Of a stretch of DNA of 64,000 nucleotides, positions 1 through 64,000 are shown piece by piece. The notes under the pieces were generated by a model that did not search any database, was not told where the DNA came from, and saw only the letters and a program-made list of their open reading frames with translations. This DNA is from Rugalucina vietnamica (Eukaryota; Mollusca; Bivalvia; Lucinida; Lucinidae): assembly GCA_964017185.1 (NCBI GenBank), contig OZ024869.1:8020501-8084500 (forward strand), in the 5' to 3' direction. The position numbers were made by a program, and so were the translations under genes. How positions within the stretch are numbered: the first letter of the stretch is position 1; the number at the start of each line of letters is the position of its first letter.

Positions 1-229
1 TGCATCGGTTCCAGGTCCTTCTATTCTTATTTTCCAATGTATGCATTATTGTCCATTATCATTTAATAACTAGAAGTATATGCGCAAACTTTTATTAATA
101 GGTTCATACAAATGTAAAACGCACTTGTAACAGGGAGTGTTACTTAGGGTTCTCAAGGCCATGATAGATGGAACAACACCAGAGAAGCTTCAAGATGATT
201 TTAATGAGTGATGATCAATTCTGGTCAAT

Positions 230-638
230 CTATAAGATATAGAAAATATATATCTCAGTCAACAATAATGAGATACAGTAAAGAAAAACTTTACTATAAA
301 CTACAAACAAAGATGGCGAAGTGCAATGAAGCGATTACTATCTAATTAATGAAAAACTATCAAATACATATCCAATACACATCGTTAAAATACGTCATGA
401 GCACTTACACAGGTGAATATTTGAACAATGAAAATACATTCTAACGGACAAAATACCACTTATCTCATCATTTTCAAGAAGAAAACTATACAAGCGTACA
501 TATACTATAAGAAGCGTTTCACCTACCTATAAGATATAGAAAATATATATCTCAGTCAACAATAATGAGATACAGTAAAGAAAAACTTTACTATAAACTA
601 CAAACAAAGATGGCGACGTGCAATGAAGCGATTACTAT
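230..638 (+). repeat. 112-bp direct repeat pair
   Basis: Positions 230-341 and 527-638 are nearly identical copies, both containing the words CAACAATAATGAGATACAG and AAGATGGCGA. They lie inside a block (about 160-775) that is absent from copy B of the duplication. They probably belong to one inserted element with a repeated or terminal-repeat structure. I see no coding potential in the block. Confidence 0.8.
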
Positions 639-974
639 GGTTTTTGGGATTACAATAGAAATCTAACACTGGATACAGTCACCTAATTTTAAAAACATTA
701 GTTGACCGAAGGGACCATACAAAATTGTTTGTTGACGCTTCTACCTGCTACACACTGATGTCAAAATGCTGTTGTACATTAAGTGTTTGTATTTTATATA
801 AAGACGCCTGTGCTTAAAATATATCGATTATTCTAAATAGAGCAACAACGACATTTTCTATTGGTATCTATTTTAAATGATTGAGATAACTACATGTATT
901 TAAAAAATACATGGATATCTTGCCACAAATTAGCAAGTTTCATTCACGTTCAGACTTTCCATCAGGAAAACATA

Positions 975-1235
975 TCCGTGTAAAGTATACCCCCTAAAAC
1001 CCCACATTTATATAGCAAAACTGGGGTTTGCAGGGGTATACCTATTTTTCTTTTTTTTGCTCCAAAACATAGATTGTGGGTACTCGTTAGAACCGCCTCG
1101 CCGAGGCGGTTCTAACGTGTACCCATAATCTATGTTTTGAGAAAAAATAAGAAAAATATCAAAATTTTTCAGCTGAAATTTTCAATTTTTAGAGCTAAAA
1201 AATCTCTGTTTATTGCATGGGCAAGTTTTCGTAAT
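975..1235. mobile_element. Foldback/palindromic MITE, copy 1 (right end lost)
   Basis: The core is a near-perfect palindrome, 1063-1139, centred on CGCCTCGCCGAGGCG. Its arms begin CAAAACATAGATTGTG and end in the inverse. The left flank (CCCC-rich, then GCAAAACTGGGGTTTGCAGG) matches the arms of a second copy at about 33165-33515. The expected right arm is degraded and the element abuts the bHLH remnant at 1236. In copy B this place holds coding sequence instead, so the insertion with a deletion removed the end of the bHLH exon here. Confidence 0.7.
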
Positions 1236-1529
1236 GGAAAGTTTTTTTTTTCATACGGAAGAGTAGGGATATGTGGTCTCAGTCCTTCAAACGCTTCATT
1301 TATGAACTGCATACGTTTACGCATGTCGTAAATAAAAAGGTTTTATATCCACTATAGTTTCTGCGTTTATGTTTTACTCGTGTTTTATGTATATCATCTG
1401 AGACGTCATTTTATTTTTCAACGTTTGCACAAAAACCTTCTTCAGTAGCGGAAATAAAAGAATAGGAGAATCAGTGAGGCAGTCTAAAAAGTCATCCTCA
1501 AACTCCATAAAATCAAAATTGTCAACCAT
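1236..1529 (-). pseudogene. Ptf1a/Fer1-like bHLH pseudogene, exon 1 remnant
   Basis: This is clearly homologous to the bHLH exon at 11207-11627. The start region (ATG at 1527-1529) with the acidic N-terminus is readable, as are FYLRHA and the segment encoding [15 protein letters not shown]. An 18-bp block encoding the core of the basic, DNA-binding region is missing compared with copy B. Frameshifts and stops interrupt the middle. Everything after the first helix, including the splice donor, has been replaced by the palindromic MITE. The TATA box seen upstream of copy B is mutated here. It is a dead duplicate. Confidence 0.85.
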
Positions 1530-1870
1530 GATTCACGTGCAATAATCGTAAATGAACGTCTAAATGAAGCATTAATATTTCCGACCATCATAACAAGTAC
1601 TGAACATGTAAATATTTTGTTGACTTAAAATCACTTCGGCACGTGGGTTATCTGAAGTCCAGGCAATCCGAACTCCTTGTTTAAAGGGCCGCTGATAACG
1701 CGCGTGATCGAATGTTTTGCTAGCGCGAACAGTATAACATCACTGCTCAAATAACTACAGTTATATTGCCTCCCTTGTTGATATTTATATCGTTTACCAT
1801 CTGAAATACAAGGAAAAGGGAAATACATTTATTAGTTGCATTAACATCATAGAAAATGGTAGTGCTAGAA

Positions 1871-2183
1871 AAAAGGTACACGTAGGCAAAGATCAGGAAA
1901 AGGCGCAATCAGAAAGAGATTTCCACTCCAAAAACCGAGGTGGGAAAAAACCAAATTAACAATCAGGCACTTATACATGTACCATGAAACATATCGTAAG
2001 CCGAATGAGCAGCTATTTTCCCAATAGGTGGCCATTCAGTTACCTTAACCTAACTAAAAATATGAAAACATACATAAAGCGCCAACAGCACAAAAAAAAT
2101 TTAAACACCAAGACACAAAACAAAAAGAACCACCACAGAAGTATCGCCTTGGAACGATCAGTAACACAAAGTTACTGGCGGGC
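1871..2183 (-). mobile_element. Naiad 3'-end fragment
   Basis: It reads in reverse as the terminal ~310 bp of the Naiad at 24684-25260 and ends in the shared terminus GCCTACKTGTACCTTTT. Copy B has an empty site at about 11960-11968, so this fragment inserted after the duplication. Confidence 0.85.
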
Positions 2184-2925
2184 AACCTTTTCAAACCTCC
2201 CATCGAAGCATAAGCGGTAATATATGGTATAGAAAACACCGAGTTCGAAAAAACTAGGTAAAATTACAACGAAATACTCTCGGTATAATTCCGACGATGG
2301 TTCGTTGTATGGATGACGAGCTTGACAACATAAGCGTATATGGACATGACTATTGTTAAGTGGTTCTATTGTCCTACACGAGAACTTCAAACCATTGTTA
2401 ATACGTCAATCAAATTAAAAAATATGACCATATTAGTAATTTTCAGCTTAGTTTATCATCCCATCGGTCAGACGTGCGCGTGAGGATTATTGTAATGACT
2501 TCTCCTTGTTTTTTCACAAGTATCATGTTTTCCAATCTTAATATTTCCGAATATAAAATAGGGGAGGCTGGTCGACCATGCAACTGATACCCAATAAAGA
2601 ACAAATTAATTACAAAAAGAACCGTTCGATATGGTAAATTATTGGTCTTAAAACATGTTCCTCATTAATGTGTTCACTGCTTTTAAAGGATCTCAGTTCA
2701 ATTTTTATTCTTTATTTAGCTCTGTAATTAAGGTCAGGTGTGAAACTCTCTTCACCAGCTAGAGTGTTTCGGAGATTTATTTTTTTCGATTTAATTAAGG
2801 TAGTTTTTTAAAATTACTGACAAATATGCAAAGATGCAAATATACTAACGACAGTTCATTTCACGACTTCTACCGCTACCCGAAAACAGGCGTGCGCGAA
2901 CATGCCGTCACTTCGGTTAAATGTG
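2184..2925. other. No gene seen; duplicated non-coding DNA
   Basis: This aligns with 11966-12580 of copy B. Short open frames on both strands are not conserved in phase between the copies, so I call no gene. Confidence 0.6.
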
Positions 2926-3184
2926 AAGGAACAAGTAGTCAACGATCAGGAAAAGGCGCAATCAGAAATAAATGCCCACTCCAAAAACCGAGATGGGAAA
3001 AAACTAAATTAACAATCAGGTACTTATACCATGAAAACATAACGTAAGCCGAATGAGCAGCTATTTTCCCAATAGGTGGCCACTCAGTTGCCTAAAATTA
3101 ACTAAAAAATGATAACATACATAAGGCGCCAACAGCACAAAAGAGTTTAAACACCAAGACATAAAACATTAAGAACCACCACAG
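2926..3184 (-). mobile_element. Naiad 3'-end fragment
   Basis: It matches the Naiad 3' end from its terminus (AACAAGTAG..., terminus slightly decayed) to the GAACCACCACAG position. The right edge joins directly to a duplicated block (AAGCGGCGCATGCG; copy B AAGCGTCGCATGCG). Confidence 0.8.
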
Positions 3185-3720
3185 CGGAAGCGGCGCATGC
3201 GATAAATACATTTTCATTGAAGACTTACACCTCTATCGGTTTGTCGGTTTAAAGAAACATCGGACACCAAATTCTATAATGACTCATCCAGGAACGTTTA
3301 GTTGCTCTGAACTAGATGACCGCTATATAACACAGTTTCGACCATGCTTAGTAATAAAATCTGTTCAAGTTTTGTTGGGGTATGGGATACGTAAAACCAT
3401 CTGACCGGACATACGCACTTAAAAAATCCTTATCAGTTCCGACCATTCAATCATGAAAATTCAAGCATACTTAGTATTTTATTTCTTAATAAATTGCAAA
3501 CGATGTAGTAATCTGCAGCCGAGTAATGAATTTTGCAGCAAAAAATAACGGACTAAATATAAATGGAGATGCTATTGATCAAGAGAATGAAATTAAAACA
3601 ATTAAACAATTTCTTCTGGTATTGAAGTTGTATCCATTGAACATTAGAATTTGCCGATGCGCTTTGACATGTGTGTGGACATGATCCAACCCCTTTATCA
3701 TTTATGTTTTCTCTGCTCTA

Positions 3721-3806
3721 AAAGAAAGGTAAAAGCAGGCAATTATAAGGAAATGGCACGATCAGAAAGAAATTCTCATTCGAAAAACCAAGGTGGTAAA
3801 AAAGTC
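3721..3806 (-). mobile_element. Short diverged Naiad 3' fragment
   Basis: About 85 bp of the terminus is recognisable (GGTAAAAGCAGGCAA, then AAATGGCACGATCAGAAAG). It is more diverged than the other copies. Confidence 0.55.
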
Positions 3807-4833
3807 AGTTTTACTTTTTATTTATTGGTGATTGTTTTGAAAGCTTATAGCGGAATTTTTATACCGCCATCCATTACTTCTTGCATCCATGTTTATGCAT
3901 GACCGTTTAAGTTTCAGTTTAGCCATCCAAATATCGAAATCAAACTGTATATGCGGTATTCGTAACAATAGCAATAAGAGATCAGTTAGCTTTTTGCTTT
4001 ATATTATTTTCTTGACAGGAGATGCACCAGTCAGGGGTGACCAGCTAATGACCATGTGACAGACTTAGTCTCTCGTGCGGTCTATTATTATCATGTCATG
4101 TTGACAAGGGCGTGTTTTTATATTGCAAATCTTAAATTGACATGATGGACATCATGCTGGAAATGAGCTGCCCTTGCTTACCATGCCAGAGTAAAACAAT
4201 ATTTGCAGTTTTTCATAATCGCTTAATTTAAAAGGAATGTTTCTTCAATATATCTTTGTGACACAGGGTTGGACGCATCGCCAAGTCATACGCCTCACTA
4301 TTTAATTTTCAGTCTGTGGTAGGAAGCAAATAAATAAAAAAATAACAAAGTATTGAGCATGTTTCAAAATCAACCGTAACTCTAAATTTATGTTAAATTT
4401 ATGCATTGTGTATTAACTCATACGCAGGACGTTGACGTCATTAAACATGGTCTTGAATCCGCAATACGTCGTCTCACATATGGTTGATTGCCCTTTAATC
4501 GTTTTGTATCGGTTTACTAGTTTTTTATGAATTCTGATATTGATGAAACGGTTATTTAAATAAAATGGCTTCAATAAAAATGGAACCTTGTATCATGGTG
4601 AATAATTTTAAGATTTTCTGAAGAAATAACAAGGAATATTGGTTTTCCACCATTATGCTATATGCTCTGTCAAGCTTTGGTGGTGCTGAAGCATCTGATA
4701 GCGATAACACTTGAGCTTGTTTGTGAGAAAACCAACGATTTGGGTTCCGACCAGGTCCGACACAAACCAGCCTGTACAGTCACAGATAAAAGGTTAGAAG
4801 CTTGAAATTTTGGATTTAAGTAGAAGAGGGATT
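3807..4833. other. No gene seen; duplicated non-coding DNA
   Basis: This aligns with 13795-15515 of copy B. A perfect CRE-type palindrome TGACGTCA occurs at about 4433-4440, and copy B reads CGACGTCA there. I find no supportable exon. Confidence 0.5.
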
Positions 4834-5126
4834 CTACTTTGTGTTACTGACCGTTCCAAGTCGATACTTCTGTGGTGGTTCTTTTTGTTTCATGTCTTGG
4901 TGTTTAAATTATTTTGTGCTGTTGGCGCCTTATGTTTTCATATTTTAGTTAAGTTAAGGTAACTGAGTGGCCACCTATTGGAAAAATAGCTGCTCATTCG
5001 GCTTACGAAATGTTTTTATGGTATAAGTACCTGATTGTTACTTTGGTTTTTTCCCACCTCGGTTTTTGGAGTGGGAATCTTTCTCTGATTGCGCCTTTTC
5101 CTGATCTTTGCCTACTTGTACCTTTC
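4834..5126 (+). mobile_element. Naiad 3'-end fragment
   Basis: This is a plus-strand copy of the last ~290 bp of the Naiad 3' UTR. It runs from TGTGTTACTGACCGTTCCAAG through GTAACTGAGTGGCCACC to CTACTTGTACCTTT. Confidence 0.85.
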
Positions 5127-7686
5127 TACTATCCGGGTAGCGAAAGCTGGTCTGCGCCTTTGTTTTCGCCTATGCAGATTGCTGGTTTTCCCATGCGGCG
5201 GCACACGTAACTTTATAACTATTTTGTACCATATATTCCTAGTCAGATGACGCTTAGCACATAGTGCGGCATCGATCTTACATATGCAATCACTACAAAC
5301 CGGTGATTGCAATGCACTTACATGTAGCTGCCTCATGCTTTACTCTTTTATTTTAATACCATAATTAAATGTATTTCCAGCCTTTTATAACGTCATTTTG
5401 GTAGCTGGAAATCGAACTTTTTCAACCAATAAATAGATAGATTAAGAAAAGGAATTAGATCTTTATGACCATATATAATTTAACATATTTTTCGTTTATT
5501 TTTAATTATTACAGCGTAGTGACACACGGGCAATCTTGAGCTCTAGTGCAAACTGATGACATCAGTACCATTCTTTTTCGTGCACACAATGCATTTAAAA
5601 TATAATTTTGATATATCAAAAAGGCACGTCATCCAATATTTGACTGTATGGCTTTGCTGGTATTAATTTTCGCAAGTGCCTAAGAATGGCAGTTTGTATT
5701 TCTTTTCAACTGTACTTTTTTTCTTCCAATTCGCTTGGCATATTATAACCGCGTGTCCTAACCTTAGTTTTTCAATTTGTCACCTGAAGCATTGAATAAT
5801 AACAAAAAAAATACTCAAACGACTTAGATAAAAAAACAACTGTCTGTTCATTCATACAATTATGTTTGAGACAAAAAAAAAAAAAAAAAAAAAACTCAGC
5901 TCACATCAATTATATCACTGCCGCGCACACGATGCATCTGTCTTAAAACACATTAATTTTTATTTTTAAACCGTATGCAAAAAGTAAACGGATATACCCA
6001 GCATTTTTATATATAGAAATAGGGTTTTTAAAAGCCACCCCGACGCCTGCAAACGACACATTATCATATTACCAGTTGAGATTTTGTGACTTAACAATAT
6101 AAAGGTCTACAATCTGGCTATATTCGCTAGAACTAACCTGGTGATCCGCGGAGAAAATGCGTTAAAACTGACCTTCGTTTCTAATGAGACCTGAACATAT
6201 TGACATAAGCACTGATACAATATTTGCAAAGTAATACGCCGCATCATGAGAAAACCGGATTTTTTTCATATGCGAAATATGCCCTTCTGTGCGCTAGGTG
6301 ACATGACAAATAAAATACACACAAGTGTATAAAGGAATTGTAATTAATAAAATATACGATTTATTTACCTTTTCCGTCATTTTAATTTTACTCCGGTGCA
6401 TAATTTAGACTGCACCAGTTCGTTGCAACCAGCTCCAGTACTTTTACATTTCCCAGTGTGGTAAAGGCCGATTTGTGTCGCACCTAGTCAGAAACCCCGA
6501 AGACCGGTTTTCTCGCATCGAGGCTCATTTATGGGAATCAGCAATTGCTCAGATGAACAATGACATTCGGAAATATTATGAGGATTTATAGGGTATATAT
6601 AGCCAGGAGAAGACCTGTCTTCACAAACGAAAACAAAATAATTAAAATGCAGCTTGGGTCTTGGACTGCTGTGGGAAAGTCCGGAGCGTAGGACACGAAT
6701 TCAATACATGGTCATAGAAAAAATACATGCACTTTAAAGACACACAATATATTTGACAGAAAAAACAACAACAACAAAAACACGGCGACCACAGTTTCTT
6801 AAAGGCAGGAGCGACATAATTGCCAAGTGCTGTGTCATAAACTGAACAGGGCATACAATAACATACATTATGTCCACATCGTTTGCACCAGTTGGATAAT
6901 AAAGATAGAAAGGCGTTACATGTGTACACTTGAGTTTGAAATGCCAACCCAAACACTACTCGTAAAGGACAGCACATTACATCACATTATATTTAACAGA
7001 ACGCACGGAGACTAAGATGACTATATTTTTTCAGCAATGTGGCCATCAGGAGGAACCAAAAATGAAGGTGGCGAACACAAAAAAGAGACTGACATAACAA
7101 ACAGTCGACGCAAAAATAGATAACAGCAGGACCGCTTTTGAACGCTCAGTGACATTACAGGAGTAAGTAAATCAAATTTGAGATTTTTCTGCTTTTTTCA
7201 ATAGGCTTTATATGACAACAGACAGCTACATCATAAAACAGTTGTAGACTGTTGAGTCATTGAAAATATCCATAGCCTCATAGCCAATCGGTGTATATTG
7301 AAATGATTAGACAACGGCGAATAATGAATTAATTTAATACATTTCTTTTATATTATTTCATTGCAAATAGTATGATATTTACAAATATATATGTATGTTT
7401 ACTCTGCATACATACAGTATGAACGTGTTCGCCCAAATCTTCATACTTCATCATTTTTGATTGTTTTAGGTCTCCTTTGCAGTCTCACGACTCCTGATCA
7501 CTTCTCCACAATATCCTGTGGTCGAGTTATATAGGTTGATGCAAACACCATGTACTGGTAGTGAATTAACGTGATTCACAAACACTGGCTTAAGATACTG
7601 GCATTCATCTGTCATATATCTTGGAATTCAATTTTCACTCCGGCACAATATCACAGTTTTTGCATTGAAATACGTAGAACACTCTA
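5127..7686. other. No gene seen; end of duplication copy A and flank
   Basis: A run of about 22 A lies at 5873-5894, inside sequence that matches copy B. The part after about 6100 shows neither a long open frame nor a recognised repeat. The 3' untranslated region of the Ptf1a-like gene should lie just left of 7687. No perfect AATAAA was found there with confidence. Confidence 0.5.
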
Positions 7687-7868
7687 TCACCGATGTTCGA
7701 AAGGCATTTCCTTCACACACTCCTCTGTCTTTCGTGGATCCGATGGTACCCATATCTTAGCAATCAGCTTATTGTTAGGTCCTATTGTGTCTTTTTCAGA
7801 GTTCCACGATAAAGAATGTCCAACTAGCGGTACATGTCCTTCAGTGTTGGTAACGTCATCTTGGTTTC
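7687..7868 (-). CDS. Ptf1a/Fer1-like bHLH factor, exon 2
   Basis: This is the terminal coding exon, 59 residues plus TGA. A good acceptor precedes it on the minus strand (ATATTGTTTCAG|GAAACC). Joined in phase 1 to the donor of exon 1, it continues the frame without a break. It encodes the C-terminal domain typical of PTF1A: a GHSLSW box followed by AKIWVPSDPRK, equivalent to GHSLSW and AKVWTPEDPRK in vertebrates. This region of PTF1A is known to contact the RBPJ subunit of the PTF1 complex. Both boxes sit at the expected distance from the bHLH, so the gene looks complete and under selection. The exon was identified by motif, not by transcript evidence. Confidence 0.88.
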
Positions 7869-8395
7869 CTGAAACAATATATTTATTCCAAAATGCCAAG
7901 CTACAATCGTATACAAAGTGTTTCATACCTTATCCATATAAGACAGCCTTAGTTATTTTTCATATTTCTCTCATAAATAGAAATTTCAGAATAATGCGAA
8001 TCTCGGCTAAAATCAACCAAAGATTCAATTCATTTTTTATAGGGAATCGCATCAATTTTTCCCTGTCATTTCTTGTCCGTATTTTCTGGGAGCAAAGCAA
8101 ACATACCAAGTAAAACTACAATATGAAAATTGTAATTTAAAAATTATGATATTATTAAAAGGATGGGAGGCGTATTTTTTTGTAAACAGACTGATAATGG
8201 TGAGGCGATCTCAATATGCTGATTCCAAACAAAAAAATCTAGGGCCTCGTATCGTATCAAATCTCAAAAACACGTAAAGATGCGTTTATCCATATCCTTG
8301 GTTACGATAATGGTGTCGACAACGTAAAACACCTGCTTTTAATATCACCTCGTCGCCAGAAAACTTTGACTGTTGGTTAACTATGTCTCAAATAG

Positions 8396-9041
8396 AAAGG
8401 TACAAGTAGGCAAAGATCAGGAAAAGGCGCAATCAGAAAAAGATTCCCACTCCAAAAACCGAGGTGGGGAAAAACCAAACTAACAATCAGGTACTTATAC
8501 CATGAAACATATCGTAAGCCGAATGAGCAGCTATTTTTCCAATAGGTGGCCACTCAGTTACCTTAACTTAACTAAAAATATGAAAACATACATAAGGCAC
8601 CAACAGCACAAAAAATTTAAACACCAAGACATAAAACAAAAAGAACCACCACAGAAGTATCGACTTGGAACGATCAGTAACACAAAATTACTGGCGGGCT
8701 TAAACCGGTTTTACAGGTACCTAACCTCACCCTCAGCTTCTGCAGTGGTTCATAACATTTGGTTAGTTATTCGGTCCTTGTGGTGAATCCCCAACCAGCC
8801 AACGAACCACCAAGAACAAACAAATAAATCATGATAAACATCCTGATGAATCAAAAACCAGGACTCACAGATTGAGTAAGCTGCCCGACGATGGAGATCC
8901 CTGGGCGCCGAATAACCTACTAACTCCGGAGCAAAAGAAAAACACCAGTTGGACCCCGGTGGGCCAAGCAACAGACAAGAAGCTCCGGCCCCAACCAACT
9001 AAAATGTCGGGGCCATCATAGAGTCTGACGCCCGACCCACC
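8396..9041 (-). mobile_element. Naiad 3'-end fragment, ~645 bp, in the Ptf1a-like intron
   Basis: This is the second longest Naiad copy in the window. It reaches back to the SECIS-like hairpin. Its hairpin lacks 12 bases of the apical loop compared with the copy at 25260-25327, so both the AA motif and the TAA stop are missing. It is therefore a 5'-truncated or deletion variant with no coding capacity. Confidence 0.85.
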
Positions 9042-10356
9042 TGATTTACCTACTGTTTAGCTACATTATTGCCTGATGCACAGTATTTGGCACAATTCAG
9101 TGTAATACTGGTTTATTTTAACAGTTTATATGTTGGAAAGAATATCTAGAGCTTTTCAAATAAAGATTTGTATCTAGATATATATTGGCTTTTTAAATTT
9201 TGAAAATCAGACCACTAGAACTATTTTATCCAATTTTATGTGTAAAAAAAATGCATCGAAATTTCGCATTACAAAAATTAGCATCAAAATTGTTCATTTT
9301 TGTAAGAATGGTAAATTCTTATTATACTTCTGAGTAAAATCAAACTTCTTCAAAAGAAGCACTCTATTGGCTTCAAAATGGTGTATAATATTTTTAATCT
9401 GGTAAAAGGCTATACTTGGCAAATTCAAATATAATTTCATGTTAAAAGGGACGATTATTACACATAACTTGTAATTTCTGTGTCGTTGCTATATTGCCTG
9501 CTTGAATATAAAGAATTATTTTTATGAAAAGATGGTTTGTAAAAGCAAGATGTCTTCGTTTGGTTTAACAAGACCACAGAAGCGCACTTCAGAGTCAAAA
9601 GAAACTTTAGATATTCTATGCAGTTTAGCCACATTTTCCATCTTTTAAAACTGCTTATCTTTGACGCTCGTGAGCAACAACGCAAGTTTTTTTTCTTGTC
9701 GCCGCTCCTACTTCAGAGACTTTTAATTGTGTTGTAGCTCCAATTGAAATTAATTTAAAAGCTCGTGTCGGATGTGACAATAATTGATGCAATTTTTCAT
9801 TTTAACGGTAATCAAAGTCTTATTTCAACGTAATTTATTTCATTTAAACTATGAACTTGCAACTAACTTAATTGAAAATATTTTAACAAGGCTAAACACA
9901 CTATCAAACTCATATTTGCATCAGTTTATTCCTATGACAGACGAAAAGATCATGCTAAAATCACAACTTCGGGTTATTTTCAAGTTGTCTTTAAATCCAC
10001 ATGTAGTTTCCGGGTTTGGACAAAAAAAAAACTTGAATTTATGAATATCAAAATGGTATATTTCTCCTACAGACGAATACTTGTTGGTCTACATGTATAC
10101 ACCTACACCTATAGTGGATGCAAATTCTGTGTCAAAGTTGACTGGCCGTACCATCAATGTTCAATACTGTTTGATTCTATTTCTTAATTCATGTTTTCCA
10201 CTCATTTGTCGTAGACCCTCAAATACAATGTCTTTTTGACAATTATTTGCCGTGTTTGACGTTTCATTATTTTTTTCCTTTTTTCAAAGGAATATTAGTC
10301 ATAATATTTACAATCTAAGTTGTATAAATCATTTTATTATTGAATACGTAATGTCC
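9042..10356. other. Intron of the Ptf1a-like gene; nothing recognised
   Basis: AT-rich sequence between the two Naiad fragments within the 3.3-kb intron (7869-11206). There is no conserved open frame, RNA gene or recognised repeat. Confidence 0.5.
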
Positions 10357-10609
10357 AAAGGAACAAGTAGGCAAAGATCAGGAAAAGGCGCAATCAGAAA
10401 AAGATTCCCACTCTAAAAACCGAGGTGGGAAAAAAACCAAACTAACAATCAGGTACTTATACCATGAAACATATCGTAAGCCGAATGAGCAGCTATTTTC
10501 CCAATAGGTGGCCACTCAGTTACCTTAACTTAACTAAAAATATGAAAACATACATAAGGCGCCAACAGCACAAAAAAGTTTTATACACCAAGACATAAAA
10601 CAAAAAGAA
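10357..10609 (-). mobile_element. Naiad 3'-end fragment in the Ptf1a-like intron
   Basis: About 250 bp from the element terminus (GAACAAGTAGGCAAAGATCAG) to AAGACATAAAACAAAAAGAA, very close to the copy at 24684. Confidence 0.85.
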
Positions 10610-11206
10610 ACAATGCTGTATATGTTTTAATAACCAGCTTTACATGCTGTTATGTGTTCTTTTGGTTTAGGGTAGGTGTAAAACCACTTTCATTATTTTA
10701 ACATGATATTTTGGAAGTGCCGTTTTATTTTTACATTGTCCGTATTTGTCTGTAATTTTTTGAGGAAGTCATAAAATTTGACTAGTCAAACTACATAGAG
10801 AACTAGCCAAGATTTCACGTGTTTCTTGTACATGCATTATTTTCCATTATCATTACTAACAGAACATGCGCAAACTAATCTTGATATGTTCATACATATA
10901 TATATATATTTAAAGCACTGATGTTCTATAAGTGTTGTTTGCTTAGGTGTTTGTAGGTTTATACAAAGACGTCTTCAATGTGCGCTCACGATTGTTCTAA
11001 ATAGAGCAAAAACGCTTTTTCCCATTAGTTCATTTTCTATCGGTATATATCTTAATTGTTTCGACGATTTTATTGACTAATTTTATTCTCAAAATTATGT
11101 CATTGAGGTGATTATTTAAAACAAATCTGAGGATACCATGCCACAAATTCGCAAATTTCCTTAGAACAGAGACCTTTGCACTATGTAAGAAGTGTCATAC
11201 TACTAC

Positions 11207-11627
11207 CTGAGTGGCATCTTATCACAATTTTCGTTGACTTTTCAAGCGTTCTTGTTGACGTATCTTCACTACAGTTCAACATATCCCCAAGAAAACTGAT
11301 ATATCCAATAGCAAGTCTCAATGTGTCGACTTTCGAAAGTCGTTTCTCATACGGAAGAGTAGGAATATGTGATCTCAGTCCTTCAAACGCTTTGTTAATG
11401 GACTGCATCCGTTTCCGCTCTCTAATATTTGCTGCATGCCGTAAATAAAATTTTCTATGTCCACTATAGTTTCTGCGTTTATGTTTTACTCGTGTTTTAT
11501 GTAAATCATCTGGGACTTCATTTTTCAACGTTTGCACGAAATCTTCTTCCGTGGTGGAAATAGAAGAATCAGAGAGGCAGTCTAAAATGTCATCCTCAAA
11601 TTCCACAAAATCAAAATTGTCAATCAT
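11207..11627 (-). CDS. Ptf1a/Fer1-like bHLH transcription factor, exon 1
   Basis: This is the first exon of a predicted 200-residue protein, and ATG at 11625-11627 is the start. Residues 1-40 are acidic. A basic stretch covers residues 43-62, and the bHLH is at about 63-117. Its core [19 protein letters not shown] and [16 protein letters not shown] is nearly identical to PTF1A/Fer1. Family members dimerise with E-proteins, bind E-boxes and specify neuronal, and in vertebrates also pancreatic, fates. The exon ends in a strong donor, CACTCAG|GTAGTA, after the KIVIRCHSG motif (vertebrate KVIICHRG). The phase-1 intron joins to exon 2 at 7868. A promoter with a TATA box lies close upstream. Orthology against other Ptf1a paralogues cannot be settled here. 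Confidence 0.92.
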
Positions 11628-11631
11628 GATT

Positions 11632-11766
11632 CACGTGCAATAGTCGTAAATGAACGTCTAAACGAAGCATTAATATTTCCGATCATCAGTGCAAGTATTA
11701 AACATGAAAAATATTTTATTGACTTTATATCACTTCGGCACGTGGCTCATTTGAAGTCTAACCAAT
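11632..11766 (-). promoter_or_regulatory. Proximal promoter of the Ptf1a-like gene
   Basis: Reading upstream on the minus strand there is an E-box CACGTG at 11632-11637, directly before the ATG. A TATA box TATAAA follows at 11724-11729, then a second CACGTG at 11739-11744 and an inverted CCAAT (ATTGG) at 11762-11766. Both E-boxes are kept in the dead copy A, but there the TATA box reads TTTTAA and the CCAAT box is altered. The spacing suits a start site about 25-35 bases below the TATA, giving a short 5' UTR. Confidence 0.6.
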
Positions 11767-12583
11767 CAGAACTCATTGTTTGAAGGGCTGCTGATAACGT
11801 GCGTGGTCGATGTTTTGCTATCGCAAAAAATGTCACCTATAACATCGCTGCTCAAATAACTACAGCCGCACTGCCTCCCTTATTGATCTTTATATTTTTG
11901 GTATCTGAATTACAAGAAAAAGGAAAATGCATCTATTAGTAGCATAAACATCATAGAAAAGGGAAGTGGTGGAGTAACATTTCAAACCTCCAGATGCATC
12001 GAAATTACAGTTCACGAGAAAACAAAGTTATAATAAGCCTACTCAAGCTATAATACGTGGTATAGAAAACACCGACTTAAAAAATCTAAGTAAAAAGTAC
12101 AGCCAGTCACTGACAACATAACTCAGGCGATGTTTTCCTAGCGTCACCTCAGTACGGATATCGATGACGAGCTTGACAACGCAAGCGTACATTGTCATGA
12201 CGATTGCTGAATCGTTCTATGATCTTAAGCTAGACCTTCAAACTTGCTAATACATCAGTTCAAATCAAAATTATGATCATTTTTATATTTTCCAGCTAGC
12301 TCGATCGCATACATGTGTAAGTTTATCATCCCATCGGTCAGACGTGCGCGTGTGGATTATTTAAATGGCTACTGTTTGTTTTTACCAGTATCAGGTTTTG
12401 CAATCTTAATAATTCCGAACATAAAAAAGGGGAAGATGGTCGACCATGCAACTGATATCCAATAAAGAACAAAATAAATAAGTTACAAAAAGAACGTCCG
12501 ATACGGAAACTTATTAATTAAGGTCAGATGTTAAACTCTCTTCGCCAGCTAGGTTCTCTACGTTAATGTGTTTCGGATTTGAT
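11767..12583. other. Upstream flank of the Ptf1a-like gene; no second gene
   Basis: The sequence is collinear with 1690-2760 of copy A after removal of a Naiad insert there. It may hold upstream control elements. No exon is supported. Confidence 0.45.
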
Positions 12584-12914
12584 GTTATGGCCATGTAAAA
12601 TTGATTTAAGCCCGCCAGTAATTTTATATTACTGATCGTTCCAAGTCGATACTTCTGTGGTGGTTCCTTTTGTTTTATGTCTTGGTGTTTATTTTTTGTG
12701 TGCTGTTGGCGCCTTATGTATGTTTTCATATTTGTACTTAAATTTAGTTAACTGAGTGACCACATATTGGGAAAATAGCTGCTCATTCGGCTTACGATAT
12801 GTTTTCATGGTATAAGTACCTGACTGTTAATTTAGTTTTTCCCACCCCGGTTTTTGGAATGGGAATCTCTTTCTCATTGCGCCTTTTCCTGATCTTTGCC
12901 TACTTGTACCTTTT
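12584..12914 (+). mobile_element. Naiad 3'-end fragment
   Basis: About 330 bp, starting at TTATGGCCATGTAAAATTG and ending CTACTTGTACCTTTT. Copy A has no insert at the matching place (about 2750). Confidence 0.87.
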
Positions 12915-14079
12915 GATTTTGATTAAATCAATGTAGATTTAAATTGTTGACTAATATACAAACCACAAGTGGACATTCCATGTCACGATTACCTGATAAA
13001 GGCGTGCACGTTCCCCGCCTTCTCTTCGACTATATGTGGAGTAGGAAGCGTCGCATGCGTTAAATACATTTCTGTGAGTGGCTAAGCCCTGTATCAGCTG
13101 ATAAGTTGCTTACGAAACCATAAACTGACTCCTCCGGAATAAATAAATTTGATATGCCTCACTACATCTACCGTACGCGTGAAATTTTTTCGAGTTATCT
13201 TTGCGTTTAGGGATACGTAAAGCCATCCGACCGGACATTAAATTCACTCAGAGATTAATCGTCCGAGATTTAGAAACGATCGAAAAACATTACATTTTAA
13301 ATCATCTTGATGGGAAAAGCCACAGTTGCCCACGTTTGCTCATGGTCATAATCTAAAGCGGTTAAAATATCGGTAAAACAAATCCTTATCAGTCCCGACC
13401 ATTCAATCTTGAGAAACATGAATTTATTTCTTATTAAATATCAAACGATGCGGTGCAACTTAATAATCTGCCGTCGTTGATTAATGACTAAATTCTTCTT
13501 GGATAATAATGAATTGCACAGCAAAAAATAAATGGTGGACAAAATAATGGAGATGTTATCGTTCAAAGACAATGAAAATAACACAATTTACGTATATTGG
13601 CACTGAAGTTGCATGTACATTTGAATTTGCCGATGCGCTTTGAAATATGTGCAAAAGCTCTCATTTATGTTTTCACTGCTCTAAAAGGAACTCTGCTTTA
13701 CTTTTTATTTAAGATGAGACGTATATGATGCACTCAACTCATAGTACCCGAAACAAGGACAAGGGCATATACCCTAAGAATAAGCCTTCAAAATAATGAG
13801 ATCAAAATGCACATGCGGTATTCGTAACAATAGAAAATATTTAAATTTTCAATGTACTGGCCTTAGATGAAAGTACCATTCTTGGTGTTCTTCATTTCCC
13901 GATGAAAACATTGAGAAGGCACGTAATCGTAGGCAACGCCCATGGGCGGAGCGACGTCAATGCCAGCCAGAGACGTTGTTTGTTTACTCATGTTGGCGTG
14001 ACGTCGGTCGCGTATCGCCATGACGGTTAGTGCGAAATTTTGGCGTTTTGGTTGTTCCGAAACTTCGTTAAGTCGGATT
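12915..14079. other. No gene seen; duplicated non-coding DNA
   Basis: Matches copy A at 2840-2925 and 3185-3660. A stretch near 13920-14040 has higher CpG content and no copy A partner that I could find. Confidence 0.45.
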
Positions 14080-14292
14080 TAATCGATTTAAGTCCGCAAG
14101 TAATTTTAAATTACTGATCATTTTAGTTAAATTTAGGTTACTGAGTGGCCACCTATTGGGAAAATAGCTGCTCATTCGGCTTACGATATGTTTTCATGGT
14201 ATAAGTGCCTGATTGTTAATTTAGTTTTTTTTCCAACCTCGGTTTTTGGAGAGGCATTCTCTTTCTCGTTGCGCCTTTTCCTGTTCGCTGCC
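14080..14292 (+). mobile_element. Naiad 3'-end fragment with internal deletion
   Basis: Starts at the TTAAGTCCGCAAGTAA position and jumps over about 110 bases to AGTTAAATTTAGGTTACTG. It then runs to the decayed terminus CCTGTTCGCTGCC. Confidence 0.75.
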
Positions 14293-14971
14293 TAAAACTC
14301 GCATAGATTAATGATAATATGAAATGTAAATATACGTATTAAAACTCGGATTTTTAGCTTTCACTCTGGATGATGAAAAACATAAGCAGTTCTAATGTTA
14401 CATACAGAAGCCCTTAGGACTTCACAGACATTAAAACAGCCTAATGTTTATCATCATCCAGTGAAAGCTAAAATCTGAGTTTCTAACCTTAACAAGAGAT
14501 CAGTTAGCTTTTTGCTTTCGGTTTTATATTCTTTGATTGACAGAAGATGCACCAGTCAGGAGAGACCAACTGATGATATATTTAGTGTCAGACTTAGTCT
14601 CTCGTGTAGTCTATTATTATCATGTTGACGAGGGCATGTTTTCATATTGCAGATCTTAAATGGACATAATGGACAAAGATACTGGAAATGAGAACTCTTC
14701 CTTATCACCCCAAAGTAAAACAAAATTTGCAGTTTTTCGCTCAATTTAAATATAAGGCTTTTCTTCAATATATCTATGATACAGAGCAGTGCGCATCGCT
14801 AAGCCATACGCTTTACTTTTGAATTTTAAGTCTGTGGTAGCAAGCAAATAAATATTTAAGTTTTGCGCATGTATAAAAAATTAATTATGTATGTATACGG
14901 ATATTATTTTGCTGGTTATCATTTTATTTACAACCGTTTAGAAATAGAGATTTTTCATTAAAAAAAGGGCT

Positions 14972-15170
14972 TATGATAAACGTTTGTCATTCGCGATTTT
15001 TCGTATAAATCGTTACTGACAAACGCTTGTCAATAGCGAAAATACGTGAAATCCACTATTTACAAACGTTTGTCAATAGCGATTTATTCGAAAAATCGCT
15101 AATGACAAACGTTTGTCAATAGCGATTTATACGAAAAATCGCTAATGACAAACGTTTGTCAATAGCCACT
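14972..15170. repeat. Array of nested palindromes (ACAAACGTTTGT)
   Basis: The palindrome GACAAACGTTTGTC or a near variant recurs about five times. It alternates with a second inverted repeat, TAGCGATTT...AAATCGCTA. The array interrupts an alignment that is otherwise continuous with copy A near 4365, so it was gained in copy B or lost from copy A. It could fold into a row of hairpins. Its function is unknown. Confidence 0.8.
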
Positions 15171-15210
15171 CCGAAAAGAAATCGTAACTCTAAATTTAAT
15201 AACTGCCTGG

Positions 15211-15450
15211 TTATTCACTCAAACACTGTACGTCGACGTCATTAAACTTGATCTTGTATCCGCAACACGTCGTTAAAAATACTGTATCGCCCTTTACTAG
15301 TTTCAGCATCGGTCTACTGGTTTTATGAATTCTGATATTGATAAAACGGTTGTTTAAATAAAATGGCTTCAATAAAAAGGGAACATTGTATCGTGGTGAA
15401 TAATTATTCAATGTTTTGTGAAGAATTAATATTGAACATCGGTTTTCCAT
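15211..15450 (-). CDS. Doubtful small open frame (79 codons)
   Basis: Not recognised. The frame YNVPFLLKPFYLNNRFINIRI is partly preserved in copy A (minus strand near 4440-4650). Copy A has a TGA in it, and nearly all substitutions between the copies change the residue. That argues against selection on a protein. It is listed only because it is the longest frame shared by both duplicates outside the bHLH gene. Confidence 0.12.
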   Translation of the reverse strand: MENRCSILILHKTLNNYSPRYNVPFLLKPFYLNNRFINIRIHKTSRPMLKLVKGDTVFLTTCCGYKIKFNDVDVQCLSE

Positions 15451-15560
15451 CGCTATGACTTAAAACGGCCACTGCTCTGTCAAGCCTTGGTGGTGCTTAA
15501 GCATCTAAAAAACAAAAGAACAGTGATCCCGAAAATAATCAGCAAAAACAATAAGAAACA

Positions 15561-16130
15561 CCGGGGTTAAACTGGTGTTATTCTTTTGCTCAAGACTCTC
15601 AGTGATGTTGTTTGGTGCCCAGGGATCTCCATTCGCCGGGCAGATTATTGTATCTGTGAGTCCTCGTTTTTCATTCATCATGGTGTTTAATTTATTTATG
15701 ATTTATTTGTTTTTCCTTGATGATTCATCGACTAGTTATAGAGATTCACCACGAGGACTGAATAACTAATTAAATATGAACCACTGCAGAAGCGGAGGGT
15801 GAAGTTATGGCCATGTAAAATCGATTTAAACCCGCCAGTAAATTTATATTACTGATCGTTTCAATGCGATACTTCTGCTGTGGCCCTATTTTTTGTGTTT
15901 TGGTGCTATAGATTTGTGTGCTGTTTGCACATTATGTACGTTTTTATATTTTTAGTTCAGTTCGGGTGACTGAGTGACCTCCTATTGGGAAATAGCTGCT
16001 CACTCGGCTTACAATATGCCCCCTTCATATTCGTACCTTATTGTCAATTTAGTAATTTCCCATCTCGTTTTTTTGAGTGGGAATGTCTTTCTGTGTGCGG
16101 CGTTTCCTGATCCTTGTCTACTTGTACATT
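15561..16130 (+). mobile_element. Naiad 3'-end fragment, ~570 bp, diverged
   Basis: Begins just after the SECIS position (CCGGGGTTAAACTGGTG). It passes CAGGGATCTCCATTCG and GATTCACCACGAGGAC and ends CTACTTGTACATTT. It is an older copy than the others by its many substitutions. Confidence 0.85.
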
Positions 16131-17326
16131 TAAAGGGGATATACAAAGGTTCTTTTGGGACCTTTTTATTCTTTGTCTGCTGATCACATTTGTTCTTGGG
16201 ACTTGCTTATCGAAAACTAAACCCAAATATGTCAATCGGCTCAAAAGATATGAGATCGTATTTGAATAATAACATTATATTCATGTGAGAGTAGTCTCCC
16301 TCTGTGAAAAAATTAAAAACCAAAATAATTCACTTAAATGATGGTCAAAAGTTTTGAAACTGAAACAATAAGCTGTTATAATGGTTTCTAATTATTTTCA
16401 ATGTTAAGTAGTTTGTTTCAGTTGTTTGTTTGAATAATATTCAAAATTTCCTATGTGCTACTATGACGTCATAGTGGAACTTATGAATATTCATAAGATT
16501 AAATGCCAAATTACAAATCAAGCTATCTCCGGAACCAGTCATGATAATTTGGTGAAGTTTTTGACAATCAGTTTCTTTTATCAATGTCTACTTCAGTTTT
16601 ACAAAATCAAAACCTTTAAATATGACCTTTAAATGATATAGCTACTTTGTACTATATATTTCAAGCCATTTAATACTTTTATATAAGCTCTGTCCATAAT
16701 AATGTTATATAATTATACAAAGCCGCTTACACAGTGTAGACAAATATCACATGATTTCAGGGATTTTATTTTCTGGCAATTTTGGGAAGGGGCCTTAGGG
16801 CCTTTCGGATTGGGAATATTAGCGACGTAAACCCTGAATTTGGGAAACTTGCAGAACATTCGAAAGTTGATGATATTTTTCAAGTTGACTTTGTTATTTT
16901 AGGTTTTTCGTTTAGAAACATTAAAACTATTAATAATAAAATACAAAGAACGTAAGAACGTTTCTCACATTACCTTATACTTTTTTCTCCGATCGCTCGA
17001 GGCAAATCATGACCGCGTGTCCGACATGGTCGCCTGATGCATTGAATAAAAACCGAAGAAGAACAAACAACAAATGATTTAGACATAAATATGATAGAAC
17101 ACAACTGTCTTCTATTCATACAATTATGTTTTACGAAACAGTTCTAAGCTCATATAAATCATATCAGTGCCGCACACACAATGCATTGTCTTAAAACACA
17201 TTTCATTTTTAAACAGTATGCAGAAAAGTAAACGGATATACCACGCATTTTTAAATAAAAATGAAGATGTAATAGGGCACGCGTCGACTGCAGAATGGCA
17301 CGTGACCATAATATGACTCAATATAT
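16131..17326. other. No gene seen; right part of copy B
   Basis: No recognised gene. The sequence from about 16970 to 17260 matches copy A at 5640-6020. Confidence 0.5.
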
Positions 17327-17338
17327 GAAACTAGTTGA

Positions 17339-17590
17339 AAGCGCCCCCCGTGACCGAGCGATTAAGAGCGCTGTCTCTTAATCACTCGATCATCTCACCC
17401 CTGTGTCTGGTGTGGGTTCGAACCCTGCACTGGCTACATGTGAGACAATCCAAGTTCTGCTTGCGGGTGTGCTAGGTGGTTTTTCTCGGGGTTCTCCCGC
17501 TTGATTGTCCCGTCTCATATGAGCTGAAATAATCTTGAAAGGCCCGATGTAAAACTGAATTAAAAAAGAAAAGAAAAAAGAAAAAAGGAA
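17339..17590 (+). mobile_element. tRNA-derived SINE with 12-bp target duplication
   Basis: The 5' end is tRNA-like, with an A-box region TGACCGAGCGATTAAGAG and a B box GGGTTCGAACCC. It is followed by a unique body (GGTGTGCTAGGTGGTTTTTC) and an A-rich tail. Flanks carry the exact duplication GAAACTAGTTGA at 17327-17338 and 17591-17602. A relative lies in reverse orientation at about 59345-59605. Confidence 0.92.
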
Positions 17591-17631
17591 GAAACTAGTT
17601 GACGATCAGAGTCATACTTTACAACAACACA

Positions 17632-17664
17632 GTCTCTCTCTCTCTCTCTCCCTCTCTCTCTCTC
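17632..17664 (+). repeat. (TC)n microsatellite
   Basis: A run of TC dinucleotides with one interruption (TCCC). Confidence 0.95.
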
Positions 17665-18226
17665 AATCCAAAGGGAAACAGATATTCCACAGAGCAAGAA
17701 TCAGTTTTCACAGCTGCATGTATGTCCTCTGCGGAAAGTTCGTTTTAATAATTGAAGGTCATTTACGTTATCATTAAGATACATGGTGGAGGGATTTTAA
17801 AACGCCACAACGTAGACTATGGAAGCAAAAATGACGGTCCCGCACCACGGCAGTGTCCGTATCGTCTAATCTCGTAGCATGTTTTTGTGTGTATGTCGTT
17901 TGAGATCAGTTAGGATATTTCTGAGTATTCAAAATTTATTATATATGTTAAGATTCATTTTCTAATATTCATTTATAATATTTTGCTTCATTTTGATTAT
18001 ACTTTTCCTTGTATGGACTATCCTGTTGAAATCTGCAAAATTACAGTAATTCATTTTGGCTCCATTTGCCAATGAAGGGTCACTGACGAGGCTTTAGTAG
18101 CCGAAACCATGGTATGACTCATCTCCTTTCTCTTTAATGTGCTCACTGCTCTTAAAGGATCTCAGTTTTTATTTTTATTTACTACACAATACTTCATTTT
18201 CATTTACCTGTTCTCACTACTGTATA
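17665..18226. other. No gene seen
   Basis: Contains the phrase CACTGCTCTTAAAGGATCT near 18150. It recurs near 2670 and 50640 and may be a small dispersed repeat. Nothing else was recognised. Confidence 0.4.
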
Positions 18227-18370
18227 CGAGGGGCGAGCAAAAAGTTCGAAGACTTTCTTGATAACTTTTATAATTGACGTCCGATTGTTTTCATATTTTC
18301 ACAAGTGTAATAATGGTCTATTGTCGCCATACATGTAAAATGTTATTTGTCGAATCTTATTTTTGATTGG
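18227..18370 (+). mobile_element. Mariner-type terminal fragment
   Basis: Begins TA CGAGGGGCGAGCAAAAAGTT, the form of a mariner terminal repeat, followed by AT-rich sequence. No partner end or transposase was found nearby, so this is at best a truncated end. Confidence 0.4.
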
Positions 18371-18556
18371 TCAAATTACATCGACAAACACGTGGGGTTT
18401 CCTACCCCGGAGCACGCCGTAAAATCTCTGTTTACATGTTTATAATATAAAGATATTTTAAAAAAATGTCATTTCCAAATCTCCTTAAATTATGGAAATA
18501 TTGATAATGATGTAATTCGGCTTAAAATGTGAAATTGCGGTTCTCGCGTTCAGTGT

Positions 18557-18697
18557 TCACAACATTTAGTCAGTTGTTCGGTCCTCGTGGTGAATCTCTA
18601 ACTCGTCAATGAATCATTAAGGACAAAAAAATAAATCATGTAAATCTTAAACCAGTTTTACAAGACCCTCACCTCGCCCCCAGCTTCTGCAGTGGTT
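18557..18697 (-). mobile_element. Naiad internal fragment in permuted order
   Basis: The 3'-UTR segment CACAACATTTAGTCAG...ATAAATCATG is followed by the segment TTAAACCAGTTTTACAAGACC...CAGTGGTTC. In the full element these two come in the opposite order. The same junction is present at 31493-31595. Confidence 0.65.
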
Positions 18698-19015
18698 CGG
18701 TTATATACAAAAAGAGAAATCAAATAAAGAAATATCAACCTATATCGTGTATAACGGAAAGCAAACAGAGCAGTTATTGAAGGTTAGGTGGTCACAGTGC
18801 TAGCTTGGACAGAACGAGTAAAATGCAGAGGACTAAGTGAACAGCCAAATTAAACTCAGGCGGCCAAAAAGCCAAACTTGTGTCAAACATTGCGAGGAAA
18901 AGTTATAGATTTATGAGTTGCTCTGTTGAATATCGCAGTAATGATTCTACGAAATAATTGTTAAAATACATGTAAGTATTTTGCAAGGAAACGAAATAAA
19001 GGATAAATATATATA

Positions 19016-19919
19016 CAGTCGGACAAAAGGTAAGCATCACTTGAATATTTTCCGAAATAATCAGTAAAACCTTCAATACAGAAATATTTTCTTTTAATAT
19101 ATGTGATATTTGTTATATTGGTAATAAATTAAAGCAAACGCGGATGAGGTTGTTCTTAAGGTAAACGTGTAGGCGTTGTTTAAGCAGACACACCCCCACA
19201 TAGCCCAAAATCGCTGTTTCCTAGTCCATATGACGCTGCTAAAAGGCTTTAACTTTGACCTTGATTTGTTTAGTGCTATAAAGTTCCTTGTTTCTCTGTC
19301 CTTTACGGGTGTCATAGAACCAATCTTGCTTGAATGACAGGCTGTCAACTTTGGACAATTCTTGCAATTTGCATAAATCCAAGATGGCCGCCAGAAAAAT
19401 GCGTATTTTTTAAACCACCAAACAGCGTAAAAAGATAATGCCATTTTGTTACAATATCAAAACCATAATCAGTCTGAAAATTTCAGATAAATATCTCTAA
19501 AACATCAACAGTTCTGTGCGTTTAAAGAATGGCATGTTACATAGTGAAAACGTCGTGCTAATAAACAAGGCAATAAGTTTGCCTGAATCAGCATGTACCT
19601 GCCATTAAACCTTTGGCAGAAGAAAACGTTTTTGGGACATTTTTACAACATGATACTACTTTCTTTCCATACCTAAAGAAACCCATTTGCGATCATATAG
19701 GGGACATTAATACAACTTTTAATGGCAACCCCCCAAAATAGGGGTAGGTGTATTCAGTACAACATATAACTTGAGCGACAAAGCCATTCGGACAGACCTA
19801 AAAATTCAGGGATAGACGTGAGTTAAAGACCCTTTTAATTTATTGTGGTTTTGAAGTTATTTTTAATGAAAAATGCATTTAGAAAAATGTTAGGGTGATG
19901 CTTAACTTATGTCTGACTG
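19016..19919. mobile_element. Tc1/mariner-type MITE with TA duplication
   Basis: Inverted ends CAGTCGGACAAAAGGTAAGC and GCTTAACTTATGTCTGACTG are flanked by TA on both sides. A second copy lies in reverse at 34222-35136. Unit F has an empty site here. An open frame of about 110 codons (19094-19444, minus) exists in both copies, but nearly all differences are amino-acid changing, so it is probably not a gene. Confidence 0.9.
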
Positions 19920-20111
19920 TATATATTTGGCTCATTATACCAATGAAATATCCAGTCGTATAATGATTCTCATTTAAATATGATATAACCCTGTGTCGTT
20001 GGTTTCTCGCACGCTTACACACTCCCTAATATATTAGTGGGGTCGAATAATGACCCTGTAGCGGCCACTTAACCCTGGCTAGCGTTCTAATTTGGTGTTT
20101 TATAATGCCAC

Positions 20112-20663
20112 AACCCTACATATCAGCCTAATAGAGGGGGTTCATAAACAGAAGCTTTATTTAGCTACTGACCGAATAAAGGCCACCTCTACTGACTAAA
20201 TAAAGACCGCGTTGCATTTTTGTTTAACGCAACAAAAAGAAGCGCGTCAGTGACGTCAAATTCAGTCACGTTTTGTGACGTCAATCTCCGCCATTGTTAT
20301 GTAACGTTACGTAGATGAAACAATGGACAAGAAAAAATTGAATTATCAACAAAATCTACTGTTATGGTGGCGAATTTTGATAAATTTTGAGGAGTCGTTC
20401 TGCGGAGTGATTGCTGAGCTGTTGACTACATAAACAAAATGGCGGAAAGCAAATCTCCTCACATCGGTGGGTTTTCTCGCGAAATTTGTCGGCTTTCGTT
20501 GCATTATAAAGTGAATAACTACCCCGTGACCAAAAATAAACCGATTTATCACGCTCGGACCGTAAGCAGATGAAAGGGCTCGCTGAAAGCTCGCCCTTTC
20601 ATCTTCTTACTAATCCTCACGTGATAAATCGGTTTATTTTTGGTCACGGGGTAGTTATTTACT
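20112..20663. mobile_element. Insert with 40-bp-arm hairpin
   Basis: This block is missing from unit F. Its right part is a perfect inverted repeat: 20514-20553 and 20620-20659, with arms AATAACTACCCCGTGACC... and the inverse. The loop contains a second hairpin, GATGAAAGGGC...GCCCTTTCATC. It also holds several GTGACGTCA-like words near 20250-20285. Probably a foldback-type DNA element of unknown family. Confidence 0.7.
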
Positions 20664-21315
20664 ATTTATTGGTAGTTTAACCCTTCTTTTAAAATACATT
20701 TACATATAATGATCTTTCACATGTCATATGCCAAGATTAAGTCACAAGGTTACAAGGTTACTTGGAATAAATATACCCTTTAAAAGAAGTTTTGCACCAT
20801 TCAGATTTTTTCATATTCTTAAGTGACATTTTGACTAACAAATTTTCAACCTATTTTTGTACATTTTTACTCATTCTTTTTAAGCAAAAATATTGATTTG
20901 TTATTCACGAAGTCCAGGCCTTTAACCTGGTATTAAGTTTTAAAAGTTTATTTGAAAAAAAGATATATACTTAACATTATTTTAAATGAGAAAAATACTA
21001 AATGGTGCAAAACCTCTTTTGATGAGTATATAATTAACAAAAGTCATAATTTTCGGTTAGGGTTTCATAAATTATTTTGTTGCAAACTTATTCAGGGTAC
21101 GGAGATTGTTTAAAAAAAAGCTGTCATTCATCTGCGCGTTCATTTCCTATGCCAAGTCTAACGCACAATACGTGCGTGGGGTTAGACAAGGTATGCGTAA
21201 AGTGCCAGAATCATGACGCTACACAGAACACAGAACATATGACAAGTATCATTGTCAATTCTCGGCATCAATTAGTATTAAAAGGAATAAAGCCATGTGT
21301 CCCATAACTTAATAT

Positions 21316-22050
21316 TAACTAGAAATAAGTGTTTTTAAAACACTATGTCCCCAACTGTATGCTTGCCTCTAGCCTGGCACAGTTTATATGATTCATTTAT
21401 TCAGTTAGACAAGGTATGCGTAAAGTGTAAGAATCATGACGCTTTATATGATTCATTTATTTCATTATTTTTAATGAAAATCATGTGAGCAAGCAGAGTA
21501 GACCTGGGCACAAAAAAGCAAACTTGAGGACTAACAGTGATAACAGATGCACACTTAAAATGGAGTTAAAATTTCACAATTCTGTAATTCTGTCAATAAA
21601 GGAAAGTCCTCAAAAGATAATCAGGTGATCTTCTCCACCCCAAACGGTACACCAAATATTCGATTGTCCAATCTGGCGCACATGCAAAATATGCAAAATC
21701 GTTATGTAGCCCGTGTACGGTTATTCAAGCCTTTCAAAATGCAATTTATCACCATCAATGTATTGTGTTATTGGTAAAAATGCTGTGAACAATTAAAAGT
21801 CGATTTGATGAAAATTTAAAACAAATTTGGAAAAATCAAACAAAAATCTTTTTTGCCTTTTTTGCCGGTTTAATGGCACAGGATTTAATAAAAGCTATAA
21901 GCTTATAAAATCACATATAATGACGTCACTTTTTATTATCTCTGCAACTTAATGACAGTAAAAATCAGAAAGACTGCGCACAGCTAACCTGGCAGGCATC
22001 AAAAGGTCGAAAAGATCTTACAATCTGCCAAAATAAGAAAAGAAAACATT
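21316..22050. other. No gene seen; short local duplication
   Basis: The phrase GTTAGACAAGGTATGCGTAA occurs at about 21181 and again at about 21403, followed both times by AGAATCATGACGCT. Otherwise nothing was recognised. Confidence 0.5.
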
Positions 22051-22124
22051 TGGCCAGTGTGGGGGTCGAACCCACGACATTCGCGTTATTAGCACGACGC
22101 TCTAACCGACTGAGCTAACCGGCC
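22051..22124 (-). tRNA. tRNA-Ile (anticodon AAT)
   Basis: 74 nt, intron-free. Acceptor GGCCGGT pairs with ACTGGCC (one G-U). The D arm is TAGCTCAGTCGGTTAGAGC. The anticodon stem TCGTG/CGCGA carries loop CTAATAA, and the T arm is GTGGG TTCGACC CCCAC. The A and B boxes are intact, and T runs (TTTTCTTTT) follow within about 10 bases as a Pol III terminator. It closely resembles animal tRNA-Ile(AAT) and should be functional. Confidence 0.95.
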
Positions 22125-22287
22125 ATGTATTTCTAATTTTTATTTGCATATCAGAACAAAGCAAAAGTAAATTAACAGGTTAGTGTTTCTAGCCTATAAT
22201 CATTATAGATACTGATAAATTAATAGAGTATATGTATTCCAGAACAGAAATTGAAGTATCAGCATCAATATTTTCTCAGCGGAGTGA

Positions 22288-22356
22288 GAAGGTAAAATTA
22301 GACAATGATCAGGAAATGGCGCAATCAGAAAGAAATCCCAACTCCACAAACCGTGA
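22288..22356 (-). mobile_element. Short diverged Naiad 3' fragment
   Basis: About 70 bp of the terminus: GGTAAAATTAGACAATGATCAG, GGCGCAATCAGAAAGAAATCC and CACAAACCG. Confidence 0.6.
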
Positions 22357-23019
22357 TTTTAGTATGAAACTGCGAGTAGCTCCTTATGACAGTTAAATAC
22401 ATAAGACTATTTTATGGAGTTCACATTTAGGTACTTTACAGTGAAAATGGTTCCGAACAGTTTATTGGTCTTGATGACGACAACGCGTATTTAGTTGGAA
22501 AATCAACACATTGTATGTTATTTATTGGATAATTTTCCAACGGATTGGACATAATTCAAGCTCACGTGACAAGATATTCAATACATTTGTTAATTTCGCC
22601 ACACTTCTGTCGTTGTCCAAGACTATTGGTTGCAATATTTAAACACGAATGGTGCTGTTAAACGTTTAATATCTGCCAAATGAACAAGTAATTCATCTTT
22701 AGTTCTGTAACATGAGTCTAGAGCAGACAGACGATTTTTGAACAACAATCACTTTCAGAAATTGTAATTGTAGAACATGCTATCACGCATTGTGCATTTC
22801 GAGGTTACTTTATTCAAGTACTTTATTCAAGTATCCTGATAAAAGTTACATCGGAAACTATCTTTATTATGAACAAAATTTCGAATAGAAAATTAAATCA
22901 CACCCATCAAATCTGGTCAGACGCGCAGATTATTAAAAATATTATATTCAAAAGCAAATGGCGCTACTACGAAACACTTGATGCATTCCTCAGGCCACAG
23001 ATACAACCAAGAAAGTCCT
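22357..23019. other. No gene seen; left flank of Harbinger relic
   Basis: The left end of the Harbinger element should lie here. I could not pair a terminal inverted repeat with one beyond 29.8 kb. No MADF-like exon was recognised on the plus strand. Confidence 0.4.
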
Positions 23020-23839
23020 CTACCAATCTGGTATGTGAATCACATCCCATTGCCATGGAACTTGTCCATTGCTATTAAAATAATCGCAGAATTCATCGAT
23101 AACACCGCGTGCATCTGATCGATTCCTGTTGCCTCCTTGCTGTACAAAGTTTTCCATGATGCTTGGTCCAATATTTGTTCTTCATTCGCCTGGCGTGTTA
23201 TCCTTGTCAAAGGTTCCATCTGGACTGTAGACCTGTCTTGATGAGCTTTTGGATCGTAAGAAATTGTGAAGTACACAGGCAGCTAGCACAACAATTGTAA
23301 CTATTTCTGGATCTAATGGCAAAGCTTTTTGAAATACACCGAAACGGCTGTTCATAATCCCAAAGACATTTTCTACAATTCGCCTCGCCCTGGACAGTCT
23401 GTAGTTAAAAATTCTCTTTTCATTCATCAAGTTGGCGATTCGGATAAGGTTTCATTAGATAGTCCTGGAGTGGAAACGCATCATCGCCAACAAGAACATA
23501 CGGAATGTCCGTTCGCCGACCTGGCAATGGTTTAGGTTGTGGAATATTTAACTGTCTATTTTCTTAAAGTTCTGTAACAGGAGATCGACTAAATACTCCT
23601 GCATCGTTTGTTCTACCATTCCGCCCAACATCAACATACACGAAATTATAGTCTGCATCGACTATGGCGAGCAAAACTATACTGAAGTGTCCTTTGTAGT
23701 TAAAATATGTTGAACCACTGCCCGGCGGGTTCCTCAGAACCACATGTTTACCATCAATGGCCCCAATACAATTAGGAAAATCCCATTTCTCTTCGAATTC
23801 ATCAGCAGTGCGTTGCCATGCAGCAGCTGTGTCAGTTAC
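23020..23839 (-). pseudogene. PIF/Harbinger transposase (HARBI1-like), catalytic exon, broken
   Basis: This is the DDE_Tnp_4 nuclease exon. It has WDFPNCIGAIDGKHV with the first Asp, the second Asp in LAIVDADYNF, and the third acidic residue in ARRIVENVFGI. It ends with a typical EFCDYF...GQVPWQ tail and TAG at 23020-23022. A clean acceptor precedes 23839. Three lesions break it: TAA near 23566, a frameshift near 23425, and TGA at 23182-23184 where the family has Trp. It belongs with exons at 24454-24565 and 29523-29824. Confidence 0.92.
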
Positions 23840-23879
23840 CTGAAATGAAAGATAATAATATTCTTCTATTGTGTTCCAG

Positions 23880-24389
23880 GATGTAAGCTCACAGGACGAG
23901 ACATCACAAGATGAAAGTGAAGGAGAAGACGATACATTATCAGAGGAGACCTCATCGTCAGGGCGACAGACACCCTTGGATGCAAAAACGGTAACAAAGA
24001 GGCGTAAACTGTCAGGATCTGCAGCGGTGATGGCGAAAGCTGTTTCGGTGCTCTCAAGCTTGCGGACAAGAAGCTCCAACAGCACACCACCACAAGTCTC
24101 TCAGGCGACTACTGATGACGAAGACCTTACCTTTGCAAGATATTTGGCTGGGGAACTTAGAAAAGTAAAGAACCCTCGAGTTAAACATGGCCTGCGGATG
24201 AAATTGCAAAATGCAATTTTAGAGGCTCAACAAGAGGATGAGGACGCCACAAGACAACTCTCACTCCAGCCTACTATAACATCTGGGGGCTTTCTGACAG
24301 CAATGCAATCGGACATAAACACACCATTTCTGCCATCCTCTCAGATGTCAATTACCCACGTACATATACAAACATGTAAATTGCTATAA
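23880..24389 (+). CDS. BESS-motif exon, likely Harbinger accessory protein
   Basis: Open from a splice acceptor (TTGTGTTCCAG|GATGTA) to TAA. It starts with an acidic, Ser-rich stretch, then has a basic segment. A BESS-like helix motif, DLTFARYLAGELRKV...RMKLQNAILEAQ, lies in the middle. BESS motifs follow MADF/Myb-like domains in the DNA-binding partner protein that Harbinger transposons encode beside the transposase. The N-terminal DNA-binding exon was not found to the left, so the gene is partial or has lost it. The frame itself is intact, unlike the transposase. Confidence 0.65.
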   Translation, partial: DVSSQDETSQDESEGEDDTLSEETSSSGRQTPLDAKTVTKRRKLSGSAAVMAKAVSVLSSLRTRSSNSTPPQVSQATTDDEDLTFARYLAGELRKVKNPRVKHGLRMKLQNAILEAQQEDEDATRQLSLQPTITSGGFLTAMQSDINTPFLPSSQMSITHVHIQTCKLL

Positions 24390-24453
24390 ACTGTAAAGAG
24401 GACATTATTTTGAAGTTGAATGAGTGAAAAATAAAAACAAAGTGATGGGATAC

Positions 24454-24565
24454 CTTTAAGTATGTATCTTTGAGGACACGGTATATAACAGCACACGTTT
24501 CAGGAATTATGAGCCTGATGGTACTTTTCGAAATTCGATATAGGTATTCAAGTGACTGGTATGTT
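24454..24565 (-). pseudogene. Harbinger transposase, middle exon
   Basis: Encodes TYQSLEYLYRISKSTIRLII and YRVLKDTYLK, the helix-turn-helix-like part between the N-terminal and catalytic parts of HARBI1-type transposases. Donor AAAG|GTATCC at 24454 joins in phase 0 to the exon at 23839. The phase at its 5' end does not fit exon 1 exactly, which suggests an indel or a different acceptor. Confidence 0.75.
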
Positions 24566-25259
24566 CAACTGGAGATATAAACACAAGAATGATTCATTAG
24601 CTTCAATATTTCATTTTAAATATATGTGCCTCATTTTGTTCCATTTGAATTGCATGCAGATTGTCAAAGCATAGACAGATAAAAAGGTACAAGTAGGCAA
24701 AGATCAGGAAAAGGCGCAATCAGAAAAAGATTCCCACTCCAAAAACCGAGGTGGGAAAAAACCAAACTAACAATCAGGTACTTATACCATGAAACATATC
24801 GTAAGCCGAATGAGCAGCTATTTTCCCAATAGGTGGCCACTCAGTTACCTTAACTTAACTAAAAATATGAAAACATACATAAGGCGCCAACAGCACAAAA
24901 AATTTTAAACACCAAGACATAAAACAAAAAGAACCACTACAGAAGTATCGACTTGGAACGATCAGTAACACAAAGTTACTGGCGGGCTTAAACCGGTTTT
25001 ACAGGTACCTAACCTCACCCTCAGCTTCTGCAGTGGTTCACAACATTTAGTTAGTTCTTCGGTCCTCGTGGTGAATCTCTAACTAGTCAATGAATCATCA
25101 AGAACAAACAAATAAATCATGATAAACATCCTGATGAATCAAAAACCAGGACTCACAGATTGAGTAAGCTGCCCGACGATGGAGATCCCTGGGCGCCGAA
25201 TAACCTACTAACTCCGGAGCAAAAGAAAAACACCAGTTGGACCCCGGTGGGCCAAGCAA

Positions 25260-25327
25260 CAGACAAGAAGCTCCGGCCCCAACCAACTAAAATGAATAGC
25301 TTTAAGTCGGGGCCATCATAGAGTCTG
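25260..25327 (-). promoter_or_regulatory. Candidate SECIS element overlapping the stop codon
   Basis: Read on the minus strand: a lower helix CAGAC/GTCTG; the core ATGA (25319-25316) opposite GGAG (25274-25271); then ten continuous pairs GGCCCCGACT (25314-25305) with GGTTGGGGCC (25284-25275), two of the closing pairs G-U; then an apical loop beginning TAAA. The spacing ATGA-N12-AA fits the eukaryotic SECIS consensus. The TAA stop of the Naiad frame is 25304-25302, so the stop codon provides the AA of the loop. Confidence 0.65.
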
Positions 25328-28300
25328 ACGCCCGACCCACCGGCGTGCAATTAAAGAAGGCAGCATAGTTATCAACCATAATTGGGTTAAAAACTAAGCA
25401 TGCAGACTGTCGCATAACATTCAAGTTATAACCTATACGTCTGTAACGTGATATGATTTTTCCGAACTGAAGAGAAAAATCATTTATTCCTTTAAGTTTC
25501 TTTAATTTGTAAACCAAGTCACCATAAAATTCAGGTTCCGAAAGGCCCTCACTTAAAAGTGTCTTTAACCCAACATTATATTTGGAAATCAATTCATAGT
25601 GTCTACGATAAAATTTAGAAAAGGTTTTTCGAAGTTTATGATACCGATAGCCCTGTTGGAGAAGTTTTGCCGTTAAACATTTATTTCGAGCGTTGAAGTC
25701 TGTAACATGATTGCAGACTCTAGCAAACCTAATAAGTTGCGAAATGTATACACCATAAGAAGCACGACGAGGAACGTCACCATCCAAAAAAGGAAAATTT
25801 ACTATATCAAAATCAAAGTCATCGCGCTTATCATAAATTTTAGAAGAAACAAATCCATTTGCAACAGAAAGATGTAGATCTAAAAAGGGGGCTTCGGTAT
25901 CTGAGATATTAGCTTTGTTCAACTGAAGTTCAGGTGGATAAATTTGATTGACCATACAGGGTTGTCAATGTTCAAAAGGTCATCGAGGTACCTAGATGTG
26001 GAATTAAAAGCCTCGATAACATCAGCTTGATTATCATGGTTAAGAGAATCCATGAAATCTCTTTCGTAGCAGTATAAAAATAAATCAGCTACGAGAGGTG
26101 CGCAATTTGTACCCATCGGAATTCCAACAATTTGTCTGTATAACTTGGTCCCAAATCTAATATAAATATTATCAAGGAGATAGGATAAGGCGTCGCACAC
26201 ATTCTGACATGACCAAAGGGTATACCGACTTTGGTCAGAGGAAGTGAAAAAAGCCTTTCTGTCATTACATGCCAAATAAAGTGAACCATAGTTTTTTAAT
26301 GCCCTTTTGAAGGTCCACTCTATCAAATCCAGAAGTTTTTCTTTAATTAGATTATGTGGTAATGTTGTATACAGAGTAGAAAAATCATATGTGGACAAGC
26401 TTGTCGCACGGAACCCTCTACACTTCAATTTACTGAGCACCTCACCAGAATTTTTTATTGACCAAAACAAATTTTTATTTGAAGTTTCATACACTGTCTC
26501 ACAGTATCTTATAACATGAGATTTGATAGCAGTAAGACAAGAAGTTAATAATTTAGAAAGTTCAGTGGTAGTACAAGAGCTAGAATTTGCAATAAATCTA
26601 GCTTTGTATGGTCTTTTGTGAAGCTTAGGTAACCAATACATCGTAGGAAGTTTGTCTTGGCCTTCATTGACACAAACAGAAAACTTAACAGGTAAATCGT
26701 TTAAGTGGGCATTTACTACAGACACCTCATCAGTATCTGTCTCCAGATAAGCCCTGGTACCATCAAGCTCCTGTTTTAAGGTGTTGACGTAGTGAAGTCT
26801 ACAAACGCCAACAACATTGTTTGCGGCTTTATCTGCCGGAACCAAGACATACTTTCTATGAAATTCTTGGATACCCTGCTTCAAATGCCTAAATGACGAT
26901 TTGGGTTTAGGAGGTAAAAGATTAGTATTTTGTGAATAAAACTTAATACGTTTATCCACGATAGTGAAGATACTTCTTTTCCATTCTTTAAGAGCATTAT
27001 CCTCAACACCCTCTCGTTTACACCATCGATTACCGAAATCATTTAATGCAGATGCAATCTCCTCTCTATATTTGTCGAAATTAATGTAGGAAGGGAATCT
27101 ATATTTCGGACCTTTAGAAACAATTTTGCGAATTCTAGAATCCGAAATTATTTTTAAATTTCCAGTAACTATATGTCCAGCTGGTTGATAAACATATTTT
27201 GAATCTTTACAATCTCAAGACTTAGGAGTATTAGCATGGATATCAAGATCAGAAACAAGTTTATTGAAATTAAAAATAGTATTTCTGATTGGTGTGTTAT
27301 ATTTGTAACAAATAATAGGAGGTTCTGAATTTTGGAAGTAGGTAGGTATAGACTGTATCACTGATTTATCCTGGAATATGCTTGGTAAATCAATAAAGTC
27401 AATTCCTTTATTGATGAAAGGAATTTTAATAAAACTTCTAATGTGATTAGATTCGGAATCGATAAATGGACGAAGAGCATGCTGAGTATAACATCTTGTT
27501 AACAGTGCAGCGTCATACATTTGATGATTTCTATCGTAAAATCTATTAGCCTCTGTGTCCAGGGAACGTAATGCAGCAATAGGTAGAGAACTAAGATAAG
27601 ACAGCATTGGATGTCGACCGTGAATCCTTAGTTTAACAGCTAAATCATTAAGGGAAATGTTCAATTTCAATGCAGCGCACCGTTTACGTTTGTCATTACC
27701 CCTTTTCCGTATACCATGAGATCTAGATTTACGTTTACGAGACTCTGAAAGTGTAAGTACATCAAAATCGGGCATTTTGGAAATATTGCCTTCATGGTAA
27801 ATGTTGTCGTTAAATCCCAGTGGAAAGGGTGTTTGCAGTAATTTTATCCATTTAAGTTCAGTTTCAAATCGTTTAATATTTTTGAATCTAACTGAAGAAT
27901 TTTCATCATATGAGATTTTCTCCACTGGTTGAACTTTAACATCATTGGGAGAATGACCAGTGCGCTTAAAATGCTGGTACAGAAAGGTATCATTATTTTT
28001 GGGCTTTCTGATTCTACGATAGTGCTCACCAAATCGTTTTTGCAAAGTTCGACAAGTTTGTCCAACATATTGCATCCTACAATTGTTTGTATTTCAAGTA
28101 AGAACATATACAAGATCCATTGATTTTCAGTCTAAATCAGAATCATTAACCACTGAAAATGTCCTACCATTCACAGATGAAGTGATAGTAGTCTTAGAGC
28201 ATAAATGATTGCAACAGTTGCACTTCTTGGCATTGCACTTAGAAATACTAGGGTACATTCCAGGTCTCTTGAACGGATTAATATATTTACGTAAAATTGG

Positions 28301-28525
28301 TGATTTGAGTGGAGATAACCTAATCTGAAGATTATTACGAAACATATTAGAATTAGAAGCTCCGTGTAGATTAACAGTAGATGCCGAAAATAAATTAAGA
28401 GGTGTCACCCTAACAGTAGGTAATAAATTTTGAAAATTGTTAGTTGAATGAGGAATCCGTACAGTAGACGCGGCATGCAACCTAAGGGGAGTTAATGTAA
28501 TTCCTAATCTTTTTGTGATAGTCAT
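25302..28525 (-). CDS. Naiad polyprotein: GIY-YIG nuclease and reverse transcriptase, three in-frame TGA (probable selenocysteine)
   Basis: ATG at 28523-28525 is the first in the open frame. A Cys-rich finger (KCNAKKCNCCNHLC) covers about residues 112-125. The GIY-YIG nuclease spans about 138-200 (VYVLT, QYVGQT, LQKRFGEH, LYQHFKRTGH). A basic linker follows, then the CxC linker and PAGHIVTGNL. The reverse transcriptase has YDFSTLYTTLP (motif A), GIPMGTNCAPL (motif B) and YLDD (25979-25990). The only stops before YLDD are TGA at codons 133, 144 and 437, each at a family Cys. One small indel near 25955 shifts the frame just after NIDNP. The rest (QIYPPELQLNKAN to SMMAPT) is open to TAA. The copy is thus slightly damaged but otherwise well preserved. 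Confidence 0.85.
27215..27217 (-). other. In-frame TGA in the CxC linker
   Basis: The context is PKS-TGA-DCKDSKYVYQPAGH. Naiads carry a characteristic CxC motif at this place, so TGA stands for its first Cys. Read as selenocysteine, the motif becomes UxC, a redox- or metal-type pair. Confidence 0.75.
28094..28129 (-). other. Two in-frame TGAs beside the GIY-YIG core
   Basis: TGA at 28127-28129 (context DSDLD-TGA-KSMDL) and at 28094-28096 (VYVLT-TGA-NTNNC). In Penelope-type nucleases both positions usually hold the Cys residues of the zinc-binding CCHH-type finger around the GIY strand. Confidence 0.75.
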
Positions 28526-28600
28526 AGTTGGGAGTATTGTGTTGATACTGCCAAAAGGAGCGCGACACTCATACCGGTTATAGAATAAATAATGCACTTA

Positions 28601-29522
28601 ATCGTAATGCAAAATCTTTCGAATGAAAGAAAAAAGGTATAACCGAAACCCACATCTCAGGTCCATGTCTAATACAAGTCCATGGATAGAAACGTAAGAA
28701 TCGCTTATACAACGAGATACGAGTGACGGTCAACTAATGACCTTCAATACGGTATCGAAGAGTTGTGGTAGTTAGAGGTAGGAAAATACAAACTGATTGC
28801 AAGCAATCCCTGAGGATTGGAAAAATAAGAGCATTAAATGGATGTTTCTATATATGTAAACTACTCGTTTTTTTGTTGTTTTTTTCTGTTTGACTTTTTG
28901 CTGACAGAAGTGTGTGCTACATACAATGAATATGGTAATCCTCTTTACACTTCACTTTGGAATGTGTATTGAAAAGTATCATAGTACGATAACAATTAAT
29001 GAATCTGTTTACACCATTAATCACTGAATTAAGATTTTAATCAGTATAAAGTTGTGGTCTGGAAAAACGAAAGAAAGCCATTCAATAAAAAGGATTATGA
29101 GAGTTTGAGTCTCTACCAGGTTCGACTGAAATATGACTGTACATTCACATAAGATAGCTGGAGGTGTGAATTTTCTGATTCACATTGAGTTGGACTGCAA
29201 ATCTATCGCCCAAACACAGAGGCCAGACAAGCTGTGCAGTTACTGTGCAGCTGATCTGTTTTTGCTTTGCATATGCAAAAAAAACTGTTTTTGCTTTGCA
29301 TATGCAAAAAAACAACAACAGTTTTCTCATGATGCGTCTGAATAAAAGCCAAAACCATGTTTATATAGTAAAAGTGAGAAAGTTATTTATTGTTCTTTTT
29401 TTTCTAGGAACAGCAAAGCTATATCTGCCTGTGCATTCATGCAGTCTCACTAATGACTGATTTTCATTACATTGATTTTCTTGCAAAGTGCCTCAAATAG
29501 TGCAGCACAAAAGAAAAACTAC
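28601..29522. other. Naiad 5' region and remaining Harbinger intron
   Basis: The Naiad 5' UTR probably occupies the left part. A tandem repeat, 29256-29283 and 29285-29312, carries two perfect palindromes TTTGCATATGCAAA (29266-29279, 29295-29308). They resemble POU-protein octamer sites. No exon was recognised. Confidence 0.55.
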
Positions 29523-29824
29523 CTGTTGCCAAAAAGCGCAGGGTGAGAGCCAGCCTTTCTGCAGGAGAAATAGATTGCCTCATTCATGAGTCCTGTCTTT
29601 TGATGTGTGGTTCTACAAAGTGGAGAAGTTCATTGAACGAATCCATGTCCATTCTTAGAAAGTTTTTATAGCCTTTTTTATCCTCATCAGATAACTCATT
29701 AATTAATGAATGATACGCCCCAAACTGGCTTCTCCTAGTTATCCATGGTCGTACCCAATATCTCCTTTTTGCCTGTTGCTGCAGTTGATGTAATCCAGCA
29801 CATATAATAACAAGTTGGCTTCTT
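29523..29824 (-). pseudogene. Harbinger transposase, first exon
   Basis: Encodes RRYWVRPWITRRSQFGAYHSL, then LRMDMDSFNELLHFV and SISPAERLALTLRFLAT, the N-terminal signature of HARBI1-type transposases. A TGA interrupts it just before the SISPAERL block. A donor GCAACAG|GTAGTT ends the exon at 29523. It lies 5 kb upstream of the middle exon because the Naiad is inserted between them. Confidence 0.88.
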
Positions 29825-30076
29825 TAAAAAGAAACCAATGAAAAGGTCAGCAGCCGTTTGTTATAAGAGATATTCCATTTTGCTCTAAATTTTAGTGTTG
29901 TTGATTCTCTGGTTCGTCATTAATTTCGATTCTCATACATTTCAGTTTCGTTTCCTATACATGAATGTTGTTTCTTGTAATGAAGCTTGACCAGTGTGTG
30001 TATCTGTTGCTCAAGGCAATGACAACATTTTTTGATGTTATGGAATCAAAGCCGATACTAAAGGGAGCACGATTAC

Positions 30077-30850
30077 TAGGGATGTCATTTGGTGTCAGAT
30101 TTAAGGTTCGGACGTTCGGAAACAAACATCCGGATGGTTCGAACGTTCGCATTTTTTTCTCGGATATCCATTTATGTTTGTATATACTTATCAGTATATA
30201 CATACATAAATGGATGTTTGTCGAGTGTTCCCTTGAAAGTACATTCATAATCAAGAGTTACTGAGCTTGGCGTTGTTTCCGTTGATGTGGTGCAGAAACG
30301 AAACGCCATGCAGTTTAGGCAATTTTATCTACATTCAAACATAATGATGCTAAAACTAATTGTAAGACGTTGTTACACATGTAGAAAATTTAATGGTATT
30401 CTCTGCATAAACGGGACAGCTTAAGAATCTGCATTTGATTTTGTCAAATTTAGATCATAGTACATGTACTTGTTTTCTTTAATCCCAAAACATATCTATT
30501 GTAGTTTTGCCGGGCGGCGGTCTGTAAAATTATTATTTTTAAAACTTGAGAAGTGTCAATCACATCGTTTTCAAAAGAAAACAAAAGATTTAATCCTTTC
30601 TTTGTTTATTGTCGCTTCCTCGTGACCGGCATTGTCCCGTTTACCTCTTTACCTGTTAGACCGTGACCTTTGACACTTTGAATTAAATTCTGCTAAGCAG
30701 ATATTGCGTATTTTTGTCATATAATAATGGAAATTTACCTAAACATTAGACATTTTGATTTTTTAGCGAAAGTCCGGACGCTAAAATTTGGATACGAACT
30801 TCGGTACGGGATCCGAAGTCCGAACGTTCGGACTCCGGTTGACATCCCTA
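30077..30850. mobile_element. hAT-type MITE with 8-bp target duplication
   Basis: Ends TAGGGATGTCA and TGACATCCCTA, with subterminal GTTCGGACGTTCGG and CCGAACGTTCGGAC. The exact duplication ACGATTAC lies at 30069-30076 and 30851-30858. It has no transposase. Confidence 0.93.
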
Positions 30851-30858
30851 ACGATTAC

Positions 30859-31492
30859 AATCAATATTTCGATTTGTAGAAAACCATTTTGCAGTGCAGT
30901 CAATTTGTGACAGAGTTCTGAATTTTGACCTGCAGCCACACTACCAGAAACAGACCCATAGTGCGATGTGATGGACTTAAAGTCAGCCATAAAGAGTTTC
31001 TGTAGTTTCTGTACCCCTCGTCAGGGTATATACGATGTAATCCTAGATGCGCTATGATAAGCAGTCACCACGATCGAGATTGCTTGCTAGATATTTACCG
31101 CTATTTGACGGGAAGTGTCAACAATTGATAAATTAAATTGATTGTGTCCCTATAGACGGGTTCACTAGTTTTTAGTAAGCGCTTTATGTGACAAAACGCG
31201 TAATTGAGGGAGAGCAGTCGATCATGGGTACAATTTTCTTCATATTCAAAGTAAACACTGTGGAAAAGGTCCTGAGGGACCTTTTCCAATAATACATAAT
31301 GGAACAATAATTTCGTCTGCATCAGCAGTCTCCATGTTTTGACAGTTTGGCGGGAAAATGGTATGGATTTATGATAAGAAAAGTAAAAGGTTTATGCACC
31401 TAGGTCTATCATGTAGCTCTAAAAGGTCTATGGACCAAAAGTTGTATAGATCAAGATGTATACATCTTGTATCTTTCGTGTAGCTCAGGCTT
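30859..31492. other. No gene seen
   Basis: A 73-codon minus frame (31101-31322) has no recognised homology and I do not call it. Confidence 0.4.
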
Positions 31493-32525
31493 AACTCGCC
31501 AATGAATCATCAAGGACAAACAAATAAATCATGATAACCATCTTAAGCCAGTTTTACAGGACCCTCACCTCGCCCTCAGCTTTTGCAGTGGTTCAGTTAT
31601 ATACAAATATACGCAAGAAAAAAGAGAAATCAAATAAAGAAAATATGATACATACATGTACGTACCAACCTATATCATGAATAAAGGAAAGCAAAAAGAG
31701 CAGTTATAGAAGGTTAGGTGGTCACAGTGTTAGCTTGGACAGAACGAGTAAAATGCAGAGGACAAAGTGAACAGCCAAATTAAACTCAGGCGGCCAAAAA
31801 GCCAAACTTGTGTCAAACATTGCAAGGAAAATGTATAGATTTATGAGTTGCTCTGTTGAATATCACAGTAATGATTCTACGAAATTTGTTAAAATACATG
31901 CAAGTATTTTGCAGACATGAAATAAAGGATAAAAATCGTTGGCTCATTATACCAAAGAAATATCCAGTCGTATAATGATTCTTGTTTAAATATGATATAA
32001 CCCTGTGTTGTTAGTTCTCGCACGCTTACACACTCCATAATATATTAGTTGATTCGAATAATGACCCTGTAGCAGCCACTTAACCCTGGCCAGCGGGCTA
32101 ATTAGGCGTTCTGTTGGAAGTTTAGCCATTCTTTTAAAATACATTTTCTTATAATGACCTTTCACATGTCAAATGCCAAGATTAAGTCATAAGGTTACTT
32201 GGATAAATATATAATTAACTAACGTTATAATTTTCGGTTATGGTGTCATAAATTATTCTGTTGCAAGTTAACTCATGGTACGGGCATTGTTTTAAACAAA
32301 AACATAGCTGTCATACATTTGCGCGTTCATTTCCTATGCGAAGTCAAAGTTGTATAAGGCATGGTACGTACTTATGGTTACTACAGCTAGATTGACACGG
32401 TATGTGTAAGGTGTAAGAATCATGAGGCTACGCAGAACATGTGACTAGTACATGTACCATTGTCAATTCTCGGCGACAAATAGTATTAAAAGGAATAAAG
32501 TCATGCGCCCCACAACTTAATATTA
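31493..32525. repeat. Dispersed non-coding unit, copy F (starts with permuted Naiad fragment)
   Basis: Collinear with unit E but without its MITE and hairpin inserts. 31493-31595 carries the same permuted Naiad 3' segments as 18557-18697. This shows that the Naiad junction is older than the E/F duplication. Confidence 0.75.
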
Positions 32526-32666
32526 AAAATGTGAAACCATATAACTGCATACTTGCGTCTGGAGTATTATTTTATTTTTATCAAATTTGACGACATGACA
32601 TTGGATAACTTTATTTGCTATCTGAAAATTGTCTGGCAATAAGACGAAAGAAGTTCTCAAAATATA

Positions 32667-33122
32667 CAGGGCGTCCCAAATAAAGCGAAACCGCTACAAA
32701 ACGTGCATAACTTTTTTAATAATGCGGATAAAAGTAAGATATTAAAAGATAATAGTTTTATTGTATTTGATCCTTAATCTGACACCCGTATTACAAGGTG
32801 GTTCTTCAACCGGAAGTGGCGTCATAACAAATCTGTGATGTCACTTCCTGTTGTCTGTTGCAACTAGCAATCCTGGAAGTGGTAAAGTGGGAAGCAGTTA
32901 ACAAAATGCAATTTTCAAGAGTTCTCAAGCCTTATTCTCGCTTAAAAGTGGTATGGCGTTGAGAAAATTGCCAACTTCTAAAAACGGGTGTCAAATTAAG
33001 GATCAAATATGGTAGAGCCACTACGTACTGTATTAAATATCTTACTTGTATCTGTATTATTAAGTTAATAAGTTGTAAATTTATACACTGTTTAGTAACG
33101 ACTGCGTTTTTGGAACACCCTG
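32667..33122. mobile_element. Tc1/mariner-type MITE, 456 bp
   Basis: Ends CAGGGCGTCCCAAA and TTTGGAACACCCTG are flanked by TA (32665-32666 and 33123-33124). It is non-coding. Confidence 0.88.
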
Positions 33123-33164
33123 TAGTGTATGTCTCAAACACTTTCATCATGATGTCATGTTCTT

Positions 33165-33515
33165 GAAAAGTGTACCTCCTCAAACCCCACTTTTATATAC
33201 ATTTATATACATACGACTCAGGGGGCTAACAGGGACCTATCTTCTTATTTTTTATCCAAAACATGGATTGTGGGTACTCGTTAGAACCCGCTTCGCCTAG
33301 GCGGTTCTAACGTGTATCCACAACATATGTTTTGGGCAAATATATTCAAGCAATCGAACTTTCCCCAATGATTTGTTTTTAATTTTTTACAGCTGAAAAA
33401 ATCCCTGCTTACTGAATGGACAAAAATATGAGCAAAAATAAGAAAATAGGTATACCCGGCCCCTGCATACCCCAGTTTTGCTGCATAAAAGTGGGCTAGA
33501 AGGGGGTAGACATGT
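33165..33515. mobile_element. Foldback/palindromic MITE, copy 2
   Basis: Has a central near-palindrome, 33256-33335, with CCAAAACATGGATTGTGGG and its inverse. Outer arms rich in CCCC include CCCACTTTTAT and ATAAAAGTGGG. It is more complete than the copy at 975-1235. Confidence 0.75.
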
Positions 33516-34219
33516 CACGGACATGCTATCCTGATGTTTTTCTCGCTTATAATAATTTAACATGGCACCCGTTGTATTTTTCAAATACACAACGATTGGC
33601 CGACAATGTTCAGAGCAATATTCTCAAATGCGTAAATCATGAATTTTTAAGAGCAAAATGCTTATTAATTGTACTGTTGAAATTATATCTTTTGAAAAAA
33701 AGTCATGTGTCCGCTCTTAAAAAAGATATTCACTTGCACTACCAACGCCCTCATTGCACATGTAAGGTGTCATTGAACTCACATTTAGATCTTTTTAACA
33801 ACAGGGTCCATTGTAAAACGATACCGCCTACATTTTTCAAAGAATAATTTAAGAAAAACGACGAACGTGTTAGTTATTCATATGATATTACGTGAAAAAA
33901 ATCACATTTGTTAAATCAAACATCTGAAGATGATCAAAGATCAACTGTTCTATAGTCCTGTGACTTCATTCGGATACCATTAATAATCAGAAGTTGCAGT
34001 CGCCTGCAAAACGGCCATCCTGCAGAAATGTTATGCCGCATATTTAACCATTGAGAAAAAAAAAAAAAAACTCCATTAGTAACTGTTGTTAAAGGTTCAT
34101 GGAGATAATGTTATAAGGTTCTTAGATATGAAAACGAATCTTATATTCTAAATTGTCTAAGAAGCTTTTGTAGCATACATGCACAAGAAAAACAATGTGT
34201 GGTTAATATAGGTAATATA
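33516..34219. other. No gene seen
   Basis: A 111-codon plus frame (33512-33847) begins inside the foldback arm and matches nothing I know. Not called. Confidence 0.4.
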
Positions 34220-34221
34220 TA

Positions 34222-35136
34222 CAGTCAGACATAAGTTAAGCATCACCCTAACATTTTTCTAAATGTATTTTTCATTAAAAAATAACTTCAAAACCACAAT
34301 AAATTAGTAAGGGTCTTTAACTCACGTCTATCCCTGACTGTTTAGGTCTGTCCGAATGGCTTTTTACCATGTCGCTCAAGTTATATGGTGTACTAAATAC
34401 ACCTACCCCAATTTTGGGGGGTTGCCATTAAAAGTTGTATTAATGTCCCCTATATGATTGCAACTGGGTTTCTATAGGCATGGAAAGAAAGTAGTATCAC
34501 GTTGTAAAAATGTCCCAAAAAGTTTTCTTCTACCAAAGGTTTAATGGCAGTTACATGTTGATTCAGGCAAACTTATTTCCTTGTTTATTAGCACGACGTT
34601 TTCAATATGTAAAATGCAATTCTTTAAACGCCCATAACTGTTGATGTTTTAGAGATATTCGTCTGAAATTTTCAGACTGATTATGGTTTTGAAATTGTAA
34701 CAAAATGGCATTATCTTTTTACGCTGTTTGGCGGTTTAAAAAAAAAGCATTTTTCTGGCGGCCATCTTGGATTTATGCAAATTGCAAGAATTGTCCAAAG
34801 TTGACAGCCTGTTATTCAAGCCAGATTGGTTCTATGACACCCGTAAAGGACAGAGAAACAAAGAACTCTATAGCACTAAACATTTCGAGGTCAAAGTTAA
34901 AGCCTTTTAGCAGCGTCATATGGACTAGGAAACAGCGATTTTGGCTATGTGGGGTGTGTCTGCTTAAACAACGCCTACATGTTTACGTGTACCTTAAGAA
35001 CAATCTCATCAGCGTTTGCTTTAATTTATTACCAATATAACAAATATCACAAATATTAAAAGAAAATATTTAGTATTGAAGGCTTTACTGATTATTTCGG
35101 AAAATATTCAAGGGATGCTTAACTTTTGTCCGACTG
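34222..35136. mobile_element. Tc1/mariner-type MITE, inverted copy
   Basis: Reverse-oriented relative of 19016-19919, with ends CAGTCAGACATAAGTTAAGC and GCTTAACTTTTGTCCGACTG. TA duplications lie at 34220-34221 and 35137-35138. Confidence 0.9.
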
Positions 35137-35138
35137 TA

Positions 35139-35810
35139 TATATGTATATAAGTAAGTAGTGTAAAGCTATTTTGTCGGCCCATGACAGGATATTACGCTT
35201 ATGGGTTAGGATTATTGAATAATTATTCATATTGTAATTCCATTCGCTCTCTAGAATATCAGCATAAAAAAGTGAAATGAAGTGGAATAAAGACCGGTAA
35301 TTTACTCTGTCTTTGACGGGGTGCATCACAGTGTCTTTGAACCTAAGAATATTCTGAAAAGCATGCATGCGATATTAAATGTAGGCACGACTTTGGCATT
35401 GGTATGATTAATTGCGATCGACTAATTGAAAACTGATGTGAAGTTGCAATAATGTGCATGCAAGACTTTGTTAAAAACACCATACAACGGGTTGTACCAG
35501 TTTCGTATCTGACCCTGAATTCGGCCATCCTTTGTATAAATTTTCTGGGATAATTTATAAATTCTCTCTTCAATTTACAGCTTTCGCTATCCCAAGAATT
35601 AGAAGGAATTAAAAAAGAAAAAAAAAGAAAAAAAAAAAACAAAACAAAAAACAAAAAAAAAAAAAAAAAAACGTGCACCCATCTGTTCGAAAACAAAATG
35701 CATATTTTACGTCATAAATATTTTGAGTTTTATCTGTCTATATCTTAGTGTCTGATTGAGTGCTTGGACATTCACCATGTTAACAAACAATTAACTTAAC
35801 ATAATTACAA
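35139..35810. other. No gene seen; A-rich tract
   Basis: Includes an A-rich stretch at about 35610-35671, possibly a retroelement tail in plus orientation. Nothing else was recognised. Confidence 0.5.
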
Positions 35811-36133
35811 AAAAGGTACAAGTAGGCAACGATCAGGAAAATGTGCAATCAGAAAAAGATTCCCACTCCAAAAACTGAGGTGGGGAAAAACTAAATTAAT
35901 AATCAGGTACTTATACCATGAAAAAATATCGTAAGCCGAATGAGCAGCTATTTCCCGAATAAGTGGCCATTCAGTTACCTAAACTTAACTAAAAAATATG
36001 ATAACATACACTCGCCAATAGCACAAAAATAAATAAACACCAAAACATAAAACAATAAGAGTCACCACAGAAGTATCGCATTGGAACGATCAGTAATATA
36101 AAATTACTGGCGGGCTTAAATCGATTTTACAGG
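35811..36133 (-). mobile_element. Naiad 3'-end fragment
   Basis: About 320 bp, from the terminus AAAAGGTACAAGTAGGCAA to TTAAATCGATTTTACAGG. Confidence 0.87.
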
Positions 36134-36238
36134 ATTTGTAAGTATGTTAACCGCCCACTGGAACAGCGGCTTTGCGCTTTGATCGTTTCAGGGCTTTTTC
36201 TGTGGAATAATACTTTTGTATCATCAACCCTGTAGAAC

Positions 36239-36906
36239 TACGAGGTGTGATCAGAAAGTTCTTAGCCTCAAGTGCATGTGATTATCAGGGAATGAAAATC
36301 TGGTGATTACTTTCAATATAATCCCCCTTCAAGGCAATGCACTTAGTTCATCACTGTTCGAGTTTGTTTATCCCTTCCAAATAGAAGTCCTTTTCCTGGT
36401 ACTCCAAATACCCGTTCACTGCCGCTATGACGCCTTCATTGCTCCACGAAGGTTGGATTTCAATTTTGGGAGAAGGGGCCATATCAGGAAAATATGGGGG
36501 ATGAGGAAGGACTTCGAATCCGCATTCAGTCGCAGCAGTCATGACAACATGCGAAGTGTGAGCAGGCGCATTGTCCTGCAAGAGCAGAACGCCTCGAGTC
36601 AATTTTCTTCTCCTCTTTCTTTCAATTTCCTGGCGCAAACGCCTCAATTCTGCTGCATAATATGCACCATTTATCATGCGACCTTGTTCAGGATAATCAA
36701 TCATGATTACCCCCTGACTATCCCAAAAGACTGAGGCCATCACTTTCCCTGCCAGAGTGCTTCCATTGCATGCTTTGCATTTTCGACTCTTGGTCAAAGT
36801 GATGAACACAAGTCTCATCTTGGGTTACAACTCGGTAGATAAAATCACCGGGATCATCTTAATATCGATAAGGGAGATACCTAGAAATATCGAGCCGAGA
36901 TCGTCT

Positions 36907-36907
<1 letters not shown>
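36239..36907 (-). pseudogene. Mariner transposase relic
   Basis: Mariner/SETMAR-like signatures: VTQDETCVHHFD (first Asp), VMASVFWD, GVLLLQDNAPAHTS (second Asp) and LPHPPYFPDMAPS, then AAVNGYLEYQ. The third catalytic Asp, normally in APSD, is lost with a deletion of about a dozen residues. A frameshift precedes VMASVFWD. The terminal repeat CGAGGTGTGATCAGAAAGTT starts near 36240. The other half of the element is cut off at a run of about 42 T (36909-36950). Confidence 0.88.

Positions 36908-36908
<1 letters not shown>

Positions 36909-36950
<42 letters not shown>
36909..36950 (+). repeat. Poly-T tract (42 nt)
   Basis: Uninterrupted T run at the truncated end of the mariner relic. Length in the assembly may be unreliable. 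Confidence 0.9.
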
Positions 36951-37054
36951 CATTTTTTATTTACACTGTGTGTTTCAATAATGTTTACACATAGTTTTGC
37001 TTTGTTTAAAATGACAATATTTTGGGCCGGTTGGCCATGTTTTCTGCTTAAGTT

Positions 37055-37670
37055 GTTTTAGTTGGTTGGGGCCGGAGCTTCTTGTCTGTTGCTTGGCCCA
37101 CCGGGGTCCAGCTGATGTTTTTCATTTGCTCCGGAGTTAAATCTTTGCCTACTTGTACTTTTTAGTAAGTTATTCGGCGCCCAGGGATCTCCATCGCCGG
37201 GCAGCTTACTGAATCCGTGAGTCTTGTTTTTGATTCATCAGGATGATTTATTTGTTTGTTCTTGATGATTCATTGACTAGTTAGAGATTCACCACGAGGA
37301 CCGAAGAACTAGCTAAATGTCATGAACCACTGCAGAGGCTGAGGGTGAGGTTATGGCCATGTAAAATCGATTTAAGCCCGCCAGTAGCTATGTGTTACTA
37401 ATCGTTTTAAGTCGATACTTCTGTGGTGGTTGTTTTTGTTTTATGTCTTGGTGTTTTCATATTTTCGGTAAAGTTAAGGTAACTGAGTGGCCACCTATTG
37501 GGAAAATAGCTGCTCATTCGGCTTACGAAATGTTTTCTTTTTTTTGGTATCAGTACAGTACCTGATTGTTTTTTGTTTTTTTGTGTTGTTTGTTTTCCAC
37601 CTCGGTTTTTTGGAGTGGGGATTTTTTTCTGATTGCACCTTTTCCTGATCTTTGCCTATTTGTACCTTTT
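37055..37670 (+). mobile_element. Naiad 3'-end fragment with a 23-bp terminus nested inside
   Basis: Starts within the apical loop of the SECIS-like hairpin (TTTTAGTTGGTTGGGGCC) and ends TTGTACCTTTT. At 37141-37163 an extra ATCTTTGCCTACTTGTACTT sits inside GGAGTTA|AGTAAGTTATTCGG. That extra piece is the Naiad 3' terminus itself. Confidence 0.87.
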
Positions 37671-38013
37671 CATTTTGTATGACCTCTATATTATATTCTG
37701 TGTTACACTATTATGTAGTGAGTGCTCATCGTTTAGTTTTTAAGTGATTCCATAGAGAAAAAAAAAAAACATTTTTTTTTTCAATTATTACATCGTTGGA
37801 ACGGCACAATAAAGTATTTTGTTTAAAATAACCACGTTTCCAAGGGAAAATGATTAAATCTATGACAGAAACCAATTTATACTCTTCACCAATAATTAAC
37901 CAACACCAGACGTTTCATTCTATAATAAATTTGTTCTTTATTTGATATCAGTTGCATGGCCTACCGGCCTCTTCAGGAAACCTTTGATAAACTGAACTAT
38001 GAATTATTAATAG
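37671..38013. other. No gene seen
   Basis: AT-rich. The stretch near 37940-37985 (GTTGCATGGCCTACCGGCCTC) contains a small palindrome. Confidence 0.4.
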
Positions 38014-38669
38014 AGCAGTCACACATCAGCGTATAAGTGAAACGCGCGCCGGGCGTGTTGAAAAAATAGCAAAATTCCTCACACGCCAGACGCACGTCGG
38101 AAACACGTTCAAAACTCGCTACAAGCGCGTTGGGTACGCTTGGTGTACGTCCGGCGCGCGTCGCTGTACGTCGCTAAAAGTCTCTGCGCGTTTCGCGCGC
38201 GTTTGGGCTAAAAAAAATTTAAACATGCTTAAAAATTTTCTAAAAGCTCGGCGTGTCCCGGGCGTGTGACTTATACGTCCCGAATAAGTTCCACGCGCGC
38301 TACGGGCGCTTTGAATACGCTCTGAACGCGTTTGGCGCGCGTTTGAAGCACGCCAGTGTACGTTCCATGCGCGTTCCGATTTTATTAGATGTTGCTTCAG
38401 TAGCGTGCCCCAAGTGTGTGTGAAACGCGCGTTGAACGTTCGATGCGCGCATGTAGCGCGTGCTTAGCGTGTCTGGGACGTATCACAACCGTTCTCCAAA
38501 ACTTTGAAATTTTTATACGTCCGGCACACGCCCCAGTTGCGCGCTTATGTGTGACTGCTAAAGCGTGTTAAAGGAACAAATTAATTTTTATACGCCCAAA
38601 GTCTTCAGCGTGTTGAGATTTTTCATACGCCCGGCGCGCGTTTGGGTTATACGCTACAGTGTGACTGCT
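38014..38669. mobile_element. GC-rich foldback element with CAGTCACAC ends
   Basis: Ends AGCAGTCACAC and GTGTGACTGCT. A third, internal end GTGTGACTGCT lies near 38550. The interior is packed with variants of ACGCGCGTT, TACGTCCGGCGCG and CGTTCAACGCG, sharply CpG-rich compared with the flanks. It is non-coding, and I cannot assign a superfamily. Confidence 0.7.
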
Positions 38670-39487
38670 GTTTAAGATGGCTGAAACTGATACCTTTGAA
38701 AAAAAAACATGTGGTATGATTGAAATGTATTGGTTCATAATCACCAAGCGCACATCAGCTCGTCATAATAAATTTAGATTTTGCAACTACCACTTTAGCT
38801 TTTATCGGAAATATTTAAATTCGTTATTGAATATGATTATCATGGAAACAGAAAAAAACTCGGTAATCAGGTTTGACGTTTCCCCCATCCTAAGGATGCT
38901 CCACATGAAGTTTGGCTTTGATTGGCCCAGCTGTTTCAGAGTATTCAGTATACGTTGTAATACTGAGGTGACCCCAACTTGTGGTGCGCTACTAATGACA
39001 AGACAGCGGTAAATAGTTGAACCGTAAGGGTAGACCGGAATAAAGTATAAACAAACACTCCCAGGTATGGTCAAAATTGTGTAAGTGCTCCAGCGTACAT
39101 ATGACTAATAGAGAATGTGGGCGCCAATTTATGTCATATATGCAAGGAAAGATCTAACATAAGTTAGAATAACACAGTTTTGCAGTTTTGCTGAATTTTC
39201 ATTTTCGACCAAGGGCTGAATATATCCAATTTCCGTCGGTATGGAGAGGTTTAACGGGATACCGATGGAAATATTCCGTCTAGTTTGCACTAAACCCGGG
39301 AAAAGATATATTTACATAGACGTCGTGCAAAGCCGCATGGAAGGTTCAGGTTCATTTCGATCCTCCTTTCGATAACGTGATTGATATATTCTCGAATCCA
39401 AAATATTGGATCCGAGGTATATTTAAATAGCATCTCTCATCTAGGTGAATATTTTACTTTTAACAGTTAGTCAATATGCATTCATAC
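38670..39487. other. No gene seen
   Basis: A 111-codon plus frame (38677-39012) begins in the end of the foldback element. Not recognised and not called. Confidence 0.4.
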
Positions 39488-39529
39488 AAAAAGGTAGGCA
39501 ATGATCAGGAAAAGGAGCAACCAGAAAGC
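39488..39529 (-). mobile_element. Very short Naiad 3' terminus
   Basis: About 42 bp, AAAAAGGTAGGCAATGATCAG followed by GAAAAGGAGCAACCAGAAAG. Confidence 0.55.
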
Positions 39530-39719
39530 ACATATATGTATATAGCTGTGAAGCTTAGCCAGTTACAGTTATCGGATGAATGAAATAATGAAGGTTACAT
39601 GTAGGTTGAAGCGAGATGGTCGTTCGTCTCTCACTTATGAGAAAGACCATCATTATTTCATGAATAAGTTTCATGTGTGTAGGTGAGTTCGCTGATGGCT
39701 GACTAGCCTAATTCTAGCT

Positions 39720-41515
39720 TTAAACTGTCGGTTGCAAGAAGAGCAAGTCAATTTCATGGAATTTGCTGGTGGCCCATTTGTCTTGGCTATGCGTTTTTGT
39801 GCTTTGTTTCATCTACACTGATTCTCTTTCCTTCATAGAGAGCTGCTCCTTTGTTGATGAGACCTCGCCGCTTTGACCGCTCCTGTGCAGCCCGTTCACA
39901 AGACCCCATTGGTATGTCAAAGTCCTTCAGAGGCTTTGAGGGTGTCTTTGTAGCGTTTCGTCTGGCCAGCTTGAGAGCGCTTTCCCTCCTGTAGTTCTCC
40001 ATAGACGACCTTCTTTGGAAGTCGCTCATTAGGCGTTCTAATAACATGACCAGTCCATCTTAGCTTTGCTAGCTTTAAGACAGTATCATGTATGTTTTGC
40101 ATCCCTGCTTTCGTCAGGACCTCTGTGTCTGGAATCTTGTCTTGCCACTTGATTTTAACAGCGCTCTCAAACAACTTTTAAAAGTGGAAATGGTTAAAAA
40201 GGTAAAAGTAGGCAAAGACCAGGAAAAGGCGCAATCAGAAAAAGATTCCCACTCCAAAAACCGAGGTGGGAAAAAACCAAACTAACAATCAGGTACATAC
40301 ACCATGAAACATATCGTAAGCCGAATGAGCAGCTATTTTCCCAATAGGTGGCCACTCAGCCACCCCAACTTAACTAAAACTATGTAAACACACACAAGGC
40401 GCCAACAGCACAAAAAATTCAAACACCAAGATATAAAACAAAAAGAACCACCACAGAAGTATCGCCTTGGAACGATCAGTAACACAAAGTTACTGGCGGC
40501 ATTAAACCAGTTTTATAGGCGCCAAACCTCGCATGACGTTGCATGACGTTGGTATACTGTCCAGGTCTCACATGCATACAAGAAGGTTGGCAGTACCACA
40601 GCCTTGTAGACTTTCAGCTTGGTGTCAAGCTTAATTCCATTTCGCTTCCAGACATTTGCACGGAGTCTTCCGAATGCCACACTGGCTTTTACTATTCTGG
40701 CTGTGACTTCATCACCAGTGTGGACTGCTCTGGAGGGAGTGTTTCCCAGGTAGGTGAATTTATCAACAACTTTCAGTCTTTGTCCATTCACAGTGATGAT
40801 TGGTTCATTGTACGGGTTTCCAGGTGCTGGCTGGTACACAACCTCTGTTTTATGTGCTGATTGTGAGATCATAGTTATCACATGACTGTGAGACTTGATC
40901 CATGGCTCTTTACATTTTTGCCTGTGAGCTGTTATTCATATCCATATCATCTGCATAGAGTAGCTCATCTAGCACATCAGTCTGCACCATAGTTTTGGCT
41001 TGCAACCTTCTAAGGTTGAATATATTGCCATCAAAACGGTACCTGATTGGAAAACCAGTGTCACTGTCCTGAAAAGCATCCATGAGCATGACAGAAAACA
41101 TCATGCTGAGCATAGTTGGTGCCATAACACAGCTCTGTTTGACCCCATTCGTTACCTCAAAGGGTTCAGAGAACTCTTTATCATTTTGCACACGTGCCTG
41201 CATACCGCACCATTGCTATGAATCTGGGTAGACAGCCAAACTTGGCCATGATTTTCCAGAGTTCATCACGACTTACTATGTCAAAAGCTTTTATGAGTGT
41301 ATAGATCTAAATCCTATTCTTGGCATTTCTCCCGAAGCTGTCTTGCAATGAAGATCATGTCTATTGTCCATCTGTCTTTTCTGAATACACACTGATCTTC
41401 TGGGATAAGTCCCTTCTGATCAAGATGAAGATTCATGCGATTCAATAGAATCTTCCCAGCAAAGGATAGGATTGAGGTGCCTCTGTGGTTGTCTTTAGGA
41501 TAAACTGTGCTGTGT
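39720..41515 (-). pseudogene. Non-LTR retrotransposon (LINE) reverse transcriptase relic
   Basis: Several reverse transcriptase blocks follow in order on the minus strand: HRGTSILSFAGKILLNRMN, CVFRKDRWTIDMIF, KAFDIVSRDELWKIM, GVKQSCVMAPTMLS (catalytic-region fold) and LLYADD. Then come VNGQRLKVVDKFTYLGNT and ACETWTVYQRHA, and after the Naiad insert KIKWQDKIPDTEVLTKAG and LRWTGHVIRTPNERLPKK. Frames are shifted several times. The clade is not resolved; this type is common in aquatic invertebrates. The N-terminal nuclease is absent. Confidence 0.88.
40196..40530 (-). mobile_element. Naiad 3'-end fragment inside the LINE
   Basis: About 335 bp, terminus AAAAAGGTAAAAGTAGGCAA. It splits the LINE between YQRHA and the KIKWQDK block. 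A 10-bp tandem GCATGACGTT lies at its right edge (40531-40550). Confidence 0.88.
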
Positions 41516-41595
41516 AAACATAAGAAAGGACTAGTAGAGGCTACAAATGTTGCATTTAGAAAAAAAAATAAATAAGCAGTGTAAGTACTGTCTGC

Positions 41596-44500
41596 TTATG
41601 CCTAGGTCACACTAGGGCTTACGTACGCTGCGGACGCTGCGGATAGGTGTTCCGTATCTGTCCGTCCTATCCGTAACGATTCGTATCTCATCCGTAATGT
41701 CCGTAACTGTACGTATCGTATCCTCAGGGCGCGGTAGATCCGCGGGCAAATTTTCATAACTGTCAAAAATGCATGCACGGATGGACGATCGGTAATGGTA
41801 GGCAATGGTACGTAACTGAAGGCATTTATTCGAATCTGTCCGTATCTAATCGCATCTAAACGTATCATTCCGCGATCAAGCATTTGTTGCGGATCGATAC
41901 TGTTACATACGTATTGTTTCGTTCGGTTGCGGTCTTTGTCGTTTATACACACTTTTCGATACAATTTAATACGTTCAGATACGAACACGCAATGTTACGG
42001 TTTTCCTAAAGTTTACACAGCATGCCACACGTATGAAAACGGAATCAAACCAGGATGCAACTTGAACAATGCTAATAAGCGTGTGGCTGAGCCCTCTAGA
42101 GCTGAGTGTTTGGGCATAACATAATCTGTATCCAATGCTTGAATGAATCATACAAGAACGTTTCTGGAATATATAGTCTCCTTGACAAAAATGTCCGTCA
42201 TTTTTCTATTATACAGGTAATTTATTTATTTAAGGATATCCATAATTCATTTATGGATATCCATAATTCATTTATGGATATCCTTAATTCATTTATGGAT
42301 ATCCTAAAATAATTAAAGATATCCATCAATATTTTTGGATATCCTAAAATAAATTATGGATATCCATAAATGAATTATGTATATCCATAAATGAATTATG
42401 GATATCCTTAAATGAATTATGGATATCCATAACTGAATTATGGATATCCTGAATTATTGATATCCTGAAATACATTTTTGGATATCCAAAATCACGATGA
42501 ATTATGGATATCCATAATTCGATTTTTGGATATCCAAAAATCGAATTATGGATATCCTTAAATCAGCTCATTTAAGGATATCCTTAAATGTGTTTTAGGA
42601 TATCCAAAAATAAGCTTGAATTTAGGATATCCATAATTCGATTTTTGGATATCCATGATTCTTTTTTTGGATATCCATAATGATCTGATTTAAGGATATC
42701 CATAATTCGATTTTAGGATATCCATAATTCATTTTAAAAAATATTTCTTTTCCATAATGATTTTTTCCGTGTAATACGCATGCGCTAACTTACACTGAAC
42801 GAAACGGAAGCCAACGTAAATTCAACCACACCGGATGCCTCCATTCTCCGACTAGGGAGAAATCATTATATCCCATAGGCACGTATAGATGCCGTTTTAC
42901 TATTTATTTCCTATTTATGGATATCCATAATTCATTTTTGGATGTCCAAAATTCATTTTTGGATATCCATAATATATTTTTGGATACCCATAATTCTTTT
43001 TTGGATATCCTAAATTGGTTTATGGATATCCTTAATTCGGCTGAATATTGGATATCCATAAATTGATTTTAGGATATCCTATAATCGAATTATGGATATC
43101 CTTAAATACAATCCTATTTTTGGATATCCATAATTCGATTTAAGGATATCCTAAAATCGGGCTAATATTGGATATCCATAATTCGATTTATCCTTAATTA
43201 TTGTAGGATATCCATAAATGAATTAAGGATATCCATAAAAACATTATGAATATCCTTAAATAAATTATGGATATCCAAAAATAGGGAATAAATAGTAAAA
43301 CGGCACTCCATAGGCACGTACATCATTTTTTTGTGATTTAAGGATATCCTTAAATGAATTATGGATATCCTTAAATACAGTCCTATTGAAGGAAATCCAT
43401 AACTCATTTATGGATATTCATAAATCGAATTATGGATATCCAATATTATGGATATCCAAAAATAGGATTGTATTTTAGGATATCCATAGTTCGGTTTTAG
43501 GATATGCTAAATCTATTTATGGATATCCAATATTCAGACGAATTTAGGATATCTTTAAATTGATTTTAGGATATCCAAAATGAATTATGGATATCCAAAA
43601 AAGAATTATGTATGTCCAAAAATAAATTTTGGATATCGAAAAAAATAAGGATATCCATAATTCATTTCAGGATATCCATAATTCATTTCAGGATATCCAT
43701 AATTATTATGGATATCCATAATTCATTTATGGATATCCATAATTCATTTTAGGATATCCAGAAATGTCAATGGATATCCTTAATTATTTAAGGATATCCA
43801 TAAATGAATAAAGGATATCCATAAATGAATTATGGATATCCAAAAATAGGGAATAAATAGTAAAATGGCACCCATAGGCACGTACATCATTTTTGTGATT
43901 TAAGGATATCCTTAAATTATGGATATCCTAAAATACAGTTCTATTGAAGTACATCCATAACTCATTTATGGATATCCATAAATCGAATTATGGATATCCA
44001 ATATTAGCCCGATTTTATAATATCCTTAAATCGAATTATGGATATCCAAAAATAGGATTGTATTTTAGGATATCCATAGTTCGATTTTAGGATATCCTAA
44101 AATCAATTTATAGATATCCAATAGTCAGACGAATTAAGGATATTCATAAATCGATTTTAAGTATCCAGAAATGAATTTTGGTTATTCAAAATGAATTATG
44201 GATATCCATAAATAGGGAATAAATAGTAAAACGGCACCCCATATGATTGTTGGTTGATGCGTTCATTTACGGTGTAGATTCGTTTGTGTTACGGTTTAGA
44301 TACGGAAAGATTCGAATCAACGCCTTCATTTACATGTCATTACGTACTATTACGGATGTTTCATCCGTGCCCAATTTTTGACTTTTTTCAAAATTTGGGC
44401 GCGGATGGAATCGGACTTGCATATACAATACGTTAAGATACGAACATATACGGAAAAGATACGAATTGTTACGGATATGACGGATAGATACGAAATGTCA

Positions 44501-44880
44501 GTCCGCAGCGTCCGCAGCATCCGGATGTGCTAGTGTGACTGTAGTTTGACTAAAACCAGCGTTTTCTTGCATCAAATTTCACCGTTATATACGCAAGAAA
44601 ACGCAACATTACGTATCTGAATGTGTATGTCTGTATCTGAAAGTAACAGATGGTATCGAAAGGTATGTAGTCAAGTATCTTAACCGTATGTATTCGAATT
44701 TATCCGTATCTATCTTCGAACGTATCTGTATCTTTCCTGAACTACCCGTATTTATTCGTATTTAAAGGTAATAAATTCATTAAGAACCGTTAGCCCCGCC
44801 CACAAAATTCTGCGGATCGCTACGTATAGTATTCGCAACTATCCGCGGCATCCGTAAGCGCTAGTGTGACCTAGGCATAA
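41596..44880. mobile_element. Foldback-type element with satellite interior, 3.3 kb
   Basis: Outer inverted ends TTATGCCTAGGTCACACTAG and CTAGTGTGACCTAGGCATAA. Another end (CTAGTGTGACTGTAG) lies near 44530 and pairs, with GCTGCGGACGCTGCGGA, to the left terminus. The subterminal 400-600 bp on each side consist of degenerate words such as CCGTATCTGTCCGTA. The interior is the GGATATCC array. No transposase is present. Similar in style to the 38014-38669 element (shared GTCACAC ends). Confidence 0.75.
42232..44215. repeat. Array of GGATATCC palindromes
   Basis: Roughly 80-100 copies of GGATATCC, or one-base variants, set in AT-rich spacers. The typical unit of about 18-20 bp is TTATGGATATCCATAATTCA, itself nearly palindromic. 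There are two blocks: 42232-42735 and 42905-44215. A linker with AATAGTAAAACGGCAC and CCATAGGCACGTA recurs at about 43285-43325 and 43850-43890, partly at 44215-44240, and inverted at about 42875-42910. This marks a larger unit of roughly 370-570 bp. Confidence 0.9.
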
Positions 44881-45639
44881 AACAAAGAAAATGTCCTGTT
44901 CAGTAATGCAGTTCAATACAGCAACGATTTTTTGTCCTTCTTTACATACTGACAAGATCTGTTTTGTGATGTTGCAAGTCATGATTTGGGTCATCACCAA
45001 AGAAACTGAAGGTTTCCTTGCGCACCTGTCATTTGTATCATCGGTCCCTATGGGACAGGGGATAGCGGAGACACAGCGGGGTTATAGTGTCGGAATTTAA
45101 CTTCCGATCAATCCCGGCAGTGTCGGAGATGTGCCAGTTTTTGTTTTACATTAATTCAAATAAACTATATTTGTGTTTTTCACATTAAATTTCTTTTTGA
45201 CATTACTGAATTTGCAAATGTACCTGCAACTCAAGCATGTACTTCAAAGACGTTTTATTTCATATCGTTCTCTGCCTCCGGGGGTAGCAATATAAGGATA
45301 TGGCTACAAATCTATACGACAAGGAACGAATGTAGCGCTATGTATTGTCTACCTCCGGGGGCAGGGGCTTAAAGCAGGTATTTACCACAATTCTGATCCC
45401 GCAGTTCCGGGCATTTCACAGAGCTTTAAAAATAGAAAAGATAAAACCCTGCTACATGTATTTCCTGGTCCATAAGGGTTGTAGATACAAATGACTGGTG
45501 TATTAGATTAAGGAATCCTTTGACATATCCTAGATCTAATCAAATGCAGGCCAAATACGTCTCCTATCTCTCAAAATTACAAGTGCTGTAAATACTAATC
45601 ATGCTATATTTCCTTATGAATGCGAGTACTGGCTGAATT
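44881..45639. other. No gene seen
   Basis: Two CCTCCGGGGG words occur (about 45275 and 45350). No exon was recognised. Confidence 0.4.
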
Positions 45640-46350
45640 TTATTTTCTAAAATTGGCAAAGCTTTCCTTTTAAAGGGAAATTTTATCAGAGGACACTCTC
45701 AATTGCAGTACTTGAATCGTTTTGCAACGTTAATTGGGTATTTCCTTTCTTCTTTTTTTTTTACCGTGTTTGCTTATTTTTCTTAAATACAAAACGGAAG
45801 ATATGGCATCATAAGAGCAGCTTGGAACCAAAATGCCTGTCTTATTATGCCGAACAAATAAACCGCCACTAAACAAGACCGTCAATTAATGGATCAGTTG
45901 TGTAATGATTAAATTGTTCTGTTATAAACAATCATGTGCCGTTAGTTTTCCCGCACACTCCCAGACTCCGTGATATATATGCTGGATCGAAATATGACCT
46001 TCTGGCAGTCATTAAACCGTAGCCAGCGGGCTAATTATGCCTTTTTCGACAGCATCACCACATGATTTAAATACATGTTCGTAATAATGACCTAAGATGG
46101 CAAAAGTCAAGATGATGTCATAAGGTTAGTTGGACTAATTATGTAATTAACTAAGACTATAATTTATGGTTAGATTTCCACAAATTACTTTATTTGCATT
46201 TAACTGTCCGTAGAACCTGTCATAACTAACGATAACTGTCAGATCATTGTGTTCTCATTCCTGAAGGCGAAAATAGGGGTATCTAGAATATCGTGATTGG
46301 CAAGACATGTGTAAGGTATCCATCATTCGTACAAATACCTAGCCGGATTT
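45640..46350. repeat. Dispersed non-coding unit, copy C
   Basis: Pairs with unit D: ACTTGAATCGTTTTGCAACG with ACTTGAATGGTTTCGCAACG, then CCAGCGGGCTAATTATGCC, AAGATGATGTCATAAGGTTA and TGTTCTCATTCCTGAAGGCG. Parts also match E and F. No conserved reading frame. Confidence 0.75.
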
Positions 46351-46659
46351 ATACAGTGATGAAGTGTAGAAAGGAACGGAAAGCCGTATATAATGATTCG
46401 TGCCACATACCATGATTTTTTTTTATTTTGGTTTGATTTTGGCTTATCGTCAACTGCAGTGTTTTTTCAGTCATGTCGGGAGAGACCAACCGCTTCCCGT
46501 GTATTTATCGGTACTGTGAGAACTTTCACGTTTCCTGCCAACGGACATTACACGGCGAAGGAATGTGTCGAACCCAGGAGCTAACGGTGACATTCTAATG
46601 ACGATACCCACGCTGAAAAACACTAGATTTTTTAAGTTGGCATTTAATTAGGAACTGTT

Positions 46660-48290
46660 ACTATGTATTTTTGGACACACTATAATTGTAGTACTTGAAT
46701 GGTTTCGCAACGTTCATTAGGCAATTTGTTTATTTTATCTATTGCTTATAAATCTTAAATGGGAAACCTAAATTGTTGGGAACGAATTTTCCCTTCCTGA
46801 TTTAACATCTGGATAGGAGCATGGAAAGCAAAGCAACCCAAATCCCTGTCTTATAATGCCGAACGCATGGCACGCGGCTGCCATATATAACTGGACCGCC
46901 AATCAGTTGTATAATGCGGATTATTGTACGAGGATGATCCAATAATGATTGAGACTTTTTGAATTATTCCTATGTAAAGAAAGTTGGCTTATTGTGAATA
47001 TCTTGTTAACATTGCTCAATGTCTTGTGCACACGATACACCGGTTAAAATTCACACGATGACAACTACATTCTGTTGCTTAGCAACAAGAGAATGCGAGT
47101 CAGATGTCCTTGGCCACGTGGTACCTATGCATATAAAATGGGTTGCCATGGCAACTGGTGATAACAATTCTCATCATGGCATACTGTGATTTATAGCGCT
47201 TATAAGTACCTTTATTCTCTACAAATATTATTTACATACAACCGATAATTCAAGTAGGATGAGCATTTTTGCGAAAAAAGTTGGGTTTTAGCTGCGAAAA
47301 AAATCAATGATTTGGGGGGTAGGGGTGAGAAATATCTTATAACCTGAGTATACATGAGATAATAAATTGATTTTAACCTAGAACTGATCAATTATGGTAT
47401 AAATATTGTAACTGAATTTCAAAAGGGACACTTGGCCCTTTCGTTTTATGTTGCCTAGCAATGATAGAATTTAGAAAATGCTGTAAACCAAATTCATAGA
47501 GGAAAATGGTTGCTAGGCAACCACGTCTCGAGCACTAGTGCAAGACTCGAATTGACCGAAGCAAAATATTTCAGAGATGAATGTTAACACAGGCAGTACT
47601 CAATAATCATAAGATACCGTTTTTAAAATTTGTGACATAGCTAGATTTATATACACTACGTTTGTTCGAATGGGCAAATGGTGGCCATAGATACTGCACG
47701 AGTGGTTCTTAAATAACCATAGCAACCAAAGTGGATGAGAAAATTTGATAAAACATGCTCCGTAGAGAGATCAGATGTGTATCTAGTGAACAAAAGTAGT
47801 TAACTTGAACCAGTCAACAAGGTTTATAAAACAAGAGAAAAGTCTCAATCATTATTGGATCATCCTCGTATTGTTATAATACTGTGTAGTTTGTTTTCTG
47901 GCACACTCACAGAATTCGTGATATATAGGTTGTAACGAAATATGACCCATCTGGTACTCATTAACTCATGGCCAGCGGGCTAATTATGCCTTTTTCGATA
48001 GCACCAACCCATGTTTAAATACATTTTGCATAATAATGACCTCAGATGTCAAAAGTCAAGATGATGTCATAAGGTTATTTGGACTAATTATGTAATTAAC
48101 TAAGGCTATAATTTTCGGTTACATTTCTACAAATGATTTTATTTGCATTTAACTGTCCGTAGAGTTTTGTCATAACTAACGATCACTGTCAGATCACTGT
48201 GTTCTCATTCCTGAAGGCGAAAATAAGACTGCGTTCGATAGGAATGGCAAAACGTTTGCAAGGTATTCGTCATTTGTACAAATATTTAAC
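46660..48290. repeat. Dispersed non-coding unit, copy D (split by MITE)
   Basis: Same order of blocks as unit C, interrupted at 46927 by the MITE. Tandem neighbour of C at about 1 kb when the MITE is removed. Confidence 0.75.
46929..47868. mobile_element. Mariner-type MITE, 940 bp
   Basis: Ends CGAGGATGATCCAATAATGA and TCATTATTGGATCATCCTCG (about 31 bp of inverted repeat), with TA at 46927-46928 and 47869-47870. Unit C has the empty site. Confidence 0.92.
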
Positions 48291-48419
48291 TGACTTTATA
48301 ACTTTATACAGTGACGTTCATGTTTTTTGTGGAAAGGAACAGAAGCACACACCGCACACGCCTTATAGCGAATAATAATAATGAATAAGTCTTGTTACCA
48401 ATTATGTAACGTGCAAAGT

Positions 48420-48471
48420 AATAGTAGTAGCAGTAGAACATGTAGTAGTAGTAGTAGTAGTAGTAGTAGAA
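48420..48471 (+). repeat. (AGT)n microsatellite
   Basis: Runs of AGT/TAG triplets with two interruptions. Confidence 0.9.
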
Positions 48472-49262
48472 AGTGGGCTTTTTACGTCTTCCCGGGCTGG
48501 ACGGACTTAATCCATTATCCAACCACACGGACGTACTTAAAATGCAAGATATATATGGCAAGTTTCAATACTTTTTAACCCAGAACATGTACATGTATAG
48601 ACGGAGTTAAAACAATATGCATACCATTTAGTCATTGAATCTTTTTTTCCTTTTACAGGCATTGAATGCATGTTTATATAAAATGTATGTAATTCAGACA
48701 AACTAACTGCAGAACTACATCATTCGGAAAGAAAGTAACGTTTAATGAAACAGTGTGACAGTGAAGCACGCTTGGGCTGATTTCCACACTCAACTGAAGG
48801 AAATGTGAAGCTATAATAGTGATTTCTTTGGTTTTCGTTTTTTTGCAGTCAACAGTGACATGATTGTGGTGGTTTGTGCAGTAGTATCTACTTGCAACAT
48901 CCTTGCCGAGTACGTCGTTGCTGGGTACGGTTTAATATCATTGCCCAGTACGGTAAAAGCTATTTTAAGCTAATTATAAATAGAATCGTTAAAACGCTAT
49001 TTATAAATAAAATCGTTTAGATATATTGACAGTGTAACTTACATAATGAGTACCTTTGATGGTCCAATTTTACATGTATATAGATTTTTTATTTTTGTTT
49101 TCATTTAATTACGTTCAAGTTTAAAATTCATTGTCAAGAAGATTAAATATAATTGTATTCTGCAGACCCTTAAACCCACTTGTATAAAGTAAAACTTAAA
49201 ATTGAAGGGTATATATATTTTATTTTATTTTTTCTGGCCGACAAAGAGATAGTCTGGCAGAT
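48472..49262. other. No gene seen
   Basis: AT-rich. CTTGCCGAGTACG and TTGCCCAGTACGG near 48900-48955 form a short imperfect repeat. Confidence 0.4.
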
Positions 49263-49495
49263 ATGCATTTTTATACAGTCGTGACAGTGAGTTTGGCGTT
49301 TTTTGTGGATTAACGCCCCAGTCAACGATGTTTCAGTCACTGTCATGTCTAGCAAGAGCTCAAGTTTTTAACAGTGTTAAAGACTCAACGTGTTTTGTGA
49401 AAGGCCTCATACCTGCTATCCATTTGGGTTCTCACCCAAAGACCTTTTCGTTCTGAGTCCGATTATCGAACGATAGGCGACCGCGCTACCCTGAA
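49263..49495 (-). mobile_element. Probable tRNA-derived SINE, decayed
   Basis: On the minus strand an A-box-like TAGCGCGGTCGCC and a weak B box (GGGTGAGAACCC) precede a body ending near GGGGCGTTAATCCACAAAA, a tail style common in mollusc SINEs. Confidence 0.5.
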
Positions 49496-49563
49496 CGAAC
49501 AATTTAAATAAAATGTTTTTCAAACATGCAAAATTTAATGATTAAAGATTTGGGTGCCCATTA

Positions 49564-49828
49564 AGTGTTTTGTTTGTTTGTCTGTTTGTTTGTTTGTTTA
49601 TTTGTTTGTTTGTTTGTTTGTTTGTTTGTTTGTATCAAGGGTTAACGAGGGAGTCAACAAATTTTCAGTCATGTCGGCAAAGCGGCAATGTTCCATGGGT
49701 ATAAGACAGTTATGGGCCAATGTGTCTTGCTCAATGACACAACACGGCAGCCCAAGTGGGGATCGAACACAGGCCCTCTCGATTTGGAGTTAGTTGGTCT
49801 ACCGCTAGGCCGTGCTTGAGATTGCTTT
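49564..49828 (-). mobile_element. tRNA-derived SINE with (CAAA)n tail
   Basis: Minus strand: A box GCCTAGCGGTAGACC, B box TGTTCGATCCCC, then a body including CATTGAGCAAGACACATTGG. The tail of repeated CAAA appears as (TTTG)n at 49566-49632 on the plus strand. Confidence 0.8.
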
Positions 49829-50721
49829 TAATCCTGAGTGACGTGGAGTCTACTTCTAAAGCCATGTTCATGTGCAACATTTGAACTCGGGTGTATTTTT
49901 GCACACTGGATGTAAATTTGAACCCCGGGTGTATGGTATGCCATGAAAACTACACCCTGCAAAACTACACTCTGGTACAAATTTTCTCCTACTTTCCAGG
50001 TGGAGCAAAGTGAATTGCAGCCGTGTGTATTGTGTGTATATGGACGCAAAACGCTTAATCGTTACACATTTTTGTTTGTTTGAATTGATACTTTACGTCC
50101 CAGACAACAGCTTAGGTCATGTCTGGAGATTGTATCCACTTTATGGGCCTTTCACTCAAAGTTAGGTTGTCATGGCATCCAAAAATGCTAAAGGTATAAC
50201 CACACAGCTAAGCCAATAAGGCTTATAGGTATGACCAGTTTGACTTGAAACCATTTTTCTTGGGCAGTCTCAAGCCGCAGCGGTTTACCAGTAGTCAGAT
50301 TACCAGTCAGTAGCGAACATGCTTTGTCTGAGGCACAAACAGCCCATCTACATCAAATGACCTCTGCTAATAAGGAGCATTTTAGTCAAAATTTAATGTC
50401 AAAACCAGGCGAATATGAACATGATCTCGCTGCATATGGCCACTACACAAGCGGATGAAAAATTACACCCGGTTGCAAATACAGCATATGAACACGGCTT
50501 TAGATTGTAATTTAGTACTGCAGATCTATTGAACAGCGAAAGACAACGTGTTTGTCCTAAACACCGCGATTTTCTTTGTTGGCATATAGTATACCATATA
50601 GGCTATCTGAAGAGCCTAAAGTAGCCTAAACACCCATTTTCACTGCTCTTAAAGGATCTAAGTTTTATATTTATATTCTACAATGGAGAACTATCAGTGG
50701 TTTAAGGATGATGTCGTAACA
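49829..50721. other. No gene seen
   Basis: May contain further decayed SINE body (TTTACGTCCCAGACAACAGC near 50090). No exon was recognised. Confidence 0.4.
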
Positions 50722-53700
50722 ATGTCCCCAGTAGAGATATACAGTGTCATTCTCTTCAGCATCGTCCCCAGTAGGGATCTACAACACCATCCCCTACCAT
50801 TCCGTCCCCAGTAGAGATCTATCGCCCCATTCCCTACAACAACGTCCCCCTGAGTAGAGATCTACAGCGACATACCCTACCACACCGTCCCCAGTAAAGA
50901 TCCAAAGCGCCATAACCTACCACACCATCCCCAGTGGAGATCCACAGCACCATATTCTACTGGACCGTCCCCAGTAGAGATATACAGCGCCATACCCTAC
51001 CACACCGTCTACAGTAGAGATCTAAAGCGACATACCCTACCACACCGTCCCCAGTAGAGATCTACAGCACCATATTCTACTGGACCGTCCCCAGTAGAGA
51101 TCTACAGTACGGTATTCTACCACACCGTCTCCAGTAGAGATATACAACGCCATATCCTACCACACCGTCCCCAGTAGAGATATAATGTGTCAGTCTCTTC
51201 AGCGTCGTCCCCAGTAGGGATCAACAACACCATGCCCTACCATTCCGTCCCCAGTAGAGATCTATCGCCCCATTTCCTACTACAACGTCTCCAGTAGAAA
51301 TCTAAAGCGACATACCCTACCACACCGTCCTCAGTAGAGATCAAAAGCACCATATTCTACTGGACCGTCCCCAGTAGATATCTACAGTCGGGTATTCTAC
51401 CACACCGTCCTCAGTAAAGATATACAGCGCCATATCCTACCACACCGTCCCCAGTTGAGATATGCAGTGTCATTCTCTTTAGCATCGTCCCCAGTAGGGA
51501 TCTACAACACCATACCCCACCATTGCGTCCCCAGTAGAGATCTATTGCCCCATTCCCTAACACAACGTCCCCAGTAGAGATCTACATTGGGGTAGTCTAC
51601 CACACCGTCTCCAGTAGAGACATACAGCGCCAAACCCTACCACAACGTCCCCAGTAGGGATATACAGTGTCATTCTCTTCATCATCGTCCTCAGTAGGGA
51701 TCAACAACACCATACCCTTCTATTCCGTCCCCAGTAGAGATCTATCGCTCCATTTCCTACCACAACGTCCCCAGTAGAGATCTACAGCGACATACCCTAC
51801 CACACCGTCCCCAGTAGAGATCTACAGCACCATACTCTACTGGACCGTCCCCAGTAGAGATCTACAATGCGGTAGTGTACCACACCGTCTCCAGTAAAGA
51901 TATACAGCGCCATACCCTACCACTCCGTCCCCAGTAGAGATATACAGTGTCATTCTCTTTAGCATCGTCCCCAGTAGGGATCTACAACACCATACCCTAC
52001 CCTTCCGTCCCCAGTAGAGATCTATTGCCCCATTCCCTACCACAACGTCCCCAGTAGAGATCTTCAGCGACATACCCTACCACACCATCCCCAGTAGAGA
52101 TCTACAGCACCATATTCTACTTGACCGTCCCCAGTAGAGATCTACTGTACGGTTTACTACCACACCGTCTCCAGAAGAGATATACAACGCCATATCCTAC
52201 CACACCGTCCCCAGTAGAGATATACTGTGTCATTCTCTTCAGCATCGTCCCCAGTAGGGATCAACAACACCATACCCTACCATTCCGTCCCCAGTAGAGA
52301 TCCATCGCCCCATTTCCTACCACAACGTCCGCAGTAGAGATCTAAAGCGACATGCCCTACCATACCGTCCCCAGTAGAGATCTACATCACCACATTCTAC
52401 TGGACCGTCCCCAGTAGAGATCTACAGTACGTTATTCTACCACACCGTCTCCAGTAGAGATATACAATGCCATATCCTACTACTCCGTGCCCAGTAGAGA
52501 TATGCAGTGGCATTCTCTTCAGCATCGTCCCCAGTAGGGATCTACAACACCATACCCCACCATTGCGTCCCAACGTAGAAATCTATTGTCCCATTCCCTA
52601 CCACAACGTCCCCAGTAGAGATCTACATTGCGGTAGTCTACCACACCGTCTCCAGTAGAGACAAACAGCGCCATACCCTACCACACCGTCCCCAGTAGAA
52701 ATAAACAGTGTCATCCTCTTCATCATCGTCTACAGTAGGGATCAACAACACCATACCCTTTTATTCCGTCATTAGTAGAGATCTATCGCCCCATTTCCTA
52801 CCACAACGTCACCAGTAGAGATATACAGCGACATACCCTACCACACCGTCCCCAGTAGAGATATACAGCACCATATTCTACTGGACCGTCCCCAGTAGAT
52901 ATCTACAATGCGGTAGTGTACCACACCGTCTCCAGTAGAGATATACTGCGCCATACCCTACCACCCCGTCCCCAGTAGAGATACACAGAGTTATTCTCTT
53001 CAGCATCGTCCCCACTAGGGATCTACAACACCATACCCTACCATTCCGTCCCCAGTAGAGATCTATCGCCCCATTCCCTACCACAACGTCCCCAGTAGAG
53101 ATCTACAGCGACATACCCTACCAAAAGGTCCCCAGTAAAGATCCACAGCGCCATAACTTACCACAACATCCCCAGTAAAGATCCACAGCGCCATAACCTA
53201 CCACACCGTCCCCAGTAGAGATCTACAGCACCATATTCTACTGGACCGTCCCCAGTAGAGATCTACAGTACGGTTTACTACCACACCGTCTCCAGTAGAG
53301 ATATACAACGCCATATCCTACCACACCGTCCCCAATAGAGATATACTGTGTCATTCTCTTCAGCATCGTCCCCAGTAGGGATCAACAACACCATACCCTA
53401 CCATTCCGTCCCCAGTAGAGATCTATCGCCCCATTTCCTATCACAACGTCCCCAGTAGAGATCTAAAGCGACATACCCTACCACACCGTCCCCAGTAGAG
53501 ATCTACAGCACCATATACTACTGGACCGTTCCCAGTAGAGATCTACAGTACGGTATTCTACTACACCGTCTCCAGTAGAGATATACAGTGCCATATCCTA
53601 CCACACCGTCCCCAGTAGAGATATGCAGTGTCATTCTCTTCAGCATCGTCCCCAGTAGGGATCTACAACACCATACCCAACCATTGCGACCTCAGTAGAG

Positions 53701-54909
53701 ATCTATAGCCCCATTCCCTAGCACAACGTCCCCAGTAGAGATCTACAGCGACATACCCTACCACACCGTCCCCAGTAAAGATCTACAGCGCCATAACCTA
53801 CCACACCATCCCCAGTAAAGATCCACAGCGCCATAACCTACCACACCGTCCCCAGTAGAGATCTACAGCACCATATTTCACTGGACAGTCCCCAGTAGAG
53901 ATCTACACTGTACAGTACGGTTTACTACCACACCGTCTCCAGTAGAGATATACAACGCAATATCCTACCACACCGTCCCCAATAGAGATATACTGTGTCA
54001 TTCTCTTCAGCATCGTCCCCAGTAGGGATCAACAACACCATACCCTACCATTCCGTCCCCAGTAGAGATCTATCGCCCCATTTCCTACCACAACGTCCCC
54101 AGTAGAGATCTAAAGCGACATACCCTACCACACCGTCCCCAGTAGAGATCTACAGCACCATATTCTACTGGACCGTTCCCAGTAGAGATCTACAGTACGG
54201 TATTCTACCACACCGTCTCCAGTAGAGATATACAGTGCCATATCCTACCACACCGTCCCCAGTAGAGATATGCAGTGATATTCTCTTCAGCATCGTCCCC
54301 AGTAGGGATCTACAACACCATACCCCACCATTGCGTCCTCAGTAGAGATCTATTGCCCCATTCCCTAGCACAACGTCCCAATTAGAGATCTACATTGCGG
54401 TAGTCTACCACACCGTCTCCAGTAGAGACATACAGCGCCATACCCTACCACACCGTCCCGAGTAGAGATTAACAGTGTCATTCTCTTCATCATCGTCCCC
54501 AGTAGGGATCAACAACACCATATTTTTCAATTCCGTCCCCAGTAGATATCTATCGCCCCATTTCCTACCACAACGTCCCCAGGAGAGATCTACAGCGACA
54601 TACTCTACCACACCGTCCTCAGTAGATATCTACAGCACCATATTCTACTGGACCGTCCCCAGTAGAGATCTACAATGCGGTAGTGTACCACGCCGTCTCA
54701 AGAGATATTCAGTGCCATACCCTACCACTCCGTCCCCAGTAGAGATATACAGTGTCATTCTCTTCAGCATCGTCCCCAGTAGGGATCTACAACACAGTAC
54801 CCTACCATTTCGTCCCCAGTAGAGATCTATCTCCCCATTCCCTACCACAACGTCCCCAGTAAAGAGTAACAGCGCCATAACCTACCAAACCGCCCCCAGT
54901 AGAGATCTA

Positions 54910-56106
54910 CAGGTTCGTTTCATTAATAACATACCCCTGCAATGTCGCAAAATAAATTGACCCCGCACCCTATATTGCATGGCTCATTGCTGGATGGTTA
55001 TTAGTCTGGCCTGGATGAAACTTCTACAATTTGTGTATACATTTATGTGTTTTAAACTGGTAGTTTGTTTATATTGATCGTGAGCAGTCCGATTGGACAG
55101 GAAGCTGTTTTCGGTATGTACCAAAATTCCGACAGAATTAATGTCAAGTTTTCCACTTTCGGCGATTGGTATTATGTAAGTACTGTGAATACTGCCACTT
55201 TCTGGCCTGAATGTTATTCATTGACATCTATTTGATATACATTAAAACTTGTACCGCATTCGCAATACATATAAAGTTCAGAAATAATGATTAAATAGAC
55301 GCTATTTCCTTCATTACATACATATTTCAAGGAAGCAAAACTGCTCTTAATGTCTACTTCCATCTTAGTGTGCTCTCGCGCGTTTAATATTTGATTCGTT
55401 GTAGTTTCTCTTGGATGATAACTAATATAAGCCGTCTTGTTAAAATCGCCAGTCACACTATTTCAATCAATTGTTTTCAAAAACCATCAAATGTCCTTAA
55501 TAAATATATGTTTAAGAATGTCATTACATAACTTAAAACATTGTCATAGGCAGGTACACATTGCATTAGATACAAGGCTATCGTTACTCTCTTTAAATAA
55601 TCATGTCAACTGTTAATGATATTCTCAGATGTCCAGTTTTTAAATTTGATAAACTTTCAGACAATTTATGTGCTGAAAACATGCATTTGCATGGTAGCAT
55701 TATACAGGGTAGTAGGTATAGTTAGATATTCCATTTCTACTTCAGTACTTCAGCGAATGTGATGTAAGTTTTAAGGTATCTACAATAGATGCCAATGAAC
55801 AACACTCATGTCAGAAACTGGCAATATTCACAGTACTTACAAAATACCAATCGCCGAAAGTTGAAAAATTGACATTAAATCTAGCAGAATTTTGGTACAC
55901 GTCGAAAGCAGCTTCCTGTCCAATCGGACTGCTCACGATCAATACAAACAAAGTACCAGTTTAACACACATTAATATATACACAAATTGTAGAAGTTTCA
56001 TCCAGGCCAGACTAATAACCATCCAGCAATGAGCCATGCAATGTAGGGTGCGGGGTCAATTTATTTTGCGACATTGCAGGGGTATGTTATTAATGAAACG
56101 AACCTG
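54910..56106. mobile_element. Tc1/mariner-type element with ~290-bp inverted repeats
   Basis: Ends CAGGTTCGTTTCATTAATAA and TTATTAATGAAACGAACCTG, with homology continuing inward for about 290 bp on each side. TA duplication at 54908-54909 and 56107-56108 is within a satellite unit (GATC-TA-CAG). The middle has no transposase. Confidence 0.92.
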
Positions 56107-58408
56107 TACAGCACCGTATTTTACTGGACCGTCCCCAGTAGAGACCTACAGTACGGTTTACTACCACACCGTCTCCAGTAGAGATATACAACGCCAAATC
56201 CTACCACACCGTCCCCAGTAGAGATATACTGTGCCATTCTCTTCAGCATCGTCCCCATTAGGGAATAACAACACCATACCCTACCACAACGTCCCCAGTA
56301 GAGATCTGTCGCCCCATTTCCTACCACAACGGCCCCAGATCTAAGGCGACATACCCTACCACACCGTCCCCAGTATAGTCTACGGCACCATATTCTACTG
56401 GACCGTCCCAAGTAGAGATCTACAGTACGGTATTCTACCACACCGTCTCCAGTAAAGATATACAGCGTCATATCCTACCACACCTTCCCCAGTAGAAATA
56501 TGCAGTGTCATTCTCTTCAGCATCGTCCCCAGTAAGGATCTACAACACCATACCCCACAATTGCGTCCACAGTAGAGATCTATTGTCCCATTCCCTACCA
56601 CAACGTCCCCAGTAATGATCTACATTGCGATAGTCTACCACACCGTCTCCAGTAGAGAAATACAGCGCCATACCTTACCACACCGTCCCCAGTAGAGATT
56701 AACAGTGTCATTCTCTTCATCATCGTCCCCAGTAGGGATCGACAACACCATACCCTTCCATTCCGTCCCCAGTGGAGATCTATCGCCCCACTTCCTACCA
56801 CACCGTCCCCAGGAGAGATCTACAGCGACATACCCTACCACACCGTCTCCAGTAGATATCTACAGCACCATATTCTACTGGACCGTCCCCAGTAGAGATC
56901 TACAATGCGGTAGTGTACCACACCGTCTCCAGTAGAGATATACAACTTCCTACCACACCGTCCCCAGGAGAGATCTACAGCGACATACCCTACCACACCG
57001 TCCCCAGTAGCGATCTACAGCATCATATTTTACTGGACCGTCCCCAGTAGAGATCTACAGTGCGGTTTCTACTACACCGTATCCAGTAGAGATATACAAC
57101 GCCATATCCTTCAACACCGCTCCAGTAGAGATATACTGTGTCATTCTCTTCAGCATCGTCCCCAGTAGGGATCAACAGCACCATGCCCTACCATTCCGTC
57201 CCTAGTAGAGATCTTTCGCCCAATTTTCTACCACAACGTCCCCAGTAGAGATCTAAAGCGACATACCCTACTATTCCGTTCCCAGTAGAGATCAACAGCA
57301 CCATATTCTATTGGACCGTCCACAGTAGAGATCTACAGTTCGGTATTCTACCACACCGTCTCCAGTAGAGATATACAGCGCATAACCCTACCACAGCGTC
57401 CCAGTAGAGATATGCAGTGTCATTCTCTTCAGCATCGTCTCTAGTAAAGTTCTACAACACCATACCCCACCATTGCGTCCGCAGTAGAGATCTATTGCCC
57501 CATTCCCAACCACAACGTCCCCAGTTGAGATCTGCATTGCGGTAGTCTACCACACCGTCTCCAGTGATACATACAGCGCCATAACCTACCATTCCGTCCC
57601 CAGTAGAGATATACAGTGTCATTCTCTTCAGCATCGTCCCCAGTAGGGATCTACAACACCATACCCTACCATTCCGTCCCCAGGAGAGATCTATCGCCCT
57701 ATTCTCTACCAAAACGTCCCCAGTAGAGATATACAGCGACATACCCTACCACACCGTCCCCAGTAGAGAAATACAAAGCCATAACCTAACGCACCGTCCC
57801 CAGTAGAGATCTACAGCACCATATTCTACTGGACCTTCCTCAGTAGAGATCTACAGTGCGGTAGTCTACCACACCGTCTCCAGTAGAGATATACAGCGCC
57901 ATACGCTACCACTCCGTCCCTTGTAGAGATATACAGTGTCATTCTCTCCGACATCGTCCCAAGTAGGGATCTACAGCACCATATCCTACCATTCCGTCCC
58001 CGTAGAGATCTATCGTCCCATTCCTTACCACAACGTCCCCAGTAGAGATCTACAGCTACATACCCTACCACACCGTCCCCAGTAAAGATTTACAGCGCCA
58101 TACCGTACCACACCGTCCCCAGAAGAGATCTACAGCACCATAATCTACCACACCGTCCCTAGTAAATATCTATCGACCCATTCCCTACCACAACGTCCCC
58201 AGTACAGATCCTACCACACCGTCCCAAGTAGAAATCTATCGCCCATTCCCTACCACAACGTCCCAAGTAGAGATCTACAGCAAAATACCCTATCACACAG
58301 TCCTTAGTAGACATTTAAAGCGAACTACTCTACCAATACGTCCCCAATAGAGATCTTCAGCGACATACCCTACCACACCGTCCTCAGTAGAGATGTACAA
58401 CACTATAC

Positions 58409-59305
58409 CAGGGCTGGGGTAATCGTAATTTGTAATCGTAATCAGCTGTAATCGATTACAGATTTTGTAGTAATCAGTTGTAATCAGTAATCAGCCATTT
58501 TTCTGATTACAAGTAATTTAATTTAATCAATTACAATTGAAAACTGGCTTGTAATCATGATTACATTCTGATTACATCTGATTACAATTAGATAGATTTT
58601 GACAGGTTTTATGCTAAATGTTAATGTGCATTAATGGTATACATGAATATAGGAGAAATCCAAACCCCCACAAAAAGGCAATAATTCACAAATGAACATA
58701 ACAAACTTATTTGATATATATTTTGATGCCTTTTGCAGTCTGATATGGAAATTGCATATTCACTGAAAATTTACATTTTCTTACACTTTAAGCTACAAAA
58801 CAAATCATTTTTAATATGTAGCAGTTATAGGCAGCAATGTTCAAGCATTTCAACAGCATTCAACTTAATGATTCTTCTAAAGCTTAGTCTAATGCACCAA
58901 TTAGGTTTATATGGCTGTGTCACTTTGATTGGCTTGTTAATCTATTGAAAACAAAGGTTGGTTCAGGGTGTGAACAATTTCTTTTGTTGTATGCTGATGA
59001 ATTAATTTTGATTATGCATTTGAGTCAAAACATGGGAGATTTACCTGTGACCACACCTGTGCAAACTGTTAACAATCAAGATATGCATTGTATAGGACAA
59101 CTATATTTTCTTTACCAAAGATGAAGTTAACCAAATGTTTTAGCTTCTTGCAGTTTGGTTTCGAGGATAAGGGCTTGTTTATAATTGTACCCATTCCTGG
59201 TCACTGCTTATTGTTTCAATCATGAAAGGCCTTCTTCCTGACTGTGTTTTAGAAAAATATATGCAGGTTTATATTTTGCAGGACTTTCATGAATATGCAA
59301 TTTAT

Positions 59306-59356
<51 letters not shown>

Positions 59357-59795
59357 AATGAAGGACAAAACTTTGTTGAATGTGGCGGCTTTTTAACGTC
59401 CCTTTTAAGATTATTTCAGCTCATGGGAAATGGGCCAATTAGTAGGTGGGGCGAAAACGGGAGAATCCCTAGAGAAACCACCTGGCACACCCGCAAGCAG
59501 AACTTGGCTTGTCTCACATCTACCCCGTGTGGGATTAAACCCACACCAGACACAGCGGTGAGAATGTGGTGGTTTATCAAACAACTAAGGTCATGGAGGT
59601 GGGACCTTGATAAAAAAATCTTAAATCGTGTCTGGTTTGCCGAATGGAAAGTAATCTGATTACTTTGTCAAAGTAATTGTAATTTAATCGATTACATTCA
59701 AAAACTAAAGTAATCAGTTGTAATTGATTACATTTTTGGACAAAGTAATCTGTAATTTAATCAATTACATTGCAATGTAATCGACCCCAGCCCTG
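58409..59795. mobile_element. hAT-type non-autonomous element with 8-bp duplication
   Basis: Ends CAGGGCTGGGGTAATCGTAA and inverse, with many GTAATCGATTAC-like words near both ends. The exact duplication CACTATAC lies at 58401-58408 and 59796-59803. There is no transposase. A reverse SINE lies inside. Confidence 0.93.
59345..59605 (-). mobile_element. tRNA-derived SINE inside the hAT element
   Basis: The reverse complement shares GTGTCTGGTGTGGGTT, AGTTCTGCTTGCGGGTGTGC and ATGAGCTGAAATAATCTT with the SINE at 17339. A run of about 43 A (59311-59352, plus strand) adjoins it. On the SINE's own strand that run is T, which is not a normal SINE tail. Confidence 0.75.
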
Positions 59796-62700
59796 CACTA
59801 TACTCTACTGGATACTCTACTCTATACCCAGTAGAGATCTACAGTGCGGTAGTCTACCGCACCGTCTCCAGTAGAGATTTACAGCGCCATACCCTACCAC
59901 TCCGTCCCCAGTAGGGATATACAGTGTCATTCTCTTCAGCATCGTCCCCCAGTAGGGATCTACAGCACCATACCCCACCATTCCCTCTCCAGTAGAGATC
60001 TATTGCCCCTTTCCCTACCACAACGTCCCCAGTAGAGATCTACAGCATCTTAATCTACCACACCGTCCCCAGTAGCGATAAATGGACCCATTTCTACCAT
60101 AACGTCCCCAGTAGAGATCTGCAGCGACATACATGTACCCTACCACACCGTCCCAGTAAAGATCTACAGCGCCATAACCTACCACAGCGTACCAAGTAGA
60201 GATTTACAGCACCATAATCTACCACACCGTCCCCAGTAGAGATATATCGACCCATACCCTACCACAACGTCCCAAGAAGAGATCTACTGAGACATATCCT
60301 ACCACACCGTCCCCAGTAAAAAATAATATCGTTCAATTTTCTACCACAGCGTCCCCAGTGAAGATCTACAGCTACATTCCCTATCACACCGTCCCAAGTA
60401 AACTACTCCACCAATACGTCCCCAGTAGAGATATACAGCGATATACCCTACCACACCGTCCCCAGTAAAGATCTACAGCGCCATAACCTACCACAGCGTC
60501 CCAAGTAGAGATATATCAACCCATTCCCTACCACAACGTCCCAAGAAGATATCTACATAGACATACCCTACCACACCGTCCCCAGTAAAGATCTATCGTT
60601 CAATTCCCTACCGCAACGTCCCTAGTGGAGATCTACAGCTACATTCCCTATCACACCGTCCCCAGTGAACATCTTAAGCGAACTACTCCACCAATACGTC
60701 CCCAGTAGAGATCTACAGCGACATACCATACCACACCGTCCCCAGTAGAGATATACAGCACCATACTCTACTGGGGCGTCTCCAGTAGAGATCTACAGTG
60801 CGGTAGTCTACCACACCGTCTCCAGTAGAGATATATAGCGCCATACCCTACCACTCCGTCCCAAGTAGAGATATACAGTGTCATTCTCTTTAGCATCGTC
60901 CCCAGTAGGGATCTACAACACCATACCCTATCATTCCGTCTCAAGTAGAGATCTACAGCACATTAATCTACCACACAGTCCCCAGTAGAGATATATCGAC
61001 CCATTCCCTACCACAACTTCCCCAGTAGAGATCTACAGCTACATACCCTATCACACAGTCCCAAGTAGACATCTAAAACGAACTACTCTACCAATACGTC
61101 CCCAGTAGAGATCTCCAGCGACATACCCTACCACACCGTCCCCAGTAGAGATCTACATAACCATTATCTACTGGACCATACCCAGTAGAGATCTACAATG
61201 CGGTAGTCTACCACACCGTCACCAGTAAAGATATACAGCGCCATAAACTACCACTCCGTCCCCAGTAGAGATATTCAGTGTCATTTTCTTCAGCATCATC
61301 CCCAGTAGGGATCTACAACACCATACCCGACCTTTCCGTCCCCAGTAGAGATCAATCGCCCAATTCCGTGCCACAACGTCCCCAGGAGAGATCTACAGCG
61401 CCATACCTATCACTCCGTCCACGGTATCCGTAGAGATCTATCGACATTTTCCCAACCATAACGTCCCCGGTAGAGATCTACAGTGACATACCCTACCACA
61501 CCGTCCCAGTAGAGATCTATCGCCCCATTTCCTACCTTAACGTCCCCAGTGAGATCCACCTCTACATACCCTATCAAACTGTCCCGAGTAGATATCTAAA
61601 GCGAACTTCTCTACCAATACGTCTCCAGTAGAGATCTACTGCATCATATTCTACCGGACCGTCCCCAGTAGAGATCTACATAGCGGTATTGTACCACACC
61701 GTCTCCAGTAGAGATATACAGCGTCATACCCTAAAACACCGTCCCCAGTAGAGATATACAGTATCATTCTCTTCAGTATCGTTCACAGTAGGTATCTACA
61801 ACACCATACCCTACCATTCCGTCCCCAGTAGAGATATATTGCTCCATTCCCTACCACACCGTCTCCAGTAAGGACATAAAGAGTCATACAGCGCCATACC
61901 CTACCACCCCGTCCCTAGAAGAGATATACTGTGTCATTTTCTTTAGCATTGTCCCCAGTAGGGATTTACAACACCTATCCTATGGTTCCGTCCCCAGCAG
62001 AGATCCATCGCCCCATTTCCTACCACATCGTCCCCAGTAGAGATCTTCAGCGACATACCCTACCACACGGTCCCCAGTAGAAGTATACAACACCATAATC
62101 TACCACACCGTCTCCAGTAGAGATATTTCGCCCATTCCCTACCACAACGTCCCCAGTACAGATCTACAGCTACAAACCCTATCACACCGTCCCCAGTAGA
62201 GATCTAAAGCGAACTACTTTACCAATGCGTTCCCAGTAGAGATTTACAGCTACATACCTTAACACACCGTTCCCAGTAGAGATCTACAGCACCAAACTCT
62301 ACTGGATCGTACCCAATAGAGATCTACAGTGAGTTACTCTACCACACCGTCTTAAGTAGAGATATACAGCGCCATACCCTACCATTCCGTCCCCAGTAGA
62401 GATATACAGTGTCATTCTCTTTAGCATCGTCCCCAGTAGGGATCTAAACCACCATACCCTACCATTCCGTCCCCAGTAAAGATCTATTGCCCCATGCCCT
62501 ACCACAACGTCCCCAGTAGAGATCTACAGCGACATATCTTACGATACCGTCCCCAGTAAAGATCTACAGCGCCACATCCTACTACGTCGTCCCCAGTAGA
62601 GATCTACAGCACCATAATCTACCACACCGTCCCCAGTAGAGATCTATCACCACATTCCCTACCACAACGTCCCCGGTAGAGATCTACAGCGACATACCCT

Positions 62701-63508
62701 AACACACCGTCCCCAGTAAATATCTATCGTCCAATTCCCTACCATTACGTCCCCAGTGGAGATCTACAGCTACATATTTCAACGTTCCGAGTAGACATAC
62801 AAAACAAAACTACTCTACAAATACGTCCCCAGTAGAGATCTACAGCGACATACCCTTCCACTCCGTCCCAAGTAGAGATATATAGAGTCATTCTAATCAG
62901 CATCGTCCCCAGTAGGGATATACAACACCATACCCTACCATTCCGTCCCCTGTAGAGGTCTATCTCCCCATTCCCTACCACAACGTCCCCGGTAGAGATC
63001 TACAGCGACATATCCTACCATACCGTCCCCAGTAAAGATCTACAGCGCCATATCCTACAACACCGTCCCCAGTAGAGATCTACAGCACCATAATCTACCA
63101 CACCGTCCCCAGTAGAGATCTATCACCCCATTCCCTGCCCAACGTCCCCATTAGAGATCTACAGCACCTTACTCTACTGGACCATCTCCAGGAGAGATAT
63201 ACAATGCGGTAGTCTACCACACCGTCTCCATTAAAGATAAACAGCGCCATATTCTACCACTCGGTCCCCAGTAGAGATATACAATGTCATTATCTTCAGC
63301 ATCTTCCCCAGTAGGGATCTACAACACCATACCCTACCATTCTGTCCCCAGTAGAGATCTGTCGCCCCATTCCCTACCCAAACGTGCCCAGTAGAGATCT
63401 ACAGCGACATTCCCTACCACACCGTCCCCAGAATGATCTACAGCGCCATATCCTACCACACCGTCCCCAGTAGAGGTCTACAGCACCATAATCTACCACA
63501 CCGTCCCC

Positions 63509-64000
63509 TTAGTCCGGCAGAAAACAAATTTGACCTGGAATTGTGTTCTAACGTTTTTTTCTTTACTGAATTATGTTCAGTTGGCATTGCCTTACAAGAA
63601 TCTGAGTGATGCCACTCTGGCATCATTGAGCAATTTTGTATTATCAAGATGGCGTTTAAGATGGCGGCCAGAATATATAATAATATTTAACAGGGGTCTC
63701 TGATTGTTTTTATCTGGCAAATCTGTGGTTATTTCAGTACAAAATGATGAATAGGTATCAGTTTTGTATAAGTATTTACATTCTATCATAGTTTCTTTTC
63801 AAGACAGGATAAAAACACTGTATAGATGAAATAAGTCAAGGTTTTTCGTAATTTTGGTTTAACTTTTTTATTCATACAATAAGCACGTTAACTTTCAGAA
63901 CCATTACTCAAGCTAGATTGCCTTATCAAGATGCAGTGATTATCGTATTCAAGATGTCATTCAAGAAGGCAGCCATGATTTCTTGCGCAAAACGAATTTA
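63509..64000. other. No gene seen; right flank of satellite
   Basis: Contains two imperfect copies of a segment with TATCAAGATG...AAGATGGCGGCC (near 63640-63670) and TATCAAGATG...AAGAAGGCAGCC (near 63926-63975). No exon was recognised. Confidence 0.45.

Follow-up and report, generated by a model that had tools for sequence, protein, structure and literature searches.

Three in-frame UGA codons of an abundant Naiad-type retroelement family in Rugalucina vietnamica very probably specify selenocysteine

Results

An element copy with three in-frame TGA codons and a broken frame

The window (the whole 64-kb stretch of DNA that was analysed) carries on its minus strand, to which all element coordinates in this section and the following ones refer, one copy of a Naiad-type Penelope-like element of ~4.17 kb (24679..28845). 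Its edges were set from other loci: at 28845 and 24679 the alignment of most of the 29 other loci from the genome starts and ends, and these loci are 98-99.5% identical to the window copy. The first part of the open reading frame (25958..28525) starts at an ATG (28525-28523) and encodes an N-terminal cysteine-rich and GIY-YIG-like region, a CxC-type linker and most of a telomerase-like reverse transcriptase (RT), as far as the RYLDD motif. An initial annotation of this DNA had pointed to a long frame interrupted by TGA alone, and a recount agrees with it: the 856 codons contain exactly three TGA and neither TAA nor TAG, while ~41 TAA or TAG codons would be expected in 856 random codons at the base composition of the window.

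Three features went beyond that account, namely a break in the frame near 25958, a SECIS element over the end of the ORF and a fourth site of interest (26803-26801). At the break, a frameshift within the RT, the remaining 220 C-terminal codons pass into another frame (25302..25964), which ends ...SDSMMAPT followed by a TAA stop codon (25302..25304). The window copy is dead because of this frameshift. The copy is broken and the element family is not, as intact copies exist.

The order of parts is that of the Naiad clade

Members of the Naiad clade of Penelope-like elements have an N-terminal GIY-YIG endonuclease ahead of a telomerase-like RT, a CxC motif in the linker and a tandem arrangement with pseudo-LTRs; they are not known to carry a hammerhead ribozyme. 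The window protein itself gave no Pfam hit at E 0.01, and no PDB chain was found by sequence at E 0.1. Relatives were detected at ~35% identity, one of which (P0012) aligns over 87% of the query and contains the Pfam domains GIY-YIG at 107-195 and RVT_1 at 625-826. An AlphaFold model built with cysteine at the TGA sites (mean pLDDT 76.6, pTM 0.57) was submitted to Foldseek, where all 10 PDB matches with E <= 0.001 were telomerase, with low TM-scores of 0.18-0.24 by query length, and where no GIY-YIG entry appeared among the best 50 of 176 matches. Elsewhere in the genome, head-to-tail neighbours with ~51 nt between units were observed, for example L016 and L020, and the SECIS spacing in L005 was 4229.

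Taken together, the homology to GIY-YIG and RVT_1 proteins, the telomerase-like model and the tandem copies argue for a Penelope-like element whose parts follow the Naiad order. The GIY-YIG region comes first (by homology), followed by the CxC linker and the telomerase-like RT; the units occur in tandem; and no hammerhead ribozyme was found at gathering score in the window. Homology thus backs the Naiad architecture originally proposed for the locus, as does the resemblance of the model to telomerase, which is weak but consistent.

The TGA codons fall on cysteine columns of related proteins

Counted from the ATG, the TGA codons correspond to residue 133 (U1, 28127..28129), residue 144 (U2, 28094..28096) and residue 437 (U3, 27215..27217), with only 10 codons between U1 and U2. 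In Cys-type relatives U1 is a cysteine, U2 is the first cysteine of a CxxC motif next to a two-residue insertion, and U3 is the first cysteine of the CxC linker, a motif that reads UxC in the window protein. The fourth site (26801..26803) is TGT (Cys) in the window copy and is W or the protein end in many relatives.

The window protein was aligned by MAFFT with 26 Cys-type relatives. Site 1 was cysteine in 19 of the 20 relatives with a residue there (the other having W), site 3 in 25/25, and the fourth site in 24/25 (one V); the probability that two random codons would both hit the 18 columns with at least 70% cysteine is P = 0.0004. At site 2 the two-residue insertion shifts U2 off the first cysteine of CxxC in this alignment, whereas pairwise BLASTP places it directly on cysteine, which was present in 22 of the 23 relatives below 50% identity that have a residue at this position. 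The initial observation that the TGAs stand at conserved cysteines holds for sites 1 and 3, and for site 2 it holds in BLASTP, with an offset of two residues in the MAFFT alignment.

The same three TGA codons are kept across genomic copies

The genome searched comprises 1,089,854,562 bases in 47 contigs. In a score-ranked search, which is biased to good copies as the best 50 of 18388 candidates were scored, 49 of 49 places besides the window copy had three TGA and no TAA or TAG. Among the 29 other loci that were fetched, TGA was found at residues 133, 144 and 437 in every one, and 24 were open across 1077 codons. A quality-blind sample was also obtained, by matching the flanks of site 3 exactly and leaving the codon itself free; this pattern matched 974 times and its reversed control 0 times. 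Among the 100 matches listed of these 974, the site 3 codon was TGA in 97, TGT in 2 and TCA in 1, with L067 (TGT) and L068 (TCA) being two of the three exceptions. The first 30 of the 100 constitute a position-ordered sample, which includes the window copy as L041. Here, TGA was present at U1 in 15/15 and at U2 in 15/15 covered copies and at U3 in 29/30, while the fourth site was TGT in 27/27 covered copies. Other in-frame stops in these 30 copies amounted to 9 TGA, 9 TAA and 5 TAG in 20784 codons.

The initial annotation had predicted that copies would keep TGA at the three codons and accumulate mixed stops elsewhere, and both patterns were observed. It had also named TGT or TGC at these codons as evidence to the contrary; TGT was seen in only 2 of the 100 listed matches at site 3, next to the single TCA and to TGG in L069. 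The copies are ~99% alike, so the conservation of TGA among them partly reflects recent shared descent. The family is young and very abundant in this genome.

Two relatives were used as further queries. With the Cys-type protein P0017, all 51 places scored in the window's own genome, of 11816 candidates, belonged to the three-TGA family, and thus no close Cys-type family surfaced among these 51 places. With P0003, 58 places were recovered at 73-74%, of which 55 had one TGA, 2 had two TGA and 1 had TAA; since the identity reached only 73-74%, P0003 does not come from the genome of the window. The TAA-bearing match (L069) was set aside as a decayed copy, having TGG at U3 and its TAA at another position.

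Purifying selection extends past the TGA codons

Selection was gauged against a neutral ratio of nonsynonymous (N) to synonymous (S) changes of 3.06, with transitions weighted twice. Across the 24 open copies the distinct differences were 52 nonsynonymous and 83 synonymous, or 0.20 of neutral. When changes recurring in two or more copies within the position-ordered sample were counted, the segment after site 3 showed 14 N to 41 S (0.11 of neutral), that between sites 2 and 3 showed 11 to 24 (0.15) and that before site 1 showed 1 to 5 (0.07). Purifying selection continues downstream of the TGAs. Before site 1, counting every distinct difference gives 10 N to 5 S in the open copies (0.71 of neutral) and 35 to 15 in the position-ordered sample (0.83), and this weak constraint speaks against a uniform picture of selection.

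A SECIS element spans the stop codon

A SECIS element overlies the last coding codons and the stop codon (25260..25327; Rfam RF00031, SECIS_1; 39.0 bits, cut-off 35), and it is the sole one in the 64-kb window at gathering score. Around it lies a long basal stem (25240..25345), the 5' arm of which encodes the protein C-terminus and the RNA fold of which has -62 kcal/mol (z -7.46, with 0 of 200 shuffles equally stable). The AUGA quartet falls in the codons for ...SMMAPT and the UAA stop codon in the A-rich apical part; the quartet deviates from the Rfam consensus on its 3' side. Because the element overlaps the coding end, the last codons have a dual role, in RNA structure and in protein sequence. 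From its position, the SECIS would lie downstream of the UGAs on the same RNA.

Among 18 loci searched, drawn from the 29 other copies (L004-L032), the element scored above the cut-off in 15, and L006, L009 and L010 fell below it with one change each in the SECIS region. Its presence in the window copy and in these 15 of 18 loci is in line with the suggestion that a selenoprotein is encoded. Across 44 copies the SECIS region occurred in 14 distinct versions, 22 copies being identical to that of the window, and the copies are too alike for covariation to be assessed.

Sec-type proteins (P0003, P0008 and the ORFs of L004-L032) appear to have a C-terminal extension of ~75 residues, estimated by eye, that reaches into the SECIS; the full-length Cys-type proteins compared (P0011-P0031) end before it and are shorter at the C-terminus than the window family by that length. 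A 95% identical fragment elsewhere in the window (9041-8389) keeps the SECIS stem but lacks the apical region that holds the A motif; no Rfam match was found at this fragment at gathering score.

The host genome encodes tRNA-Sec

The tRNA-Sec model identified two genes with a TCA anticodon (79 and 71.2 bits, cut-off 47). A further 22 matches lay below the cut-off, and L065, the one that was checked, is a tRNA-Ser. The model also matched in 14 of 14 control genomes, exceeding the cut-off in 5; as it matches all controls, only the two matches over the cut-off are counted. The host tRNA-Sec recommended for verification at the outset is therefore represented by two genes.

Relatives from other sources end at, or print tryptophan at, the same sites

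Three protein searches yielded 266 clusters, the last two contributing the best 120 of 225 and the best 120 of 445. The C-terminus could be placed in 195 of the 266 and not in the other 71. Among the 195 placed, the last residue lies immediately ahead of site 1 in 100 clusters, of site 3 in 10 and of the fourth site in 43, and any other end position is shared by at most 3 clusters. The length limits of the third search select for short proteins but do not dictate the exact end.

For the 146 clusters from searches one and two, the residues present at the sites were counted by identity class. At site 3, relatives of 70-90% identity had W in 17 of 20 (the others being one S, one L and one C), those of 50-70% had C 38, W 12, S 2 and R 1, and those below 50% had C 24, P 3, W 1 and D 1. 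At the fourth site, relatives of at least 90% identity had C 11, F 1 and Y 1, and those of 70-90% had W 22, C 11 and L 1. The W would most simply represent TGA that a gene caller translated with table 4. That it is a real tryptophan was considered and rejected, as it falls on cysteine columns and the DNA here is TGA, an argument that is carried over by analogy to the other sources.

A divergent group of 42 clusters was chosen by 47-60% identity and a length of <430 residues. All but one of them (P0130), thus 41 of 42, combine a protein end immediately ahead of the fourth site with cysteine at site 3; members of the group start after site 2, except for P0114, which has cysteine at site 2. The window family thus has TGA, TGA, TGA and TGT at the four sites, and the divergent group has cysteine at site 3 and the protein end at the fourth. 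Judging by these states, lineages seem to change between Sec-like and Cys one site at a time.

No relative was found in viral contigs by two protein scans and one DNA pattern. Cys-type Naiad-like loci were present in two bacterial MAG records (L001 and L002; a Flavobacteriales MAG and a Bathymodiolus symbiont MAG) and are probably animal contamination. L002 covers the fourth site only. L001 is an open frame of 1013 codons with no in-frame TGA, and no SECIS above the cut-off was found in it.

Discussion

The sequence evidence points to a recently amplified Naiad-type Penelope-like family in which three UGA codons are, we are confident, decoded as selenocysteine under the direction of a 3' SECIS element. 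The original suggestion of a multi-selenocysteine protein stands for the family, given the conserved TGAs, the SECIS and the tRNA-Sec, and does not stand for the window copy, which is frameshifted. According to the model, the ORF would yield one protein of 1077 residues only if all three UGAs were decoded as selenocysteine by the host machinery, their recoding being directed by the SECIS hairpin with which that RNA ends at its 3' side. Selenocysteine would replace cysteine at positions of the nuclease and the linker that serve metal binding or redox chemistry. The GIY-YIG part would nick DNA and the telomerase-like RT would prime reverse transcription at the target, a process expected to leave many 3'-end fragments and tandem units, while failed recoding would give a fragment of 132 residues.

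Reading of the UGAs by a near-cognate tRNA (Trp or Arg), or their suppression, without selenium and with the SECIS-like hairpin in some other role such as template recognition, is very unlikely. It could draw on the W printed in so many relatives, if table-4 translation were not the simplest source of that letter; however, the sites are cysteine columns rather than tryptophan or arginine columns, the SECIS exceeds a curated cut-off, and individual sites seem to alternate between UGA-like and Cys states among lineages. Exceedingly improbable is a scheme in which the TGAs are purposeful ends of separate short proteins, a 132-residue N-terminal protein being followed by downstream parts made by reinitiation. 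Gene callers do predict such pieces in large clusters, and an ATG soon after U2 is where the 286-residue pieces P0144 and P0135 begin (MQYVGQ), but the GIY-YIG-like region would be cut through its core and the RT fingers at the fourth site, U1 and U2 are separated by no more than 10 codons, and Cys-type relatives, including the open frame of L001, are continuous across the sites. Decay, in which the TGAs would be plain nonsense mutations of an inactive element, as the frameshift of the window copy and the 23 other stops scattered over 30 sampled copies might suggest, is refuted in practice and has hardly any probability left, because the same three TGAs recur in 29/29 other loci, stops elsewhere are mixed in type and purifying selection acts on the frame past the TGAs, in addition to which a SECIS is present.

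If the three UGAs are indeed decoded as selenocysteine, a further proposal can be made, although we rather doubt it as a whole: that jumping of the element is gated by selenium. Without three selenocysteine insertions only the 132-residue fragment would be made, so that retrotransposition would track the selenium status of the host, and lineages would switch between selenocysteine and cysteine independently at four sites under a single SECIS that contains the stop codon and also codes for the C-terminus.

Multi-selenocysteine Naiad Penelope-like elements have reportedly been found in clams and spiders by Craig et al. in 2021 (Mol Biol Evol 38:5005). On that account, the present family resembles those Naiads in its GIY-YIG-like N-terminus, CxC linker and RT after them, in UGAs at cysteine positions and in a very high copy number. 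Such elements were accordingly known before, and what is described here is a well-supported further example, possibly the published family itself. In our literature search, no paper on selenocysteine-encoding Penelope-like elements was among the matches listed.

The Cys-type relatives (P0011-P0037 without P0015 and P0020; L001) share the order of parts at ~31-39% identity. By BLASTP they nearly always have cysteine at the four sites where these are covered, the exceptions being W at site 1 of P0025 and P or D at site 3 of four relatives. They differ from the window family in that no UGA was seen in them, L001 having one open frame and no SECIS above the cut-off.

Several selenocysteine codons on one invertebrate mRNA are also said to occur in molluscan selenoprotein P, with up to 132 UGAs (Baclaocos and colleagues, 2019). 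Selenoprotein P is a host protein of selenium transport, in contrast to a mobile element. A SECIS within a coding region was reportedly described for fowlpox virus GPx4 by Mix and colleagues in 2007. Two papers place the SECIS of this gene in the coding region (PMC8310308; PMC6769590). The likeness lies in a SECIS in or over coding sequence, whereas fowlpox GPx4 is a captured host antioxidant gene in a virus and the present case concerns a retroelement's own enzyme, with three UGAs and a SECIS that spans the stop codon. Tandem Penelope-like elements are treated in PMC11167929.

The family is of interest because the spread of this mobile element apparently relies on the selenocysteine machinery of its host, and because its very numerous copies within a single genome serve as replicates. 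These copies allow direct tests of why selenocysteine is kept at metal-binding or redox cysteine positions, of recoding at multiple UGAs per RNA and of selenocysteine/cysteine exchange in evolution, and the SECIS over the stop codon offers a useful case of dual-use sequence.

Other features of the window

A bHLH exon (Pfam HLH), presumably the host's, lies at 11181-11630 on the minus strand; by motif we take it to be PTF1A-like. Remnants of DDE_Tnp_4 and Transposase_1 (mariner-type) transposases are found at 23564-24100 and 36351-36824, and a tRNA-Ile (AAT) gene at 22050-22125, all on the minus strand. A 40-bp repeat forms large arrays with strong GC skew at 50724-54912, 56128-58210 and 59827-63508.

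The 64 kb contain 17 further matches to the element, 79-98% identical and all to its 3' part. In addition to the fragment at 9041-8389 described above, they include 37056-37673, 15559-16131, 40530-40195, 2183-1870, 4836-5128, 12580-12917, 10612-10357, 36133-35810, 3184-2926, 14121-14294 and 22353-22289, among others. Compared with the open frame, the window copy (L041) and L047 both have 10 alignment gaps and the same end point; if both go back to one deletion, proteins supplied by another copy may have mobilized a dead one.
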